From Paramecium tetraurelia (lineage: Eukaryota; Ciliophora; Oligohymenophorea; Peniculida; Parameciidae), in NCBI RefSeq assembly GCF_000165425.1, contig NW_001798955.1, positions 124,001 to 188,000 of the forward strand: a DNA stretch of 64,000 nucleotides. Direction: 5' to 3'. Made by a program: the position numbers and the translations under genes. This document shows positions 1-64,000 of the stretch, one piece after another. The notes below the pieces were generated by a model, which saw only the letters and a program-made list of their open reading frames with translations, made no database searches and had not been told where the DNA came from. Each line of letters opens with the position of its first letter. The stretch's first letter is position 1.

Positions 1-1842
1 ATATTAGAGTTTAAATGATTCATAGGAGGTTATTCTCTTTTATTTTCTCCATGCAGATAATTTTAGTTTGGCATTTCTAATAAATTATTATTTTTTTCAA
101 ATTAATTAGCATTAGCTTATTTTTATTGATTTTATTAGTCAAAAGTAGAATAAATGTAGTTCTAATTAATATTATTTTACTATTAGTTTTACTTTTATTA
201 TTAAAATGATGATTACTAATATTATTATTACTAATATTACTAAAATTACTACTATTATTATTATTATTATTATTATTATTACTGTTAATTTACATATGAT
301 CCTAATTTTGTTGGTGTCATGTATTACTAATTATCTGGATTGGGAGTTTGAAATTAATTGTTCCAATAATCCTCAATTTCTTTTTATTTTTTCTATTTTT
401 ATAATTATTCTTCAGCTTCTAATCTATTTTATTCTTATTTTAGTTATTCTAGTTTTAATTGCTCTCTTTTCTTCTCTTCTAATCTTATTTATTCTTACTT
501 AATTTATTCCTATCTAATTTATTCTTATTTCTCTTGCTCCTTTCTTTCATTCTCCCTTTTTTATTCTTCAATCCTCAACTATTCCTACTTAATTTACTCT
601 TCTCTAATTTTGGCTAATCTTAATTCTTCTTCTTACTATCTCTTAATTTCTTCTTATTTTTTTTATTCTTCAATTTATTTCTATTATATTTATGAATGTT
701 ATTATTGTATTTTTGATTCTTCGATAGCTCTTCTTAGCATCTCATCTTCATTTTAAAATTATGAATATTGTTATTACTATAAATTTTGTTACTTTAATTC
801 TTTCTATTATTTAGGAGGTGGGTAATCAAAATCCTTATTTTATATTTTCTAAATATGAGCTAATGTCTTCTTTTTCAATGAATTATAAGCTCCTGGAGTA
901 CATTCCTTTTCAAGATAACCATAATAATATTTTTAGAATTTCTATACAAAATCTTTAAGGGAATAGAGTTCTGCTAGTTCATCCTCATTTAAAACGCCAT
1001 CATACTGTTCTGCTTTACGGATGAGATTTTCAAACGACTTTTCCATTACATTCATAGATTCACTATAAGTAACTAAAACTTCATTTATGTATCCCATATC
1101 AGAATCATTAACCAAGGTTTCATTAATCATCTCAATGTCTTATTAAATTGCCTATTTTCTTTGATCTTAAGTAGGATATTTAGTTTACTTAGTTAAAGCA
1201 TGGTTTCATCCCTTTATTTATTATTATCAAGTTGTTTTGAAATAGGTTCTTGGGAAGCCTTATTAGGATCAAATGGCAAAATGAGACTTGATGAAGGTGG
1301 GAATTTAACCTAATATTTTGTATAAGGCATATACTCCCATTTAAAGTAATTCGTCATATTGGATTTTGAATTTAGTGGGTGAACCTTTTGAATCTTTTGG
1401 AAATTTGGTGGCAAGATGTTCAACCAATTCAAGGGCCAAGTTTAAGAATTCAACACTTGATTGGGGATCTAAATTGATATTGGATAGAACCTTATCCTTG
1501 AAATAAATCAGCACCGCGATTGGGATTGCCATCCCCTAATTTATGAGTACAGATATTTCCAATGAATGTCAACAAAGGTCTAGTTTAAATGTATTTGTTT
1601 ATAAATTTGGCAGATTTGATAACGATTGCATCTTTGATAAGCTAAGATATGATTGATAATACTCTCAAGATTAATAATTTCCTCAAGGGTGGTTCATTTG
1701 AATTGAAAACATGGAGAGCATATTCAATGGTGGCATCAATTAATTCAGGGTCATTAGCATGAAGTTTGTCAATGATTTTTTATGCATTTCTATTGTAGGC
1801 AGCTTTGTCTTGAGTGGCAGTTTGTATTTATATTTGTTGCAT
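1..1842 (-). CDS. VHS-like/UIM glutamine-rich adaptor, C-terminus cut by window edge
   Basis: Read right to left with TGA as the only stop, this is one open gene to the left edge after removing three introns: 1469-1490 (22 nt, starting GTTC), 1310-1334 (25 nt) and 1166-1188 (23 nt). The N-terminal ~140 residues are helical and resemble a VHS/ENTH domain (ends of helices such as LRKLLILRVLSIISQLIKD). A Pro/Ser linker follows, then a second helical block, then EDEMLRRAIEESKIQ, which fits the ubiquitin-interacting-motif consensus. The remainder is a long K/E/Q-rich coiled coil ending in poly-Q and Q/N-rich sequence. Such VHS plus UIM proteins (Hrs/STAM type) sort ubiquitinated cargo on endosomes; that role is inferred and no FYVE or SH3 domain is visible in the window. 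The start codon lies only 7 nt from that of the CK2 gene on the other strand. Confidence 0.72.
252..281. repeat. ATT/TAA trinucleotide repeat coding poly-Gln
   Basis: The ATT run on the + strand is TAA on the - strand and is in frame with the VHS/UIM gene, so it encodes poly-glutamine under the ciliate code. It is interrupted by TAG and CAG codons on its flanks, as expected of a translated tract rather than a pure microsatellite. Confidence 0.75.
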
Positions 1843-1849
1843 TAATAAT

Positions 1850-2941
1850 ATGAATTAAATTTTGTAAATACCTCCAAAGTATTATGCAAATTTCAATAAG
1901 AGTCAACCAAAGGAATATTGGGATTATGATAATTTTGAGAATGAATGGGGAGTATAACTAAATATTTAATGTTAATAGGATAGTGATTAATATGAAGTGA
2001 TAAGGAAGATAGGGAGGGGGAAATATTCAGATGTGTATGAAGGAATCAAGTATCCTTAAGGGACAAGAGTAGTGATTAAAGTGTTGAAACCAGTGAAGAA
2101 ATAGAAAATAAAAAGAGAAACTAAAATATTACTCACAATTAGAGGTCATCCAAATGTGATAGAGTTGTCAGACATTGTCAGAGATCCATCATCTAAAACA
2201 CCATGTTTGATTTTTGATTACATCGATCATGTTGATTTTAGAAGTTTGTTTCCTAAATTAACTGATTATGAAATAAGATTCTACCTTTTCGAATTAATTA
2301 AAGCCTTAGACTATTGCCATTCAAAAGGTATTATGCATAGAGATGTAAAACCACAAAATATAATTGTTGATCCAAAAAAGAAATTGTTAAAATTACTTGA
2401 TTTTGGTTTGGCTGAATATTACCATCCAGGACAAGATTACAACGTGAGAGTTGCATCACGTTATTTCAAAGGACCAGAATTATTAGTTGATAATGTATAT
2501 TATGATTATTCATTGGATATATGGAGCACTGGAGCAATGATGGCATCTATGGTATCTAATTTAGATAACCTTAGATCTTTAAAAAAGAACCTTTTTTTTA
2601 AGGTTAGGATAATTATGACTAATTGGTTGTGATATCTAAAGTGTTGGGAACTGAAGAGTTACAAGCTTACATTAAGAAATATAGAATTAGATTGGATCCT
2701 GTATTGGAATCTAAATTAGGAAAGTAACTATAGAATCTCTGTTTATTAGTTATCCAAAGAAGGAATGGGTTAAATTTATAAATGCTGAAAATAAACATTT
2801 GTGTAGTGAGGAGGCTATTGATATTCTCTCAAGAATGCTCGTTTATGATCATGTAAAACTATTCATCTATTTCAGGCCCTCAGAATCACACCTAAAGATG
2901 CAATGGATCATCCATATTTCTTACCTGTCAAAGGTAAATGA
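1850..2941 (+). CDS. CSNK2A: Casein kinase 2 catalytic (alpha) subunit
   Basis: Serine/threonine kinase of the CK2 family, about 330 residues after removal of introns at 1952-1978, 2552-2574, 2724-2749 and 2853-2875. Visible hallmarks are [14 protein letters not shown] near the N-terminus, the Gly loop [12 protein letters not shown], the lysine VVIKVLKP followed by the basic cluster KKQKIKRE, catalytic loop [11 protein letters not shown], activation segment [15 protein letters not shown] and [21 protein letters not shown]. The metal-binding motif is [14 protein letters not shown]2 normally has DWG here, so the usual Trp is Phe. An apparent frame break at the T-run near 2590 disappears once the 23-nt intron is removed. 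Stop TGA is at 2939-2941. Function is known for the family: constitutive acidophilic phosphorylation in nucleus and cytoplasm. Confidence 0.95.
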
Positions 2942-2989
2942 TTATCATTATCATTGTTATTAAATTTATCATAAATAAACAATCATCAA

Positions 2990-5213
2990 TCATCCTGGCA
3001 GCCTTTTACTCTTTCCATTTAGAAGTTTTCTGATGAATGGTAGAGGTGTCCCTATACTCTATTGCATATTATCTAGAATTGGAAAATTGTATATAGTTTT
3101 CTTCGGAATTATTTAAGTAATGTTGATTTATTCAATTGTCTAATTAAATGGAGAACCACTTAAATGAGATGAGGCTCTCTGTTTGTTTTCAAATCTGAAC
3201 GACTACAATAACTTGCTATTTGTTCTCCCTCTCTTCTGAATCAAATTCCTGCTCTCATTACTGTTGGCATTCTTAGATCGAAATTCCCAATTCTGAATAC
3301 TCAAATCAGGATACAATGATGGACGTGGCTAATCTCTAATTAACATCTATTAATTACTTTTTGGTCAGCAAATATAAGGGAGTGGCCTTAATTCTCCTTG
3401 ATACACTCTACACTTTCATATGTTTAAAAATAGCATCTCCTTATTCTATCAAATTCTAATGGCTTAATTCCTTCTTCATTTGATTCTAAAGTTCGTTCAA
3501 CTTCTCCTTATCATAATCTTCGAATATCTCTGCATCGGATTAACTATTATTCTCATCATCGGAATCATGTTTTACTTCTGTTTATTCTACTTTCAATGAC
3601 ATTTCATTTATTTTCTTTAGCAATTGATTTGATTCTATAATTCATATCTTTAGCCTTACTTAATTATTTTTAATGCTATTGTTTCATATTCAAATACAGA
3701 AATATTGTTTCTGCTATGCAAAATCCACTTTTTACCCAATCACAACTCATGAATCTCACATTCTTTCCCTTTTAATAACCACAAAACGAAGCTTCTATGG
3801 TATAGCAAATAGATTCAATAAATTAATTAGCATAAGCTCTAGCTGTTCCCATTTTAAATTTTGGTATTCCAAATTCACACGATCTGAATCGAAATGAATC
3901 CAATCTTTATTAAAGAATCAATGGAATTATCTTGGTTTCAGAACTAAGTGTAGGACAATACATAAATATATTCTTCCTGACCTAATGACCATGAAAATCA
4001 AAATAGCCAATTAGTTTTTATTGATTATCTTCAATCAAACATTTCAATGCTTTCACTTCTGGTAATAATGTCAGATCTGCCTCCTAAAATTATCTATTTA
4101 GATCTACTCCACTTAAACCATTTCTGTAATTGCCTACTATTACTCCATCTGGATTCAACATTGGTATTATCTTAAAAATTATGCTGTTTTGTTATATAAA
4201 ATTTATACTTTTTCCTTAGATATTAGGCCATGAAAGATTCGCCTAACAAAAATGAGATAAAACCTTATATCATATAAGAACTGCAAGTTTCAGACGGATG
4301 CACTCTAGCTGTTAAAATAATAATCTTTTTATTCTTGTCGATAGATTTATCAGTGATTATTATTAGAGGCAACACCAATCCAGATAAAGTATTTGATATT
4401 TTTAATTTAGTGAAATATTGTTTTGATGATTTACTCCATTTTTTAATTTTATTTATTAACTAACTGTAAGTGTAAGGTGGCAGAGTTGCAAATGAGACTT
4501 CATCATTTTCATACTCAAAATAATATGCAAAGGAGAGTATAAAGTATTAGCCTTGTTATTGATATTTGATGTTATCACCTTATTGAGTAAAATATTTGAT
4601 TTTACTCTTTTCTGATAATACATAAGGTTTCATTCCTTTAATATATAAGCTTTGAGGTTTTGTGAAATTGCAAATATTAAATTTGACTTTTCTTTATTCA
4701 TTTTATGTTATTTTAAAATAAAACCAATTACTATGACCTATAGAATTGGTATCAATTCTCATATATAAATTATATTCGTCATTTGAAATCTAACAATATG
4801 ATTGAATTAATTACTTAATCAACTCGATCAAGATTGCCAGATTCGAAGTTAGAATCAAATTTCATTCCTTATTTTATCATCCCAACAAAAGGTCTGTAAA
4901 TTTTCGGTATTTAAATTTCAAAATCCTATTGTTCCTCTGTATTATTAATTAGCATATGAATTTATTTAGTATTATAGAATGGTTAGCTCAAGTAAATCGT
5001 TTTATTGTTAGTCATAGCTTTTGGAACATCTAAGTTTAAAAAGCGACATTATTTTTTTGATTCTTAAATCATGGGCTTATTTTCAAAAGTGTTATTGCCT
5101 TCTACATTATTTTAGACGGTTTTGGATTTTTTAATGGATTGTTCTAAATCTTATTGATCAATATCATTCGATGAATCAAATCCTTCTCTTGAACTGCATT
5201 GTTTAAGAATCAT
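2990..5213 (-). CDS. Cytosolic carboxypeptidase (M14, CCP/Nna1-type)
   Basis: About 700 residues with several introns of 22-25 nt. The N-domain typical of CCPs is seen ([12 protein letters not shown], then LPPYTYS before the catalytic domain). The M14 zinc site appears as [14 protein letters not shown], the substrate and binding region as [21 protein letters not shown] (split here as [11 protein letters not shown] and GVDLNR), the second zinc His as YFDFHGH, and the catalytic Glu as [10 protein letters not shown]. An acidic, poorly conserved tail follows. CCPs remove glutamate from the tails or side chains of tubulin and act in cilia and centrioles, which fits a ciliate; the exact specificity cannot be read from sequence. 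It converges on the CK2 gene with 48 bp between stops. Confidence 0.9.
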
Positions 5214-5386
5214 TTATATAAAATTATCATTTAAGGGGTATTTAATTATTGATTATATATGTGAAGATTAACTAAATATTGGAAGAGAATCTAAATTACA
5301 GAATTCTAAGACAATTCAAGTTACAAACGGAAATTGAAAATAATTATTAATCAAAAAATAACACGTTGCATTAATTTATTTATTTA

Positions 5387-6014
5387 ATGTTTGTTCTTCT
5401 CCTATTTTCAACCATTTAAGCACTTTCAACTGGATTAGATGGTGGCAAAGAATTGTGTATGGGAGTCTAAGGAAAGAGAACGGCATTATTCTAAATCTCT
5501 TTTGTGGTCTCTGGATTCTAGGAAGACAACATTGAGATGAAAGTAAAATTGGAAATATTAAATTTTAGTTCTATTCTCCAAGAAAAACTCTTTTGAAATC
5601 TAGTATAAAATAGAAGGAAGGCAATTATAAAGAAATAATGACAGATGATGGATAATACGAAGTCTGCTTCAAATCATTAGATAAATATTATAAATTGATT
5701 AGTTTTAACTTTGACTTTGTAGAAGAAAACGATTTGGCATTGGCAGGTAAATCATTATCTTTATGTGAATAGAAACTATGGATTAAATGGCTGAAGATAT
5801 GAAATAAGCTTATAGAAGTTTAAAAACAATCTAAAATAATTAACATTATTAAAACGATAGAGAAAATGAACATTAGAGAATGCTAGAATCAACAGAAAAG
5901 AAGTTATGGTGGTGTTCAGCAGGCAAGATGGGAGCTTTAATTGTGATTTGCATTTCTCAAATTTATATGTTAACAGGATACTTCAAAGGGAAATCATTTG
6001 GTCCAAATGTTTGA
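5387..6014 (+). CDS. p24/EMP24 (GOLD) family cargo receptor
   Basis: Protein of 191 residues after removing two 26-nt introns (5543-5568 and 5747-5772). It starts with a hydrophobic signal peptide (MFVLLLFSTIQALS), has a GOLD-type beta domain with two Cys (one in KELCMGV, one in YEVCFKS), a Gln/Glu-rich coiled coil, one membrane span (GALIVICISQIYMLTGY) and a short cytosolic tail with FKGKSF. This order and length match the p24 (TMED) family of type I proteins that cycle between ER and Golgi in COPI/COPII vesicles. The tail carries aromatic and lysine residues but not a textbook KKXX end. The next gene starts 25 bp downstream on the same strand. Confidence 0.88.
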
Positions 6015-6039
6015 GATTTTTATATAAATTAATATATTT

Positions 6040-7674
6040 ATGGATTAAAAGCAAGATCATGCAAATACCATTCTGACTTAATTGGAGTCAGCAGAAACCC
6101 TAAACTCTCTGGAAGTGGCTAAATCTTTGTCTATTAATCATTAAGATCTTGTTGGGTGTCTATTGCAATTAGAATCTGCAAATTATATTAAGACAGAAGT
6201 ACAAAGAATATTAATTATGATTAGGGATTAAAATAGGATTAATTGATCTTAACTGATGAAGGCAATACCATATTAAACTCTCAATCAGGAGAGTATGAAA
6301 TCTATTAGAAAGTACCAGAAGCAGGAATATCAATGGTTGATTTATAAAAGGTATTTGGAATTGAACAAGTGCCTAAAGTGAAATAGGAATAAGGAGAAAA
6401 GAAAGAAAAATAAGTTGAAGATCCAAAAAAAAGGTAATTTGATTAAGGTTTTGGAAATGCTAAGAAGATGGGCTATATTAAGATGGATAAAGGAGTGATA
6501 ACTAAAGTTGCTAATGATTTGCCTGATAAAATTAAATTGGAATTATAATCATTTAACACTATTAAATTAGGCTCATAATAAGCTAAATTATTAGTTGAAA
6601 GGAAACTCGCTATGATTTCTACTATTAAATATTTTGAAATCAAAAAAGGGTTTAAATACGCTCCAAAATTCAGAGAATAATTTGCAGCTTTAACTACAGA
6701 GTAATTATTAAGTGGAGAGTGGAAAGAGTGTGAATACAAAAGCATTAATTTAAATGCTGAAGGAGAAAAGAGTAATTAGTCTAATTAATAATAATAGTTT
6801 CTATGGGTAATTTGCATCCACTTTTAAAGGTAAGGAAATAGTTTTCATAAATACTTATTGGATTAGGATTTGAAGAAATGCCAACCAATCAATTTGTGGA
6901 ATCTTCTTTCTGGAATTTCGATGCTCTATTTTAACCATAAAAACATCCAGCAAGAGATGCTCATGATACTTTCTTTTGCAGCGATCCAGAATTGAGTGAA
7001 GAGGTTGACACAACTCTTAGAGATAAGGTTAAATCTATGCATTAGACAGGAGGTGTTGGTAGTATTGGGTATCAATATGAATGGTCACATGAAGAATCCA
7101 GAAAAAATATATTAAGAACTCATACAACAGCTGTCTCTTCCAAAATGTTATATAGAATTGCATAACAATATAAAGAAAAGGGTTACTTCCCAAAGAAATA
7201 CTTTAGTATTGATAAAGTGTTTAGAAATGAAACTTTAGATGCTACTCATTTGGCTGAATTTCACTAGATTGAAGGAGTTGTCATTGATAAGAATGCTTCA
7301 TTAGGATAACTAATGGGTATTATTAGAGAGTTCTTTAGATAAATTGGAATTAATAAATTGTGGTTTAAACCAACATATAATCCATATACCGAGCCGAGTA
7401 TGGAAATTTATGGTAAAATATATTCTAAATTTTTGTAGGATATCATCCTGTTCTAAAAAAGAAAGTAGAGATAGGCAATTCTGGTGTGTTTAGACCTGAA
7501 ATGTTGGCACCTCTTGGATTTCCAGAAGATGTGAATGTAATTGCATGGGGATTGGGATTGGAAAGACCCACTATGATTTATTACGACATTCGAGATATTA
7601 GAACTATGGTTGGACCAGAAGTCAAAGTTGAAACTGTTAGATCTAATGCTTTCTGTGTCTTTGAAAGTAAGTGA
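6040..7674 (+). CDS. FARSA: Phenylalanyl-tRNA synthetase alpha subunit, cytosolic
   Basis: About 518 residues, close to the usual eukaryotic length, after removing three 26-nt introns (6199-6224, 6772-6797, 7413-7438). An N-terminal winged-helix tRNA-binding part is followed by the class II catalytic core: [56 protein letters not shown] (motif 2 side), EFHQIEGVVID, and motif 3 [10 protein letters not shown]. The protein ends in a lysine codon before TGA. It charges tRNA-Phe as an alpha2-beta2 enzyme with a beta subunit that is not in this window. Without intron removal the gene appears to break at the GNLHP motif and just before YHPVL. Confidence 0.95.
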
Positions 7675-7710
7675 TATATTTTAATATAAATATTATATAC
7701 AAATGCATTA

Positions 7711-10700
7711 TCATTCCTTAGCAATTTTGCCTCTTTTCATTAATAATTTATTCTTTTTCTACATCAACTTGGTTTTCATCTTTCTTTATCTTTTTTCCTA
7801 AAATTTCTAAGGGTCTTTTATTGCTAACATCTTCGTTTATATCTTCCTCTCCCCTTTCACTTTATTTAACTCTTGTTAAATTACAGAATACATAGATATG
7901 AATTCTTGAGGTCCTAGCTATTTCTCTATCAATTTCAAAATCTAATAATTTATATTTAATATAGTACCTAGTCTATTATTGGCATATCTTATTATAATGA
8001 TTGAATTTTCAATGTGCTCTCTATCATTTTTTGATTGCTTTCAAATCCATTACTCATTATGTATTTGTAAAATTCCATTAAATTTTCAATTCCTTTATTT
8101 AATTTTAATTATTTCGCCATTAAATTTGTTGTAATTTTTAATATACAATCAAAAATTAATTGAATTAGAGATTGCTGGTTTAATTCTTTTAATAAATTTA
8201 GATAATCTAAAATAAATTAGAATGTTAGTTCTTGATTTACAATAATTTGATTTCTTGCAAATTTTATTAAGAAGAGATATTTGGTTATATTTTACATGTT
8301 TTTGACAATGTGGTCTTGTTAAATTTAAATTTGAGTATGAATAATTGCTAAGTGCTTAGATCTTATAAATAATTAAATAGCCTGATTTGCAGTTTCTTAG
8401 TGTGGATATGATAAACATTTGAATAATTTACAAATAGTATTTTATTCATAAATTAAAATTAATTAGCTTTCATCAATTACATTTAGAAGTTTTAATAAAG
8501 AACAGAGTGATTCTTATAACTCTGGAAATTCTGAGACTGATATTGCCTCTAATTCATTAGCCCATTGACTATTTTTTAGGTTTTTGTTTTGAATATTCTT
8601 GGCTTAGATTGTATTTTTCCATTCATTCCAATTAGTGATACACTTATCAATTAACTCATTTGAAGATAAAATGAATTTAGATTAATAATACTTCAGATGA
8701 TCTTTTAAAATATATAAACTCTCTAAGCCTGATATTTAAACCTTTAATTTCTCATTTGTCATCCAAATCAAAGAATTTTGAGTAAATTTCATAATTTTAT
8801 CTTAAGTAGTCTTCTATATCAATATATTTAACACATTGCTCAGTTGTTCTTTTAGAGAATCTACATCTTCTTTAACCAATGCCACAATCAAAGAGAAATA
8901 TGAAATTTCTGATAATTTATTAACAGTATCTTATGGGAAAAACTAGAATATTTATTACAAGCATTAAAGGATGATTTACCTTCCACCAAAATATTTATAC
9001 TATAGATTTGCAATTATAAAATCATAATGTTATTATAAGACTTAACTTGATAAAGGATATTTTATTAGAAAATTAATGTAAATTTATTAGGATAGATGTT
9101 ACGTCTTTTTGGTTGTTTATAACATGGATTCTCTAACTTTCATAATGATATCATAAATTTATGGCAATGGCCAAATTTCATGAATAATCAATTTCAAGCA
9201 TTCTAATGCTTCATTGGATTCTAAATAGAGATCTATAAAATGAACTAATGTTTTTTATTATTGTAAAGTGAATTCATTGAGCTTGCTATCTAAAATAGCT
9301 TTTAATAAGAGAAATGAATCCCTGATAAATTATTCATCAGTTGATGTTATAGTAGATAAGCATTACATAGCATTTTAGACAATCTATTTTTTAAATTAGG
9401 TGACCCAATCGAACTTTTTGATCATTGCTGAAATGACTGATACACATTCGGTAATCATGTCTTTATGACTTAGACAATCTAAAATGATTGAGAACATCTT
9501 CTATAAAAGAGGAGAATCTTCAACATTTTAAATATTATGGTGAAGAAGCTTGATGCTAAGAAAATTTACAAGGCCATAAATAATTGTACTTGATGTTTTC
9601 AATTTGTTTTATTTGATGTAAGTAGATATAGATTATGATCCATAGGATGGTAATTAAATTGTCATAATATCTTCTTTAGTAATTCGTTTATAGGTTCCTT
9701 GAGCATAAGTAAAATCTAAATTGTGACTTTATTTCAAGGAATCTGCTAGTTTATAACTAGTTTCGCAAATCATGAGATAGATTACTTAAACTAAGTTTTG
9801 AACCGATGAATTATTAATTAATCCTAAATATAGATGTTCAAAGATAAGTCGAAGTTTGCTTTATAAATTGTGAGAAATCTAATATTGAGTAATATAATAA
9901 TCTATAGTTCCAATTAATTTAGGTAGTGAATTAACAAAATTAATTAATTGACCAACCATTTTAAAATTCTGCATTCCTTTTTTACTTTTAAGTTCTTTAG
10001 TTTTCTTAGGTAAAGTCTCAGTATCTTTTTCTGTGCATAATCTTCCGAATACCTCATCTAATAATATTTCCATTATTTCTTCTAAGCAATTGTCAATTTG
10101 ACCAATTTCGGTGATTTATTCTAATAATAATCCTAAAGTATAAGATAGAACATGATTTTCAAATCCTTAAATAAGTATAGATTTCATTTAAATGATGATG
10201 AATTTTAAAAATATAGGTCCAATTTTTCTACTTAAATCCAATAAGCATTTTCTGGTTTCATCTCTCACGTCATTATCTTTACTCTTCAATAACCTACATA
10301 ATTTGCCAACAAGTCTATTTAATTCTACCATGAAGTTTTCAGGTGGCAATTATATAATCAATTCTGTCAAAGATATACATAGTTACACTCTATGTTTTTC
10401 ATCCAATAAAAATAGATTTTTTAAAGGTAAATAAATTTACTTTAATAATATATTTGATCTTTCCTACCATTCCTAAATTTCATCAACAGTAATATCTATA
10501 ATTTAATTCCAAAATTGATTAGAAACATCTTTGATTTCTCTAACTTTTGCTAAATCCTTCTCTTGTTAAATTAAGCTTCTATAACTGAATTCAAAATCGA
10601 TGATTTGAGCATTTTATTATTCATCCTCAATACTTATGTATTATTGCAAGTAATCCTATAATTTTGATTCTGAATTCATTTGCAATCTTTCTTTAATCAA

Positions 10701-13700
10701 TTTGATGACATTAAAATTGTCATCTTTATTAGAAGCAATCACTGTAATTGTCTTAATAAGAGCATTTGACAATTATTGTTTATTCCCTATCATGCTCTTC
10801 TCTAACTTTTTAGTCAATTATTGCATGAGACTTATTCTTCTATCAAAATCAAATTGGCTACAGATGTACCCATACATTTAAATAGAAACATCTTGTAAAG
10901 TTAAATAGTGTGATTTATTAGCGTCTGTCAATTTGTGTTTATGATTATTCAATTCACCTCCTGCGTAAAATATATAAAAATCTAAAAGAGGCAACATAAT
11001 TTTAGATATTGAATCAATCAAAAGAATTGGAATTTATGACAATCTTTTCTAAATCAATTGAACACCCTTGATTCTTTTGGTTAATTATATATCAAATAGT
11101 AAATTGAATACATTTTAATCGGCATTCTCATTCTCAAACAACACTTTAAATTCACAATAATTGCTATCATATTATTCATCAATCATATTTAATGGTTGAT
11201 TATTCAGAATTTATTATGTGTATTCATCTATCTTTATGCATAATAAATATTATTCAAATAATTAAATTGCAGCTTTAACTGAAGTTTCTTCGTTGATTTT
11301 CATTATTTAAATCATTTAAGGTAGATAATTTTATTTTATATAATCAGATTGTATATTCTTACTTAAATAACTCTTAAATATCTCTAAAACTGAAATTCTA
11401 ATTGATAATTCTGAACTTGTTAATAAATAAAAGCAATTTTATAAAATTAATTCAGTTGTTTGTTAATTATTGTGGATGATCTTTTAAAATTGTAAACAAG
11501 CCTCTAAGCACTTTTCAAATTCAATCTCTTCAGTTACCTGATTTCTTTAGTTCATTGCCTTTAATAGATAAACGTCGTTTTCATTTAAAGGGTATTATTC
11601 CTTAAATTTATGAGCCATCGAAATTATGACGTCTACTAATAGATTTCTTGTGGTCAAATTCTTAACTAAAATTAAGAGTTTTGAATATGACTAAAATAAA
11701 TCAACCACCAATTAGTACTCAACTACTATTTCTTTATCTAAAATGCATTTTATGCAGTTATTTAATAATTTACCCATTAAATTGTGATTATATATTTGAC
11801 TATCATACAATTTAGGATTATTTATTTATTTACTGAACAAAAATAAACATTCATTCAGAATTGAATTCTTAATTTCCTTTCTATTCATCAAAATTGTATA
11901 AATTAGATAAACCATATTGATATCTTTAATTTAATCACTCTCTGACTCAATATTAGAACGAACGTTGTTCAATAGACAACTTAATAATAGTTCACCATAT
12001 TGTTAGGAAAATAAAGAGCTAAGTTGATTTGGTTCTAATTCAATTGTTGCTGATGGTTCACTCAATTGATATATTGAATACAAAATACTATTTAGAATTT
12101 GAATACAATTTCTTTAGGATGAAATCTTTTGTGATATTTACTGTTTAAGTTAATGAGCCAATCGACCATCTTCATCCTAACCTAAATGAATTTGTTTGAT
12201 GTAAGTAAAATCATATAATAAGAAAAATCTACTAAGGAGTAATTCGTGATTTTAACATAGGAATTATTAATAATCTTTTATCAAACAAATATTTTAGAGT
12301 AATTTTAATACTCCAGATGGTTATGATTTAGAATCTATCACTATTTTCTCAAATCCTTAAATGAATCCGTTATCTTATAAACAGAATTATAAATTGTTTT
12401 AGATCATCGATGTATAAGTTTGTTCACAATGATACTTATTTACTATTTAACATAACCTTTTAACTCCCACCTTCCATAATTCTTTAGATAAGGAAGTAAC
12501 ATTTTCATTTTATTTTAATTCATATGCTTGATTTAATAATTGTCTAATTATAGTGATTTATTTCTCCAATTATTCAACATTAATTTAATAACCAAATTTC
12601 TCAATCAAATTCTTTAAAATTTTCAAATATTATATCTTTATTTGAATAGGCACTTCATTTAAATCATTATGAAAACCGTGGTTAGCTTATATCAAAGTAA
12701 TTAATTCATTTTATAAGTTTAGGTTGCTTAATTATTCAAATACTGCATTCCTTCTAACTTAAATGGCAGAATTCTTATGCTTTTTCTTGTGTAGTTTTTA
12801 TTTACTAAATATTTTTGGATATAAAACATTAAGAATATATAATTTATATTATTCTTATAAATGTTAAGGTAGATCCAATTAAAACCTTATGATTTCACCT
12901 TTAAATGTATTACCATTAATCATCTATTCCATACTACTGAAAAACTCATTAATAATACCATGATATTCTTATAAATTATTTTAGATCTCTACAAATTTTA
13001 TGTTATTTAATGCTATCATCTATGTCGATTCATCATCTTTTAGTAACCAATGTTTAAAAAGTTGAATTTAAGATGATTAATGTAACATTTTCAAATGAAA
13101 TTGAGATGTTTTATCGCCATACCTTCTCTTATAATATTATTCTACTTTACTACAATTAATATCTTCGTCATACTATTATTACAAATATTTTGTTGAAATT
13201 TCGAAGATAGTTTGTTTAATAGATTAATTCAATTCACAATGCTGAATAGCCTACGCAAATACTTCATCAAAACAAACTTAAGACTCTAATTATTCTTCAT
13301 CCTATTCTAAATAACAGTGTTTATCCAAATAAGACAAATTCACTTTTTCATATTAATAATGTGTAATCAAAAATATTCTCAAAATACTTTATATATTGCA
13401 TTTAGATAATACTGTGCTCAATAACTCTCTTATTGTTTATCTAACCAATAAAAATTTAGTAAATGCAAGCCCAAAAGCATATCTTTCAATTTATTTATAA
13501 TTTGTACTTTTATTAACTAAGTTTTTTAAATTAATTATTGAATTTTTAATTCTCCTCTCATTATCAATATTAATTTTCTCACTATCGATATCAATCATTA
13601 ATTGCAATTATTCGGAATTCTCTATTTAATTTAACTGTTATGCACAGATCAATCTAATTTATCTTTTTCTACTCATTAAACCAATTTCTAAATGATTCTA

Positions 13701-15508
13701 TGGAATATTTTTCATTAAAGTAAAGAATTCTTTTGTTTATAAATTCATTCTACTGAATAAATTATAAATAGATCTATTCAATTCAATTTATTTTATTTCT
13801 GGATTTTACAAAATTTTAATCATTATTCCATCTTCAAATGATTTATTGTCTTAATGTTATTCTGCATATAACAATTCAACTTCTTCTGTTATTTCTAATT
13901 TATGTTGGCTTAGTTTTTCGATTTTTTCTATTATTTCAGAATAATCTATTTTCTGATCTTAAGAAATTATTTTCTTATTTAAAATATTTAGAGTTACTTA
14001 CAATTTATTAATTATTTATTATTTAATCTATGGTGGAAATTCTACCATCTGAATTAATTTACATAATGAAAGTATGTAAAAATTGTTGTCGGTTTCCAAT
14101 AACTTGTTAAATAATTCTGAATTATATAATTGATCTAATTAATCAGGTGTCAATTTATCAATACAATGGATTTCATCTAATTTCAATAACAAAATTAATG
14201 CTTCTTCTTTTTATCTGAATAGCTACTAGAAAGTTGCTGCAATTAAGAGTTTATAAATATTGGAACTTTAATGAGTTGGCTATTACAAAATTACTTCAAT
14301 AATGCTGGAAAATTCTTCAATTGTAATTTAGTTAAGCATTTTATTTACAAATGTACTGTTTGAAATGATGATCTCTTCAATTTATATATTATGGAGTCTT
14401 AATAAATAACCAATAGAATCAGAATCATTAACAAATGTTATAATTTCATTTACGATTTAAGGTGTAACCTTCCTTTTATTATTTTTCAGTAGTTCAATCA
14501 AAATTATTTAATCGAGAGATTATGTTCTCTATTTTAAATCTTTAAATATTTCCAATAAACTAATCATGATTTTTGGAGATTAATGAGGTTTCTCAACGAC
14601 ATTTTGAACCAAGACTATATAAAATTATGAAATAAGTTCTTTATTTTCTGTCTTCCAAATTTCATCAATAACTTTAAAAGTATTGTTTGCTAAGTATCCT
14701 TTGATTGATTAAATAGAAATATAGATGGAGTAACTAAGCTATTTATGATCTACGATACACAAAGCTCTATGTATTAAGGTTCTATTTTTTCTAAATAAAT
14801 ATCCTACAGCCTCAGAGGCTAATTTCTTGATAATATTAAATTTTGAAGAGAAGCAGACTTCTTACATTAGTTAAATGAAAGGTTCAAATTAATTTATTAA
14901 CACTTTTTCTAAATATTTAATTGCATAAGCTATGAATAAGAAGCTCTTTTCTAAATGTTCTACTTATTCAATATCAATTTAAGATAAAATTTCTCTAATT
15001 GTTGTTTCTAAATATGGATAAAATTCTTCTCTCGTATCCTTAATTAAATATGGCAAGGTGTCGAGAACTAAATTTTTGCTACTCTAGAATATAGAATATT
15101 GATACCTTTTCTTTTAAGTAAGTATAAGCAATATCAAGTAATTATTTCAGATTGACTAAGATTTAAGGTAAGGATTATGCATAATTGTATGACTCATTCA
15201 TATACCTTTTTTCCATTAATGTAGCTATGAAAATAGATTATATGTATACATAAAGAGCTTCGCTTCAACTCAATGATGTCTCTAAAGTAACAACCAGAGA
15301 TATCTGATTTAGTTTCAATATGAATGTCTTCAATTCTACGTTAAAGATTAATATCAATTTCTTCTCTCTATTATTTTGTGGTTTTGAATCTGTGTCTTTT
15401 ATCAACTTTTTCCTCAAGATGATAGTGTCGGATAACTCTAGCTGCTTACTTTGGTTCCTATAGTGTTTCTTTTTTTGATTGACGCTTTGTAGGAATATAT
15501 TTAACCAT
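7711..15508 (-). CDS. UTP20: UTP20/DRIM-like U3 snoRNP (90S pre-ribosome) HEAT-repeat protein
   Basis: A 7.8-kb gene for roughly 2,550 residues made almost wholly of paired hydrophobic helices, as in HEAT-repeat proteins. Three places support UTP20. Near the N-terminus DINLQRRIEDI follows RFKTTKQQR. Then EEFYPYLETTIREIL comes before FIAYAIKYLEKVL and ASEAVGYLFRKNR, which matches the first UTP20 domain. In the middle (10073-9879) MEILLDEVFGRLCTEKD is followed by KTKELKSKKGMQNFKMVGQL. UTP20 is a late-joining component of the small-subunit processome needed for 18S rRNA maturation in the nucleolus. Intron borders were not worked out along the whole length, so internal structure is approximate. 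The C-terminal stop is taken as TGA at 7713-7711 from a Lys/Glu-rich tail. Confidence 0.72.
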
Positions 15509-15875
15509 AAATTAATAATTTAAGAGCAAATGAACAGAATTGATCCTTTATATAATTTTTTATAATAATCTTAATGAAATATTTGTTGATATTATTAACT
15601 ATTAGGATTAACAAAATGTAAATGATTTCATTTGATTTTGAATGACTTATGGTTTATTTCAAATAATAGAAAAATGATTAATTTACATTAAATAGTATCA
15701 AAGATAATTCAATGAAAAAAGGTGAGAATTCATATTTTTGATCCTAATGAGTTAGTTTATTTTTATTTACAACATTATTTATAGATTTTTAAAACATAAT
15801 TAATATTAGTAATTTTTTTCATACTAATTTTATATAACTGAGGAAAATGAGAGATCACACGAAAGTTGAATTTTA
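15509..15875. other. Intergenic, AT-rich
   Basis: This is the divergent spacer between the UTP20 start and the methyltransferase remnant. It presumably holds the UTP20 promoter. I see no motif or reading frame I can support. Confidence 0.6.
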
Positions 15876-17000
15876 ATGAAAGGATTTGCATGGCTGAATA
15901 ATATGGAGCATCATAACGCACGATTAATGCGACTTAAAAATATATTTAATAATTCAAAAGAGGCAGGTAATGCAATAAGTAGGTTAAATGAAGAAGAGAT
16001 CAAAGTTAGTAGGTGATAACATAAATATACTTTTGAAAGAAGTTAGATGAAGTGGAAATCTATAAAAAGTGAATTTCGAAGATCCGGATAATTCTGATGA
16101 AGAAGAAGATGTTTTAGATCTGGAAGAGTTGGAGGAATCAGGATGAAGAAAGGGAGAAGAAAGGGTGAAGCAAAACAAGTAAAAAGAAAAAATTAAAGTA
16201 ATTTTTTTAAATATAATAAATAGGATTAAGAATTATACAATGTTGACAAATTGTCAAATTCAGAAGCAATGTTGAATAAAAAATATAACATTCAAAATAG
16301 AGTTTATGATATTCTCATATGTACTGATGTAAAACTTATGGATTTTTAGGTAAATTTGATTTGTGATAATTTAAGAAATTGAGGGAAGATTAGTTGAAAA
16401 CTTTAAGATAATTATATGATGTATTAATGATGGATCCACCTAGGTAATTGTCAAGTTCATAACCATCAAGAGGAGTTGCAATTGCTTATTAATTCATGAC
16501 TGATGAAAATATTAGAAAAATGCCCATAGAAACATTGTAGGAAAATGGTATTATTTTAATATGGTAAAATTATTAAAATTATTAATAAGGAAGATTAATA
16601 CTAAATATAAGGTAACATGTAAATAAATTGAACAATGGGGTTATAATGTAATTGATGAAATAAAATGGTGTAAGAAGACTGTGAATTGGAAGATTGCTAA
16701 AGGCCATGGGTTTTACTTATAACATGCGAAAGAAAATTGGCATAAAAGTAACTGTCTTCATTATTTCTAAACTAGGGTAATCTAAATTTGATCCAAACAG
16801 ATTAAGATAAGATGTCACAAGTGATATCATATTTAATTAAAGAAGAGGTTAAAGTCAGAAACCAGAAGAAATATATTGATATTTTGAACAACTAGTTCCA
16901 AATAGTAATATAACATTATTTTAAAGGCTATTATTTGTAGATAATTGGGAGAAGAAATAATGTTAGAGAGAATAGGTAAATGATAGGAAATGAATTATGA
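15876..17000 (+). pseudogene. MT-A70 (METTL3/MTA1-like) adenine methyltransferase remnant
   Basis: The MT-A70 domain is clear: YDILICTDVKLMDF, then YDVLMMDPP, SQPSRGVAIAY, ENGIILIW, QWGYNVIDEIKWCKK, AKGHGFYLQHAKENW, DVTSDIIFNQRRGQSQKPEE and a last RRNNVREN. Introns of normal size remain, for example 16198-16223. Several defects are visible. The catalytic DPPW reads DPPR (AGG at 16442-16444). An in-frame TGA at 16877-16879 falls where homologues have EIYG. The RRNNVREN end lies in another frame without a plausible intron. The acidic N-terminal third needs at least two frame changes. Intact relatives methylate adenine in RNA or, in ciliates, DNA. I read this as a decaying duplicate. A few assembly errors could exaggerate the damage, but not the DPPR change as well. 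Confidence 0.75.
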
Positions 17001-17088
17001 TATTGTATCTATTTTTGAGCTATTTTATTTTGAAATTAAATCCATAGATACTTAGATACTCGAATTATTATTATATTATTGATAGAAT

Positions 17089-17675
17089 ATGGGCTGTATT
17101 TGTAAAACTTAAGCAAATTAATAAACAATCAAAACCAAACTTGTTATTGTGGGATTGGAATAGAGTGGAAAAACAGCCATATTCGAATATATTAAGCGAG
17201 GAAATTTCTTTGAAACTCAGCCAACAGAAGGTAAGGGTTTAGATTATATGATAAGGTTATAATGTTGATTTTAATAATAAGGATTATTTGATATTTGATT
17301 TAGCGGGTAGAACACCGAATTTATGGTAGCATTATTATTAAAATGCAGATGGAATTATATTTGTCATTGATTCTTCAAAAAAAGAAAACTTATAATAAGT
17401 TAAGGAGTAGCTTATGAAGTTAAATCAAGATATAGAATTATTGAATGTAAAACAAAAACTTTAAATAGATAGGAGTTCTGATTATGTTTACAAAATCAGA
17501 TTTATAGCTTATTGATTGTGAGGCTTTTTTGGAAGAATGCGAAGTCTTAAAAAACACAGAATAAGAAAAGGTTTGGTAGAGTTGCAGTTCTAAGACAGGA
17601 GAAGGAATTAATGAAGGAATCTAGAAGCTGATGCTGCTAATTAAAAAATGGAATATCAGACGACAGAAAATCTGA
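17089..17675 (+). CDS. Atypical ARF/ARL-family small GTPase
   Basis: Protein of 179 residues after removing a 25-nt intron after the switch I PTEG codons and a 22-nt intron after ELLN. The start MGCICK has the N-terminal Gly of a myristoylation signal. The P-loop is GLEQSGKT, switch I PTEGYNVDF, then DLAGRTPNLWQHYY in place of the ARF consensus DVGGQ..LW.HY, and FVIDSSKK. The base-recognition motif is TKSD rather than NKxD. The catalytic Gln of switch II is Arg, which in other ARFs lowers GTP hydrolysis strongly, so the protein may stay GTP-bound or use GTP as a structural ligand. It likely acts at a membrane; the pathway is unknown. Confidence 0.85.
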
Positions 17676-17900
17676 ATATCCTTTGATTAATTCAATATAA
17701 TAAACATTAAACTATAAATGAAAATTTAAATAAATGAAGGATAATGAGTGGTATAGTAACATTTATACAAACTTTTATGTAAAGGTTAGTAAAATGGACA
17801 ATACGCTTTATGGTTAACATTCTTGTTTGGTAAGTCAACATTACATTGGTATTCCTAAAGTTACTAAGTTTATTTTTATTCTTTGACTTAAACTGAAAAA

Positions 17901-19030
17901 TCAGAATAATTGATCTTGGGGATTGGATTCATAGTCACCGCTAACACTAGATTGCTATATTTTAGTAATTAGGTTAGTATAATCTGATTCTTAACAATAC
18001 AGTTTGAATAAGTGGACTAATTTGATTCAGCCTTTTTTTTTTGCTTTCTTAGTATTTTTTGTACTCTTCATCCAAAAGAGAATGTGAAAAGTACATTTTT
18101 TCAGGAAAGCATGGATAAATATTGTAATAACTACTAAAATAATAAAATATTTAAAATATATCCACTTTAATATATGATCGATATCAAATTTAACCTGCCT
18201 ATCTAATATTGGAAGTGCCTGTTCTTACTGTTGATCTTGTAACTGTTGTAGTTGCAGTGGCTGCCTAGGATATTTATTTATTTATACTCTTGCTTTTTCT
18301 TTCTTTAAGGCTTCCAATTCAATTTCGACATTCATTAACTTCTCTTAAGCTTCATTATAATCATGATTCACTTCTTAGAACTTTCTCTTCCACACTTCAA
18401 CTTCACTGTTGTTCTAAGTTACTCTTTCTGTTATGAGAGTACTCTCTTAAGCTTCCTATAATTCGAATTACAAATGACGATTCTCTTCTTCAAGTTCTTT
18501 TATCTAGTTAAAATCAACATATATTACTCTTGCATAATCTATTTCCTTTACTATTTTAATTTCCTTCTTTTTTTCCAACTCTTTAATTACTGATTGTAGA
18601 TAAAGGCATTCTTCTCTCCATGGCTACTCAATTTCTTCTCTTGATACTATAACAACAGAAACAACCATCTATTGTTTTGTACAGCATTAAAATTCATTAT
18701 TATTATCAACTTATGATTAGCTTATTCCGCTTCCAACATTATTAATTTGAAAACTCTGTCCAGGATTTATAACAGAACATGATCTGTAATTTGTATTTAA
18801 AACTCTGCTGGCATAAGAATTATATTTTTCTTTTTTATGCCAAAATTGATATGCCTCTGGTCTCTCAATTTTCTTAACTGCATAATCTTCCCTTAACAAT
18901 GTAGGCTCAGTAGTGTACGATGTATACTACTCATTAAAATCAATTATACTTATTTAATTGTCTCTGGTTGTTAGTTGATTATTTGTCTTTCAATAAAGGA
19001 TTCTTATTTTGTCGAAATAAATGTGCTCAT
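17901..19030 (-). CDS. Coiled-coil protein of unknown function
   Basis: Starts MSTFISTKQESFIERQ; a first intron of 20 or 23 nt leads into EPTLLREDYAVKKIERPEAYQFW. The middle is a long charged coiled coil (for example KELEEENRHLQFELQEAQE). The C-terminal part contains SYYNIYPCFPEKMYFSHSLLDEEY and ends SSVSGDYESNPQDQLF. Reaching that end needs a 32-nt intron and one of about 46 nt, which is long for this genome, so the last 60 residues are less certain. I do not recognise the family. Ciliate basal-body and cortical proteins often look like this, but that is only an analogy. Confidence 0.6.
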
Positions 19031-19056
19031 ATCTTCAAAAAGAAAAAAATTAATTC

Positions 19057-19405
19057 TCAATAAATTTTTATATTAATATGATAGTTTAATGAAATCTCCT
19101 TAATTCTCTTAATATTCATTTTATTTTCCTAGCTTAACATTGTGTTACGGTTTGACTATTTTTTAGCTTTATTTCTGTTTTTCATAATGTCTAGAAAAAT
19201 ATTTGTATCATAACATCTGAAACCGTTCTAATTACGCGATTTTCGATCACCAGAAAATGCACTTATATCTTTTAACAGAAAGTTGTTATATAAGCATAAT
19301 CTGAGTTGTAGCTTTATGATACATTCCTAGAGGAAATTAGTAGAATATTTATTAACCTTTCAATTTCTTTCTTTCAATAATTCTCTTAACTCTGGGTAAA
19401 ATCAT
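19057..19405 (-). CDS. Small basic protein, unknown
   Basis: A short gene of about 95 residues if two introns (30 nt starting GTTAATA and 22 nt starting GTATCATA) are removed. It then reads MILPRVKRIIERKKLKG, followed by FLLKDISAFSGDRKSRN, GFRCYDTNIF and a Lys/Asn-rich tail. It lies 26 bp upstream of the coiled-coil gene's start on the same strand. The middle segment has a codon pattern like real genes, but the size and the intron dependence make it tentative. Confidence 0.4.
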
Positions 19406-19795
19406 TTAATTATAAATAAAATACTTAGAATTGTATGAATATTCTTAATATTAAAAAAATTTTATAATTGTGTAATCCAAGACAGTAAAAATATAAATAT
19501 TTATAAATGTATAAGTTTTTATCATTAAATATTAATAAAGAAAAAGGCAATTTTAAATTGTATCAATGTTATTTATATATAATCTATATTTTTTGATTTT
19601 TTAGGTGTATGCAAATTTTAATATTAATATTTATTTATTGAATGAGTTTCAGAATCTTTTTTTTTAATCATAATATTTCTATTACTTATTATCAATACAC
19701 ATATATTGTTAAAATTAATTTGGACATGATACAAATGTTTTTAGATTCTTATTTTTAAAACTACATATTTATATATTAATATAAAGAATCAAAAA
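19406..19795. other. Intergenic, very AT-rich
   Basis: The spacer between the small gene and the C-terminus of the giant cysteine-rich gene is nearly all A/T. No reading frame or regulatory motif can be supported. Confidence 0.6.
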
Positions 19796-22700
19796 TCATA
19801 AATATTGTTATCCAAAAATATTTGATCCAATTTATTATGCTAAATAAAAAAATAGACAAACTATTTTAATGGATTTAATCCTTATATTTTTATTAATGAA
19901 GTGATTTAGCTGTATATTACAATTCTTAGAAAAATGAATATTAGGTCCAAAAATGCATAGCTCAATATTATAGTTCCACCAATTAGGATTAACATATTGT
20001 AATTGAACTATTTGACGCAATTATTTCTAATCTAATATTAATTTTTACTTGATTTAGTACTAATATTGTAAAAAAAAGTAAGACATAATGTGGATTAAAA
20101 AAAACAGAATTATTATAAATGTCTTATACTTTCCTTTAAATCTATAAATTGCTTCAAATAACTTAAAGATTATTCTTAAAAATAGCAAAATTATGTAATT
20201 GACAATCATAATAGAAGTGAAAGTTTTTTCGATCATCAAAACAGTTTCAAAAAAAGATAATGGAATTAAAATACTTAAAAAAATAGAAAGTTTAAGGAAT
20301 CTGTAGCTTTTTGTTATAATTGGATCGTCGTAGTAAAATAGGCAAACTATTTCATGAATAAACTAATTATAAATTTTTATTCTTACTTTGATAGAGTTTT
20401 AAAAAATTCTTAAGATACTTTGAAAATCGTAAAATTTAATGATATTCTTTTTCTAAAGATTCTTGTTATAAAATGATTCAATAATTTTTGGAATCTCTAA
20501 TTTTTCTAGTTCATAGTACATGAATATTGAAAACACTATATAAATACTATGAAATAAGAGATAAGGCTAATTATTTAAATTACAATTGGAATCTTGGTCT
20601 TGCTATAAGGTTGTAATTTCAAGGATCTCTATTGTTCTTTAAGATGAATTTAATTATCTAGTAAAAAATATAATTCCCATGTAATAACATTAACAAGAAA
20701 TTTAAATTGATTGATTATTATTTTATTCTTATATTAATAAGGTACACAACGACAATGATCCATTATCGGTATACTAAACACATTAGAAATTGTACGCTGG
20801 TAAACTCGTTTCATTGCAGTAAAAGTATTCAGTCATATCAACAATATAACCAGTATTCAAGCGTTCATAATTTACATATTACTTTTTGTACAGATAGTTT
20901 TATAATTTTGTTTTTACTTAAGTTTCTTGGTCTATTTCTAATTAAGTTTAATTCAAAAATGCTTTTATCTCATATATCTGCGTTTTAGAGATATTTAAAT
21001 TATTGAAGTGAATTTTCAACTATTCTTTTTTGACGTAGACTATCATACTATCCATCAAATCCTTTTCTAGGCCTAGTTATTAATTAAAAACATCTTTGGT
21101 TACTTTAGATGTTTGATATTGTAATTATTAACCATTTAAAGTAAATGGGTAACCATTTACTTGTACTTTATCATTTGCAGGCAAAGCAATATCATCAATT
21201 AACTTAATTAATTTTTCTGTTAATCCAAATATTTCTGCTTTATCAGCCTCAGATTCGAAAGATGTCTGAGATATTTTCTTAAACTGATCATCGATAAAAA
21301 GTATCATGGCTTCTAAACAGTTAGAAATGGATTCTTTAGATTAAAATAAAAGTTCGTTCATAAAGATTTCATTTTATTAGATTTGATTTTCTAAACTTGT
21401 TTTTGTTTAGAGAATTTTATGAAAAAATTGTTTTAATTTTGCAAATTCTTTTGTATAAGCTATTGTGTCATCAGAGGAATTTTTTTAAGCAGTGGAATGG
21501 TTAATTAAAATTAGTTTTTTTTAAATATCATAGCAACCTTTTTAATCAGGTTGACTTAATGTTCTTCTTGTGGAATTAAAATTAGTTTAATCAATTATAA
21601 TTCTCTTATATAATTTTTAAGTTTGAAGAACCAATAATTATTCAAATAAGTCTTCTGAAACAAAATTACTCAAAGTATACTTTAACAATTAATCAGCCAA
21701 TCTAACACAATCAGATTATCCATAATGATTCTTCGCCACTTCTAAAAGTAGGATAATTTTTTCTTTAAAAGATAAATTACTAAGGACAAATTCGGAACAA
21801 TTAAATTTAAATTCAGTGATATTTTAATAGGATTCAATATTTGTAATTGATCCTCTTGAATCCATAATCTAGATTAAAACAACTCCTTCGCTTTTAGGCA
21901 AATACATTTCAAAAGCATTAGTTTATTAAAAGTTATTAAGAATCAAAGAATAATCTGATCGTTACGTTTAAAAATCCTTATAGTCTTAAATATTCATGAA
22001 AAATCTAAATTAATAAGTATATGGAGAATCTTCTTATAAATCACAATTTGCCACAATTTTTGATGTTTATAATGCTTAAAGGGTTTGCTAACCTAGTTTA
22101 ATTTAACAAATAGGAGGTTAATTCAAAGTTAATGATAAATCATATTAGCTAGGCATTATATCGTTTGTAAATTATGCTAGAAATTTTAAAGTAAATTAGT
22201 TTCCTTGATTGAAATATTAATAATGATCAAACAACCGAAAATGATATTAAAAATATTAAGGTTCAAGTATCTTTATTACTTCAAAGTTATAAATAATAAC
22301 AATTTAATATTCTAACACATAAAATCTGTCTTCAAAAGAAATATTAAAATCAAATTATAATGTTTCGTAGCTATTAATTGGTCTAATTGCATACCCTTTA
22401 CTATATGAAACATCAAGAATTTTAAAATCATTATCTAAAAACACTATATTATACTTAAAATAATATTAACGCCCTTATTTAAATGCTATAACATTCCAAC
22501 ACCATATACTATAAGGCTTGACAGATTGCTTTTGGATTACTTGAATAGAGTCAGTTTTATTTACTTAAAATATCATATTATTAGAATTTGTGCAAAAACT
22601 ATTCTTTGTTAAATCTGTGCAGCTAACTTCTATTTTTATCTCCGGATCTTCATTCCATTTATATTAAGTATCAAGATCTTTGCATTAAATATTTATAATA

Positions 22701-25700
22701 GACTCCTTTCTATAATTTTAAATTTTTTTTGTGCCAATAAACTAGCATAGTAGACCACCTTAAATTATTTCAATCGTTTAATTTTAAGTTGATGAAAAAC
22801 TAGTTGAAGTTTCTTGAGTATCCATTTTAAATGTATATGCAGTATTTGGTGATAATGTGTATTTCTCTATATTCACTTCAAAAAAATTATCACTTACTAT
22901 TTGAGAAACTTTTACTCTTGATGATCTAGAATTAGAACGATTTCTATGAATTTCAACTAATGATACTTAATATTATGATCTATCCTTCTAAATTTAAGTT
23001 TAATCTGAACAAAATTTTTTCAAAATTTTAAAATATAGCGAAATTATTTCAAAAGTATAATACTATTTCTTTCCTTACCAAAGAATGGTCGGCAATTGGC
23101 CAGAATGGGTTTAAATTTATATTTGTTAGAATCCTTTTTACTTGATAAAATTTTGAAATTCAACAAGAAAAGTTACTGAAGATTATTTTGGTAGAGTTTA
23201 AATTGGAATGTAGAGATCTAATTGTTAAAGATTAGTTTGTTGTAAAACAAAGTCTTCTAAATTAGCATTTCCACTTTACCCTATTAATAAATAAGACCAT
23301 TTTATGCTTATAATACTTCGAAGGCCATGTTGACTTTTTGATTTTATCAAAATAATGTTATCATCGCATGGATTTAAACTATATTGAGGTATATCATACT
23401 CAATTAAAGGTGGTAATAAATTAATAGGAAGATTTAAGTAATTAAAAATAAATTTACTTATTTTTGCTAAGCAATTTATATGTCCAATAGAATAATTAAT
23501 AAATATTATTTTATCTCCTGGGAGAATAGTAGCATTAGAACCTAATTTAATAATAATTTATTTCTCATTTTCTTAATCTAAGAAACAATCTGGATTATTT
23601 CCTAGCTATTTAATAGTTTCATCAGCTAAGAATTTATAGCAAATTTTCTCTTAAAACTATGATTAAAAATAATTTCTATTTAAAGAAAAATCAAATAAAA
23701 CTTTTATTGAAAGTAAATCATCTGAAAATCTAACATCTATGACGGCAACTTCGCATGCTATAAGTACTAGATATAATAATATACTTGAGCACCATGTGGT
23801 ATCAATGTGGCTTATTGAGTCCAAAGGGCAATCACAAATTTTTTCTTCTGATAATACCCTATTTCCATTGCATGTTAAACAACCCTCTAAATTACAAGTT
23901 TGACAATATTATTCACATTGAAGACAGTCCATGCTTTAATAATCATCATAAAACCCATCCTAGCATTTACAAACTGGAATATTAATACGATCTCCTCTAC
24001 ATAACAAACAATGAGATTAGTTTCCTATGCACGTCAAACACTAAAAATCGCATTCTAAAAATTTTATGAAACTTTCTTACAAATACAATTTGGTTATCCA
24101 GCTTCGAAATATGCCTCTTAACAATCACATGTTTTGTTTAATCTATTACCTTTGCAGGAAGTGCAATTTGATGGTATTTGCTCACAAGTACTACATTTAT
24201 TATCACATGCTAAACATTTTATTAAATAATTACTTTCACATGCCTATTATTCATTTTAAAAAAAGCCAGGTTTGCAATTACATGCAGGTACTCCCTCTCT
24301 CAAATTACTAAAGCATATTAGACAGTTATAAGATGACTAGACGCAAGTTTTACATTGATAACTACATTTCTAACATTAGAATTAAATTCCATCATCATAA
24401 TAACCATCTTTACAATTACAATTTAATGAAATAGTTAAACGATTAGAAGTATTAGAAACATAGCAGCTTATGCATTTATCGGCTTATGAAATACAACCGG
24501 AACACTTAAGATGACACTCTAAAATTAGACTAGTGATATATATATACTTTGACACACTTCATTTTCATCTTGGAAAAAATTGGTTTAACAAGGACATTTA
24601 TGAATGGCAGATTAATCAATTCTATTCATATTAAGATCACAACTTGTACAATAATCGCTCTTTCCATAGCAGGTTAAACAAGATTTTGAACACACTAAGA
24701 ACAATAATAGAGGGTATTACTTTCACAAATCAGTGATCCATTATCAAAGTATCCAGATTTACAGATACAAATATTACTATTTAATATTCTAACTTATTCA
24801 GTCTCATAACATGACAAACATTAGGTTGATATTGACTAGCAAGTTTTACATAAATCATTGCATTTTTGACACATTTCAATTCCAACATCAAAGTAACCAT
24901 CTAAACAGGGACATTTGTTAGAATTATTAAAAGATCTCAAATGTATAGATTCACATGTCAAGCATTTTGTTGATTAACTTACACATGTCTTGCACGTCAT
25001 ATCACATGCTGAAGTTTACAAAATAATATATTACGTTAGCACATTTTTTCAATGGTTTCATAAAACCCATCTTTGCATAGGCATTTAAAAGTATCTCGAT
25101 CATTATATCTCGTCATTGGCTCACATTCAATACATTATGATACACTTTAACATTCTTTACATGTTATATTACATGCTAATATTAATAAAGAAAAATGATA
25201 TACCTTCACATTGCTTAGTTGAAGTATTAAAATAATAACCAGAATCACAAATACATTTATTTTAATTACTTAATTATAAATGAAATGCAGGATCGCAAGA
25301 TAAACAATATTTAGAACTGCCTTAGCAAGTAAAGCAAGATAAATCACATTAAATGCATTAATTAGTTGAACTTTCAAAATATCCATCTTTACAAAGACAT
25401 TAATTTCCAACTTTCAATATTCTAAAATTCTCATCTGAACAAGTTAAACAATAATTAGCTTGATTGATGCAGGTCTTACAAGTCTGATTACATAACTAAC
25501 ATTATTTATCAATCCCTGTTTCATATGTGCCTTGTATGCATATGCACAAATTGTTTTATAATTGTTTCATTAAGCCACAAGACGTGCAATTAGTCCCAGT
25601 GTTTAAACATGTTTAACAAGAAATATCACAGTATTAACAAACTCCATTAATTTCAGTTGTGCCATTTTAGCATTGGCATTTGCAAGTTATTTTGTTTAAA

Positions 25701-28700
25701 ATTCGTAATTATGATTAATCACATTCAGTACAAGTAGTAGAATTAGTAATGCAATTTAAACAACTTTTATCACACTAATAGCATTTTTCTTGTCCAGATT
25801 CATAATAACTTTAATCACAATCACATTAATTTCCATTCAAATGTCTTGTAGTTGGACAGGATGTACAAAATGTAGAATAATTTTAACAAGTCACACATTA
25901 AACAGAACATTTCTTACAATTGCCTGATGATCCATCATCATAATACCCTATCAAACATTAGCAAGTCCCTCCATTATAAACTCTAAAAGAAATATTCTTA
26001 TCTATGCATGTCTTACATTAATTTGAATTTTAACCTTGGCAATTCAAACATGAGTAATGGCATTATTAACAAACCTCTATGCCATTATCAAAATAAGAAT
26101 CATTGCAAGAACAAGAGTTTACAATGCTATTGAAATATCTTTGAGCTGTTGTTGAACATGTCATACATTTTGCAGCTATTTGAGAACAAGTCAAACAAGA
26201 ATAATGGCATTCTATTGATCAATTTTATATCTACTTTAACAAATAATATTCATTCCATCATCGTAATAGCTTGATGGACATAAACATTAGGATTGTATTA
26301 ATACTCGTAAACTTTAAGGAGGACAAGAAAGGCATTAAGTATCTAATACTGCACAGGTTTGACATCTAAAATTACATTCTAATATGAACGGGAATTAGTA
26401 CGTGCACATTTAGCTATTCCTACATCAAAGTAATTGGGTTAGCAAGTACAAGTTGTACCTTACTAAATTCTCTTATCTTGGTCCCAGCATGAATCACATT
26501 CTGAAGAGGAACGTCCCTTGCAAACCAAACAAGAATAATGACAAACTATTTTTAATCTAGATGATTACCAGAACAAAATTATTGACTTAAATAAGTAGAT
26601 ATTTTCAAGCCTTAAAGTTTAGTTTTGCACAGGCAAGTGTTTCCATTTAAATATTTTTCTGGTTGACATGAGGTACAATTAGTTGAAGAAGTCTTACACT
26701 CATAACAAAGATTACTACAAGCTGAAAAACATTATAGTTTAATACCTTAACATTCTGGGAGTCCACTATCAAAATATTTCTGAGAGCACTAACACTCTCC
26801 TTAATTATTTAAAAATCTTCCGGTTGAGGAAATACAAGATGTACATTAATTTGATTAACCTCCACTACATGTCAAGCATGTATTATGACAAGCTAAAATA
26901 AATTTAGTCACTACCTATGCATATGGGATTTTCAGGTTAATCCAAGTATTTAGGAGGACACAAACAAGAATTATTAACTCCAAGATCTCGAAACGAGAAA
27001 TCTGGACAACTATCGCAATTATCTATTGACCCACTACATGAAGCACATCTATATGAGCATTCTATAAATCATTTATTTTGATACTTAAGCAAATTTAATC
27101 TCCAATTTATTTTTCTAAGTGTCCATCTTTGCAAACACATTAATTTGCTTTAACTATTCTATTGCTTTGATTTGAACAAGTTATACAATTATCTATTTGA
27201 GAACCAAAACAGGTATTGCATGCATAATAGCATTCTTAAGTTATCAATAGTATTACTTTAACATTGTAATTCACCTACATCGTAGTACCCAAAAGGACAT
27301 TCACATTTAGATATTATTAATTATCTGTAGTTTAAGTCACAAGTTAAACAATTAGTTTTTTCTATCCCATTACATGTTTTACAAGTAAAGTGACATTCCA
27401 AGCATTCTAATTAGGCTTGATCACTATAATAGTGAGAGTCCTTGCAAAAACATTTAAATGTTGCACCAACTCTATCAGGTGCTCTTGTTGAAGGACAGGC
27501 AGTACAAGAATCTTCTCCAGCAGTAAGACAATTTGTACATGAGTGAAAACAAGCCACTAAATATGATACTCATTTTTACAATAACAATATACTTCGTTTC
27601 TCCCAGTGTCATAATAGGCTGAACCGCATAAGCATTTATTATCTGAATTCAAATAGCGATTATTTTCGCTTGAACATTCTGTGCAATTATTAGATAATGG
27701 TCCATTGCATCGAAGACAAGAATAATGGCATTCTTAGAATTAATATTGAGATATACTAAAGCAAATGTCTTGAATTCCATCCTCTCCATATCCGTTTTTA
27801 CAAATACATTTCAAATCATCTGAAACAACTCTAATTTGTTCTGTTATACACATTGTACAATATTGATTTGATGTACTGTCAGCTGGATTTTGGCATTTTT
27901 CACATCTTGGATGACAAGCTAAATTTTTTCTAAAAGTATTCTTACGTTGACACAAAGTTGACCCATCACTTTGGTTAATTTCAATTGTTCTTAAGGCACA
28001 AATACATTTACCATTGAAAAACTATTTGTGATAAACATTTGGATCTCCACAATCAGTACAATCAGTATCAAATGGTCCTGAACAATTATAACATGAAGGA
28101 TAACATTCTAAAATAGAATATATTGTTCATTACATTTACAAATCTTATCCTCTAATCCTGTATCATAATATCCTTAAAGGCATGGACAAGTATTTCCAAT
28201 TAGTATTCTATTCCGAAGGGGATCACATGATGTACAATCTCCAAATTTTAAAGTACATGTTTAGCAATCTCCAATAGTACATAAAAGACATTTTCCATTT
28301 AATTCTGCGTATCCTCCAATTTAATCACAAACACATTAACCCGGAATAATTCTTGCACTCAGTTTGTATTAATAAAAACAGGTAGTACAATAATTTGGAT
28401 CTGTTACTAAACAAGTTTGGCATGGAGAATTGCATCCAGCAGTATTCTGAACACACTTTTTATCTGCAGTTAATTAGTGTGTTGCAAAACAGCTCTTACA
28501 TTCGTTCGCATTGTGACAAATAAAACATTTCTCCAATCCTGGTTCATTTTAACAAGCTAAAATTAAATTATATTTTAACAAGAGCATCTAGTTCCTTTTT
28601 TAAAATATCCAACATCGCATTGTTGGCAATTAATATCAACAGGTATTCCATCAGAATCATAAATATAATCGTATTTCATGCAATTTCTATCTTCAAAACA

Positions 28701-29833
28701 GAACGAACTTTTTAAAGTGTAAGGCCAAATACATTATGAACACTCTCCTGAAGAACAGACTTTACAATTCATTGGACATTCTAATTTTAATTATTTAATT
28801 CATACAAACACATTCTCCATTTAAAAATTCGTAACCATCAATACATCCACTAAATGAATAGACAGAATCAATTAATTAACAAGATTTATGGGTTGGCTAA
28901 CATGCTTTATATTAATTTGAAAAGTACCTAAAGTACATTTTAGATCATTGCTATCTAATGGAGATTAGCCAGCAATACAACTGGCGCATTATGTATTAGT
29001 TGCATCACATGTCTTGCAAAATTAACCACACCCTTTAGATTAAATCTACAATTTTACTTGGAGTTTATGGAGATGTAGCACAGTTCTAACCATAATTGAC
29101 ACCACTGCAATATATGCATTTATAAATTCCAGCATACTTTTATCCAATTAAACAACCATTATTATATAAATATGATATTGCTTCAGTTGTAAAAATTAAA
29201 TTTCCATTTGAATCATATGAGTATATCATTACATAAGGCCACCATCCTAGAAGCAGATGAGTATCGTAATTTCCATATAGGATATAACCTTTTATTTATG
29301 GATGACATAAGACTTCTTTATCATTTACGATAATCTGTCTTAGTTAAGTTGTCCCACTACAATCCCTTGGAGTGCCTTGAATTGCATAATTAAAATACCT
29401 GCACACATATGTGGATAAATGTCTGGCCAATATTAATGAGAACTTGGACAAGACTTTTGAAATATCTCCTTATTGAATTCATTTTTAAAAGATCTAAAGC
29501 ATACACATACTTAGAATAGTTCAATTATTATTAATCTGACAATGAAACCCATTAGCAGTATCTTAAATAGTTATTTTAATAATGATTTTTTAGAATATAG
29601 GTTAGAATTTATATCATATATTTGAGTTGGATTAAAGATAATCAGAGAATCGTCTTAACCTATTTAACACAGTCTTATACTGTTTCATTATAAATAGCTT
29701 ATTCAAAATTCTGACTAATCATTTTTATGCTGCTTTCTTTCTTACTAAAACAACTCGGAAGAAATAATAAAATAATTGATAAATTTTTAGACTCCTTTAA
29801 ATTTTTGAGAGTTATATTTATTTATTTTTACAT
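19796..29833 (-). CDS. Giant cysteine-rich (furin/GFR-like repeat) membrane protein with REJ-like region
   Basis: About 3,300 residues. The start at 29833 follows an in-frame TGA and gives a signal peptide (core LSIILLFLPSCFS). Part 1 (29.7-28.9 kb) is an N-terminal ectodomain with TTQLRQIIVND and GCLIGQKYAGIYKCIYC. Part 2 (28.9-23.8 kb) has on the order of 25-30 repeats of the type C..C......C..C..GY....., about 160-170 nt each, resembling furin/growth-factor-receptor repeats. Part 3 (23.8-21.0 kb) is a beta-rich region with PTILWQGKKQ and VSLVEIHRNRSNSRSSRVKV, reminiscent of REJ domains. Part 4 (21.0-19.8 kb) has four to five membrane spans, for example FLSILIPLSFFETVLMI and FIIILFFLIHIMSYFFL. 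Such furin-REJ-membrane proteins form large ciliate families of unknown role, probably on the surface or in secretory granules. Introns occur throughout; exact borders were not all resolved, and a split into two genes cannot be fully excluded. Confidence 0.72.
23800..28900 (-). repeat. Tandem Cys-rich coding repeats
   Basis: On the - strand, Cys codons recur with the spacing CxxC..C..C every 50-60 residues. Several repeats hold a small intron between the cysteine knots. The units vary strongly, so this is an old protein repeat rather than a recent DNA amplification. Confidence 0.7.
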
Positions 29834-31216
29834 TCACACATATATCAGGGTATTAAACAAGAATGGCTGTCCTAAAAATACAACCTTATTTGAATTCTAA
29901 AATTTACTTTTAATCCTATCCATATATAAATAATTGCTAAAATTTTAATTTTATATTAATTAAGTTATATCATTAATTAAAATAATTAAATTATCTTTTT
30001 TTTTGCTAAAGATTTCATAATGACAATATATTTAGTTTACAAAGATATTTGTCCTTTGAAGTGGATTCTAAAATTAAAATATAGCAATTATAAAATGATC
30101 TATTAAGCTGAATTAAAATGGTCTTATTTTTAATCCTAATCGTTTTAAATCAAAAAGATAGTATTTTTTTATCATATTATAAATAAGACACTTTTATAAA
30201 ATTTAAAATAATAAAAATTTCACTTTTAGAAAAAGCACTAAAATTTAGTCAATAATTGATATTAAAATTATTTCAGCTACCTACTGAGATTAAAGCAGAT
30301 CTTAAAATTACATTATAGTCTTCAAACTGGCATGTATCAAGAAAAAAAGATTAATGTTTTTGAGTTTATAATATTAATATAAACAATAAATATCCAAAAA
30401 TTTACAAGCAAACAATACGATAAATTTAGTCTTCAATTTAATTACTGATAATTGCTAATTAATTGTTAGCCCGATGTAACTTTCTAAATTTACAAAAAAC
30501 CATTTTAGTTTTTTGGATTTAACTGCAAGTGAATATTTTCAATTTTGAAATGGTAGCGTAAAGCAACCAGACATCACAATTTTACTTGATTAAAAATATT
30601 ACTCAATTATTTACCTATTTTTTAAAATCAAAATTAACTTTCGATTATATCTCAATTGATAAATATCTTAGAGATAATTATTTAATTTATAATTGCATAA
30701 AATTCCATCTAAACAAAGAATTTCAATTACTGGGATAAAGAGAAATAAGAAATAAAGGTTTCTAATCCTGAATTATCCACAATAATTTTAAGGAGAAAGT
30801 TATAACAACGATATTTGAATTATTATTTAATATTCTAAAATAAATAAAGTACAAAATAATTGAGTAGAATCATGGACAAATGATTATAGACTTGAATTTC
30901 AAATATGTAGGAGAGGATTAAATAGGTTGAGTTAGGCAGTCTTTTTTGTTGCATATCTAAGTAAATTTATATATTATACTAATTCCTTTGAAAACAAATA
31001 AGCATTAGTAGAGATTTTGAATATTTATATTTTTTATGAAATATTCTTACGATAATAGTATATAAAAAGTGCTATGATTAGTATAAACTTGTTGAATATA
31101 TACAAAATTTTAGTTCTATATAAATTTAAAATTTCTCATATTTTGAATAGTTATGGTGTTTAATTTATTTATTCATTAATAGTATTAGCAAGAATAAAAT
31201 TAGGAAATAGTAAAAA
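29834..31216. other. Long intergenic region, AT-rich
   Basis: A divergent spacer of about 1.4 kb upstream of both flanking genes, unusually long for this compact genome. Short frames exist in both directions, but none shows codon bias, an intron pattern or similarity that I can support. Confidence 0.55.
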
Positions 31217-32000
31217 ATGGCTTCAAATAATGAAAAGAATTTGATAAATGATTCAACTGGAAATCATCATCAGAGTGTGTTAGATGTTCTGAAGCAAATG
31301 AGAAGAAATAAAATGAAAATACTAAAAAAAAGATTATTTATTATTTTAATCGTAGAAATACTTGGAATGAGTGGTAAATAATATTTCAATAAGATTTATC
31401 TAGTATAAATATTAGCATTATCATTCAAAAATTGGTATTAATTTTAAATGGAAGAGGAAGAAAAAATATGGATTCAACTAATTTATATTGAATAATATTA
31501 AGGGTACTCAGATTTTTGTGAAAACATGAATGTCACTAATAACTTGTTATGTAGCGATATGAGAGATGTGGGATTTATTTGTTTTTGTTTTATCGTATTT
31601 GCGATTTTAGTTTAAGTAAGGAAATATAATATACAGATTTTAGAAGTTGTTCGTCTAATCGTCTACTTAAAAAAAGGCAATCCTTGTGTTTTGTGTAAAT
31701 TGAAAGGCAAATTACTTCAAATAGTATTTATTTTACTATTGACATGTGGATATGTTGGATATTTTTTAACAATTCTGTCTTTATTCTAATATAATTAAAG
31801 TAATCCATTTGATATACCAATATATAGAAATCAAATACTTCGGATTTGCATTTTGGATGGGTGCTGGATCAATAATGGGATTGATCTTGGTATCATTCTA
31901 TTATAGAAAAACGAAAGGATCGCTAAATAGAAATAATTAGGTTTAAAAATATTTACTATTTGATAATGGTAAGGTTGAATTTTCAAATATTGCTGAATGA
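31217..32000 (+). CDS. Small multi-membrane-span protein, unknown
   Basis: About 250 residues. A polar N-terminus (MASNNEKNLINDST) is followed by a basic stretch and four hydrophobic segments, including LFIILIVEILGMS, GFICFCFIVFAILV, LLQIVFILLLTCGYVGYFL and FWMGAGSIMGLILVSFYY. The loop between spans 1 and 2 holds Cys residues (SDFCENMNVTNNLLC) typical of an extracytoplasmic side. A 28-nt intron before the last exon restores the frame into the final span, and the end reads VEFSNIAE before TGA. I recognise no family; four-span proteins of this size are common in ciliates. Confidence 0.65.
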
Positions 32001-32079
32001 ATTAGACTATGAATTATTTGTAATGAGTATATAACTCTTTGCTTTAAGTAGTTTTTTGTTTTAATTTTATTAAGTTTAT

Positions 32080-32790
32080 ATGCAAAAAAAAAATAATTAA
32101 TTAATACTGTCACCCAGTGGATTGGGAAGCAATATCAAGCCTGGATTATTTTCAAAGCATTGTGAATTAAACAAATTGAATAAACAAAAAAGTTTTAAGA
32201 TCGAGGAGACACTTACTCCAAAACTCTTCGAAACAAAAGAATCAAGCTTTGCTCCTCAACCGAAATTATAAAAAAGTCAAAGGTATTCATAAATTGAGAT
32301 TAATTTTAGTGCATCTCGTTTACTTTTGCCTAAAGAATAGAAATAGGAAAGAGCAGATAGATAAGAAATATAAAAAATACCATCTATTAAGTAGGATTAA
32401 ATTACTGAACTTTCATAAAAATTGTATAGAGAACTTATAGAATTTAATGAATAGGCAGATTTTGGAGGGTAGAATGAAATTTAGTAATGGAGTGAAGAGA
32501 TGATCAAAAAATTGTAAATCATTAAAAATAGTTTGGAATGTATAATATTTGTAATAGACTAGAATCTGACGTTTTTGACAATCAAGATAATGTGACTGAA
32601 GTTTAACAGTAATTATTATGATATTTTAAGAAATGATATTATTTAGAATTTATAAAAGGAATTAAATGATGAGAGGAAGGAAAGATATAAAATAGAAGAG
32701 GAGGCAACCAATTTAATAACTGAATAGGAATTAGAAATTGATAGGTTAGAGAAGCAATTAAAAATGCTTGAAGAAACGCATGCTTCCTGA
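32080..32790 (+). CDS. Coiled-coil protein, unknown
   Basis: About 210 residues starting MQKKNNQLILSPSG. A Ser/Lys-rich low-complexity N-half (SFKIEETLTPKLFETKESS) is followed by a helical C-half, with ITELSQKLYRELIEFNEQ and a final heptad-rich stretch RKERYKIEEEATNLITEQELE. Introns of 27, 23 and 22 nt are needed and each restores the frame. It starts 79 bp after the four-span gene on the same strand and converges on the LRR gene with 67 bp between stops. Function unknown. Confidence 0.68.
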
Positions 32791-32857
32791 TAATTTCAAT
32801 TAATTAAGTTAAAATCTATATAATATTTATAACACACATTATAAAAATACAGACACT

Positions 32858-35800
32858 TCAAAGCAGCATGGCAGATTCATTTACATTTAAAACTGTTTCC
32901 GTCTTTTTGAGTAAATTTGTAAATGTTTCAATTTGATTATATTCTTAACTCAAGTCTTTTAGGGCTGCATCTTCTTTAGATAAGATTTTTTTGTCTGATA
33001 ATTCATCAAAGTGTTCCTATTGTAAATAAGTTGGCCTGATTGACATAAATCTATTAATTTATTGATAATATTACTTATAAAATGATGTGATCACTGCAAA
33101 TGATGAGGTCAGTAAAGTTATTATAATATTCCATTTAAGATCACCATTTTTAATTGCTTATTTTATTAGAAATATAATCAGAATTATTATTTGGGGTAAA
33201 TCTTCGAAAAGAAACTAAATTAAATATCCTTTTATTGAAGAATTAATAGCTTTTCCTGCTTAATTAGGCATGAAGAATCTCATAATAAAATTATTGGGTA
33301 TAATATCAACATTAAATGGAGCATACGCTAATCTAGAATTAATAGCAACTGCTTAATTTTTGCCTGCTAGACTTGATGCGCATAAAAGTCTGTTATATAT
33401 TGAGTTGACAAGCTATTTGATTTCAGATCATTACGATTTAATATTGTTTATAAATCATACTGAATGAATAAAACACAATATAATATTCAAACCTTAATTA
33501 AATATTTATAAAGCCAAAACAAGGTAAAATAGTATGTACTCATTCACAATAATAGCCAAGTTAAGATAAAAGCAAATATCATTGAATTAATCGTATTTAA
33601 GCAAGTTGGCTGGTGACGATATTTTTGCATAAAACTACGATCTCAACTATAGCTTAACTGGAATTAGCAAATTTATCTAATTATGTTTGCGCACTCTTCA
33701 AAACAGACCCTTATTTCTTATAATCACTTTTTGGTTTCTCATCATTTTCTTTTTGTTACTAGATTTAGCTATCTTCATTAGGATAGATCTAAATTGCGAA
33801 TTTTTCGATAAATGTTGGTACATGTTAAATAATGTTCTTATATATGTATGCCTCCAAAATCATAGAGACTCCAGCAAAAGAATAATATAAATAAAATGCC
33901 ACTTTATTAGGTTGATTAATACAAAAATCTTGTCTTGTAGCTGCAGATGCATCCCCTTAATAGTAGTGACTAAAAAAATAAGGAGCGATTAAACATATTG
34001 CTAAAAATAATAAGTTATTTATGACTAAGAAGAAAAAGTAAATCTGCTTAGTAGATAAAAATTTGTTTAAATTCGTGACTTCATTATTGAATTTATACTG
34101 CTTTGTTTATTAAACAAAGGCATTACAAATTTTATATAAAACCTTTTTAAAAAGCTTTCTGCAACCAATCGGCTTCATATTATAAGCTAATTCTCTTAAA
34201 GCATAGCCAATACCAATATTTAAAAAGTTATCAAAATCGTATTATATGGATGAATATTCAAAATGATTAGTATCGTAAAAAATTGAATAAATTGCTTTGA
34301 TGGCTTATAAAGTCAAAGTATTTTATACTCTAATTTTGGAGGGTGGAATCAATCTGATTAATTAAACAATCTCAGCTTCTGTATAACCTAATTTAAACAT
34401 TTCATCGATTAAATCGTCATCTAAATAATAATCCATAATTATCTGATCAATTGAAGATTAATATGATTTGATATTCTCCCAAATGTATAGTATGAATTAA
34501 TGTGTTACCTTTTCTAATCCCTGAGTTTAAGCATTTATAATTACTATCTTTTAGATTATGCTATTTTATTATTTAAAAGCCAAAAATGTGTCATTTTAAA
34601 AAAGTAATGTAAATGGATAAGGACATCCAGGTTCTTTAGTTGTATATTTAAAGTAATTGCAAAATAAATCTAATGTATTCAAATTTAAATAAATGGTAGC
34701 TGATTACATTCTATTTTCTATGAAATGATCATTCAGAATTTAGATATAATGATTAGCTAAACTCAAATGATATTAGGAGACTTTAATTATTGCCTATTCA
34801 GTCCAGCTTGCTGTTTTAAAGTTTCTCTGATTGTACATAATGTTATATTATAATTAGTTAAAATAGCCAAACTCTTCAGGAGTTCCTGCGAATCGACCTA
34901 CATCATTCATTCCATAATCTATATCTATTGGTAAATCTGGAGGAGGACCGTAACCTTCAGGTTAATCGGATAGATATGGTTGTATTTTTTATTTTAAGAC
35001 AGTATTATGAGTCAATAAGGTGTGTATGGAAAGTTTTCTGTTGGATGAGTTCTTTGCTTTTTGAATGGCAGAATCAACGATATTCTAAAGTTTTCGATCA
35101 TTATCTAAATTAGTGTCTGAAATATTTAATTCTAATAATTCCACTTTTGGGTGAAAGAATAAATTCTAAGACACATCAAGCCAACCTTTATGTGTCAATG
35201 AACCATTATAAGAAAAACTTAGTCGTTTAACTTAATAGACATATCCAGATGGTTTGGATGCAAAATATGTTCTGGCATTTTTTGTAATAATTTCGGTAGA
35301 GGCATCTGTAAGAGCCATGAAATGTAAAAAGACTGTTTCCATACATGGTGTTAAATTACTAAATAATATTGTTGAGCAAGTTAAATTCCATGCTTCTTCA
35401 GTTTATACAAATTCATTCCTTCCAATATCGAAATATTTTAATGGTAAATGATTGATATAAGTTCGTTTAAATTGTTTTTAGAATTTTAACCAATTTATTG
35501 CTTATTTACAAAGATCTATTTACATCTCACTACTCCAATTTGTAACTTCCAATTCTATTCGCTCAATGGATATGTATTCAAAGTATAAAATCTCTTTGTT
35601 TATTAATTCAGCACCTTCTAATCCTATATACAAACTATAATAAATATTGAATCTCTTTAATTTTAACTAAGTTGAACTTTATTTATTTCTTGATTCAATT
35701 TCACTTCTAAATTTAGATGCACCTTCTGTTAATGCTTGAATTCCGGGAGGTTTTAAATGACATTGATGAAAAGTTAATTCCTCAAGTTAACTTTACTCAT

Positions 35801-38800
35801 TATATATAAATTTTTCACCAATTATTCTTAAGGATTCCTCACTGAGTTGCTCCTGATTATTATAATAAAGGTCAAAACTCAATTTTAAATATTTCAATTT
35901 TTCATATTCATTTCCAATATTTAATTGCTCATTAAAAGAGTCTAAATGGCAATATGTAAAAGATGTAAAATTAAAGTTTTTGTTAAAACAAAATTTCTCT
36001 TACAAAACTTAAACATCTTCTCCTTTTATAGATTTTACAGTTAGATCACATACTTTATTTAATGATGAATTTATTTATTCATTTAATATGGTTTCTGTTT
36101 ATGCATATGATGTAATACCCTATAATTATAAATTTACCAAAAAATTTCTGGATTTATTTAATAAAGATAAGAAATTGTCATCAATCAACACAGTGTTTGA
36201 TATTACTAATTTTTTGATATGTAATTATTTGATCTCTTTCAATCCTCTTTCATAGAATGCATCAAAACATCTACATTCTTATTCATCACCAGTAATTGTT
36301 AATTCATCTAATTAAGTTGTTGGATTCTATAATATTTCATTCATTAAATTGCTCATTGTTTCTATTTTATCAATATCATATCCTCCTGAATAAATATTTA
36401 ATTTCTTCAACAATATATCTTTTTCATATTTGTTTTATCCATACCAATCATTTGTGTTGATTTTACCCTCAAAATTAAAATACTCTCCAATTTCAAGACA
36501 TTCAATTGGGAATAATTCACCAAATATAAAATATTTGAAGAACTTCAAACTATTATCTCTATCTAATGTTTCTGAAATTCCTTTCAAATTTAATTGATTA
36601 ATATAATATTTCTCTTTTTATTATGATTACTATATTATTTCTTTAATTATCCCATAATTGAAACCTGATAAATCTAATTTCTTCAAATTTATATATTTAG
36701 AACAAATAAAATAATTTACAAATAATCTTGTAGTTTCTTCACTATCATTTGTAATCCCTTCCATTGTAATTTCTTCTAATTAATAATTATATGCTTCATT
36801 TACGTTTATTTATCTCTATAATTATTATCCATATTTTTAATATTCTTCCACATTTCTCATAAACAATTCAATATTAAAATTTTATAGTTTCAATATAACC
36901 AATTTATTTAAAGGATGACAAATAATTCCACATACTAATGCTTTATATATTTATTGAGTTTATTCCTCTGGAGAATAAGTCAAATTCATATCCAACTCTA
37001 AGTACCTTAATTATTAAGGAGGTTAAAATTGGAATTTATTATAATGGAATAAAATCTTTTCAGCTAAATTTAGATCTTAATTCTTGATTATTGTCTTTAT
37101 TTCTGAGAGTTTATTTTCCACCTCTAATGATCCTTCATTATTATTTTCGCCTTCTTGTTATTCTTTAATTTATGATTAAACTAGATTATTCTTATTGACA
37201 TCTAAAAGAATTGAAAATAAATTATTCCATTATTTTGCAGAGATATCAGGATTTAAGCTTAAATCAATGTCTCTTAATTTAAAATATCTTTTCAAATTGT
37301 TATTTTTCTCCTTGTTTTTTAAATTCGTTATTATTTTGCAAAGAGATTACACATGTTTTTTCTGGCATTTACAATTCCTCAACACAAGTGTAGTTAATTA
37401 TTATTTGGCTTCATTAAATACGATATCTTCAAAGAACCATTCAAAAGCTTCGTCTATTTCTGTATTAATGGCTACAAAGGAATTCAAACTCAATGTTAAT
37501 GTTTCTTTTAGCTCATTCTCTTTAATTATTTGTTTGGATGACATTAAATATTTATCAAAACCATGACAATCATTTAATGAAAGTTCTTTGATTTTACAGA
37601 ATGGATTCAATGCAAACATAATTAAAAATTCAGTTTAAATTTCACAACTTTCTAAAGTTAATGAATTTAGTCTTGGTTTGATTATTTAATTTTATAATTC
37701 TATCTTTTTAATTAGATTTTCAAACACTTTTTGTATTGCTTTCTACATATTCTCACAAAACTTGATAGATTTTAATCTCAATCTTGTTAATTATGAGTTC
37801 ATATTAAATAAAAATGTTTATACAAATAATTGCCATTAGTTAACGTCAGGTAATTCAATAGATTCCAAAGATAATTACTTTAATTATGATAATTAATGAT
37901 CAGGATCCTCAATATTGATATTTTTTGTTATTATAGATTCTAAAAAGTTTGTTATAGGTATCTCTATTAATGTAAGTTTATTCAATCTTATGTAAGAATT
38001 CAAAACAACAAATTCAAATATATTTTCATATACTTATTCTCCATACAAATTTCCAATCTCTAAAGTCTTTAAAGATTTAATAGAGTGTTATTCATTTTTC
38101 ATTACCTCTTATAAAATTTCTTTGTTTTTATCTTTTATGGTTATTGTGATTCCAATCAAGCATAATTCTTCTAAGAAAGAGCATTTGTGAAAAATCAAAT
38201 AGTGAATTGAAGAATATAGTTCTAATGAGGCTCCATATGCATTTTTTAATGTGAATGATTTTAAACCAAAAAATTGATTGTTCAATGTAAGATCATTCAC
38301 AAAAGTAGTTAATCCTTCTTCAAACTACTCAGAATCAGTGCCAAATGAAGTATCTTCTAAATAAAACTTTTCTAGTGATAAATTGTTGTTGAACACTAAT
38401 TGATTGAAATGAATTTATTCAAGATAAAACCTCATTCTTATACCTTTGAATTGTTTTAATGTGTATCTAACATTCTAATCTGAACGTGAGATTATTGTCA
38501 GGGCCTCATTAAAGGCCTCATTTCTCTAATTTACATTAAAAGCTTCAGTAAAAGTTACACTTTCCATTTACAAATAATCTTCTGTAGTTGTAAATACTAG
38601 TGACAATAAAAACTATAAATTGATTGGAGTTTCCATTGAATACCTTTATTCTGGAATTTAAATCTCGACCAATGGAATTCTGTAATTTTGATAGTAGCAA
38701 TTAGAAGAGTTAGCTTTTATTTCTTTGACAAAGTCATTGTATGCTTTATAGTAGGCTTCCATTCTTCCTGCATCACAATTCGATATTGTTAATTTTCTTA

Positions 38801-40156
38801 AGTTAGAATGAATATTAAAACAAGTATTCTTTATGAGTTTATACATCAAGTCATGTCTATTATAATTTTCAACTGTTGACAAATCCAATTCCTCAAGGTT
38901 AAGAGTTTACAAAATTTTGGTTTGCTATGTCAATCGACTTAGATTTGCTATCTATTTATCATAAGATTCAATAAAATAAAAGAGTTTTAATAGAGTTGGT
39001 AATTCAGCTGGTAATGAATTGTCAAAGTTGATTACTTTTAAGTCATTTAAAATATTGTAACTTATTAATTCAAATACCTTTGGAGTCATTTTATCATTGT
39101 ATGAAATGTTCAACATAGACAATCTTAATTGATCATAACGATTACCACATAGACTCTCTACAGATACAGAGTTGTGCAGTAAAGGTTAGTTACCTAAATT
39201 ATTTTAATAGTTTTACTCATCTCCAAATTTAGTAAACCTTTGGAAGTCGAAAATTGCTGACATGCTTTTGAAAATTCTCCTAATTCTCCTAGGTAATTAT
39301 CATTTATATTCAATCCAACTAGCTATTCCAAATGATCTTCATGATAGAGTAATTATATTAAATTATAAAATGCTTTATAGTTGGTATTAGTGAAACACCC
39401 TGCTACTTTCAAATCATAAAATGATGTTTAATCGATTTCCGATTCTGCATTTGCTATTTTTTCTTTATATGAGAGTTAATCCACTTCATTGTAAAATATC
39501 TTAATCAATCCCATCGAGAAGTTTTCAAGATTCTTAATTAATTTATAGAAATAATTTCGTCTCTTGGCTTCGAATTCTTTTTTGAGAAATAATTCTAATT
39601 AAATTATGAAACTGCCTTTGTAAATTCCAGGATTGCTCTTAATAAAAATCTAGTAATATTAGTAAATAGCTTACTTATTAAAAATTAATTTTGTTTAATA
39701 GCAAATCATATAAGAAATCCTTAACATCCAAATCATCAATTTCATTTTATTTCAAAATTAAAGTAAAATCAATTGGATTTATCCAATTAATGAGTCTACC
39801 TAGTATATTTAGATGTTCCTTATCTAACTAAGTATTAATAAATTAAAGTAATGACAATTAAGTTAACGAACGTAATTCTTATTCAATATAAATCCAATGT
39901 TCTATTTTAAAAGTTCCTTTGTAATCCTTAATGCTAATCTCTCCATTCCATTCTCCCTTTTTAACCAAAGCCTATTTTAGGAATTTAAGTTTACATTAAA
40001 CTAATTTAATTGATTCGTAACTTATATGCCTGGTCTAAATGTGCACCTCTTCTTCTAGCTCTAAACTTCCTAAGTAGTAAATTTTAGCTTATCTTGTAAT
40101 TCTTAGTTATTCTGAACAAGCATTTTGAGTGCCTTGACGACTGCATTTTAGCTCAT
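32858..40156 (-). CDS. Giant leucine-rich-repeat protein with C-terminal multi-span membrane domain (paralogue 1)
   Basis: About 2,350 residues starting MSQNAVVKALKML. From about 39.2 to 35.2 kb it is built of irregular LRR-like strands every 30-60 residues (LKKLDLSGFNYG, NQLNLKGIS, KKLNIYSGGYD, LDELTITGDEQE). A linker EGYGPPPDLPIDIDYGMND and a Cys-containing segment TTKEPGCPYPFTLLF lead into a membrane domain (34.4-33.0 kb) with spans such as FFFLVINNLLFLAICLIAPYF and an EDLPQIIILIIFLI motif, then a polar tail ending NESAMLL. The gene at 60138-64000 has the same order and matching motifs. The E-D-x-P-Q motif in a membrane segment recalls XK-family proteins, but that is only a short similarity. 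A membrane receptor or scaffold role is a guess. Confidence 0.72.
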
Positions 40157-40311
40157 GATTTATATAATAATTTATATTGAGTATTATTTAAAATTATATG
40201 TACTTTAATAATTCTTTCTCCATAAGTAAATGTCACTAAAATTTAAGAAATTCCGATAAAATTATGTGAAATACAATTAAATCATTTTTTTGAACTTTAT
40301 AAATAATTTTA

Positions 40312-42550
40312 TCATTCTTCTTCTTTAGATTAATTTATATCGTTCTAATTTACACCAGGTGGTAATTCTTCATCTCTGTTGATTGTAAATACCTTCTTAG
40401 GAATTGGATCTGTCTTAGTATTTAATGGTTTTAATTCTTCTTCATTCTCTTCCTGTTTCAATATTTGAGTGTTTTGATCTTCTTACTCTTTTGATACTAA
40501 ATCTGCTTATTCTAATTATTAAATTATTGGTTTTTGTTCGAGTTAATCATTATTTGAATTCTTAATCTTTTCAATTTCTTCAATATCTATTTAGAATGAT
40601 TGAGTGATATCCAATCCTTCAGGTGGTTTAATCAATTTTTATGCCTAATAATGATAAATTGTAATACTTCTAAATTAATTGGAGGTAAATCTTCGGCATA
40701 TAAATTATATAATTATTGTAATTATTCTTTTGTCTTATTCAATATGAAGGATTCATAAAAGAATGAAATTTTCACAATTGAAATGTTGTGCAATTTATTA
40801 TAAATATTCTTTATTAGTTGTTCAATTTATGGAATGATATCATTCGATGGATCTGTTTTAATAATTTGGATGTATATCTTAAATAGTAATGAATCTATAT
40901 CGGACAAGGATGATTCATAACAATTCAATATATTCAATTATTCTAAGAATTTAATTATATTTGTAAGGGCATCTAATTTCAATAATTTAACTGATTCTCC
41001 CACTATCATAATTAAAGATTTAAAAATTATTTCTCTATGATTTAAGGAGTATTTTAATTAAGTATGTCTCTAAACAATATTCAAAGTAGGTCCTTGCAAG
41101 GTATCTGATTAGATTGCATATGTTTAAAGTATTTGATTGCACAGTTAATCTGAGTAAACTTTTAATCCAGGAACTCTTGTTAACAATTCAAAAAGCAATT
41201 CTTTAAATCTAATAGCATTGTCAATAGTGTCTATTTTTTAAGCAATAACTGGAATATACACAAGTAATAATTTCTCAGGGTCATCGACATTAATAAATTT
41301 ATCTTTCATTATTATGAAAACTATTATAAAATAAATATTTCTTACTTAATGATTCAATAATTTTATGATTGCTTTCCAAATCTGAATATTTTAAAAAGAA
41401 TTCAATAACTGTTTGAAAATTCTGTTGATTTGTAAAATCTTTGAACAACTATAAAATTTATAGTTTTGAAAAGTAATCACTTTTTTTAAAACTCTCTAGA
41501 ATCTGTTCTTAAAACTCCATTAGACCAGCTGATGATGAAATATGTGTTAAGCATTCCAATCCCAAACATCTCACTAAGAATAAAGATTTATATATACAAT
41601 TAGGATCTTGATGATTTAAAAATTATTTTAAAATATCTCCTGCACTTTCATAAAGTTGTGAATGATTTTTAAAATACTTCATTATTGAATAAACTAGTTC
41701 GTATTACAAAGATTTAGAATTTGTCTAATTAAGCAATCTTGTGTAGTGTTCTATTAACTTACCTTAAAACCTAGGTTCTAAAGATATCAATTTATTTGAA
41801 ATTCTAACAAGTTTTATTAACAACCAATTTGATTTTTACTTAGAAATTTAATCGTAAACAATTGATAAAAATAAAGGATAGAGCTTTGGGGCAACCTTCA
41901 TTACTGAACAAAATAAACTAATCCCACATGCCAAGACTGAAATATTTGATTCTTTTTATAATTGTTATATGACCATCTCTAAGTTGCCAGGAATATTCAA
42001 TGGATTTATCGTAAATATTTTAGATAACACTGCTATTGCCTTCTTTCTTATTAATGGCTTAGTATTAGTAGTAAGTTTTAAAACATGTGTTAATAAGGAA
42101 TCTGATAAATCTTTATTTGCTATAGTTCCCAAACAACTTAAAGTAGCAGAGCATTCAACATGACCATTTTTAAATTCCTTTTAAAATACATTTGTAACCA
42201 TAATGAGACCTTGGCTTTGGCTATCAATTACTAAATGCGCTGCTAATTAAGCACCTAATTTTAATTAGAAATCTGCACAGCCCATCAAATTTATGATTTG
42301 AAATTCTGCCCATCTAATGTTATTCCCCTCCATAGCTAGCTTACTTATAGAAATATTTAAATACAAAGAACAATTTTAACAATGCTTAATATCTCACTGA
42401 TTCCTATCTACTTTATATTTCGTTTTTAATATCGGCTATTGTTTAAGTGGTAAATGTTAGCTTGTCATATTGGGATGTAGTCCTTGATGTTCTTACAACA
42501 TCTGCCAAAGATTTTAAGAATATTTAATCCATTTATGACAAGTGGAACAT
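40312..42550 (-). CDS. AP3D1: AP-3 complex delta (large adaptin) subunit
   Basis: About 730 residues. The N-terminal trunk matches delta adaptin: SLADVVRTSRTT, then MEGNNIRWAEFQIINLM, LKLGAQLAAHLVI, LTTNTKPLIRKKAIAVLSKIF, SNWLLIKLVRISNKLISLEPR and YELVYSIMKYF, which is the alpha-solenoid of the AP large chains. A charged hinge follows and the protein ends with DEELPPGVNQNDINQSKEEE. It is shorter than animal delta (about 1,150), so the hinge and ear appear to be lacking, as in several protists. AP-3 sorts cargo from endosomes or trans-Golgi to lysosome-related compartments. An intron (25 nt) after LKLFF restores the frame. The upstream ATG (MFHLSQ) was chosen; MDQIF seven codons on is equally possible. 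Confidence 0.87.
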
Positions 42551-42704
42551 TATTTTGATATATAATATAAATATTATTATATTCTCATGCAATTCATTTT
42601 CTAAACGCAAATAATATTATTTATAAATAATGATTATTTAAGAATAATCGAACATTTTTAAGAATATTCATATAAAGAGTATAAGAATATAAATAGTAAA
42701 CTGA

Positions 42705-43019
42705 ATGCATTAGTTATAAGTTAAACGATCATTAAATTGCGTTCTGTTGTTCTTTAATCCAATTATAGATTATTCAGCTCATTCAATAAATATACTTTTA
42801 ATCCTGATTTTTGCAATCTCTGATCAACTCAATAAAATAGATCATAACAAAGGACAATTCAACTAGTATTTGAACCAAACTTGTGAGTCAAATTGTATTA
42901 GCTTTACTGCAAGAACAACAGAAATATAATTTAATCATAAGGATCAAGTATTTAATGAATAACAATCATAAAAGACGAAACGAAGACTTTATGTGAGATT
43001 GCGATAATAAAATAAATGA
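42705..43019 (+). CDS. Candidate small secreted protein
   Basis: An open frame of 104 codons from ATG to TGA in the ciliate code. A hydrophobic stretch (INILLILIFAISDQ) is followed by a hydrophilic part with two Cys close together (QTCESNC) and a basic end (KTKRRLYVRLRQQNK). It sits alone between the AP-3 start and the ABCA start. The hydrophobic core is about 40 residues from the first Met, so the true start may lie later or an intron may precede it. There is no family match; keep as a hypothesis. Confidence 0.3.
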
Positions 43020-43156
43020 ATATTGAAGGCAATATAAGGAAAATGAAATCTATATAGAATTGATATAAAAAATTTGATTACATCGATTGAATTACGTATA
43101 TAAACAAGAATTTTAAGAATTCTGACATTTATATTATTATTAAAAAGGTTTGTTTC

Positions 43157-46100
43157 ATGCCAAGCATTATTCTTCAGATCAGAGCACTTTTGGTGAAAAA
43201 TTTCACTTAATCCTTCAGAAACAAAGAATACATATCTGATTTAACTTTGCCCGTAGTAACAGCAATAATCGTCTCTTTAAAAGATCAATTAGAATTTTTA
43301 GGATTTTTCGCTCCTCTATTTTTATCAATAGCAGTAAGTACACCTCCTAGGTCACTGCTAATAAACCTTGTTGAAGAGAAGAGTGAGAGATTTAAAGAGT
43401 CGTAGAAAATTATGGGAATGAAATAAAGATCTTACTTAATTGGATGGATCCTGTATGGTTATATAAAAACATTGATGGTAAAATGATTAGAAATATTGAT
43501 TAGAGTACAATATTTTTAATTTTCTTTTGGTGGCTATTGACATTGATAATCAATGATGGAAATTATGGATTCAACATAGAGTCATATAAAATATTCTTAA
43601 CCTACTTCTTGTACAGTAGTACAGTACTCAATTTTTCATTGGCAATGTCAACTGTGTTTTCAAGTCCAAAATTAGCAAATGAAGTTTCGACCTTTGTAAC
43701 AATATTGTCAATTTTACTTACGTTTTTGGTGTTTTTGTCAAGTATTTAAAGGTATCAATCTAAATAATAAAAATAGTTCATCCCTATTCTACTATTGTAT
43801 GTCCATATTTCCATAATCCTCAATAAGCTTTATTTATATGGGGGCATTAAAGAGAGGGTTTTTCAATTCCTAAGCAATAAGTTCGGCCTATCCTTTGTCG
43901 AATGCAGCTTTGTAATTAGGAATTGAATCAGTTTTATATTTCATATTATTCTTTTATTTGGATCAAGTATTTCCAAATGAATATGGAGTATCTAAACACC
44001 CATTGTTCTTTTTATAAGGATTATTTGGGGGATCAAAGAAAAATAAATTGAATGATTCATTATTAGATGAAGATTATACCCATACTCAGAATGGAGATTA
44101 TAGCAGTGCAATCTACCATCAGAAATTAAATATCTAGAAAAAATGCACAGTTTCAATTAAAAATTTAACCAAGAAGTTTGGGGATTTCAAAGCTGTAGAT
44201 AATTTAACTATCAAATTATATGAATAGGAAATTCTATGTTTATTAGGACATAATGGTGCTGGTAAAACTACAACAATTAGTATGCTTACTGGAATGATTT
44301 AAAAGACAAAGGGAACAATAGAGATTAATGGAATTGATCTGGAAGAGAATATAGATGCCATAAGAGAAAATGTAGGTATTTGCACTTAGAGAGATGTTCT
44401 TTACGTTTCTTTGAAGGTTATAGAGATGCTAATATTCATGGGTAGAGTCAAAGGTTTAGAGGGATTGGACTTACAATAAGAAATTAATGAGATCATTGAG
44501 GTTACTGAATTAGAAGAAGACAGAGATAAATTAATTAAAGAATTAAGTGGAGGAAGTAAGAGAAAATTATCATTGGCTATTGCATTGATTGGTGGATCCT
44601 CTGTCATTTTCTTAGATGAACCAACAAGTGGTATGGATGCATAATCAAGAAGAATCATTTGGGAGATCTTATAGAAAGTGAGATAATAAAATAGAACATT
44701 GATATTAACAACACATCATTTAGATGAAGCTGAAGTATTAGCTGATAGAATCACTATCATGGCAGCAGGAAAATTACTGGCTTGTGGTAAATGTGATTAT
44801 ATTAAAACTAATTTTGGAGAGGGTTATCATTTATCAATCACTAGTTAGAATTAAAAGATATTATAGGCTTGTTCAGATTAGGTACTGTCTATTATCTAAG
44901 AAGCTTAAAATGATCCTTAATCTTAATCTGATACTAGAATATTTTTAATACCTTTCAAAAGTAAACCAAAATTGGATTAATTAATTGGAGCCATTACTAA
45001 ATAATTTTAGAATGAAATCGTTATTAATTTGAAATTGAATTCTTTGGAAGATGCTTTCATTAATATTGGAATGGATGAAGAGAAATTTATCAAAAAGGCC
45101 AAAGGAAGTAAAGCAAGTGTGAATGATAGTGAAATAGCTATGGAATAAGAGGTTGAATAACAAAGAGACATTAAAATTCCAAAGTGTTTAAATGATCCAC
45201 CTGTGTATTCATTTAAATAACAATTCACTGCTATCTTCTTAAGAAAGTTTTACACAACTTCAAGAACATTTAGTAATTATATTTCAATTGTTATACCTTT
45301 CACTTTGATAGTTATTGGAACTTTGATTATTGATGAAATCAACTTAGATTTTCTGAAAGATGACAAAAATTTAGAGTAATATTTTAAATTGGTGCTTATT
45401 TCATTATTTGTAATTCTTGCATTTTGCTTTAATTCCTCTTTATTTATTACTTTACCAGTATTAGAAAGAGAGTTCAATCTAAAATACGCTTTAACAGTAA
45501 TGGGTTGTAGAGTACTTCCTTATTGGATAGGAACTTATGCATTTGACTTTTTACTATACTCTTTCTTTGTGATCACATTTGTGATATTCAGTTACATTAT
45601 GCAATTATCATTTGTTACTGATCATATGGGATATGTAGTATTCGCATTTGTCACCTTTGGTTTTGCTTATATTTCATTTTCATACTTTGCTGGCATTTTA
45701 ATATATAAGAAAACATCCACAGCTATGAAGACCTTCCCATTCTTAAACTTTTTCATAGTTTATTGTATGCCTTAAAACTTTTGGGGTATATGCGCTTTGT
45801 TGTGGTAAAAGGAAATTGGAAGTCCTGCCTTAATAGAGTTTTTAATAAAGTCCATTGAATGTATATTTTCCTTTTTAAGTCCATTCTTTGCCTTCTAAAG
45901 AGCCTTTTAGAATATCATAAAGATAGATGTCACTCCTAACAACAATCAACCACCGCCTTTAACTACAGAAACCCTCTATTATTCTATTGCAATGTTTTAT
46001 TAAGGAATCATTTTCTTCATCCTAACACTTTATTTGGAAGGCAGATAATTCAAGTAGGTAGCTAATAATTTAGAGAATAATGATGTAAAAAGAAGTGTTA

Positions 46101-47135
46101 GAGTTGATCAATAAGTCATAGACTAAGAATAAAATTTATTAAAATCAAATGATCCTGTTAAAATGTATAGATTGTAAAAGGTATATGAGAATGGATGTGT
46201 TGCACTTCAAAACGTAAGTGTTTCAATTTAAAAACAGAAGATCCTCGGACTTCTTGGTCCCAATGGATCTGGAAAATCAACTATTTTTAATATCCTGACC
46301 TCCTTAATTAATAAGAGTGGTGGACAAGTAAAAATAAAAAATTAAGAAGTTCATCGAGGAAAACATGAAGTATTTTAAGATGTTGGTATCTGTCCATAAT
46401 TTGATTGCATCTGGGAGAATTTAACACCAAATGAGCATTTATATCTGTTTGGCAGAATGAAAGGATTATCTGGAGCAGATTTAAGTGAGTCAGTTACCTA
46501 CTTTTTGTAAACAATGCAATTAGAGGAGTATATTAATAGAGAAAGTGGTCGATTATCAGGTGGAAACAAAAGGAAATTGTGTGTTAGTAATGCCTTAATT
46601 GGAGGACCATGCATTCAATTCTTTGATGAACCAAGTACAGGAGTTGATCCAATAGCCAGAAGATTCTTATGGAGAACTTTGAAATTGGGAGTTCAATTGA
46701 GACAAAGCAGTGTAATGTTGACTACTCATACTATGGATGAAGCTGAGAATTTGTGTGATAAAATTGCAATTTTAGTAAAGGGATAAGTTTATTGTTTGGG
46801 AAGTCCACAAGAGTTGAGAATCAAATATGGGGATGGCTATGATATCTAATTAAGAGAGTATAAGAATAGATAAGAGATTACTCAATTTCTGAATAGACAA
46901 TTCTAAAATATCACAGAAATCATATAAAAGGATCAAGAAAATTTATAATTCCATGTAATCTATATTGAGCTATTTTTATTAGATTCCAAGTTAGTCTTTC
47001 GATTTCAGCAAAGCCTATTTCTCATTGACAGAACTTGTCTAAAAACAGTTGATCCATGATTTCTCAATCAATCAATCATCTTTAGAATCAGTATTTTTGT
47101 AATTTTCAAAATCCCAACAAGATTAATATAATTGA
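43157..47135 (+). CDS. ABCA-subfamily full ABC transporter
   Basis: About 1,290 residues in the order TMD1-NBD1-TMD2-NBD2. NBD1 has Walker [10 protein letters not shown], signature [12 protein letters not shown] and Walker [16 protein letters not shown]2 has [19 protein letters not shown] and [12 protein letters not shown], with the H-loops TTHHLDEAE and [25 protein letters not shown] in TMD1 is typical of ABCA proteins, as is the regulatory segment after each NBD. TMD1 lacks the long luminal loop of animal ABCAs. Short introns include one of 28 nt near the end (starting GTAATCTATATTG); reading through it would give a false early stop at an ATC-CAT-GAT stretch. ABCA proteins move lipids; substrate here unknown. 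Confidence 0.92.
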
Positions 47136-47285
47136 ACAATGTGGAACAATATATATACATTTTTATAAATTTTAATATGAAAGAATTTCTTAATATATGA
47201 ATTACTTATAAAACCTGATGCTTTAAATAGTATAAATCTTGGAAATAATAATGTGGACAGCATAAAAATTATTTATTAAATATTG

Positions 47286-49472
<2,187 letters not shown>

Positions 49473-50223
49473 TGAAGTTTATAAATTAACATAAAATTAC
49501 AATTAATATTCAAAGGGTTGTAATCATATATGTATACTTGAATTGAAAAGAAAATAAGTTTACCTAATAAGTTTCAATAATTTAACTAAACCATTAATAT
49601 AATATCTAATGATGGCCATTATTTGAACTTTCAAAATTCCAAGATGACTTAATAATCAAAGCAAAAAATGATAATATGAAATTTGAATCTAAAAATAGTG
49701 AAATAATAATTTTGAGATTAATAAGAAAATAAATAGGTGCTTATAAATTAAGATCAAAATAGAAACTAAGCTGATAGGGTACATTTATTTTGTGTTATTT
49801 TTTATACCTTTGTAAAGCAGACCTTGGAGTCCTATCTCAAATTAAAAGATAATGTATGGTAATTAAATTTAAATATAATTAATTAAATTTGTAAAGTTTT
49901 TTATAAAAACAAAGAGGATAAGTTTGATAACTTAACTTTAAAGGGAATCAATGGGCAATCTTGATACATATGATGAGTTCTCGAAATGGAAGATCGGATC
50001 TACCCTCAAAATTCAACAAGTTTAAATCAGAAATACAGATTTACTCAATTTATCGGTTTGATTAATAAAATTCAAGTAAATATATTTTACAGACCAAATG
50101 AACTATCTGATTAACAAATCAGTATGAATTAATATCATAAATGAGATGCTAACTTTTAATTTATATTAAATACTTTTCAGGATAGTTATATTATTATTAA
50201 TAATTATTAATTTTGAGAATTGA
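49473..50223. other. Intergenic, AT-rich
   Basis: A 750-bp spacer between ProRS and the K+ channel gene on the same strand. Short Lys/Asn/Ile-rich frames only; no gene supported. Confidence 0.55.
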
Positions 50224-52109
50224 ATGGAATAAGATTCAAAATAGAGTTAGCTCATTTCTCCTATATAGAAAGCATAATAAATCTTAGATTAAAGTGAAAC
50301 ACAAAAAGCAAATGAATCTCAATAAAAAATGATTTCGAAGAGCAGAATCTAGAAATTTAGAACAGAAGACTTTTCTTTAAGGAAAAAACTTCAAAATTAA
50401 AGCTTTTATGGGAAAATGAAAGTAATATGTAAAGGGATGCAATAATACATTTACATATTGTTAGAAGACCCTAACTCTTCCTTAGTAGCTTATTGCTTGC
50501 AATTCCTTTTACTAACAAGTATATTGTTATCTTGCATTGCAATAATTGTAGATTCTCTAATGGACAACAGTATGATTATTGATTTAAAATAGATAGTAAT
50601 TCTCAGTATGATGAAATTTCATTTTATCTAGAATATTATCTCTTCATATTCTTTGGCTTAGAATACATATTGAGAATGTTTAGTTCAACGGCTTTTGATT
50701 AAAAATTAATGGGATTTATTTTATCTCCATTGAATTTAATAGATTTACTTGCAATAATGCCTTTCTTATTTAATCTCATTTTTGAAGGGGCAAGTTTGTC
50801 TGGATTAAGAGTAATTAGAATTATCAGATTCATGAGAGTATTTCGGCTATTTAAACTTTCGAGATTTATGAAGGACATGTTAATGATTGTAAATATATGA
50901 GTCACTTAAAAAGGTAGATACAGTGAAGCATTCAGCTAAAGACATAATAATATTGATTACGATGTTTTTCTTTATGGTTTTATTTTTCTCCATAGTTGTG
51001 TATTATTTGGAATATGATGAACGCTAAATCGTTGAAGATGAATAGAAAATTCATTCTATATCTGAGGCAATTTGGTGGTGTATTGCAACAATGACAACAG
51101 TTGGATACGGTGATAAGTTGCCCTTGAGTATACCAGGTAAAATGATGGCTTGCATAGCAGCCTTTTTTGGAATTACGTCTATTTCATTGTATAGAATATA
51201 AAAACTAAATAGACCTGTCGCAGTTATGGGAATGAACTTGACTTAAACATTGAAAGAGCATGAAGAAAATATAGAAATCTAGAAATTGAAGGATCAATTT
51301 GTTATGGAGAATGATACAGAATTGATCAATAAACGAGAATAAACACAATTAAATCTGAAGGAATTGAAATTTATGGAAAGAAGATTAGAATAACTGTTAG
51401 AAAATAACTAGAAGGTCATGGATTATGTTGAATAATCTCAATAATTATTTGATGAAGTGACCTAAGATCTTATGAGCTTATATTCAGCTTTGACTGAATA
51501 ACTGGATCTTCATATTGAAACAAAAATGAAGAATTTGAAGGCCAGACATCGAGTAAATTTTAGTTCATATTTACATAGATAATGAAAATGGAAAAGAATC
51601 TTAATCAAAAGAAATCCATCGAATTGAGTCAAATTGTATCTGCATTCAAGGAGAAATAAAGGTTGATTTCTTAGGGCTCAATTCTAGTGTGTGAAGAGAG
51701 CCAAGCGGATGTTTTTAGTATTGCAAGTAAACATAGTAGACAAAGTAAACAATACACAACAACAAGAAAGAACTAAAAATTAAGAAGCAAAAATAGCAGA
51801 GGCTCCTATCTATGTGTCATTAATAATAGCAACCTAAATCCTTTTAAAACTTAGACAGATTTTAATGATCCTGATTCTCATTAAAATAGTATTATATATG
51901 CTCAGATCAGTTCAAAGAACTCTGTCTTAAATTAAGATGCGCTAGGTGGTAATGCTGAATTCAAATTCAATTTGGAAGAGTCAAGCGGTAATATAGACGA
52001 AGAGGATGACAATGATAATAGATTCGATCTAAGCAGTAAAATGCAAAGTATCTCAAACATTTAAGATTTTAAACTGAAGAATAGTATTAAAAATAATAAT
52101 ATATTATGA
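50224..52109 (+). CDS. Voltage-gated potassium channel (six-span, Kv type)
   Basis: About 590 residues. A polar N-terminus is followed by S1 (FLLLTSILLSCIAIIVDSL), S2 (YYLFIFFGLEYILRMFSS), S3 (LNLIDLLAIMPFLFNLIF), S4 with basic residues every third position (RVIRIIRFMRVFRLFK), S5 (IIILITMFFFMVLFFSIVVYY), the pore IWWCIATMTTVGYGD and S6 FGITSISLPVAVMGMN. A 24-nt intron lies inside S6, between TTG and CCT, and hides that match in raw translation. The C-terminus is a long coiled coil (KEHEENIEIQKLKDQF and on) and a Ser/Asn/Asp-rich tail that may be a regulatory or trafficking region. Such channels shape membrane excitability and swimming behaviour in ciliates. The stop TGA overlaps an ATG that opens the next frame. 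Confidence 0.92.
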
Positions 52110-52936
52110 ACTGCTACGATAAATAATTTCTTGAATATAGATCGAACAACTCAACTTTGGATCAACAATATTCTTTGTTCGATGATATTAAGTACAATAA
52201 AAAGAGTAATGAGTTCATCCAAGAGAATAATGAAAATTAAAAAGAATAATAATATGTTTATATAAGAGATAATTATTATTATGCAACTAGAGGTGATTTT
52301 ATAACCAAGGTTGTCTATGCGAATAATGCATTAGAATTTATTAATGGGTTAAGATTGGATCAATTTTTTGGTTATGGTATTGATGAAAATCTATATTTAA
52401 AAATTAAAACCTGCAATCTCAATTACAAAAAATGTGATACTATCAACGAAGAGCTGATTAAATAATTCAACGATATCTTCCAATTGATTTGGATTGACAC
52501 ATCAATTGAAAAATTATAAGCTGCTCGATTATTATATAATTAGATCATTAAAAATAACAATCAATTCACAGATAAGTAAATCTGTGATTTGTATTCATAA
52601 TTATTACAGAAAATCAAATCATTAAGTATCTTATAATATAAACTATAATATAATAGAAAACAAAAATACCTTCAAATAAAGAGTTCATATTATGAAAATG
52701 GAATTTGTGATATTCAAAATATATGACTATTAACATTTTCCTGATATTAAAAAAAATTGCAATATGTATTTAATTATGTTAAATATATAGATGCAAAGTC
52801 TGTTAATAGCATAAATCTAAGTACTACTGCGGAGGTTGTTTTTACTTTACGGGTAAAAAATGGAGTTTATGTTTGGATGGATGCTTCAGTAAATTTCATT
52901 AGGAACCCAGTAAATATTTATGTAGAAAGAAAATGA
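52106..52936 (+). pseudogene. Possible disrupted gene with PAS-like C-terminal segment
   Basis: One frame runs from ATG at 52106 through about 205 codons rich in Tyr, Asn and Gln (YVYIRDNYYYATRGDFITK, LRLDQFFGYGIDENLY), meets TGA at 52724-52726 and again at 52742-52744, then continues in the same frame for about 60 good codons (EVVFTLRVKNGVYVWMDAS) to TGA at 52934-52936. The second part resembles the last strands of a PAS fold. Either two nonsense changes have broken the gene, or an unusually long intron, 52707-52790 (84 nt, in frame), removes both stops. The ATG overlaps the channel gene's stop by four bases, so the true start is doubtful. Confidence 0.45.
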
Positions 52937-52963
52937 ATTAAATTAAATGATGTATGTTCGATT

Positions 52964-53705
52964 TCATTACTAAAACTGGGATGCAAATTTATGAATCAAA
53001 TTTAATTGTTATTCCAATGGCAATGGAGCACAGCGTTTCAATAAATTAATTATTAGAACTGCATCGACACCTTTAATCCAAACTCTACCATTTTTACCCA
53101 CACAGACTTCGAAACTCGAGTGTTTGCTTATCTCCTTAAATAATTCTGGCTTTGTTTAAGAACTTAATAGACTTTAAACAAAATTCAAAGGCAAATCAAC
53201 AATGACTCCTCCGGTTAATTCTCTAAATAGATTTTCTCCTGTTGTCTAAATATTAAGATAAAATTATTACCCATTCTTTCTTACTCTAAGGATTTATACA
53301 TGACAATTTACCCTTTAGGTAATGATTCAATTCAATGACTCTAGCGTATAAAAGTTATCCAACTTAAATGTTTGGTTTATTCTTCTTTGTTGCTCCCTCA
53401 AAATCCATTTAATTTAGATTATATACTAACCCATTACCGAGATCACAAAAATAATACTCGCTATTCTTTCCAGTGACTTAGACTATCACATAGTCTTCAA
53501 TTTCAGGTGTATAGTATATTGGATTATGACAAATTGCAATTTTTTATTAATCTAACCAAAACCAACCTGCATGTTTTGTTTCTATTTCCAGAGATTTAGT
53601 AATGTTGACATCTTGCTTATTTGTTTTAATGGTATTGCCAGAAACTAAACTCTTGAGAGGAATTTTTTCTCCTGGCAAAGTTATATATACAAGAGCACTT
53701 TACAT
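52964..53705 (-). CDS. RRP40: Exosome cap subunit RRP40 (EXOSC3)
   Basis: Protein of 238 residues after removing one 25-nt intron that follows KKEW. It has the short N-terminal domain (LPGEKIPLKSLVSG), the S1 domain with DYVIVQVTGKNSEYYFCDLG, the strongly conserved DFEGATKKNKPNIQVGQLLYARV, and the KH domain with KHSSFEVCVGKNGRVWIK. This is the standard RRP40 layout and length. RRP40 is one of three S1/KH cap proteins of the RNA exosome, which trims rRNA, snRNA and mRNA 3' ends in nucleus and cytoplasm. The start is shared with a very short head-to-head spacer: the next gene on the + strand starts 15 bp away. Confidence 0.93.
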
Positions 53706-53720
53706 TAAATAATTTAATTT

Positions 53721-54095
53721 ATGGCTGCAGAATTTAAAATTATAGTTGACAGAGCTATTTAAAAATATCAAACATAAATTGAATCCCTATAAATAAAATA
53801 GCAGAAATGCTAAGCCTAAGTAGAGGATCTATATAAGAATGATGAAAAAATAAAAAGTGCTTTATTGATTGAATGCAATAAGGATGTCAATAACTTCAAT
53901 AACTACTTATAATAATACAGACAATAATAAATAAATTCAATGACAGAAATTTGTTATCAAGAATTATAATTATTTAATGATATAAATTCCTAAGAATACA
54001 AAACGGCTAAAAGGAATTGTATAAGAAATTAATTACTTAACAATGTTGTGTTTGAGTAGAACATATAATTAAAATTAAGTGGAATGTAAGTGTGA
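53721..54095 (+). CDS. Small coiled-coil protein, unknown
   Basis: An intronless frame of 124 codons starting MAAEFKIIVDRAIQKYQTQ, with Gln/Lys/Glu heptads over most of its length and a central QYRQQQINSMTEICYQELQ. Helical throughout, no membrane span or signal. Small helical subunits of multisubunit complexes (tethering, BLOC or kinetochore type) look like this, but no specific family can be named. Divergent from RRP40 with a 15-bp spacer. Confidence 0.6.
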
Positions 54096-54148
54096 AGTAT
54101 AGATATAAAAAATAATAACAAAAATTATGAATAAGGGTGATTCAGATA

Positions 54149-55716
54149 TCAATGCAAATTAAATAGATTTTTCCTTACATTCTGCACTTTATTCACATTA
54201 TATGGTTTTTTGGCTGCCTAGATTAATTCCTATTAAGCTTCATGTAGAATATCGCAAATGCGATTTGCTGCATTTTTCTTACTATGAATAATAACTGTAT
54301 TTGGACAAGTCGTGTTAGACTATGATATTATAAATTGAATTACATCACTCTATATTGGAGTAGTTAGAGAGGAGTTTTCGATTTCTTTTGTCAGCATTTC
54401 ACTAAACTCATTGATTTCCTATTCATTTTGAAAGTCCTCCTCTCTGTAGAACTATTAAAATTATTATTATGTTATTATGTTTTCTTAAAGAAGTGTCTCC
54501 AAAACTACTTGTCTACTTGATAATCTCGACTAATGTTTTGGTTTCTAACTGGGAGAGAGCATTGGTGAATCATCAAATTACTAGGAAGAAAAATTAAATT
54601 GTCTATTTAATTGAACATCTTCTAATTCATCCGATGAGTCCATAATGCTTGATCTGATTGTATTAAACGTTTCTAACAGATTTAAATTGGAATTTTGTGA
54701 CTGATGGTTTAGTCTTTAATATGGTTGTGAATTGAGTAGTCTATAGAATTCACTTTCGCCAAAATAATTAATGAAAATTTCATTAAATAAGAGTTCTTGA
54801 ACAGATTGCACATTGGAGTTAATCACATTCTGTACTGTATCCTTTTCTTTAGGAAATCTAGAATTTTTAATTAACAGAATACTTTGAAATTAAGTAAGAC
54901 TTGATTAATTGAACATCTTAGAATATTTCTTTAGAATATTCGTTTGTCATTTTTTCAATCTTACCATTGTCTAAGACCTCCATATTGCAATTATCATCCA
55001 ACAAAATTATGTTAGAAACCTATTACAAAATTAAAACGAATTTTACTTAAAAGTGATTTAGAACCAACCCCTCATTATGGTATTTGTACAACATTTTTAA
55101 TAAACCAAAAAACGATTATTCGAACGATAACTCTATAATTGGCTTTCCATTCAAATACGAAATTACTATATAGAGATAATGTTCATCTTCATATAGATAT
55201 TCATGTTTTTAGTTCCTTATTATCTATTTTAAATATTCCTTTCCTTCCATTTTTGCATACTTTTTTATCGATTTTATCATACCACTCTATTTATCTCTTA
55301 CTTACAACACCTATTAAATAACAACAAGTAATACCTAAAATTTCTCTAAGTCAAACAACACTTTTTCTATTTCATAATACAATTAAATATCCAAATGCAT
55401 GCAATGTTAGTCAACGACCTTGTAAAACTACTGTAACTTTGGCCCGTTGACATTTATTTAACCAAATTTATTTTAAAGAGTGACTCCTCTCTCATCTAAA
55501 ATAACATAAGTTTCCAATAAATTTATATATTAACTATTGGCATATAATTGACCTGAGACCACTTTAAATCTCTCCAGGTTGTTTTCGCAGTATAGCTCAA
55601 AAGTTTATTCCTTTAAATTAAGATGGAATGCTTACTTCTTCATCATCTAAATTCAATTGCCATTTATCATAAACTGGATTCCAAAAGGATTCAGCAAAGA
55701 GAGAATCTTAAATCAT
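54149..55716 (-). CDS. Protein-kinase-fold pseudokinase
   Basis: About 490 residues with introns of 24-27 nt. A globular N-domain (ENNLERFKVVSGQLYANSQY, VILDERGVTLQNKFGQ) may be a PH-like fold. The kinase-like part has SGMIKSIKKYAKMEG (site of the usual VAIK lysine) and EDEHYLYIVISYLNGK (hinge). The catalytic loop VLNHFQVSNIILLDD stands where HRDLKPEN is expected, so the catalytic Asp is replaced by His while the Asn is kept, and DFG reads DNG. The C-terminal ~270 residues are low-complexity Ser/Gln/Asn-rich with a helical end (NRICDILHEAQQELIQAA). It should bind partners or nucleotide rather than phosphorylate by the standard mechanism. Confidence 0.72.
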
Positions 55717-57076
55717 TTTTCTAAATATTTTTTTTATTAATAATCATTTTATAGCTTTTAATAAATACTTATATAGCCTCTCATATCATTTTCGAATTTT
55801 ATATATATATATTTATATACAACTCATTTATTACCCAATTTAATTAATCAATTATTACACATTTATAAGATTAGATCAATATTTACTATGTATATTTTTC
55901 ATACTCAATTCATCTTGAAAATTATTTGTTTTTAAACTTTCATTCAATCAGAATAATACTGAATTTTTATTTATTTTTTATAATACTTCATTTAGACAAC
56001 GAATATCTTCCATATATATACTTTAAATGAATAAAAGACAGAATTATCAAAGTCGGTATTCCATACTTGTAATTAGATTTATTTATTGAATCATTTACCT
56101 AATTTCATCATAAACAAAGGATGTGCTGGAGGTAATAATAAATTTTATTTTTTATTTACTTCATTTTAAACTATGCAAATAACTGATTTGAATTATTTAA
56201 TTAATGAAAAATTTGAAAAAATATCAAATAAACTGAATAGTGTGTCATAATTAAAAATTCATGTATTTAAATGTAACCTATTAAATTCAATATTGTTCGT
56301 CATAAAAGTATAATTAAATTATTTAATTCATATTAAATACCAATGTAGTCATATTTATAAACTAAATATCCAAAACTTATAGAATAAATTAACTATTTAA
56401 GTGGATGCTATTTTCCATTCTCTAATAATCTAGATGAATTATATATATTCTTTGAACTCATTTTTAATATAAAAATAATAGTTATTTGCTAATCAATTTA
56501 TTAATTTGATAAGTATTTTTAATCCAATTATTTCTCAGTTTTATCCTCTATCTCTAATACACTCTAAAAGCGATTCAAGGATTAATTACCGATAATTTAA
56601 TTTTATCATTTATATACTAATCCAAAAGATATAAAATATTCTTTTTATTCGTTTAATTCAGAAATTGTTTTGAAAAAGAATTAATTTCAGCGATTCCAAA
56701 TCTTAGTTTGCTAATTCATAATTATTTCATTACTTTTTTGGTTATTCAAACATATTTATATTCAATTTTTTTTGCCTTTTTCCTTTTCTTCCAAATATAA
56801 AAATTCCAATCAAAGTTGAATATCTTTACTAACTCCATTTTCTAGAGTTTATTAAAATGCTAATTTTCTTGTTATGAATTAGATGAAATCATCTTAAATC
56901 TTAAGGATGAATTCTAAAAATTCTATTTATTTATTTGAGCTGAAAAAAATTTACATTTTTTATAAGTAGAAATTCAAATTAAAATTTAGAAGTAGAAGCA
57001 AATCATGAATTCTTGGTTAGTTAAAGAAATTATAAAAATTATCATTTATTAAATTATAAATTGTGATTAACAATTA
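55717..57076. other. Long intergenic region, AT-rich
   Basis: A divergent spacer of about 1.36 kb between the pseudokinase and the helicase, nearly all A/T with short TATA-like runs (for example around 55800). No gene, RNA or repeat can be supported. Confidence 0.55.
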
Positions 57077-59124
57077 ATGTTAACAAGAAGAAAAAGTTCT
57101 GAATTAATTGAACCAGAGATTGTTAAAAAGGTCAAAGGAATCGATGAGAGCAACTTGAAAGCATATATAAAAAACAAGCAAACAAGAAAAGTTTTAGAAG
57201 TAAGAATTTAAAATTAACAAAAAAGGGTAGAGGCATCTCAAATTTATTCCCAATTCAATAGTAATGTTTTGAAACAATTTACAATGGAGATGATATTATA
57301 GGGTAGGATAGAACAGGTTCAGGTAAAACTCTTGCATATTGCCTCCCAATTCTTGAAAGAATAAGAGGATTAGGATTAAAATAAAATAAAAATCCTTATG
57401 TATTAGTATTATTACCAACAAGAGAATTGGCAATCCAAGTAACTACTGAATTTAATACTATTTTACATAAAGAAAATGAATACAGAATTTATAGTATATA
57501 TGGTGGTACAGATCTAAGAAACTAAATTGATTAAGTGAGATAAGGATGTGAAATAGTAGTTGGAACACCTGGAAGAATATAGGATCTTTTGGAAAGAAAG
57601 GTTCTAAAATTAGATGAAATTCAAGTGGTTGTTTTGGATGAGGCAGATCAAATGTTGAATTTTGGATTTTAAGAAAATATTGAAAAGATCATGTCATATT
57701 TCAATGAAAGAAAAATTTAAATGCTATTATTTAGTGCTACTATACCTGATTGGGTAAAGGAACTATCACACAAATATATGGAAGCCAATACCAAACATAT
57801 TAATTTAATTAAGAGACATGAGGTAACTCTATTAATCTAAATATTTAGACTTAAACTTCAACAACTGTCAAACATTATGCCCTCTAATGTGCAAGAAATC
57901 AATTAAGCGGTGCAATAGGTGATGTAGTTTCAGTTTATGGTGGAAGACATGCAAGAACTATTATCTTTTGTGAGACTAAAAGAGAATGCAATGAAATTAT
58001 TTTGCATTCAAAATTACCAGCTGAAACATAACCATTACATGGAGACATTCCTTAATAATAAAGAACAGTGACATTTGAAGGATTTAAAAATGGAAAATTC
58101 AAATGTTTAGTTGCAACCAATGTTGCAGCTAGAGGATTGGATTTCCCATAAGTAGATTTAATTATTTAATGCAATCCTCCTAAAGATATTGAATCATATA
58201 TCCACAGATCAGGAAGAACAGGTAGAGCTGGAAAGGATGGAGTATGTATCACTTTCTATTCAAAGAAGGATATGGGTTTGATTGAAAGAGTGGAGAGAGT
58301 AGCTAAAATAAAATTCATAAAAATTTCTGCTCCTCAACATTAAGATATTATCAAGGCAAGCTCAAGAGATTTATAAACTAGTTTATAAGTAGTTAGTAAA
58401 GAGACTTGTTGATATGTTTTAACCTGTGGCTTAAGAGATCATTTCTAGATGTGATCCAGTAGAAGCCTTGGCTAGAGCCTTAGCATGTGTGAGTGGATAT
58501 AAAGACAAACTATAGAATAGATCTATGTTAGGATCTTTTGAGGGATATATAACATAAGTGTTAAGATCATCAACTCCATTCTAAGCTTGTGGTTATATTT
58601 GGAAGTTCTTAAAGAATAACTTTTCAGAATAGATTTGCAATAGTATTAAGGGTATGAAAAAAATAAGAAATGAGAACGGTGTTGCATTTGATATTAGTGA
58701 AGATGTCAAGGAAGAATTTGAAAATCAATACTAGGAGATATCACAAAATGGATATTGCAGAGGAATTGAAATTGAATAAGCCACTAGTCTTCCAGATATA
58801 ATTGAAGAATAATTTTAATCACATCAAAACTATCATTAATAACCAACAGTTTAAGTCTCACAAACAGTTAAAAAGGAATAAGAAATATTTATAGGAGGGT
58901 TAGATTTTAAGATTACAGAAGATGAAATTAAAAATGAATTCAAAAATAGAGGAGTTGAGTTATTCAATCTCAGATTATTAAGAGGCTAGGATGGTTAATC
59001 AAAAGGATCTGCTTTTGGAGTGTGTAGAACTAAAGAAATGGTATCAGTGGCTATAAAATAAAATGGAACTAAATTCAGAGGAAGAAACGTTCGTGTAAAT
59101 ATGGCAAATGAAAAACCTAAATGA
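57077..59124 (+). CDS. DEAD-box RNA helicase of the DDX21/Gu type with GUCT and C-terminal RRM
   Basis: About 660 residues. Helicase motifs in order: Q motif region [11 protein letters not shown], motif I RTGSGKT, Ia PTRELA, GG, Ib [60 protein letters not shown] then leads into the GUCT domain ([14 protein letters not shown]) and an RRM with RNP2 IFIGGL and RNP1 [11 protein letters not shown]21-type helicases unwind RNA in the nucleolus for rRNA synthesis and processing. A 26-nt intron sits before GRGISN and another 26-nt one after KRHE. At 58381-58396 the frame changes across 16 nt that begin GT and end AG, so either a 16-nt intron or a sequence error lies there. Confidence 0.9.
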
Positions 59125-59299
59125 TAAATTTTTATATGTATATATAGTAAAATACATTATCTAAATACAAAATAACTACAGCATTGCAATTTATTAGAAA
59201 CTGTCTAATTTCATGTATAATATATTTTTTGAAATATGAGCACATTAGGGTTCTCTTAGTATTTATTATATTTTAATACAATTTATAATTACATTTTTA

Positions 59300-60094
59300 A
59301 TGCTAAAATAGAAGTTGGTTTAATTATAATAATAGCGAAAGGATCTTGAAGATCATATTGAACAACTCAATTAACAACTATAAGTTTATTATGATAAGGG
59401 ATACAATAAATCATTAATAGACGAAGAAGGATTTCCCAGATAGGATCTAGATTTTGGTGAACTATCTACATACAAAAATTTAAGAAGAGAATTCAATGAA
59501 AAAAACAATGACTACAAAGATTTGATGAAGCTTCTTGAACAAAGTATACCATTTTATAATGTTTTAGCAATGATATCATATCATTAGGAATTGTAAAATG
59601 ATCCTAATCTCAATAATGAAATAGAAGCATACACCTAAAAATGGAAGGAACAACAATAACAGTCAAAATAAATACAATAATAGCAGTAGTAGCAATAACA
59701 ATAACAATAATAACAACAATCAAGTAGTTCATAAAATTAGAGGAATGAATATTCCAAGTAAAATGAAAATGACCTAATTAAACCCTTTGCTTATTTAGAG
59801 GATGTAATCAAAGATTCACCTGCAGATAAGGGAGGTTTTAAAATTAATGATTTTTTGATTAGATTTGGGATAATAGATCACAGCAATCACAATAGATTAT
59901 AAAATCTTTATGAATACATAAAAAATCAATAGAATAAACAGGTAAATGTGAAGATCTTACGTTTACTCACATAGTAAGCAAATGTGACTAACATTGACTT
60001 TTCAAAAGAATCATATATCATAATGGATTTAACTATAACTCCTTAAACATGGAATGGAAAAGGATTATTAGGATGGAAAATGAACGTGATTTGA
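59300..60094 (+). CDS. PSMD9: 26S proteasome assembly chaperone PSMD9/Nas2 (p27)
   Basis: An intronless gene of 264 codons. The N-terminal coiled coil and the signature SLIDEEGFPRQDLDFGEL match PSMD9 (consensus LVD.EG.PR.D.D...V). A poly-Gln linker (from about 59675) separates it from a PDZ-like domain: PFAYLEDVIKDSPADKGGF, then INDFLIRFG and VNVKILR. The family-typical end is present as WNGKGLLGWKMNVI. Nas2 holds the Rpt5 C-tail during assembly of the proteasome base. The Gln tract is coded by mixed TAA, TAG, CAA and CAG codons, so an ordinary code would see a cluster of stops. Confidence 0.93.
59675..59720 (+). repeat. Poly-Gln tract of mixed TAA/TAG/CAA/CAG codons
   Basis: In-frame linker of PSMD9 between coiled coil and PDZ-like domain. 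All four glutamine codons of the ciliate code are used, mixed at random. Confidence 0.8.
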
Positions 60095-60137
60095 AATATC
60101 TAGTATATATTGTAATTTAAATATAAAGACATAGTTA

Positions 60138-63100
60138 TCATACCATGCTATCAGAATCATTTTTCTTTATAATTAGGCTTTATTCAACATTTCTTTCTGA
60201 AGCAGAAAATGCATCATATTTTTATAGCATTTTCATCTCATTTGACAAATGGGCAATTTTATAATCATATATCTGATAATTGGTTCTTTCTAGTTTATCA
60301 AAGTCGGTTTAAGAGATGGTTGAAGGTCTCAACTTCATAAATCTAGAATTAATTGTTGAAATACTTAAAAAAGGAAATGATTATGGTGACTATCGAAGTG
60401 CCTAAAGTAATGTAAATGGACCAACCTAGAGTAAGTTATTTTGATATTGTCATTTTATAGATAAAAGTCAATTACAAAGTCAACTAAGGAACATCTTCAA
60501 ATATAAATTTGATGAGGTAATTCTATTTAATAATTAGAAATAACAATAATTACTTTTATTGATTTATTCAAACTTTTACCAGCAGCATTTGGTATCAATT
60601 TTCTAATTATCCATCTATTTGGAAATACGCTAACATTATACGGGGCCACCATATCTAGGATTTAAGCTAAAGCAGCATTTCTTCCAACAGTGCAAAGATC
60701 AAAAAAGTCATTAATTGTCTAAGTAGATAAATATTTGGTTTGTAATTTAATTCTCTGGATTCTTCGAATTAGTACTTCAATGAAATATATTAGATAAATG
60801 GCTAAATTAAATACTGTAATAATTAAAGCAGCGTAATATAGAGAATCTTGTTTACAATTAAAACAGTTGATGATAAAAACTACATCATTGTATAGATCAT
60901 ATTTTGAGAGTTGAGATAGGGTGAGAGTAATCAAAAATTGAATACTCTAAGCATAAGATGAATTCACAAATTCTTTTATGTTGCTGTTAAACTTTGTCAA
61001 ATAATCCTTGCTATTTTCACCATTCTCTTTTAAATGATGTTATTCATCTAATGGAGTCACTCTATTTTGCTAAATGAATCCCAAAATGGATTATTTCTAT
61101 GCATCCTAATTGTCTTAAGTGTTTTCATCGATATCTATCAATTTAGAGACATGTGAAGGGATTAATGCCACTATTTATTTGTATAAGAGAGACTCAAATA
61201 TAAGAGTTATAACAGCAAATCCATAATATGAATAAGTTGCAATTTAATTTACTCCCTTCTTGCACAAGTCTTCTTAACTGTCTAAATCTTTGATAGTAAG
61301 CAATATTGGAGATCCAATACACATAAATAAATAGATTAAAGTCAACACAATCAAAAAATCAAAATACAATAAAGAACTCTGAAGTTTCTAATTTAATTAC
61401 TTAATTTCTAGAGAGTAGGAATATTTATTTGCATCTGAAACAAAGATTGATAACAAGAAATATAGAATTTTCTTAAAGAAAATGAGAATTTTGGACTAAA
61501 AGTTGATTCCATAAACTAATGCTCTAATTGAATAACCAATTCCATTATTTAAGACTCTTCTATGATCATACGAAATGTGTGAATATTAAAAGTAGTTACT
61601 TTCATATAAAACTGAATATATTCCTTTAATTGCTTATAGGGTTAAACTATTCTATATGATGATATGTGATGGTGGTACTACTCTAATGAATTTAACAATA
61701 TCTCTTTCAGTATNNNNNNNNNNNNNNNNNNNNNNNNNNNNNNNNNNNNNNNNNNNNNNNNNNNNNNNNNNNNNNNNNNNNNNNNNNNNNNNNNNNNNNN
61801 NNNNNNNNNNNNNNNNNNNNNNNNNNNNNNNNNNNNNNNNNNNNNNNNNNNNNNNNNNNNNNNTACTTTGGTTTTTTCAAGCGGTGGGAAAAAGGGTTTC
61901 TACTAAAGTTATTTTAGATATTTGCGAAGTACTAAAGAAGTCTTGGCATCTTTGATTGAACAATCCTGAAAGTGGATATGGATTGCCAATACCATTATCA
62001 GGATACTAGAACAAATTAAATAACTAATCCAAACAATAATAAGAAAATGAGTATTCCTTCTCAAGACTTAATTGTGGTAAAACCTATAAAAAGTGATTTA
62101 TAAAATTAAGATGGTAAGCACCAAATTTTACTTCATTGAGATTTTTCCAACAATCACAAAAATTGATTCTTCTCTACATCTTCAAAGTCTTTTCTATATT
62201 CTTCTACAAAATCCCAAATGATTAATTTTTACCTTCCACTTTACCCCAACCTGCATATTTATTTCTTTTAAAAGGTAAATCAGATACAACTTTAAATTTA
62301 TCTTTTACTGGAATAGTATTCACTTTATACAACAAATTTTTTAAGTGAATATTGTCACTTCTAAATTTTAATATTCCTATGTTTCCAAATTACTTAACCC
62401 TTTCATAGATAGGAGCCATAAACTATTTAATTTTATTTTCTTCATTTAATTCACAATCCGTAACATCTATATCTTTTAATTCTACACAAATATGAAAAAA
62501 GAAGTATTTGCTTAGAAAATACCATCCTATTTCATTTAAGGATCTATTTTATGAGAAATTGATCTCCTTCAAAGGATGCTGATAATTTAAACCCTATCTT
62601 TTAAAAAATTAGAATGCACAATTAGCAATCAACTTTGCAATATGATTCTTAATATCCATTCCATTTAAAAACAGATGAGTTAACATAGGTGTATATTCAC
62701 TAAAGAAAAACGTCTTACATAAAGACTCCCAAGTTTCTACTGATCCAAAGGTATCATTATAAGAAAAATTTAAACATTTAAATTCAAATACCTTCTATTT
62801 CTGATACTATAACCATTCTTTGCTAGTTTCAATCAAGTTTTAAATCATTTAGTTTGATAAATTAAGTTACACTAATTCAAGCCTCTCTAATTTGATATAC
62901 TGAAAAAATATCAAATAGCGACTTAATTCTTGGAATGCTTCTTCGTCAATATTTTGAGATTTGCTTAAAGTGAAGCGCGTTAAAGATAGAGGCTTTCCAA
63001 CATTTTCACAATATTCTTCTGCTTAGTTTATTAATTTAAAGATTTATGTTACTGTAATATTGCATTACACTAAAATAAATTCTTTTAATTTAGATTCTTC

Positions 63101-64000
63101 GTTATAAATTAAATACTTCGATATATACAATAGGAAATCATTTGAGATCTTTTTGTGAGAGCTTAATTCAAATTAAGCATTAATTTCAAGTCTAATCAAA
63201 TTTTTAAAATTATCACTTAGATGTTTATTGTTGAACTTTTGCAATCCTTTAAATGATTTATATTCAAGTTATTACCATTAAAATATCTTATTACTCAAGA
63301 AATTTTATATAATTTTATCCTATTCATCCTCACCTATTTCTTCCATTTTAGTTATTAATTTACAATTTAATGCAATTGATTCTGCATTATTAAACCATGC
63401 CATGGTTTCTTTTATATTTTAGATTCTTAGACTTGAAAATTTAATTTCTTATAAGGTTGTCGAATTTTAAGAAATATATTCTAATAATTTGGGAGTTAAA
63501 TCTACAACTGTTTTAAGTTTAAGCACATTTAACTTAGGTATACTATTAATTAAATCAACATTATCAAATAATAAGCTACCACTTTAAGGGCATTCGATTT
63601 CAAAATGTTGTAACTTTTAACTCTCTAACAGATATTTAGAAAATGATTGAAGGAATTGGAATGAATCTTTGTTCTCGATCTTGAAAATTAATTTTTATAT
63701 TAATGAAGTCCAATCGCCAAGATTTTGCTTAACAAATCTGTCATCATCTTTAAATTATATGGATTCTGAAATCTTTAATTATTTTATTGGAAGCTTTTGC
63801 CCAAAGATTATGTCCTTTAGGAATTGATTGGATTAATTTTAATTAAGGTATTCATCTACCCTTATGAGATGTAATTTAGTTATTTTTAATTTTCCTTCAA
63901 ATTTATCTAAAAAGTTGAGTAATCCCTCTATAAATCCACTTTGAGCATCAGCAATTTTTAAAGATACTAAATTATTAATAAATAATGAATAAAAGGATTA
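60138..64000 (-). CDS. Leucine-rich-repeat protein with multi-span membrane domain (paralogue 2), N-terminus beyond window
   Basis: Reading leftward, the part from 64.0 to about 62.1 kb has irregular LRR-like strands, followed by FKRNKYAGWGKVEGK. The membrane region (61.7-60.4 kb) has DYLTKFNSNIKEF, YAALIITVFNLAIYLIYFIEVLI and FEDVPQLTLQLTFIYKM, which parallels EDLPQIIILIIFLI in the gene at 32.9-40.2 kb. Both also share an AGK motif just before this (PNAAGKSLNKSIK). The polar tail after a 22-nt intron includes TDFDKLERTNYQIYDYKIAHL and ends NDSDSMV. The stop is TGA at 60140-60138, 43 bp from the PSMD9 stop (convergent). The 150-base N run at 61714-61863 interrupts it. Function unknown. Confidence 0.68.
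61714..61863. other. Assembly gap (150 N)
   Basis: A run of 150 N inside the membrane-domain part of the second LRR gene. The reading frame on both sides belongs to the same gene, so the gap is probably a scaffold join of nominal length. Confidence 0.98.

Follow-up and report, generated by a model that had tools for sequence, protein, structure and literature searches.

A Paramecium gene family joining a long LRR arm to a membrane domain with a putative remote relation to XK-related proteins

The minus strand of a 64,000-nucleotide stretch of Paramecium tetraurelia DNA (the window; C2:124001-188000) had been predicted from its letters to encode a giant protein in which LRR-like strands are followed by a Pro-rich linker and a multi-span membrane part with an XK-like EDxPQ motif, accompanied by a close paralogue of the same order. 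The locus, here termed gene A (the neighbour being gene B), raises the question of whether these parts belong to one protein and one family, whether the motif reflects kinship with the XK-related (XKR) proteins, and what a membrane domain attached to such an arm might do.

Gene models and the family

Only one frame of at least 150 amino acids is found in the window under translation table 11, compared with 35 frames of at least 250 amino acids (stop to stop, open ends) when TAA and TAG are read as Gln; the family genes use genetic code 6. Most introns in the genes studied measure 22-31 nt, starting with GTA and ending with TAG. Reassigned stops and short GTA..TAG introns are the Paramecium pattern.

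A search of the genome (69,072,372 bases in 231 contigs) with a 1,906-amino-acid frame of gene A yielded at least 18 stretches at a minimum of seven loci, designated by contig: two on C2 (A and B), one each on C26, C201 and C209, and two on C226 (C226a and C226b). The same seven loci were recovered with the C26 membrane piece (at least 11 stretches, E up to 10) and with the C26 LRR part (at least 17 stretches), these counts being lower bounds in that only the best candidates were scored. Gene models came from a predictor that handles introns and was trained on long frames, and from protein-to-DNA alignment allowing introns and frame breaks; they span 2,312-2,554 amino acids for the seven members. 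The start codon is trusted for C26, C226b and A; the predicted start of C201 is probably wrong, a later ATG agreeing better with the family alignment, and the B, C226a, C209 and A models are alignments that may fall short of the true ends. All members share one layout, in which an RI-type (ribonuclease inhibitor) LRR arm leads through a conserved juxtamembrane region to six membrane segments, with a polar tail behind them.

The C26 model is clean (2,497 amino acids, three introns) and joins the LRR arm, juxtamembrane region, six spans and polar tail in one frame. Because a single 2,337-codon frame of C26 runs from the LRR through EDLPQ, the LRR and membrane parts constitute one gene.

Pairwise identities between the models are 26.0-38.5%, with the exception of C226a and C209 (69.4%). 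Gene B is near gene A in place and not in sequence: it shares 29.0% identity with A and 26.0-30.3% with all six other members, making it the most distant member on average, and the nearest relative of A is C26 (36.7%). The description of gene B as a close paralogue is thus incorrect, and that of an expanded family is accurate as to multiple copies, at seven or more loci, and overstated as to size, which is modest. Between C226a and C209, pN is 0.17 against a saturated pS of 0.81 over 1,307 codons, with similar ratios in the LRR (878 codons) and in the membrane part (375 codons, ending at the intron that precedes TM5). The low pN relative to pS therefore indicates purifying selection; the seven-gene family is real and under selection.

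Searches for relatives elsewhere with the pattern of the seven-row membrane alignment (A2) gave 15 stretches in prokaryote genomes and 36 in viral contigs, none of them confirmed. Large LRR expansions are known from another ciliate genus: PMC6564038 describes more than 1,000 LRR genes in most Tetrahymena species, many built of 90-bp exon arrays and mostly lacking a membrane span, with LRR group I thought to be older than the Paramecium-Tetrahymena split. The present genes are also ciliate LRR genes but differ in forming a set of seven with a fixed membrane part.

The original prediction gave both ends of gene A correctly, and the order LRR, Pro-rich stretch, membrane part, AGK and EDLPQ is confirmed on the minus strand. 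Gene B repeats the order; it runs past the window end and includes a block of undetermined bases (see table). LRR-like sequence in gene A reaches upstream to about 39930. The supposed Pro-rich linker does follow the modelled LRR, yet it starts approximately 307 residues ahead of the first membrane segment.

The reading of gene A as one protein holds up to position 33581, where the spliced frame from 40156 stops after 2,168 codons; the EDLPQ part and the remaining membrane domain lie in other frames. Protein-to-DNA alignment with either of two templates placed three breaks of 1-2 bases in the interval 33605-33381, those near 33605, 33457-33475 and 33381 being common to both, and template C201 with a milder penalty gave five, with additional breaks at 33556 and 33542. 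No corresponding break occurs in the membrane parts of C26, C201, C226a and C209. Introns are a disfavoured explanation, since the alignment permitted GT..AG introns of 18-40 nt and chose none there, and the segments are nearly of family length. Break calling is prone to overcalling in diverged stretches, because breaks were also placed within open frames of the LRR in several members, among them gene A, where the C201-guided alignment inserted a compensating pair. That gene A alone is a decaying gene or bears an assembly error, leaving the assembled copy with no working membrane domain, is about as likely as not: three to five frame breaks fall within 225 bases while the remainder forms one frame through three introns, but family residues survive between the breaks, such as the loop cysteine, which appears as YYCE in another frame. 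Their survival fits a recent change or a consensus error better than long decay.

Table 1. Positions of features of genes A and B in the window
Feature	Position	Strand	Basis or remark
Gene A, whole	32858..40156	-	Start ATG at 40156, last stop TGA at 32860-32858
Gene A intron 1, 23 nt, GTA..TAG	39972..39994	-	Removal restores family reading frame
Gene A intron 2, 25 nt, GTA..TAG	39650..39674	-	Position common to family
Gene A intron 3, 23 nt, GTA..TAG	39194..39216	-	Gene-model alignment
Gene A RI-type LRR, best-confidence model (residues 51-290)	35133..35852	-	AF2, Foldseek
Gene A Pro-rich stretch QPEGYGPPPDLP	from 34964	-	Sequence
Gene A TM1	33987..34043	-	Hydropathy over alignment A2 and gene A
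Gene A TM2	33843..33899	-	Hydropathy; Glu invariant in 7/7 (A2 column 170)
Gene A most of TM3-TM4 and start of amphipathic stretch	33381..33605	-	Three (or five) frame breaks
Gene A AGK motif, upstream of TM5	33251..33259	-	Sequence
Gene A EDLPQ motif in TM5	33191..33205	-	Sequence
Gene A last intron, 24 nt	33051..33074	-	Before FMSIRP; other members also have an intron there
Gene B, part inside window	60138..64000	-	Start about 3 kb past window end; stop at 60138
150 N within gene B	61714..61863	-	Sequence
Gene B intron, 31 nt	60523..60553	-	Separates AGKSLNKSIK from NYLIKFIFEDVPQ
Gene B EDVPQ motif in TM5	60484..60498	-	Sequence
Gene B last intron, 22 nt	60343..60364	-	Gene-model alignment

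The LRR arm

No Pfam LRR model scores above its cut-off in the family proteins. The LRR-like strands that had been noted are nevertheless substantiated by two stretches: a seven-row family profile (A1) matches chicken ribonuclease inhibitor (4per) with an E value of 7.4e-5 over the N-terminal half, and residues 1100-1879 of the 1,906-codon gene A frame, modelled with AF2 from a three-row alignment, show strand-helix repeats over model residues 51-290 (pLDDT block means 69-93). Confidence falls to pLDDT 46-64 up to about residue 350 and is mostly below 50 elsewhere (mean 51.8). Ribonuclease inhibitor, NLRP, RanGAP, FBXL2 and designed LRR proteins are among the 50 Foldseek matches listed for the LRR model, the best E value among them being 1.2e-7. 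By sequence and fold in the two stretches tested, the family LRR is of the ribonuclease inhibitor type, a type known from cytosolic proteins. The arm shares its strand-helix repeat with ribonuclease inhibitor, NLRP and RanGAP but is longer, more irregular and joined to a membrane domain. A Pfam search for a NACHT or other catalytic part in the family proteins gave no match.

The membrane domain and its relation to XK proteins

Alignment A2 contains six hydrophobic segments (TM1-TM6), followed by a conserved polar tail (FMSIRPTxLxQDDFDKL) with nothing hydrophobic after TM6. The least hydrophobic spans are TM3, with a D-x-x-x-D motif (KYDQFND in gene A), and TM5, with EDxPQ. The acidic residues of these spans are well conserved (by A2 column: D307 in 6/7 members, D311 in all six with a letter there, E442 in 6/7 and D443 in 7/7). 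A cysteine is present in the TM1-2 loop of six of the seven members and another in the TM3-4 loop of five, with one more in the broken frame of gene A; together they suggest a disulphide bond on the non-cytosolic side. C226b has neither loop cysteine nor the D-D-E-Q residues, and its frame is open.

Lys and Arg account for 241 of 1,679 residues presumed to be cytosolic and for 26 of the 291 taken to lie in outer loops, with borders set by the authors; the TM5-6 loop (12 of 75) is out of line with its presumed placement outside. None of the C26, C226b and A models begins with a hydrophobic leader. The first-predicted start of C201 does carry one (1.77), upstream of the later ATG at which the family alignment begins.

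With whole membrane domains, none of the seven members gave an XK-related match in Pfam. With TM5-6 pieces, PF09815 was the best of 24,736 models for five of the seven (E values of 2e-4 for C209, 2e-4 for C26, 5.6e-4 for C226a, 0.012 for B and 0.015 for C201), and the matches sit at profile positions 128-181, corresponding to XK TM3-TM4. The TM5-6 pieces of gene A and C226b produced no XK match in the Pfam library. Among five TM3-6 pieces tried, those of C26 (0.0011), C209 (0.0028) and C226a (0.0067) matched PF09815, and those of C201 and B did not match XK. All PF09815 matches lie below the curated cut-off of 24.8 bits, the best reaching 20.9. Scanning the genome itself with PF09815 or with PF00560 produced no match, with the controls giving no signal either. 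No XK match was obtained with the same five TM5-6 pieces reversed (0/5) or with other family hairpins (three TM1-2 and three TM3-4 pieces). Weak matches confined to single members were set aside: chvA (0.0076) and RC1041 (0.58) in NCBIfam, and DUF1761 (0.034, 1.8), SMP_2 (0.083), SPEF2_D5 (0.026), PsaM (0.065), YnfE, WIV_dom_3, Pribosyltran (0.2), Dynein_heavy (0.25) and GP17.

Profile alignment (hhalign) of the seven-row TM3-6 region with XKR8, XKR4 and XKR9 sequences taken from the PDB gave a score of 27.1 with EDLPQ on the E-x-x-P-Q of the XKR proteins and an E value of 0.0047, which is to be read in the knowledge that the XK family was picked because of the motif. None of 900 block shuffles of the seven-row alignment reached this score, and omission of C226b (six rows) raised it to 32.8 (E 0.0006). 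The XKR C-terminal half and the ciliate TM1-2 gave no match in hhalign. The D-x-x-x-D hairpin by itself does not stand out from shuffled versions, its score being reached by 138 of 300; the motif, taken as D-x-x-[TS]-D from XKR8 and XKR4 (DLVAD in XKR9), is present in 6/7 members and falls in register with XKR under forced alignment (-mact 0). As single sequences, C209, B and C226a score above all 238 pieces from other frames of the window (best control 19.1), followed by C201 (18.5), C26 (17.5), A (12.6) and C226b (11.3).

These statistics support TM5-TM6 as a remote relative of XKR TM3-TM4. The XK likeness is supported beyond a motif match because the library search and the profile alignment arrive at the same register, and the earlier hint of an XK-like EDxPQ is thereby borne out statistically, not structurally. 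The membrane profile matched no PDB entry by sequence, and the AF2 models have a pLDDT of 36.4 for TM1-TM4 of gene B and below 50 across nearly all of the membrane part of gene A.

That the last four spans and the amphipathic stretch between them are the counterpart of the N-terminal XKR repeat is supported by order and motif only. As outlined in PMC8298096, an XKR9 repeat consists of two TM helices, a membrane-embedded intracellular helix and two further TM helices; TM3 is hydrophilic and kinked at PQL, and acidic residues in TM1 and TM3 are strongly conserved. The family shows a similar order of two spans, an amphipathic stretch, a hydrophilic span and a final span, with the E-x-x-P-Q helix followed by a TM segment in register with XKR8, XKR9, XKR4 and XK by profile, and a D-x-x-x-D in an upstream span. 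Alanine at D26, D30, E137 or E141 of XKR8 is reported to reduce scrambling (PMC8500837). The apparent counterparts of D26, D30 and E141 are D307 and D311, placed by motif and forced alignment, and E442, in register in the seven-row hhalign alignment; the E137 position is occupied by Q, K or E. The family differs from XKR proteins in having one such repeat among six spans in all, the second repeat of four TM helices being absent, and in its two additional spans at the front and giant N-terminal LRR. Since the PF09815 scores stay under the curated cut-off and the two-repeat layout is lacking, we do not classify the family among the XKR proteins. The open-access literature matches listed include no account of XKR proteins in ciliates, nor of any protein combining LRR and XK parts.

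Possible functions

The best reading, to which a probability of roughly 45% is assigned, is that these proteins are LRR-controlled half-XKR scramblases or lipid-handling proteins. The architecture and the remote XK relation are supported; gating, a dimer and scrambling are inferred. Both protein ends would be cytosolic, with the LRR arm binding a cytosolic partner and its conformation opening or closing the membrane part. The acidic pair of TM3 and TM5 could line a polar groove that lipid headgroups follow across the bilayer, and the half-XKR domain may move or expose lipids as a dimer or together with TM1-TM2, since a protein with only one XKR-like repeat would need its other half from a second subunit or from TM1-TM2. 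Lipid handling, as first suggested, is plausible. The more specific proposal of a lone XKR repeat that acts as a dimer or with the two extra spans under giant cytosolic LRR control, in a half-length form resembling the ancestor of the duplicated animal XKR proteins, is rather unlikely. We know of no previous LRR-regulated scramblase.

A descendant of an XKR-like repeat could also have lost lipid movement and now serve as the membrane anchor of a giant LRR scaffold for clients such as cortex, trichocyst or contact-site proteins. This somewhat doubtful alternative would account for the single repeat, for the open frame of C226b despite its loss of D-D-E-Q and both loop cysteines, and for an LRR of a type that forms binding scaffolds, and it is consistent with the observation, reported in PMC8298096, that purified XKR9 in liposomes gave no strong evidence of scrambling. 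A plain anchor, however, would need none of D307, D311, E442 and D443, which are kept in 6/7 members.

A channel for ions or solutes, gated by the cytosolic LRR and comparable to the LRRC8 volume-regulated anion channel (VRAC), is improbable. Freshwater ciliates face swelling, and LRRC8 likewise has several membrane spans and a cytosolic LRR as a possible regulator, although its LRR is C-terminal and its pore pannexin-like. Allosteric regulation of the LRRC8 channel by the cytoplasmic LRRs is described in PMC8440666, but Pfam and PDB sequence searches gave no match to channel families, the LRRC8 pore included, and the match that was obtained is XK-related.

The surface sensor originally envisaged, with the LRR outside the cell, is very improbable even though receptors that pair an LRR ectodomain with membrane spans are common and the first-predicted C201 start has a leader, because C26, C226b and A have none, the LRR belongs to the RI type, six spans put both ends on the same side and, the discordant TM5-6 loop apart, Lys and Arg are commoner in the presumed cytosolic stretches.

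The mechanism by which XKR proteins move lipids and the origin of their two-repeat fold are both unsettled. If the LRR-controlled half-XKR reading is true, a relative that has a single repeat, the matching acidic residues and a regulatory LRR would show the minimal unit and allow the role of the second repeat to be tested, and XKR-like proteins would be placed in ciliates.

Genes and frames around gene A

Several features that share the window with gene A, a member of a family of giant LRR and six-span membrane proteins, are listed below.

Features of the window besides genes A and B
Feature	Position	Strand	Remark
Protein kinase	1814-2629	plus	Pfam E 1.9e-48
UTP20 domain	7938-15146	minus	2,403-aa frame; Pfam E 6.9e-44
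1442-aa frame	19799-24124	minus	no Pfam match at E 0.01
363-aa frame	25130-26218	minus	no Pfam match at E 0.01
622-aa frame	26261-28126	minus	no Pfam match at E 0.01
Adaptin N-terminal region	41284-42393	minus	same strand as gene A and upstream of it
ABC transporter	43547-47056	plus	ABC2 membrane part and two ATPase stretches
Class II aminoacyl-tRNA synthetase core	47655-48545	plus	editing-domain match weak
GUCT and RRM domains	58282-59121	plus	

Conserved cysteines and the divergent member C226b

The alignment of the seven family membrane parts (A2) contains a conserved pair of cysteines, at columns 147 and 322, located one in each of two loops (TM1-2 and TM3-4) that presumably lie outside the cytosol. 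Both are missing from C226b, one of two members on contig C226 (locus L023, C226:290500-300400, at about 7200-8201), where the pair has been lost jointly. The reading frame of this member is still open; the DxxxD motif of TM3 is absent, and the EDxPQ motif of TM5 is replaced by KDLPF, with loss of the glutamate and the glutamine. Judged from its sequence, C226b is a candidate for a changed function.
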